Positions 1 through 45,809 of a stretch of DNA of 45,809 nucleotides are shown here, piece after piece (position 1 is the first letter of the stretch; the number at the start of each line of letters is the position of its first letter). The DNA comes from Coriobacteriia bacterium (GTDB taxonomy: Bacteria; Actinomycetota; Coriobacteriia; Anaerosomatales; Kmv31), in NCBI GenBank assembly GCA_014859305.1, contig JACUUM010000011.1:1-45809 (forward strand), in the 5' to 3' direction. Under the pieces are notes generated by a model. That model was given only the letters and a program-made list of their open reading frames with translations. It searched no databases and had not been told where the DNA came from. A program made the position numbers and the translations under genes.

Positions 1-3
1 CTC

Positions 4-31
4 CGAGGAGAGCGCCGCAGCGGCATCCTCG
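4..31 (-). terminator. Candidate hairpin downstream of actP
   Basis: A 6-bp outer stem (CGAGGA with TCCTCG) encloses an inner GCCGC/GCGGC pairing, about 17 bp past the actP stop codon. No T-run follows, so this may be a rho-independent-like end signal or simply GC-rich structure. Confidence 0.3.
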
Positions 32-47
32 CCCCTTGGGGGGTTCT

Positions 48-1895
48 CTACTCGCCGCCCTTCTGGAACATGGTGCTGACCTTGTCCAGACCGAGCTGGC
101 GCTCGTGCCGCTCGTGAGCGGTGCCATGGATCCGCATCCAGATCTCGTCGACGTTCTTGGGCAGCTGCCCGTCCATCTTGCTCACGACGATGATCGTCAG
201 CAGCGCCGCCGGGAACGTGAACAGCGTCGGGAAGGTGAGGCTGCCCATGAAGGCGAGGAAGCCCTCGCTCGGCAGCCTGCCGAGCTGGTTCAGGATGTTC
301 ATGAAGATGAAGAAGATCGACCCGCCGCCGCCGACGATCATGCCGGCGATGGCGCCGCGCTCGGTCGTGCCCTTCCACCAGATGCCCGTGAGCAGCAGCG
401 GCACGAAGGCGCCCGCCCCGACCGCGAACGCCCAGGTGACCATCATGGCGATGAGCGCCGGGTACGCCTTGTCCAGACCGACCGCCGGGATGCCCAGGCC
501 GATGCCCAGAGCGACGAACGCGAAGAGCATCACCGCGCCCTTGCCCACGACGACCTTCTTGATCTCGGTCGCACCCTTGTCGATGTACTTCTCGTACACG
601 TCGTGCCCGATCGCCGAGGCCGCGGCGATGAGCAGCCCGCCCGTGGTCGAGAACATCGCGGCGAACGCCCCTGCCGCGACGATGCCGAGCAGCCACTGGC
701 CGCCGAGCACCTGCGCGAGCGTGGGCATGACCGCATCCGACTTCAGGAGCAGGCCGTCCACGAAGGCCGCGTTACCGGTGCCCGCCCCCGAGCGGAAGGT
801 GTCGTCCAGGATCAGCCGGCCCGCGAGCCCCGCGATCGGCGCGAGGATGTAGAACGTGCCGATGAAGACCAGGACCCAGAAGGTCGAGCGCCGCGCCGCC
901 GCCCCGGAAGGGTTCGTGTAGTAGCGGTTGAGGATGTGGGGTAGGCCGGCCGTGCCGAGCACGAGCGCGAGCACCATCGAGAACTGGTCGAAGGAGTTGT
1001 AGCGATGGCCGGGCTCGTTGAAGAACATGTCGCGCAGCTCATGCAGCTTGTTCACGGCCGGCATGAGCACGGGCACCGTGGCCTCGGGATCCCCCGCCGC
1101 GACCGCTGCCTCCACCGCGGCGAGACCCTCGGGGGTCATGGTCTCGCGCGCCGTGTCGATGGGCGCCTTCCCGTTCGGACCGGGGGCGGTCAGCTGCGCG
1201 ACGGTCATCGCCTTGACCTCGGTGTGGTTCTCGGCGGTGACGTCCGCGAGCGCCTGCGGGTAGCTGAACCCCTTGGCGAACGCGAAGATGACGACCAGGA
1301 ACATGGCAAGGAACAGCCACCAGAACTGGAAGATCTGGTTGAGGGTGGTGCCCTTCATGCCGCCCATCGCCACGTAGAACATGATGATCGCGGACACGAT
1401 CACGACGCCGGTGTTGTACGGCGACATCCCGAAGAAGCCCTCTCCCACCAACACCGTCCAGGTCGTGCCCGCGCCGTACATCTGAGGCGCCATGTAGAAG
1501 AGGCTGACGAGCAGCACCATGAGCACCGTCACCAGACGGATACGGTCGCTGCCGAACCTTCCGTAGGCGAAGTCCGCCACCGTGTACTCCCCGAAGCGCC
1601 TCAGCGCCGATGCGATGAAGAGCACGACCACGATGAAGCCGCCCGCGAAGCCCGCGGCGTACCAGACACCGTCGAGGCCGGACGCGTAGACGGCGGCGGC
1701 CACGCCGAGGAACGACGCCGCCGACAGGTAGTCGCCCGAGATCGCCGAGGCGTTCGCCAGGGTCCCCACCTTCCGTCCGGCGAGATAGAAGTCCGCGGTC
1801 GTCCTCGTGAAGCGCCGGGTGAAGATGGCCAGGCCCACCGTGAAGATGGTCAGGCCGATGACCATGACGATGGCGATGACGTTCAGGTTACCCAC
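48..1895 (-). CDS. actP: Cation/acetate symporter (ActP-like, SSS family)
   Basis: Integral membrane sodium/solute symporter of 615 aa, probably importing acetate or other short monocarboxylates. The sequence shows about 13 hydrophobic segments. Family signatures are visible: a start region with FYLAGRKVG and SGDYLSAASFLG, and the central GLPHILNRYYT motif. A hydrophilic segment of roughly 75 residues (about 225-300) makes it longer than E. coli ActP (549 aa). The GTG start overlaps the end of the upstream DUF485 gene by 8 nt (GTGGGTAA), the usual yjcH-actP arrangement and evidence for translational coupling. The LytS/LytTR pair and a universal stress protein lie upstream on the same strand. 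Acetate as substrate is inferred from family and context; pyruvate or propionate remain possible. Confidence 0.9.
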   Translation of the reverse strand: MGNLNVIAIVMVIGLTIFTVGLAIFTRRFTRTTADFYLAGRKVGTLANASAISGDYLSAASFLGVAAAVYASGLDGVWYAAGFAGGFIVVVLFIASALRRFGEYTVADFAYGRFGSDRIRLVTVLMVLLVSLFYMAPQMYGAGTTWTVLVGEGFFGMSPYNTGVVIVSAIIMFYVAMGGMKGTTLNQIFQFWWLFLAMFLVVIFAFAKGFSYPQALADVTAENHTEVKAMTVAQLTAPGPNGKAPIDTARETMTPEGLAAVEAAVAAGDPEATVPVLMPAVNKLHELRDMFFNEPGHRYNSFDQFSMVLALVLGTAGLPHILNRYYTNPSGAAARRSTFWVLVFIGTFYILAPIAGLAGRLILDDTFRSGAGTGNAAFVDGLLLKSDAVMPTLAQVLGGQWLLGIVAAGAFAAMFSTTGGLLIAAASAIGHDVYEKYIDKGATEIKKVVVGKGAVMLFAFVALGIGLGIPAVGLDKAYPALIAMMVTWAFAVGAGAFVPLLLTGIWWKGTTERGAIAGMIVGGGGSIFFIFMNILNQLGRLPSEGFLAFMGSLTFPTLFTFPAALLTIIVVSKMDGQLPKNVDEIWMRIHGTAHERHERQLGLDKVSTMFQKGGE

Positions 1896-2265
1896 CGCTG
1901 GTCACCCCCGCGCCGTTGCGCGTCTGCTCCTCGGCGAGGTGCAGGAGTCGCTCGTCGAGCTTGTCGGCCTTCCTGATGTACGTCCAGGCGAGAACCCACA
2001 GGAAGACGTAGTAGAGCAGCGAGACGAACAGGTAGTTCAAGGTGAAGCCGCCCCAGACGGGAGTGGTGTACCAGGCAGGCACGCTCACCGTGAGCAGCGG
2101 TATGGCGAGCGTGACCAGGAAGAACACCGCTCCGTATGCGAAGCTCAGCTTGCGCTGCTCCCTGAACACGGCATCGACGCTCTCGATCGTGTCGACGTGG
2201 TCGCCGTGCTGCACGAACGCCCCGACCTCCGCCGCTCCCTGAGCGGTGTTGACGAAGTCCGTCAC
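1888..2265 (-). CDS. yjcH: DUF485 inner-membrane protein (YjcH-like)
   Basis: A 125-aa protein with two transmembrane helices (about residues 43-66 and 76-98) flanked by charged ends, as in the DUF485/YjcH family that is almost always encoded directly before ActP. Its role is thought to be accessory to the symporter but is not established. Translation probably starts at GTG 2265, preceded by AAGGAGG about 8 nt away. Its TAA stop overlaps the actP start, so the two are likely made together. An alternative ATG a few bases upstream is in another frame and gives an arginine-rich shadow product. Confidence 0.88.
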   Translation of the reverse strand: MTDFVNTAQGAAEVGAFVQHGDHVDTIESVDAVFREQRKLSFAYGAVFFLVTLAIPLLTVSVPAWYTTPVWGGFTLNYLFVSLLYYVFLWVLAWTYIRKADKLDERLLHLAEEQTRNGAGVTSGG

Positions 2266-2289
2266 CTCTCATGCCTCCTTCGATGACGT

Positions 2290-2309
2290 CCGGCCGCGGC
2301 TGCGGCCGG
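2290..2309 (-). terminator. Intercistronic GC hairpin between usp and yjcH
   Basis: A perfect 8-bp stem (CCGGCCGC/GCGGCCGG) with a 4-nt loop starts 2 nt after the usp stop codon and ends about 24 nt before the yjcH start. There is no T-run, so it is more likely an attenuator or an mRNA-stabilising 3' end than a full terminator. Confidence 0.42.
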
Positions 2310-2311
2310 GA

Positions 2312-2806
2312 TCAGTCCGACTTGATGACCAGGACCGGGATGGCGGACGCCTTGACGACCGTCTCGGCTACGCTGCCGAGGGCGATCCTGCGCAGCCCCG
2401 TCCGGCCGGTGTCGCCGATGACGATCATGTCGGCGTCGTACTCCTGGGCGACGGCCACGATACGCTTGGCGACGCCCCCCTTGATGACCTCGACCTCGCA
2501 ATCGACGCCGTTCCGCTCGCACATCGTCTTGGCGATGGCGAGGCCCTTGATCGACGGGTGCACCCCCTCGTACACCTCTTCGGACATCTGCTCCTCGGGG
2601 TACTCCAGTTGCTCGTAGCCGGTATCCACGAAGATCGCCTTGACACTGGCGCCCAGTGTCTTGGCGAGGATCACTGCCACCTCGGTAGCCGCGACCGAGG
2701 GCTCGGACCCGTCCGTCGGCAGGAGGATGCGGTCGAAATCGCGGCACACCTCCTGGATGTCGCCGAGCTTCACCTGCTCCGCGGCGCCCTTGATGCACAC
2801 CTTCAT
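2312..2806 (-). CDS. Universal stress protein (UspA family)
   Basis: Cytoplasmic nucleotide-binding stress protein of 164 aa. The Usp fold is shown by the first strand RILLPTDGSEPS and by the C-terminal ATP-binding loop G-x2-G-x9-G-S (GDTGRTGLRRIALGS, near residues 138-152). The frame stays open further upstream, but ATG 2806 is chosen because a perfect AGGAGGTGA lies just before it. It is the first gene of the usp-yjcH-actP transcription unit, so it may respond to the same signal as acetate uptake. An N-terminal stretch of about 28 residues precedes the Usp domain proper. Its molecular partner is unknown. Confidence 0.88.
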   Translation of the reverse strand: MKVCIKGAAEQVKLGDIQEVCRDFDRILLPTDGSEPSVAATEVAVILAKTLGASVKAIFVDTGYEQLEYPEEQMSEEVYEGVHPSIKGLAIAKTMCERNGVDCEVEVIKGGVAKRIVAVAQEYDADMIVIGDTGRTGLRRIALGSVAETVVKASAIPVLVIKSD

Positions 2807-2856
2807 GCGGTTCACCTCCTCCTCCCAGTGCTCGCACACACGCCGGATCTTCCGTG

Positions 2857-2887
2857 TACAACGGTATGCCCGACCTGCGGAAACGCA
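2857..2887 (-). promoter_or_regulatory. Possible LytTR operator (two half-sites, 22-nt period)
   Basis: On the minus strand, TGCGTTTCC (2879-2887) and ACCGTTGTA (2857-2865) share a GTT core with a 22-nt period. LytTR regulators typically bind two 9-bp direct repeats with a period of about 21-22 bp. The sites are imperfect against that consensus. They lie upstream of usp-yjcH-actP and downstream of the LytTR regulator gene, which is where an operator would be expected. Inference only. Confidence 0.3.
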
Positions 2888-3049
2888 GTACGGACCTGCC
2901 GCGGACGGAGGGGTGGCGTCGGCGAGCGGGGCCACGGCGGCGGCGGACGGCATCGGGGGCGACCCGGGACGGGCGGGGTCCCCCCGCGCGCCGGCGAGCG
3001 GCGCCGACGAGCCGGGACGAGGGGGGGTTCGGGAAGAGGCGCGACGGGC

Positions 3050-3754
3050 CTACAGACCCAGCGCCTTCTTCAGCGAGGAGACCCGCCGGCGGGAGACGGG
3101 GACCTGCGTGCCGGCACGGTCGGTGACCGTGAGCAGGAGCGTGCCTCCGTACATGGGGACGACCTCGCGCACCTTCGAGAGGTTCACCAGGAAGCGGCGG
3201 TGGACGCGGAAGAACCCCTGCCGCTCCAGCTTCCCCTCCAGCGCGGCGAGCGAGATCGTCGAGAGGTACCGCTCTCCGTCCGTGTGCAGGTAGCTGTAGT
3301 CGTCCTTGGCCATCACATAGTAGATGTCCTCGACGGCCACGAGCAGCTTCCGGCCCGCCTTCTCCACGGGGATCCGCTCCACCCGCGCCTCCTCGGCGGG
3401 CGAGATGCGCTCGATCGCCTGCTTGAGCCTCGTCAGCTCGACAGGCTTGACGAGGTAGTCGGTGGCCGCCACCTCGAAGGCCTTGACGGCGTGCTCGCTG
3501 TAGGCGGTCACGAAGACGAGGGAGGGGCTCTTCTCGAGGCTGGTGAGCACCTCGGCGAGCTGGATGCCGGTGAGCCCCGGCATCTCCACGTCGAGGAAGA
3601 CGACGTCGTACGGGATCGCCTTGATGAGTTGCAGCGCTTCGACGGCGTTGCCCGCTTCGCCGACCACCTCGACCCCGCCCGCCTCCTCGAGGAGGTAGCG
3701 CAACTCGGCGCGCGCGGGCGCCTCGTCGTCGACCACCAAGGCCTTAAGGGGCAT
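3050..3754 (-). CDS. LytTR-family response regulator
   Basis: A 234-aa DNA-binding response regulator. Residues 1-120 form a receiver domain (VVDDEAPAR at the start, phospho-acceptor Asp55 in FLDVEMPG, conserved Lys in DYLVKPVE). Residues 135-232 form a LytTR domain (YSYLHTDGERYLSTISL, FFRVHRRFLVNL). The start at ATG 3754 has GGAGGTG 6 nt upstream and lies inside the 3' end of the kinase gene (11-nt overlap), so the pair is translationally coupled. The next transcription unit downstream on this strand is usp-yjcH-actP, making acetate uptake the probable target. The ligand and targets are inferred from context. Confidence 0.92.
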   Translation of the reverse strand: MPLKALVVDDEAPARAELRYLLEEAGGVEVVGEAGNAVEALQLIKAIPYDVVFLDVEMPGLTGIQLAEVLTSLEKSPSLVFVTAYSEHAVKAFEVAATDYLVKPVELTRLKQAIERISPAEEARVERIPVEKAGRKLLVAVEDIYYVMAKDDYSYLHTDGERYLSTISLAALEGKLERQGFFRVHRRFLVNLSKVREVVPMYGGTLLLTVTDRAGTQVPVSRRRVSSLKKALGL

Positions 3755-5081
3755 CCGACACCTCCGCTCCGCCCGCGACCCGCGCCTCGTCCGCACCGCA
3801 CCTGCTGCCGGGCTCCAATTGTAGTGTGAGCGTGACCTTCGTGCCCTCCCCCTCGCGGCTTTCGACCTCGAGCCCCGAACCGGGGCCGTAGTTGCCGCGC
3901 AGGCGGTCGTGCACGTTGCGCAACGCGATCCCGAGTCCGCGCGCCGCCCCCGGTTCGAGCAGCACCGGCAGGCGCGACGCCTCGATGCCGACGCCGTCGT
4001 CGAGGACGTGCAGCAGGAGGCAGCCGTCGGCCAGCTCCGCTTCGATGCGCACGTGCAGCGGCTCGCGGGGCCGCATACCGTGCTGGATCGCGTTCTCCAC
4101 GATCGGCTGGAGGATGAACGCGGGCACCTGAACGCCGAGGGCCTCGCGCGCCACCGTCTCGGTCACGCTGACCCGGTCGCCGAAGCGTGCCCGCTCGAAA
4201 CTCACGTACGCGCGAACGTACTCGAGCTCCCGCTCGAGCGGGATGAGCTCGTCGCCCGTGTCCAGCGTCCGGCGGTAGAACGTGGCGAAGTCCCGAAGGA
4301 GCCTGCGCGCCTCGGCCGGGTCCGTGCGGATCAGCATGGCGATCGTGTTGATCGTGTTGAACAGGAAGTGGGGGTTGATCTGCGCCTGCAGGGCCTTCAG
4401 CTCCATGCGGGTGGCGAGCTGCGTCTGAAGCTCCAGCTCGGAGAGCTCCAGCTGGGTGGAGAGGAGCTTGGCGAGCCCCTCCACCATCGTGACCTGGGTC
4501 TCGTTGAGCAATCGCGGGGTCGTGTAGTAGAACTTCAAGGTCCCGACGGCCTGCCCTCGCATCTCGAGCGGGACCACGATCGCGGCTCGGAGCAGGCAGT
4601 CGCGCTTCGAACAGCCGATCTCCGTGCGCGTCTCCAGGATCCGGTGCTCGTTCGTCTCGAGCGCCTCGCACGTCGCCCGCGTGAGGATGGGCCCGCCGGT
4701 GTGGTGGTGGTCCTCGCCGATACCCGCGAAGCCGAGGATGCGCTCCGTGTCGGTGATCGCCACGGCCGCGGCCTCCGTCTCCGTCAGGGCGAGACGGCAC
4801 ACCTCCTGCGCCGTCTCGCCGTCGAGGCCACGCCGAAGATGCGCGAGGCTCGCGTTCGCGATGTCCAGGATGCTGTGCGACTGCATCGCCCTGAGGTGGT
4901 CGGGCCGCGTGATGAAGCGGGCCACCACCATCCCCATCGCCACCATCACGAGGCCGGCGATGGCGGCGACCGTCACGTACCGCGGCAGCCTGAACGCCAG
5001 CGACGCGCCCGCGATGACCGTGAGCGCGGCCACCGTCGTCATGAGCGCGACGTCGATGAGGACCCTTCTGCCGGGGTACAT
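3744..5081 (-). CDS. LytS-type sensor histidine kinase with GAF domain
   Basis: A 445-aa membrane-anchored kinase and partner of the overlapping LytTR regulator. Two N-terminal helices (about 8-28 and 35-56) are followed by a GAF domain (about 70-215). A His_kinase domain follows, with the phospho-acceptor His238 in QAQINPHFLFNTI, and then an HATPase domain (IVENAIQHG, LHVLDDGVGI, GIALRNVHDRL). The GAF region has His125-127 and cysteines at 138, 157 and 162, which could bind a metal or sense redox, although similar residues recur in this subfamily. ATG 5081 has GGGAGG 4 nt upstream. The signal sensed is unknown; location beside actP suggests acetate or a related metabolite. Confidence 0.92.
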   Translation of the reverse strand: MYPGRRVLIDVALMTTVAALTVIAGASLAFRLPRYVTVAAIAGLVMVAMGMVVARFITRPDHLRAMQSHSILDIANASLAHLRRGLDGETAQEVCRLALTETEAAAVAITDTERILGFAGIGEDHHHTGGPILTRATCEALETNEHRILETRTEIGCSKRDCLLRAAIVVPLEMRGQAVGTLKFYYTTPRLLNETQVTMVEGLAKLLSTQLELSELELQTQLATRMELKALQAQINPHFLFNTINTIAMLIRTDPAEARRLLRDFATFYRRTLDTGDELIPLERELEYVRAYVSFERARFGDRVSVTETVAREALGVQVPAFILQPIVENAIQHGMRPREPLHVRIEAELADGCLLLHVLDDGVGIEASRLPVLLEPGAARGLGIALRNVHDRLRGNYGPGSGLEVESREGEGTKVTLTLQLEPGSRCGADEARVAGGAEVSDAP

Positions 5082-5092
5082 CCGGCCTCCCG

Positions 5093-5929
5093 TCAGGTGC
5101 GCCTATCCTCGGTCAAGGGGTCCGAGAGCAGGAAGACGAGGCGACCGGGCATCTCACGGAAGCCCGCTCGGGCGTACAGCCGCCTCGAGCCGGCGTTGTG
5201 CTCCTGGGTGCACAGCGTGACCGTGCGAGCGCCTTGCCGCGTCATCCAGCCGACGGACTCGGCGAGCAGCTGGGTCCCGACGCCGCGCCGGCGGTGCCGC
5301 TCGGCGACGCCGAGCCTGCCCAACGTGCCGACCGCGCCTTTGACCGTGCTGAGAGTATAGCCGATGACCTCTCCGCCCACCTCGGCCACGGCCAGCCGCT
5401 CGGTCCCGAGGTACCCCCCGAGGGTCTCGGCGTCGTAGCGCCAGAACCCATCGAACGCGGAGCGGTCGACGGCCAGCACCGCTCGCGCGTCGGCCAGCGA
5501 TCCGGGCCGCACGAGCCCGGGCCGGACCTCGGCGATCATCGAGGGCTCGGCGAGCCTGAACGTCACGATGGTCTCGGCCAGGCGCATGCACGCGCGCTCG
5601 TAGACGGGCGCGCTCTCCTTGGGCACGAGCGGACTGAGCACGCGCTCGAAGCCCTGGGCAGAGGCGACGGCCATGACGTCGCGCACCAGGTCGCACACTC
5701 TGCCCTCATCGCACCACAGTCCCTTGATCGCGCAGATGGGCGAGCGCGGCCGCCACGAGCCGAGGACCGCCGCCTCGCCCTCGGAGGTCATGAGCACCCT
5801 CCAGACGCCGTCGGCCCTGTACCTCTCGAACTCGTCGAACGTCTCGAAGAGGTTCGACGCCCTCGCCGCGGGCCACAGGGCGGCGAGCTCTTCGGCCGGA
5901 GCGGGGCGAAGCACCGCGCGCGCGCTCAC
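5093..5929 (-). CDS. GNAT-family N-acetyltransferase, probably tandem
   Basis: A 278-aa protein. The C-terminal half (about 138-275) is a typical GNAT domain, with the acetyl-CoA loop RRRGVG at 213-218 and the NAGSRRLYARAGF element near the end. The N-terminal half looks like a degenerate second GNAT fold. The frame stays open upstream, but a GTG start at 5929 that shares bases with the TGA of the TauE gene (GTGA) gives the most economical gene. The substrate cannot be told from sequence. It is the last gene of a glycosyltransferase-TauE-GNAT unit. Confidence 0.82.
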   Translation of the reverse strand: MSARAVLRPAPAEELAALWPAARASNLFETFDEFERYRADGVWRVLMTSEGEAAVLGSWRPRSPICAIKGLWCDEGRVCDLVRDVMAVASAQGFERVLSPLVPKESAPVYERACMRLAETIVTFRLAEPSMIAEVRPGLVRPGSLADARAVLAVDRSAFDGFWRYDAETLGGYLGTERLAVAEVGGEVIGYTLSTVKGAVGTLGRLGVAERHRRRGVGTQLLAESVGWMTRQGARTVTLCTQEHNAGSRRLYARAGFREMPGRLVFLLSDPLTEDRRT

Positions 5930-6774
5930 AGCGACACCGCCTCGGCGAGCACGAGCATGGCGCCGACGACCAGCAGCAGCACCGCGAACCCGACCTGCAC
6001 CGTACGCTCCCTGGCGTACCGCGTCACGCGCGCTCCCAGCAGCGAACCGGGAACCACGCCGACGGCCAGGAGGAGAGCGAGCACGGGGTCGACGTTGCCC
6101 AGGGCGTAGTGGGTCACGCTCCCGGGCAGGGCCATCAACGAGATGGCGATGAGGCTCGTCCCGATCGCGCGCTTGATGGGGTACCCGAACCACCTGGTCA
6201 GCACGGGTACGACGATGAACCCTCCGCCAAGCCCCAAGAAGCCCGAGTACAGGCCCGCCGCGACGCCGAGCAGCACCAGCCGCCCGGCCCTCGGACGCGG
6301 GTGGGCGGCAGGCGGCACCACTTCGGCGAACTCCTCCTCGGTCACCTCGGTGGCCGCACGCGCCGCCCCTTCCGCGCCACCCTCGCCTTCGAGCGCGGAC
6401 ACCTCGACCGGGCGCAGGGCCATCAAGAGCATGTCGACCGCCATGTACGCGATGAGCACGGCCGTGACCACCATCACGACGCCCCCGCCGACGAGCGGCA
6501 CGACGAGGGCCGCCGGGACGGCGAACGCCGCCCCCACGGCGCCGACGACGAGACCGCCCCTCACGTCGGAGAGGCGTGCGCGTGTGTACGACAGGGCGCC
6601 GACCACGGCGGTCGGCACGATGACCGGCAGCGGCGTGCCGACCGCGATGAGCGCGGGCCGTCCGAGCAGCAGACGGATGGCCGGCGTCGTGATCAACCCG
6701 CCGCCTATGCCGAACTGTCCGGACAGGAAGCCGGAAGCGAGCCCGACCAGCAAGCCGAAGACGAGATCGCGCAC
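5926..6774 (-). CDS. TauE/SafE-family membrane exporter
   Basis: A 282-aa polytopic membrane protein of the TauE/SafE family, whose members are implicated in export of sulfite, sulfoacetate or related organosulfur anions. The duplicated family motif is visible: SGQFGIGGGLITTPA near the N-terminus, and SGFLGLGGGFIVVPVL after a hydrophilic central linker. GTG 6774 is chosen because it follows the glycosyltransferase stop by 4 nt; a longer start at 6834 would overlap that gene by 56 nt. No sulfur-metabolism gene is close by, so the substrate is open. Confidence 0.85.
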   Translation of the reverse strand: MRDLVFGLLVGLASGFLSGQFGIGGGLITTPAIRLLLGRPALIAVGTPLPVIVPTAVVGALSYTRARLSDVRGGLVVGAVGAAFAVPAALVVPLVGGGVVMVVTAVLIAYMAVDMLLMALRPVEVSALEGEGGAEGAARAATEVTEEEFAEVVPPAAHPRPRAGRLVLLGVAAGLYSGFLGLGGGFIVVPVLTRWFGYPIKRAIGTSLIAISLMALPGSVTHYALGNVDPVLALLLAVGVVPGSLLGARVTRYARERTVQVGFAVLLLVVGAMLVLAEAVSL

Positions 6775-6778
6775 GCCC

Positions 6779-8029
6779 CTACTCGCTCCGTGGCTTGGGA
6801 CCCACGGCCGGGAAGCGCCCCGTGATCGCGCCACGGTCGACGCGGCGCTCGCCCGCGAAGAGCGTCTTGAGGGCGACGTCCTCCCAGACGCGATCCATCA
6901 GGATCGGCCATCGGCGCTGGAACGCGAAGTAGTTGTCGCAGTTCTCCCGGGCGTACTCGGCGGCCTCCTTGAGAGCGGCCCTGCCCGCGCGCACGTACGC
7001 GCCGCGCTCCCGCCCGGCGAGCGCTCGCAGCAGGGCCGTCGCCACGGCCCGCCACACGACGGAGCCGCCGACGAACTCGCCCGGGAAGGGCATCAGCGAC
7101 TCGGGGGTCACCTGGCGGAGGTCGACCTGCGACTTGGCGAACTCGAGCTTGCGTTGCTCGTAGATGAACCGGTAGACGTCCTGCCGGAACTGGAGCGCCT
7201 CGCTGGGCAGTTTCGGCGGCTGGTGGACGAGCTTCCAGCGCCCGTCGAGGAAGACGTCGCCGCCGTGCATGCGGGCGTTGATGACGTAGTCGACGTCCTC
7301 CCCGCGCACGACCCACGGGTCGAACGAGACGTTCACGAACATGTCCTTGTGCAGGATCATGCAACCCCCGAAGGCGAGCGGGCTCATGCGCAGCCGGGGG
7401 GGCGCGTCCACGATGGACAGAGCCTGGTTGAACGCGTCGCTGACCCGCCAGAACGAGTCGGACCAGTGAGCTTCGCCGTGGCGCCGGTAGCGCCCCTCGG
7501 GATCCACGTAGTACCCGGTCTTGGCCAGGACCACCCGGTCGTCGACGTTCTCGCCGATGCCCCCTTGCGCCACTTGCAGGAAGTCCTCGTCGACCACGAC
7601 CTGGTCGTCGTCGATGAACAGCGCGGTCTCGCAGCCCAGTGCCGCGCAGACGATGAGCCCGAGGTTGCGTACCGCTCCGTACCCGTGCAGCGTGACACCG
7701 CCGATCATGTCGGCGAACTCGAGCTGCTCCAGCCGGCGGTGGAGCGACCCCAGCTCGGCCGGCCCGAAGACGAGCGCGTCGATGCCCGGGAAGTCCGCCA
7801 GGATCTCCCGCACCCGGTCCTCGGCGGCGTGCTCGATCCCGGTGTCGGTCGCCGCGACGATGAGCACGACCTTCCCCAACCCTGGCAGCGACTCCAGGGA
7901 GCGCAGACAGTCGGGCAGCGTCCCGTCGCTGTCGATGGGGGTGGGGTGGTCGTAGACCGCCAGAAGGTCGGAACCTCCACGGGCGCGTCGGCGCGTCCAG
8001 AAGGTCGGGACGATCACACACGGGGCCAT
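6779..8029 (-). CDS. Glycosyltransferase, GT-A fold
   Basis: A 416-aa cytoplasmic protein resembling GT2-like enzymes. The N-terminus MAPCVIVPTFW begins the nucleotide-binding fold, and a metal-binding DxD-type motif, IDDDQ, lies at residues 139-143. The C-terminal part is rich in aromatic and charged residues with no membrane helices, which argues against a polymerising membrane synthase. ATG 8029 is preferred over GTG 8035 because GAGGT lies 6 nt before it. It heads a unit with TauE and GNAT genes. The sugar donor and acceptor are unknown; a compatible-solute or surface-polymer role is possible. Confidence 0.75.
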   Translation of the reverse strand: MAPCVIVPTFWTRRRARGGSDLLAVYDHPTPIDSDGTLPDCLRSLESLPGLGKVVLIVAATDTGIEHAAEDRVREILADFPGIDALVFGPAELGSLHRRLEQLEFADMIGGVTLHGYGAVRNLGLIVCAALGCETALFIDDDQVVVDEDFLQVAQGGIGENVDDRVVLAKTGYYVDPEGRYRRHGEAHWSDSFWRVSDAFNQALSIVDAPPRLRMSPLAFGGCMILHKDMFVNVSFDPWVVRGEDVDYVINARMHGGDVFLDGRWKLVHQPPKLPSEALQFRQDVYRFIYEQRKLEFAKSQVDLRQVTPESLMPFPGEFVGGSVVWRAVATALLRALAGRERGAYVRAGRAALKEAAEYARENCDNYFAFQRRWPILMDRVWEDVALKTLFAGERRVDRGAITGRFPAVGPKPRSE

Positions 8030-8081
8030 TCGCACACCTCACGCTCGCAGGTTCGGCGCCTCGGTGGAGGCGGCAGTAGAG

Positions 8082-8110
8082 ATGATACCGCTATGGGCGG
8101 CGATTGTCGG
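8082..8110 (-). promoter_or_regulatory. Promoter of the glycosyltransferase-TauE-GNAT unit
   Basis: On the minus strand, a -35 CCGACA (8105-8110; 4 of 6 matches) and a -10 TATCAT (8082-8087; 5 of 6) are separated by exactly 17 bp. The site overlaps the 3' end of the DsbA-like gene and would give a leader of about 45 nt before ATG 8029. Confidence 0.6.
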
Positions 8111-8801
8111 TGGCGGCGTCCTCCCCCGTGGACGAGACCTCCTCGGGCTCGGCCTCCGCGGCGTCCCGGCGAAGCATGCAGCGCTCCACGGCCTCGGCGA
8201 TCACCCCGTAGGGCCTCGACCCGATCACGAGCTCGTTGCAGATGATGGCCGCGGGCGTGGCTTGGATCCCCAGGTGCGCCGCCAGATTCCCGAACGCGTC
8301 CAGCCGCTCGTCGTAGAGACCCCCCTCCCACGCGGCCGTCACCGCCTCTTCGTCCAGGCCCTCCTTGCCCGCTACCGTCAGTAGCACGTCGCGGGCGCCT
8401 ATGTCGGCTTCCTCGCCGTAGTACGCGTGGAAGACCCCCATGTGGACGCGCCAGTGCGTCTCGGCGCCGCCGTCCCGGGCGACCTCGCCGAGGACCATCG
8501 CCGCGTGCGTGTTCGGCACGTGCTCCGGCAGCCGCATCGGGAAGCCCTCCCGTCGCGCCGTCCTGAGCAGATAGGCCTCGACGCGCTCCGAGTGGCCCCC
8601 GCCGAGCTCCTCGACGCTCAGCCCCTCGGCGGGCAGGTCCGGCCGCAGCTCCAGCGGACACGGGACGACCTCCACCTCGCGCTCGCGCCGCAACCTGGAG
8701 AAGCGGTGGGAGTCCACGTAGCAGAACGGGCACGTGTAGTCGAAGAAGAGCAGGACCCTCGGGACGATCCCGCCCTCGCGCAGTCCGCCTCCGGTCCCCA
8801 C
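8091..8801 (-). CDS. DsbA-family thiol oxidoreductase (FrnE-like)
   Basis: A 236-aa thioredoxin-fold protein of the DsbA/FrnE group. The active-site motif CPFC (Cys24-Cys27) follows the first strand VLLFFDYT, and the cis-Pro loop is seen in GIQATPAAIICNEL. There is no signal peptide, so it is probably cytoplasmic, as for FrnE-type proteins. The GTG start at 8801 comes 9 nt after the radical SAM stop with GAGGGGAT as ribosome binding site. It is the last gene of the queT-hydrogenase-like DGC-amrS unit, hinting at thiol/redox chemistry shared with those iron-sulfur proteins. Substrates are unknown. Confidence 0.86.
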   Translation of the reverse strand: MGTGGGLREGGIVPRVLLFFDYTCPFCYVDSHRFSRLRREREVEVVPCPLELRPDLPAEGLSVEELGGGHSERVEAYLLRTARREGFPMRLPEHVPNTHAAMVLGEVARDGGAETHWRVHMGVFHAYYGEEADIGARDVLLTVAGKEGLDEEAVTAAWEGGLYDERLDAFGNLAAHLGIQATPAAIICNELVIGSRPYGVIAEAVERCMLRRDAAEAEPEEVSSTGEDAATDNRRP

Positions 8802-8810
8802 GTCATCCCC

Positions 8811-9824
8811 TCACTGCACCATGTTGAGCTGCCGTCCGCACCGGGCGCACTCGCCGTCCCTCGCGCGCTGGTCCACCACGCTGTACCGCGAGCGGCGGAC
8901 GGCGACGGCGTCGCACTCGGGGCAGAGGGTGTCCTCCGACCCGTCCTCGGCCACGTTCCCGAGGTACACGAAGTCCAGCCCCTCGGCACGGCCGATGTCC
9001 CGCGCGAGACGCAGCGTCTCCACGGGCGTCGGGGGAAGCTCGGCGAGGTCGAGGTACGGGAAGAAGCGGGTGACGTGCCAGGGGATCTCGCGACCGAGCG
9101 CCTCGTGGATCCAATGGGCGATCCCGCGCAGCGTGGCCTCGTCGTCGTTGATCGTCGGGACGACGTTGGTGACGACCTCGACGTGCATCCGCCAGTGGAT
9201 CCTGGCCTGCTCCGCCATCTCGAGCACCGGCTCGATCCTCGGCACCTTGCACAGGTTACGGTACTGCTCGTCGGTGATGCCCTTCACGTCCACCCGCCAC
9301 ACGTCGATCAGCGGGCCGATGAGGTCCAATCCCTCGCGCGTGATCCATCCGTTCGTGACCATGACGGTGTAGAGCCCGGCCTCGCGGCAGGCGCGAGCGA
9401 CATCCACGACGTACTCGACCCATATCACCGGCTCGTTGTAGGTGAACGCGACGCCCGGACACCTGTACTTGTGAGCCATGTCGACGACGCGCTCCGGGGG
9501 CAGCTCGTGCAGCTGATCCTCGGCTTCCTCGGGCTTCAGCCGGCTGATCTGCCAGTTCTGACAGTGCCCGCATCGCATCGTGCAGCCCACGCTGCCGATG
9601 GAGAGCACGTTCGTGCCGGGGAAGTAGTGGAAGACCGGCTTCTTCTCGATGGGGTCCACCGCGATCGACGAGATGCGACCGTAGGTCATCGCCATCAGCG
9701 TGCCGTCCACGTTCCGCCGCACCCCGCAGATGCCGGCGCGGCCCTCGGCGATCCTGCAGCCGTGCGGGCAGAGGCGGCAGCGGACGCGATTCCCCTGAGG
9801 CTCCCACAGCAGCGCCTGCCGCAC
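8811..9824 (-). CDS. amrS: AmmeMemoRadiSam system radical SAM enzyme
   Basis: A 337-aa radical SAM protein of the pyruvate-formate-lyase-activating-enzyme-like family. The [4Fe-4S]/SAM motif CTMRCGHC is at Cys81-Cys85-Cys88. An N-terminal cysteine set (Cys16, 19, 23, 33) precedes it, and a C-terminal zinc-ribbon-like pair (CPEC ... CARC, about 314-333) follows. This layout matches the enzyme named for genomic association with AMMECR1 and Memo proteins; that system's function is not known. Neither AMMECR1 nor Memo is in this window. The GTG start is 9 nt after the hydrogenase-like DGC and has GGGAG 5-6 nt upstream. Co-expression with the DGC and the DsbA-like protein is likely. Confidence 0.86.
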   Translation of the reverse strand: MRQALLWEPQGNRVRCRLCPHGCRIAEGRAGICGVRRNVDGTLMAMTYGRISSIAVDPIEKKPVFHYFPGTNVLSIGSVGCTMRCGHCQNWQISRLKPEEAEDQLHELPPERVVDMAHKYRCPGVAFTYNEPVIWVEYVVDVARACREAGLYTVMVTNGWITREGLDLIGPLIDVWRVDVKGITDEQYRNLCKVPRIEPVLEMAEQARIHWRMHVEVVTNVVPTINDDEATLRGIAHWIHEALGREIPWHVTRFFPYLDLAELPPTPVETLRLARDIGRAEGLDFVYLGNVAEDGSEDTLCPECDAVAVRRSRYSVVDQRARDGECARCGRQLNMVQ

Positions 9825-9833
9825 GCCGGCTCC

Positions 9834-11645
9834 CTACTCCGAGGAGACCCTCACCTGGTCCTTTCCCGAGCCCTTCGCCGCGTACATCGCTCGGTCGGCG
9901 GCCTCCAGCAGCTCGGTCGGGTCCCAGCGCGGCCGCGCGAGGGACGCCCCTCCCACCGACACGCTGACACCCACCTCCCGAGTATACCCGTCGGCCTCGA
10001 AGGAGAAGGTGAGGGCCCGCAGCGCGGCCTGCAGCTTCTCGGCCACGCGACGCGCCTCCTGGGCGGTCGTGCCCGGCAGGATGACGGCGAACTCGTCGCC
10101 GCCGAAGCGGGCGGGCATGTCCGTGGCGCGCAGGGAGTCGCGCATCGCCTTGCCCACCGCGGCGAGCACGCAGTCCCCGGCGACGTGCCCGAACCGGTCG
10201 TTGACTCCCTTGAAGTCGTCCACGTCGAGCATGAGCAGCGACAGCGGGGTCTCGTAGCGCGCGGCGCGCGCCGACTCCTCGGCGAGCCGCTCGGAGAACA
10301 CACGGCGGTTCCAGAGCCCGGTGAGGGCGTCGAGCGTGCTCGACTCGGCGAGAGACGCCTTGCAGCGCGTCAGGCGTCTCTTCTGCAGCGGGAAGCACAT
10401 GTCCCAGCTCGAGTCGCCGCGCAGGACCGCGACGGCGTGCTCGACGCACGTCCGGCTCCCGCAGGCCCCGCAGTCCAGCGCCTCGGCCCGGGACCGGAAC
10501 TCCCCGCGCGCGAGCTCCGCGTCGATCTCCTCGGGAGCGGGCGCGGAAAGCAAGAGGGGCCGGGGCTTGAAGGAGCGGCGCAGCTCCACCGAGGGAAGGT
10601 AGCGCAGCAGCGCCCTGCTGCCGACCGCCGTCTTCCGGTGTGCCTCGCGCTCCGCGGCGACCAGGTTGCGCCTCGCGAAGACCGACATGCCGGGCGCAAC
10701 GGCCGGGCCGTCGATGCATCCCTCGCAGTTGAGCATGTCCACCACCGCCGGCCCCGCTTCCCCGTGCTCCATCGCGCGCAGCAGCTCGTCGAGCTGCCGA
10801 AGACCTCTCGTGACGACCATCCCGCCTGTGCGCGACCCTCCCTCCTCGACGGCGCGACGAGGGAACCCGTCGGTCAGCGAGACCTCCTTGAGCGCGGACG
10901 GGCGCCTGGCGCCCCGCTTGGGGGGCGGGGGCTCGGCGGGGTTGCGGGCGAGCAGACGCTTCAGCTCGGTGAAGTCGATGGCGGCGTCCACGGCGTCGGC
11001 CACGCCCTCATCGGCTATCTCGTCCTTGCGCGCGTAGCAGGGGCTCACGTACACGATGGCGGTGTCCTCGGGGTAGAGCGCCCGGACGAGCCGGGCCTGT
11101 GCGACGTACGGCGGCACGAGAGGAGCGAGGGCGGGGACGAGGGCGGGGTGGTAGCGCTCCACCCACGAGACGGCGACGGCGCAGGTGGATCGCAGGACGA
11201 ACAGCCCGCCGTCGCGCGCGTGGAGGCGCTCGTAGGCGCCCGCGACCATCTCCTCGCCGAGCAGCGTGCTCTCCACGGCGTAGAAGCCCGCCGCCTCCAT
11301 CGCCGCCTCGAGCTGGACGGGGGTCGTGGGGTACATCGCCGCGACGAACTCGGTGGCCAACACGGCCACCACCGGACGGCCCGACGCCAGCAGGGCCTCC
11401 ACCGCCGGCGTGTCGTCGCGCACGAAGTGCCCGCAGTTGCCGCACTCGGAGACGCAAAGCCCGCACTTGACGCACTTCTCCTGGATGACCTCGCTGCGGC
11501 CGTCGGCCACCCGGATCGCGTGCGCGGGGCAGAACCGGACGCAGCCCCAGCACTCACGGCACGTGCCGTCGGCGTCCTGGATGAGGAAGCCGCCGGTCTG
11601 CCCGATATGTTCCTCGGCCGTCCTCCGTGCCGCACGCGGATCCAC
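9834..11645 (-). CDS. [FeFe]-hydrogenase-like sensor fused to diguanylate cyclase (GGDEF)
   Basis: A 603-aa multidomain protein. Residues 29-68 hold two [4Fe-4S] ferredoxin motifs (CRECWGCVRFCP, then CVKCGLCVSEC). Residues 80-350 form an [FeFe]-hydrogenase H-cluster-like domain with three cysteine loops: STCAV (Cys155), SPCYARKDE (Cys203) and NCEGCIDGP (Cys307/310). A further Fe-S motif (CGACGSRTC ... C, 392-417) follows. Residues 436-600 are a complete GGDEF domain with DVDDF, FGGDEF and an inhibitory I-site RATD exactly 5 residues before GGDEF. The second Cys of the canonical first loop, used for proton transfer in catalytic enzymes, is Ala, and loop 3 has CxxC spacing. A sensory role (H2, CO or redox) controlling c-di-GMP synthesis is inferred. 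GTG 11645 is chosen because GGAGGT lies 6 nt upstream. Confidence 0.9.
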   Translation of the reverse strand: MDPRAARRTAEEHIGQTGGFLIQDADGTCRECWGCVRFCPAHAIRVADGRSEVIQEKCVKCGLCVSECGNCGHFVRDDTPAVEALLASGRPVVAVLATEFVAAMYPTTPVQLEAAMEAAGFYAVESTLLGEEMVAGAYERLHARDGGLFVLRSTCAVAVSWVERYHPALVPALAPLVPPYVAQARLVRALYPEDTAIVYVSPCYARKDEIADEGVADAVDAAIDFTELKRLLARNPAEPPPPKRGARRPSALKEVSLTDGFPRRAVEEGGSRTGGMVVTRGLRQLDELLRAMEHGEAGPAVVDMLNCEGCIDGPAVAPGMSVFARRNLVAAEREAHRKTAVGSRALLRYLPSVELRRSFKPRPLLLSAPAPEEIDAELARGEFRSRAEALDCGACGSRTCVEHAVAVLRGDSSWDMCFPLQKRRLTRCKASLAESSTLDALTGLWNRRVFSERLAEESARAARYETPLSLLMLDVDDFKGVNDRFGHVAGDCVLAAVGKAMRDSLRATDMPARFGGDEFAVILPGTTAQEARRVAEKLQAALRALTFSFEADGYTREVGVSVSVGGASLARPRWDPTELLEAADRAMYAAKGSGKDQVRVSSE

Positions 11646-11681
11646 GCACACACCTCCCGAAGACGGGTCGCTACGCTCCGG

Positions 11682-12227
11682 TCAGAAGCCGACCTTGAGT
11701 CGGCGCAGAGCGGCCTGGAGGGGCCAGCCCAGGCCGTACACGACCGTCGTCTGGCCCAAGCCTACCGCAGCCACTCCGAACAGATACATCGGCAGCCACG
11801 CCCCCTCCAGGTCGATCCCGAGCAGGGGCACCCGGTACAGGCCCAGGCCCGCGAGGACGAGCGGCAGGTACGCCGGCACGATGAGCGCGTTGGCGACCAC
11901 CGGCCCGAGGAGCGCGAGGGCCGGCCGGGCGCGCAGCCGCCACGTCCAGGCGGCGCCGAGCAGGGTCGCAAGCGAGCCGAAGACCACGTCGAGCAACGCG
12001 ATGGGGCCCACCTGAGCCAGTAAGAAGAGGTTCGCCGCCACGGACCCCAGCGCCAAGCCCGGGACCGCAGCGGGCGTGAACAGCGCTACCACGGTCACCG
12101 CCTCGCTGAGCCGGAACTGCACGAGGCCCCACCCCAGCTGGCTGGGCAGTTGGAGGACGGCGATCGTCACCGCGCCGTAGACGGCCGCGATGACGCCGGC
12201 TTGAGCCACGAAGCGGCTGGTGCCCAA
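11682..12227 (-). CDS. queT: QueT-family ECF transporter substrate-binding component
   Basis: A 181-aa membrane protein with about five or six helices. It matches the QueT family, the S component of an energy-coupling-factor importer for a queuosine precursor. Family-typical stretches are VQFRLSEAVTVVALFTPA and DVVFGSLATLLGA. The apparent start is TTG 12227 with GAAAGGG about 8 nt upstream. No preQ1 riboswitch consensus is visible in its leader, although many queT genes carry one. It lies 36 nt before the hydrogenase-like DGC on the same strand and is probably co-transcribed with it. The shared EcfA/EcfT energising subunits are not in the window. Confidence 0.82.
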   Translation of the reverse strand: MGTSRFVAQAGVIAAVYGAVTIAVLQLPSQLGWGLVQFRLSEAVTVVALFTPAAVPGLALGSVAANLFLLAQVGPIALLDVVFGSLATLLGAAWTWRLRARPALALLGPVVANALIVPAYLPLVLAGLGLYRVPLLGIDLEGAWLPMYLFGVAAVGLGQTTVVYGLGWPLQAALRRLKVGF

Positions 12228-12272
12228 GGAGGCCCTTTCGGTCGGCAGTGCGGCGACGGACGGTGCGCACGC

Positions 12273-12281
12273 ATTCTACCA
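12273..12281 (-). promoter_or_regulatory. Extended -10 promoter for queT operon
   Basis: TGGTAGAAT on the minus strand is an extended -10 (TGn plus TAGAAT), about 45 nt upstream of the queT start. The -35 region is poor, as is common for extended -10 promoters. The same TGnTAGAAT word occurs before pstS and livJ. Confidence 0.5.
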
Positions 12282-12320
12282 CCGCGCCCGCCGAGGACGA
12301 GGGGTCGGCCGCGAAGCGGG

Positions 12321-14363
12321 CTATGCGGGCAGGCCGGGCTCACTGCCGACCTGGCGGAACAGCCCGGTCAATCCCGCCCCCTCCACGCGGCGCAGAGCCG
12401 AGGTGAACGCCTCGACGACGAGGGGGTCGAACTGCGTGCCGGAGGCCGCAGCGAGCTCGGCCTCGGCGACCGCGGGTGGCAACGCCCCACGGTAGGGGGT
12501 GTCCGCGCACATGGACGCATAGGCGTCCGCCACGGCCAGTATCCGCGCGAGCAGCGGGATCTGCGGACCGGCCAACCCCATCGGGTAGCCCCGGCCGTCC
12601 CACCGCTCGTGGTGGTGGAGCACGACGGGCGCCACGGCGTTGAGGTACTCCACCTGCTCGATCAGCGACGCGCCGATCCGGCAGTGACGACGCACCTCCG
12701 CCATCTCCTCCTCCGACAGACGCGTCGGCTTCAGCAGGATCGCCTCGGAGACGCCGATCTTGCCGACGTCGTGCACGAGCCCGGCGAGCCGCAACAGCTC
12801 CAGGTCGTCGGCGGGAAGCTCCATCTCCTCACCGATGAGCAGCGCGAACCCCATCACCTCGCCGGCGTGGCCGGGCTCCATGCCCTCGCCCGAGTCGAGC
12901 GCGGCAGACAGCAGTTCGAGGGTGTGGGCGTAGTCCTTCGCGATGCTCTGCACGCGCGCGGAGCGGTCGAACGCCGCGGCCACCTGCGCCGCGAGCCGCT
13001 CGAGCAGCCTCCGGTCGTCTTCGTCGAAGCCGTCCGGGGCATATCGGGCTGCGAACAGGCGACCCGCGACGGCTCCATCCGCGACCAGCGGCGAGCTGAG
13101 GGTGGTCCACTCGCGCGGTCCTACCGGCCGGTCCACGACCTCCCCGAGGTGCGAGACGATCTCCACGGCCGGTGATGGCGCGCCCGGCCCGCCGACCTCG
13201 GCGAGAAGGGCGTCCACCTCGGCCCGCGCCACCTGCCCGCGTACGACCAGCACCGTCCGGCGGGATCCGTCATGGGTCAGTAGGACTCCGCCCGCAGAGA
13301 ACTCGAGCGCCTTCTCGAGAAGGCTGGCGGCCAACGGCGCGATCTCGCGCGCCTCCGGGCAGCCCCGGCTCAGCAGGCGCGCTACCTCGTTGACGTGCAT
13401 GAGCTCGACGATCTCCCGCTCGCGCCGCTCCCGCCCCAAAGCGACGTCCAGAGCGACGGTCGCGAACGCCGCGAACCGCTCGAGGGCTTCGAGCGACCGC
13501 ACCCCGCCGCCGTCGGCCGGCACGTCCACGGAGAGCGCGCCGATCCTTCCGGCCTCGGCCGTCAGCGGAACGTACAGCGTCAGCCCTCCCGCCGGCCCTC
13601 GCGAGGACGGCGACGAGGCGACGGCGGAGCGCCCGGACTCGGAGGCACGGCGCAGGCCGTCGAGGACCGCGGGGCACGGGTCGCCTTCCTCGGCCACCAC
13701 TCTCAGCCGGCCGCTCTCCGGGCACAAGAGCGCCAGGCACCCGCGGGATCCGCCGAGGAGCGTCAGCGCGTGAGAGAGCGCCCACGAGGGCACCGACCCC
13801 GGACCACCGCTGAGCAGAGCGTCGTCGGACAGCAGGGACGAGAGCGTTCCGAGCAGCGTCGCGTCCTCCTCGGCGCGCTCGGACAGGGAGACGTTCTCGA
13901 AGAGGGACCGGGCCTGGTGCAGCACCATCTCCTCGATCGCGGCGATGCGGCGTCTCGCGATCACCGGCACCCCTCGGAGGATCGCGCGCATCGCGTCGCG
14001 CGTCAGGCCCCGCGACACGAGCCGTTCTCCGAGCGCCCTTCGTTCCGCTGCCGAGGTGACGAAGCCGCAGACGAGCAGCCGGGCGACGAGGCGGTCCTCG
14101 TGGACGAGCGGCAGGAGGCGGTACGGAGTCCCGCCGAGGCATCCTCCCGGGCCCTCGCACAGGCAGCGGAAGCGTTCGCGCGCGCTGTCGCCCTCGGCCG
14201 CGACGTCGCAGTAGCCCGCCCGCGGGCCGCTGGAGACGACCAGGTCCGCTTCGGGGTCGATGACCAGAACGCTCACCCCGAGCGCCTCGTACCAGGCCTC
14301 CAGTGCACCTCGCCACTCCGGCGAGAGGAACGCGGCTGATATGAACGCTTGGAAGTCCCGCAC
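12321..14363 (-). CDS. PocR-like/GAF sensor with HD-GYP c-di-GMP phosphodiesterase domain
   Basis: A 680-aa cytoplasmic signalling protein. The N-terminal ~150 residues resemble the PocR sensory domain: VSVLVIDPEADLVV, then a Cys-rich stretch with three cysteines in FRCLCEGPGGC. Two GAF-like domains follow (about 175-320 and 330-470). The C-terminal HD-GYP domain (about 480-660) has LVHDVGKIG and HHHERWDGRGYP, so catalytic residues for c-di-GMP hydrolysis are intact. GTG 14363 has GGAGG 5 nt upstream and fits a -10 at 14398; a longer GTG start at 14447 is possible. The N-terminal cysteines could bind a metal or cluster. It lies between the H-cluster/GGDEF operon and an OmpR-type two-component pair. 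Confidence 0.85.
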   Translation of the reverse strand: MRDFQAFISAAFLSPEWRGALEAWYEALGVSVLVIDPEADLVVSSGPRAGYCDVAAEGDSARERFRCLCEGPGGCLGGTPYRLLPLVHEDRLVARLLVCGFVTSAAERRALGERLVSRGLTRDAMRAILRGVPVIARRRIAAIEEMVLHQARSLFENVSLSERAEEDATLLGTLSSLLSDDALLSGGPGSVPSWALSHALTLLGGSRGCLALLCPESGRLRVVAEEGDPCPAVLDGLRRASESGRSAVASSPSSRGPAGGLTLYVPLTAEAGRIGALSVDVPADGGGVRSLEALERFAAFATVALDVALGRERREREIVELMHVNEVARLLSRGCPEAREIAPLAASLLEKALEFSAGGVLLTHDGSRRTVLVVRGQVARAEVDALLAEVGGPGAPSPAVEIVSHLGEVVDRPVGPREWTTLSSPLVADGAVAGRLFAARYAPDGFDEDDRRLLERLAAQVAAAFDRSARVQSIAKDYAHTLELLSAALDSGEGMEPGHAGEVMGFALLIGEEMELPADDLELLRLAGLVHDVGKIGVSEAILLKPTRLSEEEMAEVRRHCRIGASLIEQVEYLNAVAPVVLHHHERWDGRGYPMGLAGPQIPLLARILAVADAYASMCADTPYRGALPPAVAEAELAAASGTQFDPLVVEAFTSALRRVEGAGLTGLFRQVGSEPGLPA

Positions 14364-14394
14364 GAGGGCCTCCGATGACGCCTGCGACCGTCTA

Positions 14395-14405
14395 CCGATT
14401 ATCGG
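14395..14405 (-). promoter_or_regulatory. Palindromic CCGATAATCGG with -10 element upstream of HD-GYP gene
   Basis: An 11-nt perfect palindrome contains GATAAT, a good -10 hexamer, 32 nt upstream of GTG 14363. It would give a short leader carrying the GGAGG site. The palindrome could also be a small operator. No convincing -35 is seen. Confidence 0.38.
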
Positions 14406-14507
14406 CTCGCCCGAGCGGCTCCTTAGCCCTCCCGTGACGTGCGGCACACCGGAAGCGCTGTTCGGGGGACGAACGGTCGATCCCCGTCGCGAACGGACCG
14501 GGTGCGA

Positions 14508-15989
14508 TCAGGTCCTGCCACGGGGAAGGCGTACGACGAACGTGCTCCCCTGGCCCACGGTGCTGCGCACCTCCATGCGCCCACCGCTGGTCTCCACGAT
14601 CCTCTTCGCGATCGAGAGCCCCAATCCGAAGCCCCCGGTCTGTTTCGACCTCGACGAGTCGGCGCGGTAGAAGCGTTCGAAGATACTCGCCAGGTCCTCC
14701 TCGGAGATGCCCTGGCCGGTGTCCGAGACCTCCACCACCACGTCCTCGCGCTTGCGCCGCGTCGCGACCTGCACCCGCCCGCCGGAGGGTGTGAACTTGG
14801 CCGCGTTGTCCACGAGGATCGACACCGCGTCCTCGATGCGCTCCGGGTCCCCCACCATCATCAACTGGCCCTCTTCGGGCCCGACGAAGTCGAGGCCCTT
14901 GTCGAGGTAGCGGGTCGCAGCCGCCGCGAGCACCTCGCGGGCCCGCACGTTGAGGTCGAAGCGCTCCTGCTTGAACTCGGAGGCCTGGCCGCTACGTATG
15001 AGCGAGAGCAGATCGGCCGTGAGACGGGCCATGCGGCGCGACTCCCGGTCGATCGCCTTTATCGCCTCCTCCCTCAGCGCAAGGTCGTCGGCGCCCCACA
15101 CGCGAAGGATGTTCACGTAGCCTCGGATGCCCGCGACCGGGGTCGCGAGCTCGTGGCTGGCGTCGGCGACGAAGCGCGCCTGCGTCGCGGACCGCTGCTG
15201 AAGGCGCCCGACGAGCTTGTTGAGCGACCGGGCGAGGTCGCCCACCTCGTTGTGACCCATATCCGGAAGGCGCACATCGAGCTGACCGGCGTCGATGGAG
15301 TCGGCGGCCTCGCGCAGCACGTCCACGCGGCTGAGCACGAGCCCGACCGTGACCTGCATCATCAGCACGCTGGCGAACATCGTGACGATCGCGAGACCCG
15401 CCATCGGCCGGCGCAGCGCGTCGACGACGGCCTCCTCGCGGCGGGCGTCGTACACCACGTCCAGCACCGCCCGCTTCCCCCCGGGGAGGTCGAAGGGGAC
15501 GTGCACGATGAAGTTGCCCAGCTCGGCCCTGAAGAACAGTCCGGTGAGCAGGTGCCCCGGCTCGTGCTCCATCGCGATCGTCCGGTGCTGGTCCAGCGCG
15601 GTCCGGCGCGCCTGGCGGTGGTCGCCGACGAGCGCGGCGTCCCCGCTGTACCAGTACAACTCGTCGTCGGGGCCGTACAAGGCGAACTCCCCGAGCGCCG
15701 TGTCGCCGGTCCTCAGGTCCTGGATGCTGCGCATCACCTGGCGCTCGGCCTCCGCGTCCCGGTTCTCGAGGGGGACCCCGCGCAGTGCGGCCGAGATCTT
15801 GGCGTCGGTCACCTGCCCCTTCATGCGCTTGGCGGCCGCCTCGGCGATGGCCAGCGTCATCCTCTCGGCCGACGTCTCCATGCCGCGGGACACCACGAGA
15901 TAGCCCGTGACGGCGACGACGCTGACGAAGACGAGCGCGACGAGCGCGGACACGAGGAAGAGCCAGCGCCTCAGGGAAGAGCGGTGCAT
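14508..15989 (-). CDS. Membrane sensor histidine kinase (HAMP-HisKA-HATPase)
   Basis: A 493-aa kinase. Helix 1 (about 9-33) and helix 2 (196-218) bracket an extracytoplasmic sensor domain of about 160 residues. A HAMP linker (219-268), HisKA with phospho-acceptor His279 in VADASHELATP, and an HATPase domain (VDNAAKF, DTGQGI, GFGLGLSIAKRI) follow. It begins 27 nt after the OmpR-type regulator; ATG 15989 is preferred over GTG 16001 because GAGGGG is properly spaced. The extracytoplasmic domain has no obvious named fold, so the stimulus is unknown. Confidence 0.92.
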   Translation of the reverse strand: MHRSSLRRWLFLVSALVALVFVSVVAVTGYLVVSRGMETSAERMTLAIAEAAAKRMKGQVTDAKISAALRGVPLENRDAEAERQVMRSIQDLRTGDTALGEFALYGPDDELYWYSGDAALVGDHRQARRTALDQHRTIAMEHEPGHLLTGLFFRAELGNFIVHVPFDLPGGKRAVLDVVYDARREEAVVDALRRPMAGLAIVTMFASVLMMQVTVGLVLSRVDVLREAADSIDAGQLDVRLPDMGHNEVGDLARSLNKLVGRLQQRSATQARFVADASHELATPVAGIRGYVNILRVWGADDLALREEAIKAIDRESRRMARLTADLLSLIRSGQASEFKQERFDLNVRAREVLAAAATRYLDKGLDFVGPEEGQLMMVGDPERIEDAVSILVDNAAKFTPSGGRVQVATRRKREDVVVEVSDTGQGISEEDLASIFERFYRADSSRSKQTGGFGLGLSIAKRIVETSGGRMEVRSTVGQGSTFVVRLPRGRT

Positions 15990-16016
15990 GCCACCCCTCA
16001 CGCCCCTAGCCTGGCG

Positions 16017-16694
16017 TCACTTGGCGAAGAAGTAGCCGACGCCGCGGATCGTCTGGATGGTCGAGTTGTCCCGGTCGCCGATCTTGTTGCGCAGGTGGCA
16101 TACGAAGACCTCGATGACGTTGGAGTCGGTCGCGTGCTGGTTGCGCCAGACGTTGCTGAGGATCTCGTCACGCGAGACGACGCGTCCCGCGTTCGCAACG
16201 AGGTAGTGCAGGAGATCGAACTCCTTGGCGGTGAGGTCCAGGGCCCTCCCCTGGAACGACGCGCTACGCTTGTCCATGTCGATCTCGACGCCGGAGGCGG
16301 AGAAGACGGTGCGCCCGCGTTCCCTGTCCGAGCGCTTGAGCAACGCGCGCACGCGCGAGAGCAGCTCGGGGATCTCGAAGGGCTTGCGCAAGTAGTCGTC
16401 GGCACCGGCTTCGAAGCCCGAGACGACGTCGCGCGTCTCTGCACGCGCCGTGAGCATCAGGATGGGGACCTGCGACCCCTTCTCCCGCAACGTGCGCGCC
16501 ACGTCGATGCCGTCGATCTCGGGCAGCATGAGGTCGAGGATCATCAGGTCGGGCTCACCCTCGGCCACCGCTTCCAGGGCCTTGCGGCCGTCCTCGGCCT
16601 TGCGGACCGAGTACCCTGCATGCTCCAACTCGAGCTCGACGAAGCGCGCGATCGTGGCGTCGTCCTCGACGACGAGGACTTCGGCTCCGCTCAT
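16017..16694 (-). CDS. OmpR/PhoB-family response regulator
   Basis: A 225-aa transcription regulator. The receiver domain (1-120) has VVEDDATI, phospho-acceptor Asp54 in LDLMLPEIDG and Lys in LRKPF. A winged-helix DNA-binding domain (about 130-222) ends with the classic VEVFVCHLRNKI-type recognition helix and RGVGYFF. ATG 16694 has AGGAGG 4-5 nt upstream; the frame remains open further upstream into asd but without a better site. Its partner is the kinase immediately downstream. Targets are unknown. Confidence 0.93.
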   Translation of the reverse strand: MSGAEVLVVEDDATIARFVELELEHAGYSVRKAEDGRKALEAVAEGEPDLMILDLMLPEIDGIDVARTLREKGSQVPILMLTARAETRDVVSGFEAGADDYLRKPFEIPELLSRVRALLKRSDRERGRTVFSASGVEIDMDKRSASFQGRALDLTAKEFDLLHYLVANAGRVVSRDEILSNVWRNQHATDSNVIEVFVCHLRNKIGDRDNSTIQTIRGVGYFFAK

Positions 16695-16716
16695 CACTCC
16701 TCCTGTTGGCGAGGCC

Positions 16717-16742
16717 GGCCGCGCGGCCTTTCTCGCGCGGCC
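16717..16742 (-). terminator. GC hairpin between asd and the response regulator
   Basis: A perfect 9-bp stem (GGCCGCGCG/CGCGCGGCC) with an 8-nt loop lies 36 nt past the asd stop and 22 nt before the regulator start. There is no T-run. It may end lysC-asd transcription or sit in the regulator leader. Confidence 0.45.
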
Positions 16743-16774
16743 GTTCCAGAGACCCGGCATCGCCTCCGCTTGCG

Positions 16775-16780
16775 ATTCTA
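16775..16780 (-). promoter_or_regulatory. Possible -10 (TAGAAT) for the OmpR-type pair
   Basis: TAGAAT on the minus strand includes the TAG stop of asd. It is the same hexamer used at queT, pstS and livJ but lacks the preceding TGn and a clear -35, so support is weak. Confidence 0.28.
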
Positions 16781-17803
16781 CTCGCCCAGCAGAGACTCCG
16801 CTATCTGCACGGCATTGAGCGCCGCTCCCTTGCGCAGCTGGTCGGCCACGACCCAAATCGCCAGGCCGTGGGGGACGCTCACGTCGGCCCTGATCCTCCC
16901 GATGTGCACGTCGTCCGTCCCCTGCACCGAAGCCGGCATCGGGTACTCCCCGCAACCCGGCTCGTCGACTACGGAGATGCCCGGGGCGGCCTCGAGCGCT
17001 GCCCGCGCCTCCTCGACGCCCACCGGCGAGGAGAACTCGATGTTCAGCGCCTCGGAGTGGCAGCGCAGCACCGGCACCCGCACGCAGTTGGCGGCGATCT
17101 CCAGCTCGGGCGCATGGAGGATCTTCTTGGTCTCCACGACCATCTTCCACTCCTCCTTCGTCGAGCCGTCGGAGAGGAAGACGTCGATCTGCGGGATGCA
17201 GTTGAACGCGATGCGGTGGGGCAGCGCCTCCGGTATGGGCTCGCGACCGTCGAGCACGTCGCGGCTCTGGGAGACCAGCTCGTCCATGGCCGCCTGCCCC
17301 GCGCCCGACGCCGCCTGGTACGTAGAGACCACGACGCGGCTGATCGGCGCGAGGTCGTGAAGCGGTTTGAGCGCGACGACCATCTGTATCGTCGAGCAGT
17401 TGGGGTTAGCCACGACCCCGGTGTGCCACGAGAGGTCCTCGGCGTTGACCTCCGGCACGACCAGCGGCACGCCATCGTCCATCCTGAACGCCGAGGAGTT
17501 GTCGACCACCACGCAACCCGCCTCCGCGGCGGCAGGTGCCAGAGCGGTGGAGACGGATGCGCCGGCCGAGAAGAGCGCGAGGTCGACGCCGTGGAACGAC
17601 GCCTCCGTCATCTCCTCCACCACGAGCTCGCCCCCCCCGAAGGCAAGCTTCCGCCCCGCGGAGCGGGCGGACGCGAGCGCGACCACCCGCCGGGCTGGGA
17701 AACCGCGCTCCTCGAGCACGAGCAGCATCTCGCGGCCCACGGCTCCCGTTGCGCCGGCCACCGCCACGACGGGCCGCGAGGGCAGCGTGCGGCCGGCATC
17801 CAT
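16778..17803 (-). CDS. asd: Aspartate-semialdehyde dehydrogenase
   Basis: A 341-aa NADPH-dependent enzyme converting aspartyl-4-phosphate to aspartate semialdehyde, the shared step to lysine, threonine, methionine and diaminopimelate. The nucleotide-binding motif GATGAVGREM is near the N-terminus, the active-site Cys is in NPNCSTIQM, and the GAGQAAMDEL region and C-terminal His-containing IGRIRADVSV are present. Its ATG overlaps the lysC stop by one base (TGATG), so it is the second gene of a lysC-asd operon. Length and motifs are typical. Confidence 0.96.
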   Translation of the reverse strand: MDAGRTLPSRPVVAVAGATGAVGREMLLVLEERGFPARRVVALASARSAGRKLAFGGGELVVEEMTEASFHGVDLALFSAGASVSTALAPAAAEAGCVVVDNSSAFRMDDGVPLVVPEVNAEDLSWHTGVVANPNCSTIQMVVALKPLHDLAPISRVVVSTYQAASGAGQAAMDELVSQSRDVLDGREPIPEALPHRIAFNCIPQIDVFLSDGSTKEEWKMVVETKKILHAPELEIAANCVRVPVLRCHSEALNIEFSSPVGVEEARAALEAAPGISVVDEPGCGEYPMPASVQGTDDVHIGRIRADVSVPHGLAIWVVADQLRKGAALNAVQIAESLLGE

Positions 17804-18324
17804 CAGGAGCCCTCCGCGGCGGGAGGCGCCGATTCGGAGACCACGTCGGCCTCCTCCAGCCCGAACGCGCGATGCAGCGCGCGCACGGCGGCGGCCACCT
17901 GCTCCCCGCCGATCACGCACGATATGCGGATCGAGGAGGTCGAGATCATGTCGATGTTCACGCCGGAGTCCGCCAGGGTGGAGAACATCTTCGCCGCCAC
18001 GCCCGTGTGGGTCCTCATGCCCGCGCCCACGAGCGAGACCTTGGCGATCGACTCGTCGACCGACCACGTCCTGGCCCCCAGCTCGGCCACGACGTCCCCG
18101 ACCGCGCGCCGGGCGCGCGGGAGGTCCTCCCTCGGCACGGTGAAGGAGATGTCCGTCGTCCCCCTCTCGGAGACGTTCTGGATGATCATGTCGACGTTCA
18201 CGTTGGCCTCGGCCATCCTGCCGAAGACCTCGGCGGCCACGCCGGGCCGGTCGGGGACGTCGCGGATGGTGACCTTTGCCTCCGAGGTGTCGTGCGTCAC
18301 CCCGGAGATGATGGCCTGTTCCAT
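17803..18324 (-). CDS. lysC: Internal-start aspartokinase beta subunit
   Basis: Within lysC, Met247 (ATG 18324) begins MEQAIISGVTHDTSEAK, aligned with the known beta-subunit start of C. glutamicum LysC (Met250). A complete AAGGAGGT lies at 18335-18342, 10 nt upstream. The product would be 173 aa containing only the ACT domains. In such enzymes the beta subunit is the regulatory partner in an alpha2-beta2 complex. The site is visible in sequence; expression is inferred. Confidence 0.6.
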   Translation of the reverse strand: MEQAIISGVTHDTSEAKVTIRDVPDRPGVAAEVFGRMAEANVNVDMIIQNVSERGTTDISFTVPREDLPRARRAVGDVVAELGARTWSVDESIAKVSLVGAGMRTHTGVAAKMFSTLADSGVNIDMISTSSIRISCVIGGEQVAAAVRALHRAFGLEEADVVSESAPPAAEGS

Positions 18325-19062
18325 CGACCGATCGACCTCCTTGACGATGGTACCTGGCTCGTCGTTGAAACTGGATCGCACGTGCAGCACGACGCGGTGG
18401 TTGCGCGCGAACTCCACCGAGCGCAGCTGCAGGACGCGTGCGCCCGAGGCCGCCATCTCCAGCATCTCCTCGTACGAGACCGCCTTGAGCTTGCGGGCCC
18501 TCGGGACCGTCCTGGGGTCGGCCGAGTAGATCCCGTCGACGTCCGTGTAGATCTCGCAGACATCGGCGCCCACGCCGGCGGCGATCGCCACGGCGGTGGT
18601 GTCCGACCCGCCCCGGCCCAGCGTCGTGATCTCCCCCTCCTCGGTGACTCCCTGGAACCCCGCGACGATCACGATCCTCCCGGCGCGCAGCGCGTCGAGC
18701 ACGCAGTCCGCCCGCACCTGCAGGATCTTCGCCTTGGTGTGACCCGCGTCGGTGAGGATGCCGACCTGGGGGCCGGTGAAGGAGATCGCCTCGTGGCCGA
18801 GCGAGTGGATCGCCATCGCCAGCAGCGCTATCGTCACCTGCTCGCCGGTGGCGAGCAGCATGTCCATCTCGCGCTCAGGGGGCTCGGAAGTGATGCCCCT
18901 CGCGAGCTCCAGCAGTTCGTCCGTCACGTCTCCCATGGCCGATACCACGGCCACCACCTCGTCGCCGGATTCCTTGCGGGCGACGAGGCGCCGAGCCACG
19001 CTCCGTATGCGCTCCGTCGAGGCGACGGAGCTGCCGCCGAACTTGGTGACCACCAGTGCCAT
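17803..19062 (-). CDS. lysC: Aspartate kinase (alpha subunit)
   Basis: A 419-aa enzyme phosphorylating L-aspartate. The kinase domain starts with VVTKFGGSS and contains TLGRGGSDTTAVAIA and the TDVDGIYSADPR segment. Two ACT domains form the C-terminal ~170 residues, the usual site of feedback inhibition by lysine and threonine. ATG 19062 has GGAGG about 5 nt upstream. Size and the internal start described separately match the actinobacterial/Bacillus alpha2-beta2 type (C. glutamicum LysC is 421 aa). It is followed directly by asd. Confidence 0.96.
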   Translation of the reverse strand: MALVVTKFGGSSVASTERIRSVARRLVARKESGDEVVAVVSAMGDVTDELLELARGITSEPPEREMDMLLATGEQVTIALLAMAIHSLGHEAISFTGPQVGILTDAGHTKAKILQVRADCVLDALRAGRIVIVAGFQGVTEEGEITTLGRGGSDTTAVAIAAGVGADVCEIYTDVDGIYSADPRTVPRARKLKAVSYEEMLEMAASGARVLQLRSVEFARNHRVVLHVRSSFNDEPGTIVKEVDRSMEQAIISGVTHDTSEAKVTIRDVPDRPGVAAEVFGRMAEANVNVDMIIQNVSERGTTDISFTVPREDLPRARRAVGDVVAELGARTWSVDESIAKVSLVGAGMRTHTGVAAKMFSTLADSGVNIDMISTSSIRISCVIGGEQVAAAVRALHRAFGLEEADVVSESAPPAAEGS

Positions 19063-19113
19063 CGCGCCTCCGCGTCCCGCCCCGCCGCCGGGAGGAGCGC
19101 CGAGGTCCGGGAT

Positions 19114-19122
19114 AGTGTAGCA
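19114..19122 (-). promoter_or_regulatory. Extended -10 promoter for lysC-asd
   Basis: TGCTACACT on the minus strand (TGn plus TACACT, 4 of 6) lies 51 nt upstream of the lysC start. The -35 region is weak. Confidence 0.4.
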
Positions 19123-19147
19123 CCGCGGGGGGCCGAGGGACGGGAGG

Positions 19148-21703
19148 TCAGGCGCTCTCGCGCAGCTGCAGCACGGAGGCGACCGAGCGCATGCGCTCCG
19201 AGAGGTCCGAGAGCGCCTGGGCGTAGAAGTGCTCCACGAGGGTGTGCCCGGAGGTGTGCTCCATCAGGACGACCATGCGGTCGATCACCTCGGTCATCAC
19301 CGCCATGTGCTCCGCCGGGTCGGACCCGTCCGTGCGCAGCGAGAAGTGGCCGTGGCGGACGACGCACGGCATCCCCTTCTCGGCGCACGACTCGTTGAGC
19401 TGCCGCTCGAGGTTCGCGGCGAGGCGCGGACCACCGAGGCGCCTGAACTCGGCGAACATGCCGTCGCACAGCGCGACGAACGTGGCGTGCAGCTCCTCGG
19501 GCTGGAGATCGCCGAGTGCCGGCTGCTCCTCGGCGGAGGCCCTGTCGCCACGTTCCGCCTCGAGGATGCCGACGAACGCCTCGACCACCTTCGGGTCGAA
19601 CTGCGTCCCGGAGCACCGTCGCAGCTCCTCGATCGCCTCGTCACCGCTCCTGCCGGGCCTGTAGGGGCGGTCCGAGACCATGGCCTCGTAGGAGTCGGCG
19701 ACCGAGAGTATCCGGGCCAGCAACGGGATCTCCTCGCCGCGCAGCCCCGCGGGATAGCCGCGGCCGTCCCAGTGCTCGTGATGGTGCCGGACCACCGGCG
19801 CGATCGGCCACGGGAACGCGACGGGCTTGAGGATGTTCGCCCCGATGAGCGGGTGGTGCCGCATCTGCCCCATCTCCGCCTCCGTGAGACGGCCGGGCTT
19901 CATCAGGATCTCCTCGCGTATCCCGATCTTGCCGATGTCGTGCAGGTAGGCCGCCATCTCCAGGGCGATCCGCTGCTCCGCCGACAGTCCGAGGCGCTCG
20001 CCGATGCGCACCGCCAGGGACGCCACCTTGTCGGAGTGACCGCGGGTGAACGGGTCCTTGGCATCCACGGCCTCGGCGAGCGAGCGGACCGTGGCCAGGT
20101 AGGCATCCTGCAGACTCAGGAAGAGCTCGATGTTGCCGATCGCGATCGAGACATGGTTCGCGATCGTCGAGAGCAGGCGGACGTCCTCGGCGGAGAAGCG
20201 GACGGCGGGGTTGTGGCTGCCGATGGTGATGGTACCGATCACCCCTTCCGACGTCGTCAGCGGGACACACAGCGCGGCGCTGGCGCCGGTCATGGGATCC
20301 GCTTCGTGCGGCACCTCGTCGGTGGGGTTGAAGATGAGCGGCCTCCCCTCGCGGACGACCCACTCCGACATGGAGCTGCGGACCGTCCTTTCGGGAGTGC
20401 GGCCGACCGCGCCACGCGAGGTCTTGAGGACGAAGCGGCCCGAGTCCTTCTCGCGAAGGGTCACGTAGCCGGAATCCACGTTGAAGATCCTCATCGCGGC
20501 ATCGAGCACCGACTCGAGCAGCGCGTCCAGGTCGAAGGTGGAGCCCAGCGAGCGGCTCATCTCGTAGAGCGTGGCGAGCTCGAGCACCTTCTTGGTGAGC
20601 GACTCGGTGCGCTCCCGCAGCGAGTCGGTCATCTGGTTGAAGCTGACGGCCAGGTCCGTGATCTCGTTGGCGCCCTCGGTGACGGCCGTGGCCGCGAAGT
20701 CGCCCTCGGCCACGCGCCTCGATATGGACGCAAGGCTCGCCAGGGGGCGGGAGACGCGTCTGGCGACCCAGTTCCCCAGCCATACGAGCACGCACACGGC
20801 GAAGGCCGACCACATCAGGATCAGCGCCGTGGTCGTGCCGCGCGCCTGAGCGGTCACGTCGGTGCTCATGATCGACATGACGCGGATCCGGCTGTCGGTC
20901 GGGTCGTCCTCCAGCAGCATGTCCCCTATGCGAACCCTGTACCTCGAGCCCCCGACCTCGAGGTCGTAGGTGCGCGTCTCACGGGGACCGAGGTCCAACG
21001 CGGCCAAGCCCTTGAGCCGCGGGTCGTCCACTATCACCTCTCGCAGCGCGTCGTTGTGGGGGTCGGTGCCGACCGAGGCGGCGACGTGGCCGCGGCCGGG
21101 CAGCGACAAGCAGTACGACGCCCCGGACCCCTCGGTGAGCACGTCCAGGAACGCATCGTCGATCCTGCGGGTGAGCGCGAGCGTATGTACGGTGTCGTCC
21201 GTCCCTCCCATCGGCTCGAACGCCGTCAGCGTCGGCACCCCGCCGAGCTCGATGAAGACGACGTGGCTCATCATCAGCGCCACGTAGGTCCGGTCCGCCG
21301 GACGGAGCGGTGAGTCGCCGGGCTTCAGCGACAGGGCCCCGGTGGTCGAGACCACCCGGCCCTCGCCGTCCAGCAGCATCAGGTTGTCGGTCTTCAGTGC
21401 TCCGTTGGTGACGGCGAGGACGGCGGTGATAGCTCCGGGATCCCCCGTCCTGACCCGCTCCTTCAGCTGCGGGTTCTCGGCGGCGATCTTCGCGGTGCGC
21501 GACAGGGTGGCGGCGTCGACGGCGAGCGCGCTCTCCACGCTCTCGGCAGCCGCCGCGGCGGAGACGTCGACCCAGTCGTCGATCAACCTGGACAGCAGGT
21601 AGACCGCGAGCACCGTCGCGACTATCCCGACGACGACCGAGGCCACGACCAGGGGCATGACGATCTGGTTGTGAAGGTGTCGCCCGAAGATGGATCTTCG
21701 CAT
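19148..21703 (-). CDS. Membrane HD-GYP sensor (Cache-like, HAMP, GAF) with C-terminal extension
   Basis: An 851-aa predicted c-di-GMP phosphodiesterase. Helix 1 (13-38) and helix 2 (292-312) flank a Cache-like extracytoplasmic domain (about 40-290). HAMP (313-366), GAF (about 380-525) and HD-GYP (530-718) follow, with catalytic HD at 588-589 in YLHDIGKIG and HHHEHWDGRGYP at 640-651. Residues 720-851 form a helical extension with Cys746, Cys773 and Cys780 that I do not recognise. ATG 21703 is chosen because GAGGAG lies just upstream and it clears the pstS-like gene. That gene ends 38 nt before, so the periplasmic lipoprotein and this sensor may share a signal. Confidence 0.88.
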   Translation of the reverse strand: MRRSIFGRHLHNQIVMPLVVASVVVGIVATVLAVYLLSRLIDDWVDVSAAAAAESVESALAVDAATLSRTAKIAAENPQLKERVRTGDPGAITAVLAVTNGALKTDNLMLLDGEGRVVSTTGALSLKPGDSPLRPADRTYVALMMSHVVFIELGGVPTLTAFEPMGGTDDTVHTLALTRRIDDAFLDVLTEGSGASYCLSLPGRGHVAASVGTDPHNDALREVIVDDPRLKGLAALDLGPRETRTYDLEVGGSRYRVRIGDMLLEDDPTDSRIRVMSIMSTDVTAQARGTTTALILMWSAFAVCVLVWLGNWVARRVSRPLASLASISRRVAEGDFAATAVTEGANEITDLAVSFNQMTDSLRERTESLTKKVLELATLYEMSRSLGSTFDLDALLESVLDAAMRIFNVDSGYVTLREKDSGRFVLKTSRGAVGRTPERTVRSSMSEWVVREGRPLIFNPTDEVPHEADPMTGASAALCVPLTTSEGVIGTITIGSHNPAVRFSAEDVRLLSTIANHVSIAIGNIELFLSLQDAYLATVRSLAEAVDAKDPFTRGHSDKVASLAVRIGERLGLSAEQRIALEMAAYLHDIGKIGIREEILMKPGRLTEAEMGQMRHHPLIGANILKPVAFPWPIAPVVRHHHEHWDGRGYPAGLRGEEIPLLARILSVADSYEAMVSDRPYRPGRSGDEAIEELRRCSGTQFDPKVVEAFVGILEAERGDRASAEEQPALGDLQPEELHATFVALCDGMFAEFRRLGGPRLAANLERQLNESCAEKGMPCVVRHGHFSLRTDGSDPAEHMAVMTEVIDRMVVLMEHTSGHTLVEHFYAQALSDLSERMRSVASVLQLRESA

Positions 21704-21741
21704 CTGCTCCTCGCGGACTCCGCCGCCGGCCCAGCCTGCCC

Positions 21742-22602
21742 TTACGGTCCCCCCACCGGAGGCGCGTAACCCCTCGAGCTCATCATCTCGACGGTCTCGT
21801 CGCTGCGCGCCCATCGCAGGAACGCGCGTATCCCGTCGGAGGGCTGCACTCTGGTCACCACACCCAGAGGCCTGATCACCTTGTAGCTTCCGTCCTCGAT
21901 GCTCGCCACGGAGGCCTCCACCCCGTCGAGCTCGAGGCGGCGCACGGGGATGTCGCGCGAGAGGGCGTACCCGAGCGAGAAGTAGCCTATCGCCCCGGGG
22001 GTCTTCTCGAGACCGTCCACCATGTCGGGCTCGTAGAACAGGTTCACGGCCCTGTCGGTCACCCTCAGGTCGCCGATGACGTACTTGCGAAGGATGATCT
22101 TGGCCGACTCGTCCTCGTTGCGGTCGAGCACGGTGATCGCGAGGTCCGGGCCGCCGAGCTCGGACCAGTCCCTGTGATCGCCGCGGTATATCGCCTTGAC
22201 CTGCTCGGTGGTCAGGCCGTCGATCGGAACGTCCCGGTGTACCGCGAGGATGAGTCCGTCGCTGGACAGCGCGGTGTAGAGCAGGCCGAGCTTCTTCTCC
22301 TCGTCGGTGAGCTCGCGGGAGACCATGCCGAGGTCGAGGTCGCCGTTGGCGACCCCTTTGATGCCGCCCCCGGAGTGGAGTCCGGGCAGGAACGAGAACT
22401 CGATGTCGCCGCCCTGGTACTCATCGGCGAGGATCTGGACGAGCGGGCGGCACGTACCGGAGCCGGAGACGCGCACGCTCACCCGCTCGCGCTTCTCGCC
22501 GCCCGCGCCGACCTCCTGTTGGGAACAGCCCCCGCCGATGAGCGCGAGGAGCGCGAAGCAGCATGCGACCGCGACCGCGCGCCGCTGCAGACCGGAACGC
22601 AT
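21742..22602 (-). CDS. PstS-like periplasmic substrate-binding lipoprotein
   Basis: A 286-aa predicted lipoprotein. The signal peptide ends in LIGGGC with the lipid-modified Cys26. The mature part has phosphate-binding-protein features: SGSGTCRPLVQIL near its start, GGGIKGVANGDLDLGMVSR, and TPGAIGYFSLGYAL. No pstCAB genes are adjacent, so it may serve a transporter encoded elsewhere, bind another oxyanion, or act as a ligand-binding partner of the HD-GYP sensor that follows. ATG 22602 has GGAGGG 5 nt upstream; a GTG two codons earlier is too close to that site. Confidence 0.83.
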   Translation of the reverse strand: MRSGLQRRAVAVACCFALLALIGGGCSQQEVGAGGEKRERVSVRVSGSGTCRPLVQILADEYQGGDIEFSFLPGLHSGGGIKGVANGDLDLGMVSRELTDEEKKLGLLYTALSSDGLILAVHRDVPIDGLTTEQVKAIYRGDHRDWSELGGPDLAITVLDRNEDESAKIILRKYVIGDLRVTDRAVNLFYEPDMVDGLEKTPGAIGYFSLGYALSRDIPVRRLELDGVEASVASIEDGSYKVIRPLGVVTRVQPSDGIRAFLRWARSDETVEMMSSRGYAPPVGGP

Positions 22603-22644
22603 CGGCACCCTCCCCGCCTCGGCTCACCCCTCGGAACCTATCGG

Positions 22645-22653
22645 ATTCTAGCA
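22645..22653 (-). promoter_or_regulatory. Extended -10 promoter for the pstS-like gene
   Basis: TGCTAGAAT on the minus strand lies 42 nt upstream of ATG 22602. It is the same extended -10 word as at queT and livJ. No good -35 is visible. Confidence 0.5.
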
Positions 22654-22739
22654 TCGAACGGCCGCCCGGGTCGTCCCCGCGGCGCGGCACCGCTCGGCCG
22701 GCGCCGGCATCAGCGGCGCCCGAACGCGCGACCGCTCCT

Positions 22740-23672
22740 TCAGCTTCGCTCGACGCGACCGACGACGTAGTCCCATTGCCGGTCGACCTCGGCCTGCACT
22801 GCGGCGAGCACCTCGGCGTTCTCGGGCTTGAAGAGATGCTTGAACCGGCCTTGCGGCTTGAGGAACTCCTCGACCGGTTTGCGGCTGTGGACCTTGACGG
22901 TCTGACGCCAGACACCGTCCTCGACCTCGAACAGCGGCCAGAACCCCGTCTGCACGGCGAGCTTGGCGATCTCGATCGTCTTGTTGTAGGCGATGCGCCA
23001 GCCGCGCGGGCACGGCGCGAAGACGTTCAGGAACGCCGGGCCCTCGACCGCGAACGCCTTCTCGGCCTTGGCGGTGAGGTCCTTCCAGTGACTGACGGAA
23101 GCCTGCGCGACGTAGGGGATGTTGTGCGCCGCCATGATCGAAGTCAGGTCCTTGCGGGGCTGGACCTTGCCGGCCTGCGCCTTCCCGACCTCGGCGGTGG
23201 TCGCCCACGCGCCCATCGGCGTGGCCGAGGACCTCTGGATGCCGGTGTTCATGTACGCACCGTTGTCGTAACACACGTACACCATGTCGTGCCCGCGCTC
23301 CATCGCCCCGGAGAGCGACTGCAACCCGATGTCGTACGTCCCGCCGTCACCGCCGAAGGCGACGAACTTCATCTTCTTGTCGGCAGGGATCTTGCCGGCG
23401 CGCTTCAGCGCCTTGAAAGCGGACTCGACGCCGGAGACGGTCGCCGCGGAGTTCTCGAAGGCGTTGTGGATGAAGGGTGTCTTCCACGAGGAGTAGGGAT
23501 AGATGGTCGTCGACACCTCGAGGCAACCCGTGGCACAGCCCGCCACGACGGGCACGCCGCCTACGCCCAGCATCACCTGGCGTACCGCTACCGAGGCACC
23601 GCACCCGGCGCACAGGCGGTGGCCGCCCTCGAGGAGGTCCTCGCGGTGCGTGAGCTCTTTGAGATTCGCCAT
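22740..23672 (-). CDS. porB: Pyruvate:ferredoxin oxidoreductase, beta subunit
   Basis: A 310-aa thiamine-diphosphate-binding subunit of the four-subunit 2-oxoacid:ferredoxin oxidoreductase. Iron-sulfur ligands are seen in RLCAGCGAS, CATGC and the later APCPRGW. The TPP/Mg motif is GGDGGTYDIG followed by YDNGAYMNTG. AGGAGGT overlapping the porA stop gives an excellent ribosome binding site. It is last in the porG-porD-porA-porB operon. Pyruvate is the likely substrate by similarity; another 2-oxoacid cannot be excluded. Confidence 0.93.
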   Translation of the reverse strand: MANLKELTHREDLLEGGHRLCAGCGASVAVRQVMLGVGGVPVVAGCATGCLEVSTTIYPYSSWKTPFIHNAFENSAATVSGVESAFKALKRAGKIPADKKMKFVAFGGDGGTYDIGLQSLSGAMERGHDMVYVCYDNGAYMNTGIQRSSATPMGAWATTAEVGKAQAGKVQPRKDLTSIMAAHNIPYVAQASVSHWKDLTAKAEKAFAVEGPAFLNVFAPCPRGWRIAYNKTIEIAKLAVQTGFWPLFEVEDGVWRQTVKVHSRKPVEEFLKPQGRFKHLFKPENAEVLAAVQAEVDRQWDYVVGRVERS

Positions 23673-23684
23673 GTCACGTACCTC

Positions 23685-24875
23685 CTATCGGGCGCCGAGG
23701 TAGACGAGACCCTCGGGCCCCGTGGCCCCGGCCGCCATCCCGGCGAGGTCGTCGTAGACCTCGCGGATGAGCTCGAGGCGCACGTCGGCGCCGCCGAGAC
23801 CGTAGATGTAGTCGACGACGGGCACGCGACGGTCCAGGTCGTACAGCGCGCTGCGAACCTCCAGGAACAGAGGTCCTCCCTCAGCGCCGAAGCTCTCGGC
23901 CCGGTCGAGCACGGCGACCGCCTTCATGCCCTTCAGCATCGCGGCCAGCTCCGCGTACGGGAACGGCCTGAAGCAGCGTACCTTCACCACGCCGGCCTTG
24001 ACGCCGGTCCCGCGCAGCTCGCGCGCTACGTGCCGCGCGTTGCCGGCGGTCGACCCGATGACCACCACGGCGACGTCGGCGTCGTCCATGCCCCACGCCT
24101 CCAGCTTGCCGAACGGCCTCCCCGACAGCCTCTCGAACTCCTCACCGACGTCACGGATGACCTCGCGGGACCGCTCCATCGCCTCGCGCTGGGCCTTCTT
24201 GAACTCGAAGAACGGCCCGCCGAGTCCCGCGAACGAGCCGTGCGTGACCGGGTGCTCGTAGTCGAGCAGCGTGTGCTCGGCGGGCTCGTACTCACCGACG
24301 AACGCCTTCACGCTCTCGTCGTCGAGCATCCGCGCACGGTCGATCGAGTGGGTGGTGATGAAGCCGTCGAGGCAGGACATCACCGGCAGGAGCACGTCGG
24401 GGTGCTCGGCGATCCGGACGGCCATGATCGTGTTGTCGTAGGCCTCCTGCGCCGTCTCGGCGAAGAGCATCACCCAGCCCGTGTCGCGGCTCCCCATGAC
24501 GTCGCTGTGGTCGCAGTGGATGTTGATCGGCGCCGAGAGCGCGCGGTTGGCATTCGCCATGACGATCGGCAGCCGCATCCCGGAAGCTATGTGCAGCACC
24601 TCCCACATCAGCGCGAGGCCCTGCGAGGAGGTCGCCGTCATGACCCGTGCCCCGGCGGCCGACGCGCCGACGCAGGCGCTCATCGCGGAGTGCTCGGACT
24701 CGACGGTCACGTACTCCGTGTGCACGCGGCCCTGCGCCACGAACCGGGCGAACTCCTCGACGATCGTCGTCTGGGGGGTGATCGGATAGGCCGCCATGAC
24801 GTCCGGAGCGCACTGCCGCATCGCCTCGGCCACCATCACGTTGCCCGTGGTCGCCAGCGTCTTCTGCTCGGCCAT
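23685..24875 (-). CDS. porA: Pyruvate:ferredoxin oxidoreductase, alpha subunit
   Basis: A 396-aa catalytic subunit. It starts with TGNVMVAEAMRQ and carries the family motif YPITPQTTIVEEFA, then ESEHSAMSACVGASAAGARV and TATSSQGLALMWEVLH of the pyrimidine-binding domain, and a transketolase C-terminal-like domain. Its ATG follows the porD stop with no spacer, and the Shine-Dalgarno GAGGAGGAG is formed by the last three Glu codons of porD, so translation of the two is tightly linked. Confidence 0.95.
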   Translation of the reverse strand: MAEQKTLATTGNVMVAEAMRQCAPDVMAAYPITPQTTIVEEFARFVAQGRVHTEYVTVESEHSAMSACVGASAAGARVMTATSSQGLALMWEVLHIASGMRLPIVMANANRALSAPINIHCDHSDVMGSRDTGWVMLFAETAQEAYDNTIMAVRIAEHPDVLLPVMSCLDGFITTHSIDRARMLDDESVKAFVGEYEPAEHTLLDYEHPVTHGSFAGLGGPFFEFKKAQREAMERSREVIRDVGEEFERLSGRPFGKLEAWGMDDADVAVVVIGSTAGNARHVARELRGTGVKAGVVKVRCFRPFPYAELAAMLKGMKAVAVLDRAESFGAEGGPLFLEVRSALYDLDRRVPVVDYIYGLGGADVRLELIREVYDDLAGMAAGATGPEGLVYLGAR

Positions 24876-25214
24876 CTACTCCTCCTCCCCCATCGCGCAC
24901 GCCACCTCGTTCGCCATGCGGATCGCGTCGGCCGGGCACTCGTTCGCGCACACGCCGCATCCCTTGCAGTGGTCGAGGTTGAACGTCGTCACCTTCTCGT
25001 CCTCGACGTTGATCGCGGAGTCGGGGCAGAAGATCCAGCACAGCAGGCACTGGGTGCACTTCTCCTCGTCACGGATGGGGCGCTCTGAGCGCCACCCGCC
25101 GGTGACGTAGTCGCGCGAGCTGCCGGAGTCGGGGATGACGGCGCCGCGCGGGAACTCCTCGCACTTCCACTCGTCGATCCGCGATATGTCCCACTTCCTC
25201 TTCTCGTCCGTCAC
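24876..25214 (-). CDS. porD: Pyruvate:ferredoxin oxidoreductase, delta (ferredoxin) subunit
   Basis: A 112-aa electron-transfer subunit with two [4Fe-4S] motifs, CTQCLLCWIFCP and CKGCGVCANECP, in the C-terminal half. The N-terminal ~55 residues (WDISRIDEWKCEEFPRGAV) are typical of PorD. The frame is open far upstream, but GTG 25214 is chosen because it overlaps the porG stop (GTGA) and AGGAGGTGA lies about 8 nt before it. Confidence 0.93.
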   Translation of the reverse strand: MTDEKRKWDISRIDEWKCEEFPRGAVIPDSGSSRDYVTGGWRSERPIRDEEKCTQCLLCWIFCPDSAINVEDEKVTTFNLDHCKGCGVCANECPADAIRMANEVACAMGEEE

Positions 25215-25786
25215 GCCACGGTCACCTCCTCGTAGGCACGGGTGACCGACGCGATGTTCGCGTCGATCACCTCCCGTGAGAACTTCTTGCCGAAGGCCTT
25301 CGCGAGGTGGTCGTTGACCTGGGCCAGGTCGAACAGCCCCGTGACCTTCGCAAGCGCACCCACCATCGGGGTGTTGGGTATGTCGCGCTTGAGCGTAGCG
25401 AGCGAGATGCCGGAGGCGTCCACTGAGGCGACCCTCGCGGTGTCCGGCACGCCGAGCTCGTCGCGCACCGCGTCCGGGGCCTTGCACGTGTTCACGATCA
25501 CGACGCCGTCGTCCGGCATCCCCTCGGTGACGTCGACGATGTTGAGCAACGTCTCGTCGAGCACGATCACCACGTCGGGATGCTCGATGTTGCAGTGGAT
25601 GTCGATCGGTTCTCCGCTGATCCGGGTGAACGCCTTGATGGGGGCGCCCATGCGCTCCGGCCCGTACTCCGGCATCGCCTGCATGAACAGGTCCTGCTCG
25701 AGCGCGGTCTCCGCCACGAGCTTCGCGGCCGTGACCGCGCCCTGGCCGGCGCGCGCATGCCAACGGATCTCCGTCAGCTGCTGCAT
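25211..25786 (-). CDS. porG: Pyruvate:ferredoxin oxidoreductase, gamma subunit
   Basis: A 191-aa subunit. The family signature IRWHARAGQGAVTAAK is at the start, followed by MPEYGPERMGAPIKAF. It is the first gene of porGDAB, on the minus strand. The 254-nt region upstream, after recR, contains an inverted repeat and a GC hairpin that could regulate the operon. The complex oxidises pyruvate and CoA to acetyl-CoA, CO2 and reduced ferredoxin, consistent with anaerobic metabolism. Confidence 0.94.
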   Translation of the reverse strand: MQQLTEIRWHARAGQGAVTAAKLVAETALEQDLFMQAMPEYGPERMGAPIKAFTRISGEPIDIHCNIEHPDVVIVLDETLLNIVDVTEGMPDDGVVIVNTCKAPDAVRDELGVPDTARVASVDASGISLATLKRDIPNTPMVGALAKVTGLFDLAQVNDHLAKAFGKKFSREVIDANIASVTRAYEEVTVA

Positions 25787-25889
25787 GTCTCTCCCCTTCC
25801 TCGACTCGGCCCGAGTGGCCGGTGCGTGCGGGCGACGTCAGGGCACCTCCGGCGGAGGGCACCGCCCGCCCGGGACGGGGAACGCTCCC

Positions 25890-25910
25890 GGGACGCCCTG
25901 CGGGTGTCCC
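25890..25910 (-). promoter_or_regulatory. GC hairpin in por leader
   Basis: GGGACACCC and GGGCGTCCC pair with one mismatch around a 3-nt loop on the minus strand, about 100 nt upstream of porG. There is no T-run. It may be a leader structure or attenuator. Confidence 0.33.
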
Positions 25911-25928
25911 CCCAGGATACGGAAGCAG

Positions 25929-25980
25929 CCGCTCACCGATCTCACTCGGCCGCCGACGGTAGCCGCCATTCGGTGAGCGG
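25929..25980. repeat. 10-bp inverted repeat with 32-nt spacer upstream of porG
   Basis: CCGCTCACCG (25929-25938) and CGGTGAGCGG (25971-25980) are perfect reverse complements separated by 32 nt, in the recR-porG gap. It could be a paired operator or a large RNA hairpin. It does not resemble the TPP riboswitch consensus or a Rex site. Confidence 0.5.
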
Positions 25981-26040
25981 TGGCTCGTGGCCGTGAAGGC
26001 TACCATACCCCCGCACGTCAGGGCCAGGGAGGGCTCCTCC

Positions 26041-26640
26041 CTACATCTCCCGGCGCGCCTCGATCGCACGGCCGAGGGTTAGTTCGTCGGCGTACTCGAG
26101 GTCCCCGCCCACGGGCAGCCCGGAGGCGATCCGCGTCACGCGGACCCCGAGGGGTTTGACCAGGCGGGCCACGTACAGCGCCGTCGTCTCGCCCTCGACG
26201 TTGGGGTTGGTCGCGACCACGACCTCCTCGACGGTCCCCCCGCCCAGTCGCTCCACGAGCTCCCGCACCCGGAGCTGCTCGGGGCCGATGCCCTCGATGG
26301 GCGAGATCGCGCCCTGCAGAACGTGGTACAGACCCCGGAACTCCCCGGTGCGCTCGACGGCCACGACGTCGCGCGGCTCCTCGACCACGCACACGACGGA
26401 GCGGTCGCGCTCCGGGTCGGCGCAGATCTCGCACAACTCGTCCTCTGCGAGGTTGAAGCAGCGGGCGCAGAAGCGGACGGTGCGCTTCACCTCCGCGATC
26501 GCCTCCGAGAGCCGCCTGGCGGCCTCCTCGTCGGCCTTGAGGATGTGGAAGGCGAGGCGCTGCGCCGACTTGGGGCCGACGCCGGGGAGCCGCTCCAGCT
26601 CCTCGAGCAGGCGGGCGACCGCGGGAGAGTAGAGCCTCAT
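26041..26640 (-). CDS. recR: Recombination protein RecR
   Basis: A 199-aa DNA-binding protein of the RecFOR pathway. A helix-hairpin-helix ([15 protein letters not shown]) is followed by the four-Cys zinc finger (CARC ... CEIC, about 58-73). The Toprim domain shows [15 protein letters not shown] and [18 protein letters not shown]. It completes the conserved dnaX-ybaB-recR cluster. The ribosome binding site is weak (AGGG about 12 nt away), suggesting coupling with ybaB. Confidence 0.96.
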
Positions 26641-26653
26641 CGCCGACGATGCC

Positions 26654-26974
26654 CTACATCATCCCGGGCAGCGCGCCGCCCAGCCCGCCGGTGACGGCGG
26701 ACATCTTCTGCGACGCCAGCTCCTGGGCCATCCGCAGCGCTTCGTTGAAGGCGGCGGCGGCGAGGTCCTGCAGCATCGCGATGTCGTCGGGATCGACCGC
26801 CGAAGGGTCGATCGTGACCGAGACGACCCGCATGTCGCCGCTCATCACGACCTTGACCGCGCCGCCGCCCACCGACGCCTCGACGCGCTCCTCCTTCAGT
26901 TCATCCTGCACGCGGGCCATGTCGGCCTGCATCTTCTGCGCCTGCTTCATCAGGTTGCCCATGTTCGGCTTCAC
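26654..26974 (-). CDS. ybaB: YbaB/EbfC nucleoid-associated protein
   Basis: A 106-aa DNA-binding protein with [16 protein letters not shown] at the N-terminus and the conserved [20 protein letters not shown] segment. GTG 26974 is used because AAGGAGA lies 7 nt upstream; ATG four codons later is the alternative. It sits between dnaX and recR, the standard order across bacteria. Confidence 0.95.
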
Positions 26975-27018
26975 CAGCCGTCTCCTTCCGTCGTCGGCCG
27001 CCGGCCCAGGCGTGCCGT

Positions 27019-28794
27019 CTACGCCTCCTCGCTCCCCTCCAGGGGGTGCTCGCCGACGACCTCGGCCCCCAGGTCGTCGATGACCTGTCTCTCCAGGTCG
27101 CCGCCGCGCGCCCCCTCGGGCCCCGCCTGCGGCACGTCCGGTCCCTCGTCCCGCCCCGCCGCCGCGCCCTCGTCCCGCCCAGCCGTCGCGCTCGTGGCCG
27201 TCCGCGCTGCGGGCGCCGGCTCGGCCGGCCGTACGGGACCTCGGCCGAGCTGGTACCGGAAGGGCGGCGCCGTCCCCAGCACGGACGCGAGAGCGGCCTT
27301 CAGCAGCTTGTGCGTGTCGGGCTCGCCGGCCATGCGCATGTTGAAGTCGTTGTCGGCGGGGAACTCGACCACCAGCGTCTCGCCGTCGGCGTCCAGGTCG
27401 GCCTCCGTGTTCGCGAACAGCGTCGCACGCGAACGCCTGGCGCGCCGCATCTCGCCGAGGACCGACGGCCACGCGCGCTTGACCGCCGCCCGGTCCGGCG
27501 GCCCGGCGGCGTCCGGCCGTCCGCCCGCTGCCTCCGGCGCCGCGGACCCCGTGTCCCGGGCCGGCACCGGCTCCGCCGGCGCGTCGGCACCCCGCTCGGC
27601 GGTAGGACCGGCCGGCGACCGGCACGGCCCGGCTGCGGGCGCGGCCTGCCCGCCCGCCTCCAGCACCGCCACCCGCTCCGCGAGCGACTCGAGCGTCAGG
27701 TCGCCCTCCGGGCGCGCCATGCGCGTGAGGGCGACCTCGAGCGCGAGGCGGGCGTCCGAGGTGGATCTAAGCTCGGCCGCGAGCTGGCCGAGCAGGTCGA
27801 GGCAGCGGGCCAGCCGGTCGGGACCGAACGCGCGGGCCCGCGTCATCAGTCCCGCCATCTCCTCGGCGGTCACGTCGACCACGCCCGATGGATCGCCCAC
27901 GACCGCCGCCACGTACAGGTCGCGGAAGTGCCCGCTGAGCTCGCGGGCATACTCGACCAGGTCCGTCCCGCCCTCGGCGAGCCTGGCGACCAGCCCGAAC
28001 GCGCCGGCGACGTCGCGCTCCGCAATCAGGGCGGACATCTCGAAGAGCAACGCGACGTCGACCTCTCCGAGCAGGCTCTCGACGTCGGCGAGCGTGACGT
28101 GTCCCCCGGTGAACGAAGCCAGCTGCTCGAGCGACCCCAGCGCGTCCCGCATGCTGCCGGCGGCGTGCCGGGCCATCAGGGGCAGCGCTCCCTCCTCGGC
28201 GTCGATGCCCTCACGCTCGGCGACGTAGGCGAGCCGGCCCGCGATGTCGTCGACCCCGATGCGGTGGAAGTCGAAGCGCTGGCAGCGCGAGTGGATCGTC
28301 TCGGGCACCTTGTTCGGATGCGTGGTGCACAGCACGAACACGGTCTTGGAGGGGGGTTCCTCGATCGTCTTCAGCAGCGCGTTGAACGAGTGCATGGAGA
28401 GCATGTGCACCTCGTCGATGATGTAGACCTTCCACGCCCCGCGCGTCGGCGCGTACGCGACGCGTCCGATGATCTCCTCGCGCACGTTCTCGACCTGGGT
28501 GCGGCTCGCCGCGTCCAGCTCGTGGACGTCGGGATGCCGGCCCTCTGCGACGTCCCGGCAGTTCCGGCACGTGTCGTCGGGCTCGGGGGTGGGACCGCGC
28601 TCGCAGAGCAGCGCCTTGGCCAGGATCCGCGCCGTAGTGGTCTTGCCCGTGCCGCGCGGGCCCGTGAAGAGGTACGCGTGGGCCACCGTGCCCTCGCGCA
28701 CGGCGTTGCGCAGCGTGCGGGTGACGTGAGCCTGCCCGACGACGTCCTCGAAGGTCTGCGGGCGGTACTTCCTGTAGAGCGAGACGTGAGTCAT
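27019..28794 (-). CDS. dnaX: DNA polymerase III subunit gamma/tau
   Basis: A 591-aa clamp-loader ATPase. The AAA+ core (1-365) has YRKYRPQTFEDVVGQ, Walker A FTGPRGTGKTTTARI, a zinc-module cysteine set (ALLCERG, DDTCRNC), Walker B YIIDEVHMLS and sensor residues. A Pro/Ala/Gly-rich linker (about 375-455) leads to the conserved tau-like domain (WPSVLGEMRRA, LVVEFPADNDFN). The acidic C-terminus is low-complexity, with an imperfect RDEG repeat. No E. coli-style slippery AAAAAAG is visible, so separate gamma by frameshifting is unlikely. The SRP RNA gene lies just upstream on the same strand. Confidence 0.95.
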   Translation of the reverse strand: MTHVSLYRKYRPQTFEDVVGQAHVTRTLRNAVREGTVAHAYLFTGPRGTGKTTTARILAKALLCERGPTPEPDDTCRNCRDVAEGRHPDVHELDAASRTQVENVREEIIGRVAYAPTRGAWKVYIIDEVHMLSMHSFNALLKTIEEPPSKTVFVLCTTHPNKVPETIHSRCQRFDFHRIGVDDIAGRLAYVAEREGIDAEEGALPLMARHAAGSMRDALGSLEQLASFTGGHVTLADVESLLGEVDVALLFEMSALIAERDVAGAFGLVARLAEGGTDLVEYARELSGHFRDLYVAAVVGDPSGVVDVTAEEMAGLMTRARAFGPDRLARCLDLLGQLAAELRSTSDARLALEVALTRMARPEGDLTLESLAERVAVLEAGGQAAPAAGPCRSPAGPTAERGADAPAEPVPARDTGSAAPEAAGGRPDAAGPPDRAAVKRAWPSVLGEMRRARRSRATLFANTEADLDADGETLVVEFPADNDFNMRMAGEPDTHKLLKAALASVLGTAPPFRYQLGRGPVRPAEPAPAARTATSATAGRDEGAAAGRDEGPDVPQAGPEGARGGDLERQVIDDLGAEVVGEHPLEGSEEA

Positions 28795-28803
28795 GACCTC
28801 TCG

Positions 28804-28809
28804 ATGATA
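28804..28809 (-). promoter_or_regulatory. Possible -10 (TATCAT) for dnaX
   Basis: TATCAT (5 of 6) lies 9 nt before the dnaX ATG within an 11-nt word (GCGGTATCATC) also present at the promoter near 8082. If used, the message would be almost leaderless. No convincing -35 is seen. Confidence 0.3.
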
Positions 28810-28845
28810 CCGCGTGGGAACGACACCGCCGCCGCGCCGCGAGCA

Positions 28846-28865
28846 CGCCGGGTGCCCTCCCGGCG
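28846..28865 (-). terminator. Hairpin just downstream of SRP RNA
   Basis: CGCCGGG and CCCGGCG form a 7-bp stem with a 6-nt loop, 10 nt past the predicted 3' end of the SRP RNA and before dnaX. There is no T-run. Confidence 0.4.
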
Positions 28866-28875
28866 CCGCGCGCTC

Positions 28876-28984
28876 GGCGCCCGCGGTCGGACCCGGGCAC
28901 CCGGCAGAGGCCGCTTATGGCTGCTTCCTTCCGGACCTGACCAGGTTCGCGACGTGCCGCCGCCCGAGCCCGACCGCGGGCGCC
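28876..28984 (-). ncRNA. ffs: Signal recognition particle RNA, bacterial small type (4.5S)
   Basis: On the minus strand the near-invariant SRP core is present: CCTGGTCAGGTCCGGAAGGA continuing into AGCAGCC, with the GGAA tetraloop. The 5' end (GGCGCCCGCGGTCGG) pairs perfectly with the 3' end (28876-28890), giving a closed hairpin of about 109 nt. Location directly upstream of dnaX on the same strand is a common bacterial arrangement. It lacks an Alu domain, so it is the small form. Exact ends may differ by a few bases. Confidence 0.95.
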
Positions 28985-28997
28985 GTACGGAGAGCGG

Positions 28998-29003
28998 ATT
29001 ATA
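28998..29003 (-). promoter_or_regulatory. -10 element of the SRP RNA promoter
   Basis: A perfect TATAAT on the minus strand lies 13 nt upstream of the SRP RNA 5' end. The -35 region (TGTACC at 17-bp spacing) is only a partial match. Confidence 0.6.
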
Positions 29004-29143
29004 CGCCGCGGGCGGCGTCAGGTACACCCGGGCTCCGAGTGCTCCTCAAGGTGAGCCGACACGCCCGGGCCCGCCGCGCGTCCGAAGGTGGAGCGGGGCG
29101 TCGGGCAAGTGCGCTTCCGCGGCGCGCCCGAGGGGGAAGATAC

Positions 29144-29752
29144 TTGAGCGTGGGGATCCCCGTCACAACCCGGCGCCGGCACGCCGCGCTGGCCGCGGCG
29201 GCGGCCTTGACGGCCGCGGCCCTCGCCGTCGCGGGGTGCGGGGAGCGCGGCGAGCGCTCCCCGGCGAAGGGGCCGGGAGGAGGCGCGCCGATGCAGGTGA
29301 CTTCCGAGGCGCTCGAGGACGGAGCGCGCATGCCGGGGCGGTTCGCGACCGAGCGAGGGGGCGGACGGAACGTCTCGCCGCCGCTCGCCTGGAGCGACGC
29401 GCCCGAGGGCACGCGCTCCTTCGTGGTGACGGTGATAGACCGGCATCCCGCCGCCAATGACTGGATCCACTGGGCCGTCGTCGACGTGCCTCCGGACGTG
29501 ACGTCGCTGCCCGAGGGCTCCTCCGGCTCCGTGCCCGGGGGCCGCGAGCTCGTCAACACGTTCGGGACGCGCGGGTGGGGCGGCCCGCAGCCCCCTCCGG
29601 GGCGGGGGCCTCACCGCTACGAGGTCTCGGTCCGGGCGCTGTCCGTGCCCGAGCTCGACGTGCCGGAGCGCCCGAGCGCGGAGGACCTGGAGGGCGAGAT
29701 GGAGGGCGTGGTGCTGGCCTCGGGCGCCCTGACCGTGGCGTACGAGCGGTAA
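29144..29752 (+). CDS. PEBP-family (YbhB/YbcL) lipoprotein
   Basis: A 202-aa predicted lipoprotein. The signal peptide ends in VAGC (lipid-modified Cys32) and is followed by a Gly/Pro linker. A phosphatidylethanolamine-binding-protein domain of the YbhB type follows, with GGGRNVSPPLAWSDAPEGT, WIHWAVVDVPP and the HRYEVSVRAL strand. The function of bacterial members is unclear. The frame stays open upstream across the SRP RNA region, so the start was set at TTG 29144, which has AGGGGGAAG about 6 nt away; GTG 29150 is the alternative. It begins a plus-strand run with the DUF72 and baeRF genes. Confidence 0.82.
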   Translation: MSVGIPVTTRRRHAALAAAAALTAAALAVAGCGERGERSPAKGPGGGAPMQVTSEALEDGARMPGRFATERGGGRNVSPPLAWSDAPEGTRSFVVTVIDRHPAANDWIHWAVVDVPPDVTSLPEGSSGSVPGGRELVNTFGTRGWGGPQPPPGRGPHRYEVSVRALSVPELDVPERPSAEDLEGEMEGVVLASGALTVAYER

Positions 29753-29759
29753 GGGCGTC

Positions 29760-30500
29760 ATGGGTGAGCTGCTCATCGGCACGAGCGGGTTCGTCTACCC
29801 GCACTGGAAGGGGGTCTTCTACCCCGAGGGATTGAGCGAGGCGCGGTGGCTCCCGTACTACGCGGAGCGCTTCCGGACGGTGGAGCTCAACGTGACCTAC
29901 TACAACCTGCCCGAGCGGGAGACGTTCGGGAAGTGGCGGCGAAGCGTGCCCGAGGGGTTCGCCTTCGTGGTGAAAGGGAGCAGGTACATAACCCACATGA
30001 AGCGCCTGAAGGACGCGCGGGCCCCCGTCCGCGAGCTGATGTCGCGTGCCTCGGCTCTCGGAGAGACGCTCTCGTGCGTGCTATGGCAGTTGCCGGCCCG
30101 GTCCCGGGCGAACCTGGAGCGGCTCCAGAGCTTCTGCGACGTGCTCTCGGCCGAGGCGGACGGCGTCCGCCACGCTTTCGAGTTCCGGCACGAGAGCTGG
30201 TTCAACGACGAGGTCCTTCAGACGTTGCGCCGCCACGGGCACGCCTTGGTCGTGGCCCACTCGACACGCTGGCCGGGCAGCCGGGAGGTCACCGCGGGAT
30301 TCACGTACCTGCGCTTCCACGGCGGGGCGATCGAAGCGGATTCCGCCTACGCGGAGGAGGAGCTGCGCGAATGGGCCGCCGTGGCGCGGGACCGCCTCGG
30401 CGAGGGGCTCGACGTCTACGCGTTCTTCAACAACGACGCGCACGGCTACGCCGTCCGCGACGCGAAGCGGTTCAGGGTCCTGGCCGGCACACGAGACTGA
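29760..30500 (+). CDS. DUF72 family protein (YecE-like)
   Basis: A 246-aa protein with a TIM-barrel-like fold expected for the DUF72 family. Recognisable stretches are IGTSGFVYPHWKGVFYP, VELNVTYYNLPERETF, FAFVVKGSRYITHMKRL, FEFRHESWFNDEV and a final FFNNDAHGYAVRDA. The biochemical role of DUF72 proteins is not firmly established. It starts 7 nt after the PEBP lipoprotein gene. Confidence 0.9.
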   Translation: MGELLIGTSGFVYPHWKGVFYPEGLSEARWLPYYAERFRTVELNVTYYNLPERETFGKWRRSVPEGFAFVVKGSRYITHMKRLKDARAPVRELMSRASALGETLSCVLWQLPARSRANLERLQSFCDVLSAEADGVRHAFEFRHESWFNDEVLQTLRRHGHALVVAHSTRWPGSREVTAGFTYLRFHGGAIEADSAYAEEELREWAAVARDRLGEGLDVYAFFNNDAHGYAVRDAKRFRVLAGTRD

Positions 30501-30509
30501 GGAGGCGGT

Positions 30510-31664
30510 ATGGACACGCTGGACATCGACGGGTTGAAGCGTCTCTCCGCTAGCGAGGGCGGTCACCACGTCTCCATCTACCTCACCACCCACAACGCGG
30601 CGCCCGAGAACCAGCAGGACCCCATCCGCTTCAAGAACCTCCTGCGCCGAGCCGAGAAGCGGCTCACCGACGCCGGCGAGCGCCCGGCGGACGTGCGCGC
30701 GTTCATGGAGCCGGCTTGGCGCCTCGTGGACGACGGGCTCTTCTGGCGCCCCCGGCCGGGCGGGTTGGCCGTCTTCCTCTCGGCGGACGGGCTCCTCACC
30801 TACCGCTTCGCCGTCACGTTCGCCGAGGAGGGCGTCGTCAACTCGCGGTTCTACGTCAAGCCGCTGATGGGCGCGGTGGACTCCGGCGAGCGCTTCTACG
30901 TGCTGGCTCTGAGCCAGGACCACGTCAAGCTGTACCGGGGCACGCGGAGCGGCATCGAGGAGGTCCCGCTGCCCGACAGCGTGCCGCCCAGCCGGGAGGC
31001 GGCGCTGCGCAACGACGAGAACTTCGACGACACGCGGCAATGGCACACGATGACGGGGCCGGCCGGGCCGCGCACGGGACGCCGGGGGGCACAGTTCTTC
31101 GGCAGCGGTGTGGACGCCAAGGGCGACACGCGCGAGATGATCCACTTCCTCCACAAGGTGGCCGGCGGCGTCTACGACGTCCTCAAGCACGACACCGCCC
31201 CGATGGTGCTGGCGACGGTGGATTATGTCGTCCCGATGTACCGTGAGGCGAATCCCTACCGCGGCCTGCTCGACGACGCCATCAGCGGCAACCCCGAACT
31301 GCTCGGCCCGAGCGAGCTGCACGAGCGGGCCTGGCAGCTCGTCCAGCCGCTGTTCGAGAGCGCCCGGCGGCAGGCGCTGGAGCGCTTCAACGAGTACGAG
31401 GGGACCGGCCACGCCTCGTCCGATGCGGCCGACGTCGTGCGAGCGTCGGCGTACGGCCGCGTGGACTCCCTGTTCGTACGCCAGGACGGCCATGTCTGGG
31501 GGTCGTTCGACCCCCAGACCGGTGAGGTGCGCCTCGCCGAGGAGGACGCTCCCGGGACCGAGGACCTCACGGACTTCGCCGTCATGCAGACCGTGCTCAA
31601 CGGCGGTTCCGTCTTCCCGCTCGGCGTGCGGGACGCGCCCCTGGCGGCCGTCTTCCGCTACTAG
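30510..31664 (+). CDS. baeRF-family (archaeo-eukaryotic release factor-like) protein
   Basis: A 384-aa protein resembling bacterial homologues of archaeo-eukaryotic release factor 1 (family 3/7 of the baeRF group). Typical features are the N-terminal VSIYLTTHNAAPENQQDP and RFKNLLRRAEKRL, a central ERFYVLALSQDHVKLYRG, and a C-terminal domain ending in a histidine-poor FPLGVRDAPLAAVFRY. These proteins are thought to act on stalled ribosomes or modify host factors, but this is not established. ATG 30510 has GAGGAGG upstream. It is 9 nt after the DUF72 gene. Confidence 0.78.
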   Translation: MDTLDIDGLKRLSASEGGHHVSIYLTTHNAAPENQQDPIRFKNLLRRAEKRLTDAGERPADVRAFMEPAWRLVDDGLFWRPRPGGLAVFLSADGLLTYRFAVTFAEEGVVNSRFYVKPLMGAVDSGERFYVLALSQDHVKLYRGTRSGIEEVPLPDSVPPSREAALRNDENFDDTRQWHTMTGPAGPRTGRRGAQFFGSGVDAKGDTREMIHFLHKVAGGVYDVLKHDTAPMVLATVDYVVPMYREANPYRGLLDDAISGNPELLGPSELHERAWQLVQPLFESARRQALERFNEYEGTGHASSDAADVVRASAYGRVDSLFVRQDGHVWGSFDPQTGEVRLAEEDAPGTEDLTDFAVMQTVLNGGSVFPLGVRDAPLAAVFRY

Positions 31665-31675
31665 CGGGGCGCGCT

Positions 31676-31699
31676 GCCCGAGAGCTGTCGTCCTCGGGC
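31676..31699 (+). terminator. Weak hairpin after baeRF gene
   Basis: GCCCGAG and CTCGGGC form a 7-bp stem with a 10-nt loop, 11 nt past the stop codon. There is no T-run. Confidence 0.33.
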
Positions 31700-31762
31700 T
31701 GCGGAACGCATACTATCGCTTCGTTCATGCATCGAGCACGGCCCCCCGACGGGTGGCAGGTA

Positions 31763-31791
31763 GTGCCATGCTCCCTTCCCGATGATAGAAT
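31763..31791 (+). promoter_or_regulatory. Promoter of livJ
   Basis: The -35 GTGCCA (31763-31768; 4 of 6) and -10 TAGAAT (31786-31791) are 17 bp apart, and TGA before the -10 makes an extended -10 (TGATAGAAT). The expected leader is about 45 nt to ATG 31844. Confidence 0.65.
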
Positions 31792-31843
31792 CCCGGGCAA
31801 CCATCCGGCACGCACGAATCGGAACGGGAAGGCGGGAAGCACT

Positions 31844-33028
31844 ATGAAGAAGCACGCACGGCTGCTCGCTTTGCTGCTCGCGGTCGTCCTCACCTTGAGC
31901 ATGGGCTTGGTGGGCGGTTGCCAGCGCAGCGCCGAGGGCGAAGGCGGCGGCGAGGCCAGGACCGAGACCATCAAGATCGGTGTCCATACCTCCTTGACGG
32001 GGGGTCTGGCGGACTACGGGTTCGCCGCGCAGGAGGGGCTGAAGCTCGCGCGCGACAAGTACACCGGCTTCAAGGTCGGCGACACGACGTACGAGATCGA
32101 GCTCGTCATCAAGGATGACAAGGGCGAGCCGGCAGAGTCCTCCGTCGTGGCCCAGGCGATGGTCGACGAGAAGGTCGTCGGCGTCATCGGTGCTCTCACC
32201 TCCGGTAACACGAATGCGGCGCTCCCGATCTACCAGGAGGCCGGCATCCCCATGATCTCCGGTTCGGCGACGCTCGCCACGCTGACCGACGGCTCGTTCC
32301 CGAACTTCTTCCGCACCTGCATCGGTGACAGCATCCAGGGCAAGGTCCTCGGCGATTGGGCGGCCGAGCAGGGCTTCAAGAAGGTCGTGATCGTCGATGA
32401 CAAGGGCGACTACGCGGTGGGCCTCGGCGACAACGTCGAGGATGCCCTGAAGGCCAAGAGTGTCGAGGTGGTCCGGGAGCACACCCAGGAGGGCGACACC
32501 GACTTCTCCGCGCAGGTCTCCAACATCAAGGCCGCCGCGCCTGACGCCGTGATCTTCACCGGCTACCACCGCGAGGCCGGCCTGCTCCGCAAGCAGCTCG
32601 TCGACGCCGGCGTCGAGACCGCGTACATGGGCGGCGACGGCGTGAAGTCCGACGAGATCGTGGGCGAGGCCGGAGGCGCAGCCAACGTCGAGGGCATGCT
32701 CGCGACGATCGGCGGCATCGCGCAGGAGGACATGGCGGACTGGGAGCAGTTCAAGGCCGACTACACCGAGGCCACGGGCAAGGAGCCCGGCCCCTACGCC
32801 GAGACGAACTACGACGCGCTGGGTGCGCTGGTGGCCGCGATCACCAAGGCCGGATCGACGGACGGCGACGCCGTCATCGAAGCCCTGCGCGAGATCGAGC
32901 ACACCGGGATCACGGGGACCTTCGGGTTCGACGAGAACGGCGAGTTCGTCGCGAAGGGTGCTTCCGCCCGGCTGGTCACCATCACCAAGTGGAAGCTCGC
33001 CGACGGCAAGTGGGTGGCCGCCGAGTAG
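31844..33028 (+). CDS. livJ: Branched-chain amino acid ABC transporter, substrate-binding lipoprotein
   Basis: A 394-aa periplasmic-binding protein of the Leu/Ile/Val type. The signal peptide ends in LVGGC (lipid-modified Cys26). The mature protein starts with IKIGVHTSLTGGLADYG and contains VVGVIGALTSGNTNAALP, GIPMISGSATLATLT and a C-terminal TGTFGFDENGEF. The start at ATG 31844 is chosen over an upstream open frame because it gives a proper signal peptide. It is followed by a strong hairpin and then livHMGF, so it can be made in excess over the membrane complex. Amides or other amino acids are alternative ligands. Confidence 0.94.
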   Translation: MKKHARLLALLLAVVLTLSMGLVGGCQRSAEGEGGGEARTETIKIGVHTSLTGGLADYGFAAQEGLKLARDKYTGFKVGDTTYEIELVIKDDKGEPAESSVVAQAMVDEKVVGVIGALTSGNTNAALPIYQEAGIPMISGSATLATLTDGSFPNFFRTCIGDSIQGKVLGDWAAEQGFKKVVIVDDKGDYAVGLGDNVEDALKAKSVEVVREHTQEGDTDFSAQVSNIKAAAPDAVIFTGYHREAGLLRKQLVDAGVETAYMGGDGVKSDEIVGEAGGAANVEGMLATIGGIAQEDMADWEQFKADYTEATGKEPGPYAETNYDALGALVAAITKAGSTDGDAVIEALREIEHTGITGTFGFDENGEFVAKGASARLVTITKWKLADGKWVAAE

Positions 33029-33046
33029 GCGGGTCGTATACATCGC

Positions 33047-33085
33047 CAGGAAGGCGCAGGGCCTGACCGGTCCTGCGCCTTCCTG
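33047..33085 (+). terminator. Strong hairpin between livJ and livH
   Basis: A perfect 14-bp stem (CAGGAAGGCGCAGG/CCTGCGCCTTCCTG) with an 11-nt loop lies 18 nt after the livJ stop. Only a short TT follows. It probably partially terminates transcription and protects livJ mRNA, raising binding protein over permease. Confidence 0.75.
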
Positions 33086-33102
33086 TTGCCCTCGGGCGGT
33101 CC

Positions 33103-33131
33103 TTGCTTGACGGGAACGTGGCTGGTAGTTT
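33103..33131 (+). promoter_or_regulatory. Possible internal promoter for livHMGF
   Basis: TTGCTT (33103-33108) and TAGTTT (33126-33131) are 17 bp apart, with TGG making an extended -10. It lies after the livJ hairpin and about 50 nt before livH. Confidence 0.42.
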
Positions 33132-33180
33132 GAGCGGGTCATCCCGGGACGGGACGACTTCCCCCGAGAGGACGAGGCTC

Positions 33181-34395
33181 TTGGAGCACCTCCTGACGCT
33201 CACGGTGGCCGGTCTGACCATCGGAATGATCTATGCGCTCATCGCACTGGGCTATACGATGGTCTACGGCGTACTGGAGTTCATCAACTTCGCCCACGGC
33301 GAGGTCTTCACCGTCGGCGGCTACATAGCCGCCACGTTCCTCATCTGGTCGGGGGTGGACGACGGCACGCCGCTCGCGGCGAAGATCCTGTACTTCGGAG
33401 CGGCGCTGGTCGTCTCCGTGGCGCTCACCGCCGCGCTCGGCTGGACCATCGAGCGCATCGCGTACCGCCCGCTCCGCGGGGCCTCGCGCATCATCCCGCT
33501 GCTCTCGGCGATCGGCGTCTCGATCATCCTGCAGAACCTCATCATCGTCGTCGTCGGACCCAACCCCGTCATCATGCCGTCCTCGGTGGTGCCCCAAGGC
33601 TTCATCACCGTCGCCGGCGTGCGCGTCAGGGTGCTCGCGCTCGTGATCATCGGCGTGTCGATGACCCTCATGGCCGGACTGACGTGGCTCATCAGGTCCA
33701 CGCGCATCGGCAAGGCCATGCGGGCGACCTCACAGGACATGGAGGCGGCCGAGATGATGGGCATCGACACCAACCGCACCATAGCGTTCACGTTCATCGT
33801 CGGCTCCGCGCTGGCGGCGGTCGGCGGGTTTCTCGTGGCGATGTTCTACGGCTCGCTGAAGTTCAACACCGGCTTCCTGTTCGGCCTCAAGGCGTTCACG
33901 GCCGCCGTGCTGGGCGGCATCGGCAACATCCCCGGCGCGGTGGTGGGCGCCCTCATCCTGGGGCTGGCCGAGAACTACGGAGTGGGGTTGAGGCTCGGCG
34001 GCCTCGCGTGGATCCTGCTGGCGGGCTTCGCGCTGGGCATGTACGTGCAGCTGTGGCGCGCCCCCCGCCGCCGGCTGGCCCACGTCGCGCAGGAGAAGCG
34101 CACGTCCGACTACGAGCGCGAGCTGCTGGGCGTGTATCGCCTCGCCCCCCTGACCGCCGTGCGGCGTGTGCTGGGGCCGCGCACCGACGCACTGCTCGAC
34201 GTCTCCGCCCGGCATGCCCTGAAGTTGACCGCCGGCAACGTGCTGCTGCTGGCCGCCGCGGTCGTCTTCCTGATCAACGGAGGCGTGCGCTTCTCCACCG
34301 AGTGGCAGCACGTCGTCTCGTTCACCACCCTGATCGTGGTGCTGATGTTCCGCCCGTCGGGCATCCTCGGCGAGAACATCCAGGAGAAGGTGTAG
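33181..34395 (+). CDS. livH: Branched-chain amino acid permease LivH, with C-terminal insertion
   Basis: A 404-aa inner-membrane permease. The LivH family signatures are GMIYALIALGYTMVYGVL, INFAHGEVFTVGGY and FTAAVLGGIGNIPGAVVGA. The end, FTTLIVVLMFRPSGILG, is also standard. Between GLAENYG (residue ~267) and that end lies an insertion of about 100 residues: a helix (272-291), an Arg-rich cytoplasmic loop (292-350) and another helix (351-367), making it about 100 aa longer than usual. The start is taken as TTG 33181, where similarity begins; a TTG at 33103 would add 26 unrelated residues. It is 2 nt before livM. Confidence 0.92.
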   Translation: MEHLLTLTVAGLTIGMIYALIALGYTMVYGVLEFINFAHGEVFTVGGYIAATFLIWSGVDDGTPLAAKILYFGAALVVSVALTAALGWTIERIAYRPLRGASRIIPLLSAIGVSIILQNLIIVVVGPNPVIMPSSVVPQGFITVAGVRVRVLALVIIGVSMTLMAGLTWLIRSTRIGKAMRATSQDMEAAEMMGIDTNRTIAFTFIVGSALAAVGGFLVAMFYGSLKFNTGFLFGLKAFTAAVLGGIGNIPGAVVGALILGLAENYGVGLRLGGLAWILLAGFALGMYVQLWRAPRRRLAHVAQEKRTSDYERELLGVYRLAPLTAVRRVLGPRTDALLDVSARHALKLTAGNVLLLAAAVVFLINGGVRFSTEWQHVVSFTTLIVVLMFRPSGILGENIQEKV

Positions 34396-34397
34396 CG

Positions 34398-35540
34398 GTG
34401 GCCGAGGACAGGAAGGGCGTTCGCGCCTTCTTCGCCTCCCTGCCGAGGAGCGTCTACATCGGAGGGGCGCTCGCCGCCGCCGCGGCGTTCCCTCTGCTCG
34501 AGCAGGCGGACCTCATGGACACCGTGTGGCTGCGCGTGGGCGTTAGAGCGCTCATCTACGTGCTGCTCGCGATAGGTCTGAACCTTGTGATGGGCGAGAC
34601 CGGCCTGCTCAACCTGGGCTACGTGGCCTTCTTCGCCGTAGGCGCGTACACCACCGCCATCCTGTCCTCGCCGCGGCTCGGCCATCACTTCCCGGTCTGG
34701 GCGCTGATCCCGCTCTCGATAGGGCTTGCGATGCTGCTCGGGCTGCTCGTCACGCTGCCGACCCTGAGACTGCGAGGCGACTACCTGGCGATCGTCACGC
34801 TGGCCTTCGGCGAGATAACGCGCATCACGTTCAACAACTGGGACTCGCTCACCAACGGGCCCGGCGGCATCCCGCGCATCTACCGCCCCGAGATCGGCCC
34901 CCTGCTCATCGACACGCCGGGCAAGTTCTACTACTTGATCCTGGCGTCCGTGGTCGTGGTGATCGTGCTGCTCACCAACTTGAAGAGCTCGCGCGTCGGG
35001 CGCGCGTGGAACGCCCTGCGCGAGGACGAGATCGCCGCGCACCATACCGGCATCCACCCGATGCGCATGAAGCTCCTGTCGGTCGTCATCTCCGCGGGCA
35101 TCGCCGGCCTCGGGGGCTCGCTCCTGGCCTACTACCAGAGCTTCATCAACCCGACGTACTTCGTCTTCCGCGAGAGCGTCTTCGTGGTCTGCATGGTCGT
35201 CCTCGGCGGGATGGGCTCGGTCCCGGGCGCGGTCCTGGGAGCCGTGGGCCTGAGTTCTCTGCCCGAGTTCGTCCGCGCCACGTTCAGCAAGTGGCTGCCG
35301 TCGCTGTTCCCGGGAATCTCGTCCTCGCCGGCGGTCTCCGGGTTCCTGCAGGGGTTCGACACGTACCGCATGCTCATCGTCGGCATCGTCATCGTGATCA
35401 TGGTGATCCTTCGCCCCGAGGGACTCCTGCCCGACAAGCTGTGGCGGCGGGAGGTCCATGAGGAGGACCCTCGCGAGCAGGAGAAGACCCGGCAAGCCCT
35501 CTTCGACATCGAAGAGGGCCGCGCGGATCTGGAGGCGTGA
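34398..35540 (+). CDS. livM: Branched-chain amino acid permease LivM
   Basis: A 380-aa inner-membrane permease. Family stretches are IGLNLVMGETGLLNLGYVAF, LRLRGDYLAIVTLAFGEI, GRAWNALREDEIAA and VVLGGMGSVPGAVLGA. The C-terminus has an acidic/basic tail of about 30 residues after ILRPEGLLP. GTG 34398 begins 2 nt after the livH stop; the frame is open much further upstream inside livH, which is a coding shadow. Confidence 0.95.
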   Translation: MAEDRKGVRAFFASLPRSVYIGGALAAAAAFPLLEQADLMDTVWLRVGVRALIYVLLAIGLNLVMGETGLLNLGYVAFFAVGAYTTAILSSPRLGHHFPVWALIPLSIGLAMLLGLLVTLPTLRLRGDYLAIVTLAFGEITRITFNNWDSLTNGPGGIPRIYRPEIGPLLIDTPGKFYYLILASVVVVIVLLTNLKSSRVGRAWNALREDEIAAHHTGIHPMRMKLLSVVISAGIAGLGGSLLAYYQSFINPTYFVFRESVFVVCMVVLGGMGSVPGAVLGAVGLSSLPEFVRATFSKWLPSLFPGISSSPAVSGFLQGFDTYRMLIVGIVIVIMVILRPEGLLPDKLWRREVHEEDPREQEKTRQALFDIEEGRADLEA

Positions 35541-35541
35541 G

Positions 35542-36330
35542 ATGGCGCCCATCCTCGAGGTCCAGGGCGTGACCAAGCGGTTCGGCGGCCTGAAGGCCGT
35601 CGACGGTCTGTCCTTCACGGCGAACGAGGGCGAGATCCTCTCGATCATCGGCCCGAACGGTTCGGGCAAGACCACGGCGTTCAACCTCATCTCCGGTCTC
35701 TACGAGCCCGACTCGGGCGACATCCTGCTCGCCGGCGAGTCGATCGCGGGTCTGCGCCCCGACCAGGTGCACGAGAGGGGCGTCGCACGCACCTTCCAGA
35801 TGCTGCGTCTGTTCGGCAACATGAGCGTCCTGGAGAACGTGCTCGTCGGCATGCACAGCCGCACGAGCGGCGGTCCGCTCGCGGCCATGCTGCGGCTGCC
35901 TTCGATGCGCCGCGAGGAGCAGCGGATGCGCGAGCGGGCGGAGGAGATCCTCTCCTTCTTCCCCGGTCGCTTCTCGGGCCCCCGGCAGAGCCACCCCGCC
36001 TATTCGCTCTCCTACGCGAACCGCCGCCGCCTCGAGATCGCGCGAGCGCTCGCGTCCGACCCCAAGCTGCTCCTGCTGGACGAGCCGGTCGCAGGCATGA
36101 ACCCCATGGAGAGCAACGAGGTCATGAACCAGATCAAGGACCTGAGGGAGCGCGGCTACACGATCCTGATGATCGAGCACGACATGAAGGTGATCATGGG
36201 GGCCTCGGACCGGGTGATAGCGATGGACCACGGCGTGAAGATCGCCGAGGGTCTGCCCGAGGACGTGGCGAACGACGCGATGGTGGTGGAGGCGTACCTT
36301 GGCAAGCGTGGCGCTCAAGAGTCGGCCTGA
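35542..36330 (+). CDS. livG: Branched-chain amino acid ABC transporter ATPase LivG
   Basis: A 262-aa ATP-binding subunit. Walker A is GPNGSGKTT and Walker B LLLLDEPVAGM with a following H-loop in IEHDMKVI. The signature motif is altered: LSYANRRRLEIARAL where LivG proteins usually have LSYGQQRRLEIA, so the Gly and one Gln of the C-loop are replaced by Ala and Asn. This may lower ATPase activity or be tolerated because LivF carries a canonical signature. ATG 35542 has GGAGGCG upstream and starts 1 nt after livM. Confidence 0.94.
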   Translation: MAPILEVQGVTKRFGGLKAVDGLSFTANEGEILSIIGPNGSGKTTAFNLISGLYEPDSGDILLAGESIAGLRPDQVHERGVARTFQMLRLFGNMSVLENVLVGMHSRTSGGPLAAMLRLPSMRREEQRMRERAEEILSFFPGRFSGPRQSHPAYSLSYANRRRLEIARALASDPKLLLLDEPVAGMNPMESNEVMNQIKDLRERGYTILMIEHDMKVIMGASDRVIAMDHGVKIAEGLPEDVANDAMVVEAYLGKRGAQESA

Positions 36331-37072
36331 GGCGGCGGGCGGCGACGGCGGGCGGCCCACGCTGCTCGAGTTCCGCGACGTCCGCACCCATTACGGCCGC
36401 ATCCCGATCCTCAAGAACGTGGACTACCGCATCGGCGAGGGCGAGATCGTCTGCCTGCTCGGCGGTAACGCGTCGGGCAAGTCCACCACGATGAAGACGA
36501 TCCTCGGCATCGTACGCCCGACGTCGGGAGACGTCGTGTACCGGGGCGAGGTCATCAACAACCTGCGGACGGCGGAGCGCATCAAGCGGGGCATCGCGAC
36601 CGTCCCGGAGAACCGGCGGCTGTTCCCGCACCTCACCGTGCTGGAGAACCTCGAGATGGGCGCATACACGCGAAGCGACGCCAAGGGGGTCCGGGAGGAC
36701 CTGGAGACGGTGTACTCGCTCTTCCCGCGCGTGTACGAGCGCCGCACGCAGCGCGCGGGCTCCATGTCCGGGGGCGAGCAGCAGATGGTCGCGATGGGCC
36801 GCGCCCTGATGTCGCGGCCGCGGCTGGTCATCATGGACGAGCCGTCCATGGGCCTGGCCCCGGCGCTCGTGGACAACAACTTCGACATCATCAAGCGCAT
36901 CAACGCCGAGCAGGGCGTGGCGATCTTCGTGGTCGAGCAGAACGCGACGGCCGCGCTCTCGATCGCGGACCGCGGCTACGTGCTCCAGGCCGGCCAGGTC
37001 GTGATGTCCGGCGGGGCGTCCGAGCTGCTGGCCAACGAGGAGCTGCGCCGGGCGTACCTCGGCGAGACGTAG
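36299..37072 (+). CDS. livF: Branched-chain amino acid ABC transporter ATPase LivF
   Basis: A 257-aa ATP-binding subunit. Walker A is GGNASGKST, the signature MSGGEQQMVAMGRAL is canonical, and Walker B is VIMDEPSMGLAP. TTG 36299 has GGAGG 7 nt upstream and overlaps livG by 32 nt. The N-terminus has a Gly/Ala/Arg extension of about 20 residues before the ABC domain (LLEFRDVRTHYG). It ends the livHMGF genes. Confidence 0.95.
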   Translation: MASVALKSRPEAAGGDGGRPTLLEFRDVRTHYGRIPILKNVDYRIGEGEIVCLLGGNASGKSTTMKTILGIVRPTSGDVVYRGEVINNLRTAERIKRGIATVPENRRLFPHLTVLENLEMGAYTRSDAKGVREDLETVYSLFPRVYERRTQRAGSMSGGEQQMVAMGRALMSRPRLVIMDEPSMGLAPALVDNNFDIIKRINAEQGVAIFVVEQNATAALSIADRGYVLQAGQVVMSGGASELLANEELRRAYLGET

Positions 37073-37081
37073 CATGCGGCC

Positions 37082-37777
37082 ATGCCGCGACTCCGCGAGG
37101 ACCTGACGCACCCCTGGCGGGTGACCCCCGAGGAGGCCGAGGAGACCCAGCGCCGCCTGGCGCCGCTGGTGCGCCTCGCGCCGCTTGCCGCTTCGGGACC
37201 GGGCGCGCCGGTCCTGGCCGCGGGCGCGGACGTGGCGTACTCGAGGGACGGCACCCGGGCGTGGGCCGCCGCGGTCGTGATGGACGCCTGGATGCGAGTC
37301 GTCGACGCCGCGGTGGTCGCCGGCGAGCCCGACGCGCCGTACCGCCCCGGCCTGCTCGCCTTCCGCGAGGGACGGTTGACGGTCGAGGCGCTGCTGGCCC
37401 TGACCTCCGAGCCGGGCGTGCTGTTCCTCGACGGCCACGGCGTGGTGCACGAGCGGGGCTGCGGGCTGGCCTCGCACGTCGGGCTGCTGTTCGGCCTGCC
37501 GTCGGTCGGCGTGCCGAAGACCCCGTTCCATGCGATCGAGGCGAGCCCGCCCCCGGGCCGCGGGTCGCGCATCGTGCTGACCAAGGAGTGGGGCGCCGAG
37601 GGGGCGGCGCTGCGCCTCAAGCACAGCAGCAGACCGGTGTACGTCTCGCCGGGTAACCTCGTCGACCTTGAGAGCGCGGTCGCGCTGTGCCTGGCGTGGT
37701 CGAGCGGGCGTCATCGGGTCCCCGACCCGCTGTCGGCGGCGCACACCCTCTCGGTCGTCTCGCGCTCGGCCGGCTGA
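37082..37777 (+). CDS. nfi: Endonuclease V (deoxyinosine endonuclease)
   Basis: A 231-aa DNA repair nuclease that cuts near deoxyinosine. Conserved elements are AGADVAYS (catalytic Asp50), YRPGLLAFREG, VLFLDGHGVVHERGCGLASHVGL and the lysine in VGVPKTPFHA (usually VGVAKS). Its start is 9 nt after livF, so it may be read through from the liv operon although functionally unrelated. It converges with the GH13 gene, whose end is 21 nt away. Confidence 0.92.
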   Translation: MPRLREDLTHPWRVTPEEAEETQRRLAPLVRLAPLAASGPGAPVLAAGADVAYSRDGTRAWAAAVVMDAWMRVVDAAVVAGEPDAPYRPGLLAFREGRLTVEALLALTSEPGVLFLDGHGVVHERGCGLASHVGLLFGLPSVGVPKTPFHAIEASPPPGRGSRIVLTKEWGAEGAALRLKHSSRPVYVSPGNLVDLESAVALCLAWSSGRHRVPDPLSAAHTLSVVSRSAG

Positions 37778-37798
37778 CCGGACCGAGGGACCAGGCCG

Positions 37799-39384
<1,586 letters not shown>

Positions 39385-39391
<7 letters not shown>

Positions 39392-41040
39392 GAGTCGGGC
39401 ACCTCCCCTGTCGCCGCGTACGTCACCCGGTACCACCTGTACCCGTACGGACCCAGCGCCACGTCCCACACCCCCTCGGAGACCTCCCTCTCCTCCGCCT
39501 CTCCGAAGACGGGCTGGAGCAGCCGGCTCCGGTGGTCGCGGACATCGAAGCGGATCCCGCTCGGCCTGTGGGAGAGGTTGTGGACGGCCACCACGTGCCC
39601 GTCCTTCCACACGCAGTGGTGCGCCATCACCTCGCGCGCCCCCGTGTCGAACGGGTGCCACCGGCCGAGGGCGAACTCCGGGCACGCCCTCCATGCGGCG
39701 ATCAACCGGCGCATGAAGGACAGCCGGGAGGAGGGATCGCCCGACTGCCTCTCGACGTTCACGCGGCGGTACGAGAACGCGCCCTTGGAGACCACGGGCC
39801 GGACGAGGTGCCCCGGGCGCGCTGTGGAGAAGCCGCCGTTGCGGGCCGAGCTCCACTGCATGGGGACGCGCACCGCGGCGCGACCGTCCGCGCCGAGGTC
39901 GTCGCCGAGACCGATCTCGTCCCCGTAGACGATCAGCGGCGCTCCCGGCAGCGAGAACGTGAGCGCCCAGGCGAGCTCGACCAGGCGGGGGTCGCCGAGC
40001 ATCGGGGAGAGCCGTCGGCGGATACCGCGGCCGTAGGCGCGCATGCCCTCGTCCGGCGCGAACCGTCCGTACACCAGCGCCCTGTCGTCGGGAGAGAGCC
40101 AGCTGAGGTTGAGCTCGTCGAGGTTGCGCAGGAAGTTGACCCATTGGCAGCCGGGCGGCCCGGCGGGAAGCTGCCCCAAGGCCTTGAGCAGCGGCTCCTT
40201 GTCCTCGCCAGCCACGGCGAGCCAGATGTGGCCGTTCAGGAAGAAGCCGAAGAGCATGTTCATCTCGTCGCCGTCCCCGAAGTACTCCACCAGCTGCTCC
40301 GTGTCCAGGTCGACCTCGCCCAGCAGCGCGGTGTCCGGGCGCTGCTGGGACACCCGCTCGCGGATGCGCCGCAGCCACCCGTGGGTGTCGCGATGGCCCG
40401 GCAGCGCGGGGTCCGGGCCGACCAGGACGGGCAGCGCGTCCATGCGGAAGCCGGAGACGCCCATCGCCAGCCAGAAGTCCATCACCGCCTCCGCCTCGCG
40501 ACGGACCTCCGGGTTGCGGAAGTCGAGCTGCGGCTGGAAGCGGTAGAAGCGATGGTAATAGTAGGCGCCGGCGACCTCGTCATAGGTCCAGAGGCGGTCG
40601 TCCTCGCCCGGGAACGCCGTCGTGGCGCCGAGGGGGACGGCAGGCGGGCTGTCCGCCCAGAGGTAGTAGCCGCGGTAGCGGGACCGGCGGTCCCGGCGCG
40701 CGGCGAGGAACCAGGGGTGCTCGTCGGAGGTGTGCGCCATCACGAGGTCGATCATGACGCGCATCCCGCGCTCCCCGGCCTCCTTCACGAGCACGGAGAA
40801 GTCCCGCAGCGTCCCGAGGCGCGGGTCGACGCAGTAGTAGTCGACCACGTCGTAGCCGTTGTCCTTCCTCGGGGAGACGAAGAACGGCAGCAGCCAGAGG
40901 CACGTCGCCCCGAGCCCGGCGATGTGGTCGAGCTTCTCCGTCAGCCCGCGCAGGTCGCCGACCCCGTCGCCGTCGGAGTCGGCGTACTTCTCCACGTCCA
41001 CGCAGTAGATGACCGCGGTCTTGTACCAGAGGTCCTGCAA
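39385..41040 (-). CDS. GH13 trehalose synthase-like protein
   Basis: A 551-aa cytoplasmic GH13 protein similar to trehalose synthase (maltose alpha-D-glucosyltransferase). It has the N-terminal WYKTAVIYCVDVEKYADSDG, nucleophile Asp in GVSGFRMDALPV and Glu in ALLGEVDLD. The third conserved motif is FLRNLDELNL: the catalytic Asp is kept, but the His of the usual NHD is Leu. Activity may thus differ from TreS. The start is uncertain: TTG 41040 follows a G-rich tract with no clean ribosome binding site. It is overlapped by the alpha-glucosidase gene, so the pair likely acts together on maltose/trehalose. Confidence 0.85.
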
Positions 41041-41151
41041 GCCGCCCCCCCGCCCCGCGAACCTCGCGTCCGCCCGGAAGCTCTGTACCCGGAAAGCGGG
41101 GACGTCCGCGCGGAGAAGCGGGGTGGCGGCCGTGGAGGGAGTGCGGGGGAG

Positions 41152-42424
41152 CTACGGCAGACGGGCCGCCGGATGGCAGTTCGTGCAGAGGTCGTCGGCC
41201 GTCTCGACCGTCATCCGGGCGTTCTCCGTCTCGTGCGGGAAGTTCTGGAAGCGGGGGTTGTCGGAGCTGGGCACCCAGGAGCCGCTGCCGCCGTCCCAGA
41301 CGACCCCCGTCCGCGGCCGCGATGGACGCGCCCGCCGCCTCCGCCGTCGAGCCGTCCGCGGACAGCGTCCCGACTTGGCGCGAGTCCTCGTGGCACTGCT
41401 GGCAGATCGGGTAGTGGTCCGCCTGTTCGGGTGAGCGCGGGTACGGCATCAGGTACCCGCGGTTACCGGAGTTCGCCGCCTCGGGAAGCCGATGGCCCGA
41501 GCCGGGGAAGGGGACTCCGCCCAGCGGGCCCAGGACCGTGCCGCCGGTGAGGCCTTCCGAGTCGAGTATCGCCACGTTGGAGTAGTCGAACGGGTCCACG
41601 CGCGACGCGAGGCTGTCGACGGGGTGGTTGTGCACGGCTCCTCCCGACGAGCGCCCCGCGTGACAGACGAGGCACCAGTCCGAACCGTACTGCGGCACGG
41701 GTGAGGCGGCCCCGGTAGGGCTCTTCTTGAGGAGGCGCGAGGTGACGGGCGCCGGGTTGTCTCCTCGAACGCGCCTGCGGTCGCCCTTGAACGGCGCGAC
41801 GAGGTCGGTGCCGTGGGGGCTGTGGCAATCCGTGCACGTCAGGTTGCCGTCTCCTCGGAACATCCGGACGGCCGAGCCGCCGCCTGAGGCATCCCCGCCG
41901 GGGACGACGTCGGTCACCTCGCAACGGTGCCGGGCTCCGGGAGCACCCCCGCGAGCCTCGATCGTACCGTAGACGCCGTTGCCCGCCGTGCCGTCGTGGC
42001 AGGAGAGACAGCTCGCCTGTATCGTCGCTCCGGGCAACAGCTTGATGCCGTCCTCCTCCGCCGCGTGCACCGAATGGCATGCGGCACACTTCCTCGACGT
42101 GGTCGTGTACGCGCCGTGCGGGCCGGTCCACACGTCGCGCGCGTACGGCACATGGCATGCGTCGCAGTCGCCGCCGGCGACCGGTCGGCGCTCGACCTCG
42201 AAGTAGCCGGGCGGGTCGACCCACCGAGTGGGATGGCAGTAGCTGCAGCCGGTACCCGACAGGGTGTTCGGCTCCTGGTAGGCGGAGACGGAAGCGGGCA
42301 GCACGAAGCAAGCCGCGAGGAGCACCGCGACGCAGGCGACGGAGCGGATGTGGACGAGGCGGAGCAGGTGCTGCCTTCCCCCCACGATGCTTGTCATCGC
42401 ACGACGACCGGCACCGACACACAT
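41152..42424 (-). CDS. Octahaem c-type cytochrome, interrupted by a one-base frameshift
   Basis: A predicted exported multihaem cytochrome, about 423 aa if the frame is corrected. An N-terminal signal sequence (core VACVAVLLAACFVLPA, cleavage near VSA/YQ) is followed by eight CxxCH haem sites at about 60, 87, 113, 139, 197, 251, 341 and 413. Seven are in one frame; the eighth (CTNCH) and a proper end (ARLP, stop 41152-41154) are in the next. The switch occurs near a run of five G (41304-41308); removing one base joins DG to VVWDGGSG. ATG 42424 has GAGGAG 7 nt upstream. It could be a true pseudogene or a sequencing error. A role in extracytoplasmic electron transfer is inferred. Confidence 0.82.
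41304..41308 (-). other. Probable frameshift site in the cytochrome gene
   Basis: A homopolymer of five C on the plus strand (five G in the gene) is the simplest place for a one-base insertion. Downstream coding in the shifted frame gives an in-frame haem motif and stop, while the unshifted frame becomes Arg/Pro/Gly-rich and runs antisensibly through the GH13 gene. Confidence 0.6.
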
Positions 42425-42582
42425 GAAACCGCTCCTCGAGGGGGGGGCGTCAAGCGCCCGTGCCGCAGCACCCCCGGTGCGGCCCAGGCCCGAGCCCCCG
42501 CGCATCCCTGTCTCCGTCGGCGACGGCCCCCGATGTCAGAGCGGCCCGTCAAGATGGCACCCGACGGACGTGAGGAGGAGCG

Positions 42583-42957
42583 ATGGAAGCACTCAGAACC
42601 CTGGCCGACCCCTTCGCCGAGGCCGCGGAGGCCGCCGCTCGCGAGATAGCCGGACGCGAGCACTTCCGCGAACACCACCGGCGGCTCGCCGGTCTCGTCA
42701 GGTACCTGACGCGCTGCGGCGACGTGCTCGCGGGGACGCTCGAGGAGCTCGTCCTGAGGCTCGCCCCCGAGGACGCGCCGGGCGCGGCGCGGTTGAGCGC
42801 CTTGCTGGTGGATGTCCTGCTCGCCGAGGAGGGGTTCTCGCGGGCGTACTGGCGCGCCTTCGGCAGACACCTTCGGCTGCTCCGCGACGCGGGGCGCGCG
42901 GGGGAGTGCGAAGGATGTCTTCGCCAGACGCTCGAGTTGGCCTCGGCCCTGGGCTGA
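42583..42957 (+). CDS. Small helical protein of unknown function
   Basis: A 124-aa soluble protein, rich in Ala, Arg, Glu and Leu, predicted to be mostly alpha-helical. It carries two cysteines as CEGC near the C-terminus (about 108-111). ATG 42583 follows GAGGAGCG directly, a good ribosome binding site. It is divergent from the cytochrome gene with a 158-nt shared upstream region. I do not recognise a family; the CxxC could bind a metal. The clean ribosome binding site and codon use support a real gene. Confidence 0.6.
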   Translation: MEALRTLADPFAEAAEAAAREIAGREHFREHHRRLAGLVRYLTRCGDVLAGTLEELVLRLAPEDAPGAARLSALLVDVLLAEEGFSRAYWRAFGRHLRLLRDAGRAGECEGCLRQTLELASALG

Positions 42958-43062
42958 ACCCGAGCTCCTCCGGCCGGCGCCCTCCCGCGTCCCGCGGCAC
43001 GAGGAATCGGGGATAAGCCACGGCGTCGGTGTGCCTGACAGGCGTTGGAGGAGGGGGCGGAC

Positions 43063-43350
43063 ATGTGCGGTTGCATCCTTGCGTTGCTCGCGCTCGTCAC
43101 ACCGCGGCTCGTGCTCGTGATCCTGTGGCTGGCCACGGACTACCTCTCGAGAGCGTTCGACACCTGGGTGTGGCCGCTGCTCGGGTTCTTCTTCCTGCCG
43201 CTCACCACGCTGGCGGCGGCATGGTCGATCAACACGTACGGCGGGGTCCGCGGTCTGGGTCTGGTCGCCGTCGTCCTCGGCGTGCTGGTCGATCTGGGGA
43301 TCCTCGGTGGGAGCGAGGGCTCGCGCAGGCGGCGTCGCAGTCTCGCCTAG
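43063..43350 (+). CDS. Small membrane protein, three helices
   Basis: A 95-aa protein with three hydrophobic helices: about 3-24, 36-58 and 66-84. The middle one follows TDYLSRAFDTWVWPLLGFFFLP. The N-terminus MCGCILALLALVTPR and the short basic tail are typical of an uncharacterised family of small membrane proteins seen in Actinobacteria. ATG 43063 has GGAGGAGGGGG upstream. Function is unknown. Confidence 0.75.
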   Translation: MCGCILALLALVTPRLVLVILWLATDYLSRAFDTWVWPLLGFFFLPLTTLAAAWSINTYGGVRGLGLVAVVLGVLVDLGILGGSEGSRRRRRSLA

Positions 43351-43490
43351 ATCCCGGACGATTCGGCCGCGGACCCGTCACGGCCATCGTCGCCGGCGCC
43401 GTCGGAGGCCGGGCGCCCGGGTCGTATCGATCCAAGGCGGCGACCGGGTCACGGGAGTCAGCGTGCGCGGCACGGCCTCCGCCGGCGGTG

Positions 43491-43751
43491 CTACAGAGGC
43501 CTGCGGTGCGAGAGCGCCATCCGGTACGCCTCGTCGGGGTCGCCGGTGAAGGGCACCCGGTCCTTCTCGAGCTGCTGCAGGTCCGCGACGATGTGCGTGA
43601 CCTTCCCGGGCCCGAAGCGCGGGTCGGACTCCCCCTCGGCCAGAAGCCACCCGATCATCTCGCTCCAATCGCTCCAGGGCCCGTACTCGTAGACCACCGA
43701 CATGTCCGTCTCGTTGTACCGGGTGTCGAAACCCTGCGACTCCCGGGTCAT
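43491..43751 (-). CDS. Hypothetical protein (86 aa)
   Basis: A short soluble acidic protein with several aromatic residues (YEYGPWSDWSEMIGWL) and no recognised domain. ATG 43751 is preferred because the sequence after it has protein-like composition, while the longer upstream frame is Arg/Gly-rich. The ribosome binding site is weak (GGGGGTGGG). It could form a small unit with the Cys-containing gene upstream. Confidence 0.5.
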   Translation of the reverse strand: MTRESQGFDTRYNETDMSVVYEYGPWSDWSEMIGWLLAEGESDPRFGPGKVTHIVADLQQLEKDRVPFTGDPDEAYRMALSHRRPL

Positions 43752-43849
43752 CGGTCCCACCCCCGTCCATCCGGCTCGCTCACGGGGGTACGTACCCGCC
43801 CTCGACGCCGGCCTGCCGCGGTCTCGTCCGCAGGCGTCGGGCGGGGCAC

Positions 43850-44071
43850 CTAGTCGCGCGGCTCCGCTCCGCCCGTCTCGCCGGTCTGCCGCCGCATCAG
43901 GGCGATGAGGCGCTCCGCGAACCGGCAGCGATCGTCGAACCAGGGGCACCGAAGGCCTTCGCAGGACGTGGCGCGGCTAAATCCTTCGAGCGCTTCCAGT
44001 TGCGGTTGCAGGAACGGGCATGCAGCAGGGAACACCGGCGTCGCACGCACCCTTCCGTCGGAAGCCGTCAC
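43850..44071 (-). CDS. Hypothetical Cys-containing small protein (73 aa)
   Basis: A 73-aa frame with four cysteines (ACPFLQP, SCEGLRCPWFDDRC), a pattern compatible with a zinc or iron-sulfur site. The GTG start at 44071 has no strong Shine-Dalgarno. It lies 98 nt upstream of the 86-aa gene on the same strand. No family is recognised; coding status is uncertain but the cysteine spacing argues against a chance frame. Confidence 0.45.
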   Translation of the reverse strand: MTASDGRVRATPVFPAACPFLQPQLEALEGFSRATSCEGLRCPWFDDRCRFAERLIALMRRQTGETGGAEPRD

Positions 44072-44156
44072 CCCGCTTATCGGTGTGCGGCAGCGGCGAC
44101 TGAATGAGTATCAGGACAGATGCCGCCCGGGTGGTCCATCCGCAGGGCGGACGGTC

Positions 44157-44714
44157 CTACGAGCGCAGTGCGAGCAACCCGAACGCCACCGTCAGACCGC
44201 CGAGCATCAGCGCCCAGACGCCGACGAGGACGCCTATGGCCACCAGCCCGGACACGTCCGCGAAGATCAGCCAGACGCCCGCCCCGGTCAAGAGCAGCCC
44301 GCGCAGCAGCCTCAGCCACCACCAGCCGACGACCGTCGCCAGCGCAAGGGAGGACGCGATGTCGGCGATGCCCGCCAGGACCGCGAAGGCCGCCAGGATC
44401 ACGAGCAGCACCGAGCTGACCGCGTGCGGGAAGGCGAGCACGACCAGCCCGAAGACCGCGACGGTCGACGCGGGCAGTGCCGCAGCGAGCCATGTCCCGC
44501 CGACGAGGTCGCGAAGCCGGAACGCCCCGTAGAGGAGCACGAGACCGGCCAAGAGGATGACCGCGCCGATCAGCGTCACCAGCACGGTCCCGGTGAGCGC
44601 GGGCCAGACGAGGACCGCGACACCGAACGCGGCGAACACGAGGCCCCGGGCGACGAACCCCCAGCCTCGCCGCTTCAGCGCCTCGGTACTGCGTACCCAG
44701 ATCTCGATGGCCAT
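44157..44714 (-). CDS. HdeD/DUF308 family membrane protein
   Basis: A 185-aa protein with six predicted transmembrane helices in three pairs, the repeat pattern of the DUF308 (HdeD-like) family. It begins with MAIEIWVRSTEALKRRGWGF, then GLVFAAFGVAVLVWPALT. ATG 44714 has AAGGAGAGG 7 nt upstream; the frame is open further upstream on the opposite side of uvsE but without support. HdeD is linked to acid resistance in E. coli; for this relative the role is unknown. Confidence 0.83.
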   Translation of the reverse strand: MAIEIWVRSTEALKRRGWGFVARGLVFAAFGVAVLVWPALTGTVLVTLIGAVILLAGLVLLYGAFRLRDLVGGTWLAAALPASTVAVFGLVVLAFPHAVSSVLLVILAAFAVLAGIADIASSLALATVVGWWWLRLLRGLLLTGAGVWLIFADVSGLVAIGVLVGVWALMLGGLTVAFGLLALRS

Positions 44715-44897
44715 CCGGCATCCTCTCCTTCCGAGGTAGGTACCCCGTGCGCTCGAGACCGCCCGCCCCGGCGGCATCCGCCGCCGCCCGCGTCCGTCGG
44801 CGGCCGGACGGGAGCGCGATCCGCTCGTCGGCGGGGCATGGTACCGTTGATGGTCGCCGCCGGGGGCGGCATGGGGCGCCCGAGGAGCGGAACGGGG

Positions 44898-45788
44898 GTG
44901 ACGTCGGTGATCAGGCTGGGCTATGCGGCGGTCAACACCCGCCTGCCCTCCGCCAACCGCACGTTCCGCCTCTCCCGCTACACGGAGGAGCGGATGCTGG
45001 AGACGGCGGCGTCGAACGTCGACGCGCTCGAAGCGATCGTGCGCTGGAACGCCGACCACGGCATCGAGGTCTTCCGCGTGGGCAGCGGTCTCATCCCGTT
45101 CGGGTCGCACCCGGTGAACAGGCACCGGTGGCAGCGGGCACTCGCCGAGCGGCTCGCCTCGGTGGGGGCCTTCGCCCGCGAGCGCGGCATGCGGCTCTCG
45201 ATGCACCCGGGGCGGTACACGGTGCTCAACGCGTTGTCCGAGAACGCGCTGCAGGCCTCGCTGGAGGACCTCAGCTACCACACCACCGTGCTCGAGCTCC
45301 TCGGCGGGGAGCCGGACTGGAGGATCGTGCTGCACTGCGGCGGCGCCTACGGCGACAAGACGTGCGCGCTCTCCCGCCTCGAGCAGCGCTACGGGGCCCT
45401 CCCCGGACGCGTGCGCCGCAGACTCGCGTTCGAGAACGACGAGACCGTCTGCACCGCCTCCGACGTGCTGCGCCTCTGCGCACGCGTGGGCGCGCCCGCA
45501 GTCTTCGACGTCTTCCACCACGCGGTCAACCCCTCGATGCCCGACAAGACGGTGCGCGAGGTCGTGGAGGCCTTCTCCTCCACCTGGCCCGCCGAGGAGC
45601 GCCAGAAGATCCACTACTCCGACCAGCAGGCGGGGAAACCGCCCGGAGCCCATTCCGAGCACGTGGACGTCGAGGCGTTCGCCCGCCTCCACGACGACCT
45701 GGCGGGGCTGGAGCTCGACGTCGTGCTGGAGGTCAAGGACAAGGAGCAGTCGGTGCTGGACGTCGTCGGCAGGGTGGGCATCCGGTAG
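44898..45788 (+). CDS. uvsE: UV-damage endonuclease (UVDE)
   Basis: A 296-aa TIM-barrel nuclease that incises DNA 5' to UV photoproducts in an alternative excision repair pathway. Conserved segments are RLGYAAVNTRL, FRVGSGLIPFGSH, MHPGRYTVLN, VLHCGGAYGDK, LAFENDETVCTASDV, VFDVFHHAVNP and HYSDQQAGKPPGAHSEHVD, containing the metal-binding His/Glu/Asp residues. GTG 44898 has GAGGAG about 10 nt upstream; ATG 44871 or GTG 44907 are alternatives. It is divergent from the DUF308 gene with a 183-nt gap. Confidence 0.94.
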   Translation: MTSVIRLGYAAVNTRLPSANRTFRLSRYTEERMLETAASNVDALEAIVRWNADHGIEVFRVGSGLIPFGSHPVNRHRWQRALAERLASVGAFARERGMRLSMHPGRYTVLNALSENALQASLEDLSYHTTVLELLGGEPDWRIVLHCGGAYGDKTCALSRLEQRYGALPGRVRRRLAFENDETVCTASDVLRLCARVGAPAVFDVFHHAVNPSMPDKTVREVVEAFSSTWPAEERQKIHYSDQQAGKPPGAHSEHVDVEAFARLHDDLAGLELDVVLEVKDKEQSVLDVVGRVGIR

Positions 45789-45809
45789 CCGCTCGAGGGG
45801 CGCTGCGCG

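Follow-up and report, generated by a model that had tools for sequence, protein, structure and literature searches.

The window (the whole stretch of 45,809 nucleotides analysed here) carries a gene that joins a sensory-type [FeFe]-hydrogenase domain to a GGDEF diguanylate cyclase domain, and this fusion represents a new branch of sensory group C, linked to GGDEF and spread throughout the order. Sequence comparisons suggest that the protein is probably a multi-[4Fe-4S] sensor that lacks an H-cluster and drives c-di-GMP, with redox or iron-sulfur status as the presumed signal. Named relatives place the host in the order Anaerosomatales, class Coriobacteriia. The gene, its parts and its conserved neighbours are located as follows.

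8811..9824, minus strand: AmrS-type radical SAM enzyme (326 bits to AmmeMemoRadiSam, cut-off 220)
9834..11651, minus strand: H-domain/GGDEF fusion protein, 605 aa; GTG at 11645 is the probable start, which gives 603 aa
9858..10337, minus strand: GGDEF domain (diguanylate cyclase) whose active site is intact in the window protein (Pfam; residue alignment)
10119..10130, minus strand: RxxD inhibitory site (R508-D511), kept in 54 of 54
10335..10394, minus strand: helix linking the FeS domain straight to GGDEF (model secondary structure; no PAS)
10389..10478, minus strand: C-terminal FeS domain PF04060, C394/397/402/419 (Pfam; conservation)
10704..11372, minus strand: [FeFe]-hydrogenase H-domain (Pfam; profile match to solved hydrogenases; fold match to 8ryh; ligands invariant)
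11028..11030, minus strand: Arg208 at the CpI K358 position, the distal-cyanide anchor (Arg in 55 of 55; lysine role from PMC6100070)
11349..11351, minus strand: Glu101 at the CpI S232 position, the proximal-cyanide anchor (alignment; S232 role from PMC12138974)
11442..11570, minus strand: two N-terminal [4Fe-4S] motifs (Fer4_10; invariant in 54 of 54 rows with letters)
11682..12227, minus strand: QueT-like transporter, conserved upstream neighbour (Pfam; synteny)
12321..14447, minus strand: HD-GYP protein that also has GAF and PocR-like parts, perhaps a c-di-GMP phosphodiesterase, conserved in part of the order (Pfam; synteny)
14508..17150, minus strand: response regulator and histidine kinase, a pair conserved upstream (Pfam; synteny)

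A ribosome-binding site, GGGAGG, is better suited to the GTG at 11645, which matches the gene end given in the preliminary description. Four Pfam domains, all above cut-off, follow one another in the protein: Fer4_10 (residues 28-70), Fe_hyd_lg_C (residues 94-316, 97 bits against a cut-off of 22), FeS PF04060 (residues 392-421) and GGDEF (residues 439-598, 151 bits against a cut-off of 24). Cysteines 31/34/37/41 and 60/63/66/70 make up the N-terminal [4Fe-4S] motifs; the cubane ligands of the H-domain are C157 in loop 1, C205 in loop 2, and C309 and C312 in loop 3, which reads CxxC rather than CxxxC; and the C-terminal FeS domain contributes cysteines 394, 397, 402 and 419. The GGDEF motif lies at 517-521. 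No PAS domain was matched by Pfam in the fusion protein, and kinase, MCP and phosphatase outputs were likewise absent by Pfam, leaving GGDEF as its sole output domain. An AlphaFold2 model (mean pLDDT 84.5) is confident over the H-domain and has a helix running from the FeS domain to GGDEF. Searched with Foldseek, it matched solved diguanylate cyclases and [FeFe]-hydrogenases (8ryh, TMt 0.60 over 424 columns), which is support at the level of the fold only. The domain architecture is thus real and far above chance, and the earlier observation of two [4Fe-4S] motifs, an H-domain, an extra FeS motif and a GGDEF domain with an I-site in one chain is confirmed by the Pfam scores and by the invariance of the cysteines.

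The fusion protein is the sole Fe_hyd_lg_C gene in 62 of 69 Anaerosomatales genomes, and in a sixty-third (G065) one gene is present as two pieces on different contigs. No canonical [FeFe]-hydrogenase was found by the Fe_hyd_lg_C search among the 69. Residue conservation was counted on 55 distinct proteins of the order, or on 54 where one row has no letters at the position in question. All 16 cluster cysteines are invariant across these proteins, with the cubane ligands present in 55 of 55, so that the cubane site is kept. Single copy, spread across the whole order and synteny together point to purifying selection over a long time and not to a relic. In a phylogeny built by a quick method and containing long branches, the GGDEF-linked members group together as a single clade (SH-aLRT 100) nested within sensory group C, four of them from outside Anaerosomatales (L128, L130, L131 and L158). 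They match no HydDB subtype, whether C1 (kinase), C2 (chemotaxis) or C3 (phosphatase). Domain content and group C placement bear out the initial proposal that a diguanylate cyclase is joined to an [FeFe]-hydrogenase domain of the sensory type. No description of an [FeFe]-hydrogenase domain and GGDEF in one protein was found in the literature searched, which covered sources outside the subscription journals.

A search for the HydEFG maturases had been called for in the preliminary description, and it returned none above the curated cut-offs in the 69 genomes of the order. For HydG the count was 0 of 69; for HydE it was again 0 of 69, with sub-threshold matches of about 18-71 bits against a cut-off of 255; and for HydF, 0 of 69, the best match reaching at most 93 bits against a cut-off of 326. 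The sub-threshold HydF matches span the first part of the model only, as ordinary GTPases would. None of the three was found in the window's own genome, and one genome in the set (G012) is assembled as one contig with a completeness rating of 100%. Thermotoga maritima, the positive control, scored above cut-off in each maturase search. Radical SAM proteins at 160-190 bits to HydG occur in four Anaerosomatales genomes (L042, L043, L044 and L045); they fall below the cut-off and were left out of the count.

As a wider control, 31 genomes of distant relatives were searched. HydG was above cut-off in 14 of the 31, and all 14 also have a canonical hydrogenase scoring above 275 bits. HydG did not exceed the cut-off in the four genomes with outside GGDEF-linked members, and the same holds for L141, a complete Gemmatimonadota chromosome that carries a kinase-linked relative. 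Three genomes (G156, G160 and G170) have a canonical hydrogenase and no HydG match at all, and in a fourth (G173) HydG is represented by no more than a fragment at the edge of a contig; all four cases are probably due to incomplete assemblies. The association with HydG holds between genomes, draft gaps explain some of the absences, and its direction is consistent.

The pocket that would hold the diiron site is also altered. In canonical enzymes and most sensors of hydrogenase-bearing genomes, an AP[AS] segment at CpI P231-S232 and a PCxxK loop 2 supply S232 (or Ala) and K358; the proposed sensor of Ruminococcus albus, RaHydS, has APSF and GPCVSKK. S232 hydrogen-bonds the proximal cyanide of the diiron site, with Ala at this position in CpIII (PMC12138974), and the lysine is a potential salt-bridge partner of the distal cyanide (PMC6100070). 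The Anaerosomatales proteins have Glu101 at the S232 position (54 of 54) and Arg208 at the K358 position, and the four outside GGDEF-linked proteins have Glu at the first and Ala or Met at the second. The S232 and K358 positions may not be essential in the fusion protein. Taken together, the absence of the maturases and the replacement of both cyanide anchors leave H2 or CO sensing through an H-cluster unsupported, and the [2Fe] subsite is, to judge from sequence, very probably absent from members of the family.

Two other features of the H-domain had been cited earlier in favour of sensing over turnover. The proton-relay cysteine (CpI C299) had been described as Ala; the position is in fact Thr156 in 55 of 55 proteins, and the Ala noted is residue 158 of the window protein, directly after the ligand cysteine, a position held by Pro in almost all relatives. 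Loss of the relay cysteine is known from sensory groups C and D (PMC10407848) and is seen in kinase-linked sensors beside real hydrogenases in HydG genomes, which removes its force as an argument for sensing. The CxxC of loop 3 is present as described and argues neither for nor against sensing, being common to kinase-linked sensors beside hydrogenases. Both features were rejected as markers of a missing H-cluster because they are common to sensors beside real hydrogenases, as was the replacement of Met497 by Leu, which such sensors share.

A similar change of pocket is found in a separate kinase-linked clade (L141, L142, L143, L146, L148, L149, L151, L152, L154 and L160; SH-aLRT 100), which includes Gemmatimonadota, KSB1 and Deltaproteobacteria. 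Its members mostly have DP[ASTx]; they have Arg or Gln at the K358 position and keep the cubane ligands; some of their genomes contain HydG and canonical hydrogenases. By its sequences, this may be a second clade without a diiron site. For several of its members, an adjoining gene carries a CSICPIGS-type motif. In Dehalococcoidia and Eisenbacteria kinases the Lys is retained, the segment reads SAPF and there is no HydG. The change of pocket thus seems to have occurred more than once.

At the output end, residue alignment upheld the earlier reading of an intact active site and I-site in the window protein, one of 28 Anaerosomatales proteins that keep Lys481, Asn484 and the Glu of GGDEF. The metal Asp is in place in these 28 as well. 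The active site is lost in 26 of 54, where the Lys is gone and Gln, Arg or Thr stands in place of the Glu; motifs of this set (e.g. in L019, L030 and L067) read xGDQF or xGDRF, with FK changed to FG. Wherever a protein with a degenerate cyclase has a known family, that family is f13. The I-site residues R508 and D511, together with R515, are kept in 54 of 54 proteins with letters at these positions. Measured against the H-domain, conservation of the GGDEF region is lower among the degenerate proteins (ratio 0.83 vs. 1.02). Degenerate GGDEF domains can act as c-di-GMP receptors. By analogy, family f13 may have switched from writer to reader, and probably binds c-di-GMP instead of making it.

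The gene lies in a conserved order of response regulator, kinase, HD-GYP protein (in part of the order), QueT, fusion gene, AmrS, DsbA (again in part), a conserved unknown, GNAT and GAF kinase. AmrS lies immediately downstream of the fusion gene in nearly all Anaerosomatales loci long enough to include it, and its Memo partner was found neither in the window genome nor, beyond weak or fragment matches, elsewhere in the order. Within the fetched flanks of the four outside GGDEF-linked loci there is no AmrS; a homologue of the window GAF kinase (3744-5081) lies within about 4 kb in all four (L128, L130, L131 and L158). Two HD-GYP proteins near the cyclase (12321-14447 and 19148-21814 in the window) are possible c-di-GMP breakdown enzymes, and a protein with seven CXXCH haem motifs, likely a multihaem cytochrome, is encoded at 40580-42505.

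Three other explanations were weighed. The proposal made at the outset was that the protein senses H2, CO or redox state and writes it into c-di-GMP. Redox remains the best candidate; H2 and CO do not fare as well. A true H-cluster sensor of either gas would account for all four cubane ligands, among them the counterpart of the bridging cysteine, and for the nesting in sensory group C. An H2 sensor would also make sense, as cultured relatives grow on H2 (PMC9686372). These strict anaerobes are reported to oxidise it by [NiFe] hydrogenases only (PMC9686372). Against such a sensor stand the lack of HydE, HydF and HydG above cut-off in the order, the replaced cyanide anchors and the lack of a canonical [FeFe]-hydrogenase. 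We consider it highly improbable, and H2 sensing by the fusion protein equally so.

Maturation might still follow an unknown route where HydEFG is lacking, and the adjacent AmrS, its Memo partner lost, might serve as a dedicated maturase that makes or installs an unusual H-site cofactor. Its position beside the gene, the weak or absent Memo matches and a specific pocket suggested by the invariant Glu101 and Arg208 speak for this, but the outside GGDEF-linked loci have no AmrS in their fetched flanks, and AmrS is common in genomes without hydrogenases, and we consider the idea very improbable. Its fuller form, in which an orphan AmrS provides by a non-HydEFG route a novel cofactor that is held by Glu101 and Arg208 at the old H-site and acts as the sensor for c-di-GMP, has a slim chance. 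Alternatively, the H-domain might be a structural or electron-transfer scaffold, with a cyclase that is in effect constitutive or answers to a partner, for instance the kinase pair upstream. The conserved kinase and regulator fit this, as does the retention of the H-domain by the roughly half of the family that lost the cyclase residues; yet 16 cluster cysteines without exception, and a direct helix from FeS domain to GGDEF within one chain, would be unexpected of a scaffold, which we regard as unlikely.

The reading we prefer is that of a cluster-state sensor descended from a sensory group C-type [FeFe]-hydrogenase, in which the diiron [2Fe] part of the H-cluster would have been lost. The protein could hold up to four [4Fe-4S] clusters, a count deduced from its ligands: two at the N-terminus, one in the C-terminal FeS domain and the cubane where the H-site used to be. 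C419, the predicted last ligand of the C-terminal cluster, would stand at the start of the helix that leads to GGDEF. Altered redox state or integrity of the clusters, through low potential, O2, NO or iron-sulfur supply, may shift this helix in a dimer and so alter c-di-GMP synthesis, with the I-site providing product feedback; that cluster state controls the GGDEF domain is likely. In family f13, the loss of catalytic residues and retention of the I-site would put c-di-GMP binding in place of synthesis. Cultured Anaerosomatales are non-motile and bear pili-like appendages (PMC9686372).

Group C (M2f) sensors such as TmHydS and RaHydS share with the fusion two N-terminal clusters, an H-domain without the relay cysteine and a C-terminal FeS domain, and the fusion groups with sensory rows in the tree. 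It differs from them in its GGDEF output without PAS, in the replacement of S232 and K358 and in genomes without HydEFG. HydDB groups C1 (kinase), C2 (chemotaxis) and C3 (phosphatase) have the same sensor core, and kinase-linked relatives also share the CEGCIDGP loop, whereas the output of the fusion is a diguanylate cyclase. A Thermoplasmata archaeon (L159, 3008-4363) encodes a protein that resembles HydDB C2, with an H-domain, an FeS domain and a weak match to MCP signalling. Eukaryotic Nar1/NARF/IOP1 proteins offer a parallel, as they have the hydrogenase fold and keep the [4Fe-4S] sites while the diiron site is missing; their role, in cytosolic iron-sulfur assembly and without signalling output, differs. 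The only class that HydDB records as linked to a diguanylate cyclase is [NiFe] group 2c (PMC5037454), for which the same idea of a hydrogenase-type sensor acting on c-di-GMP has been proposed, in an unrelated hydrogenase family with another cofactor and maturation.

Diguanylate cyclase is thus a fourth output type for sensory group C, and a whole order keeps the hydrogenase fold without a known means of building its cofactor. Given the similar pocket change in a separate kinase-linked clade, putative H2 sensors assigned by fold only may be iron-sulfur sensors, and the S232/K358 pocket pair together with the presence of HydEFG gives a simple sorting test for them.
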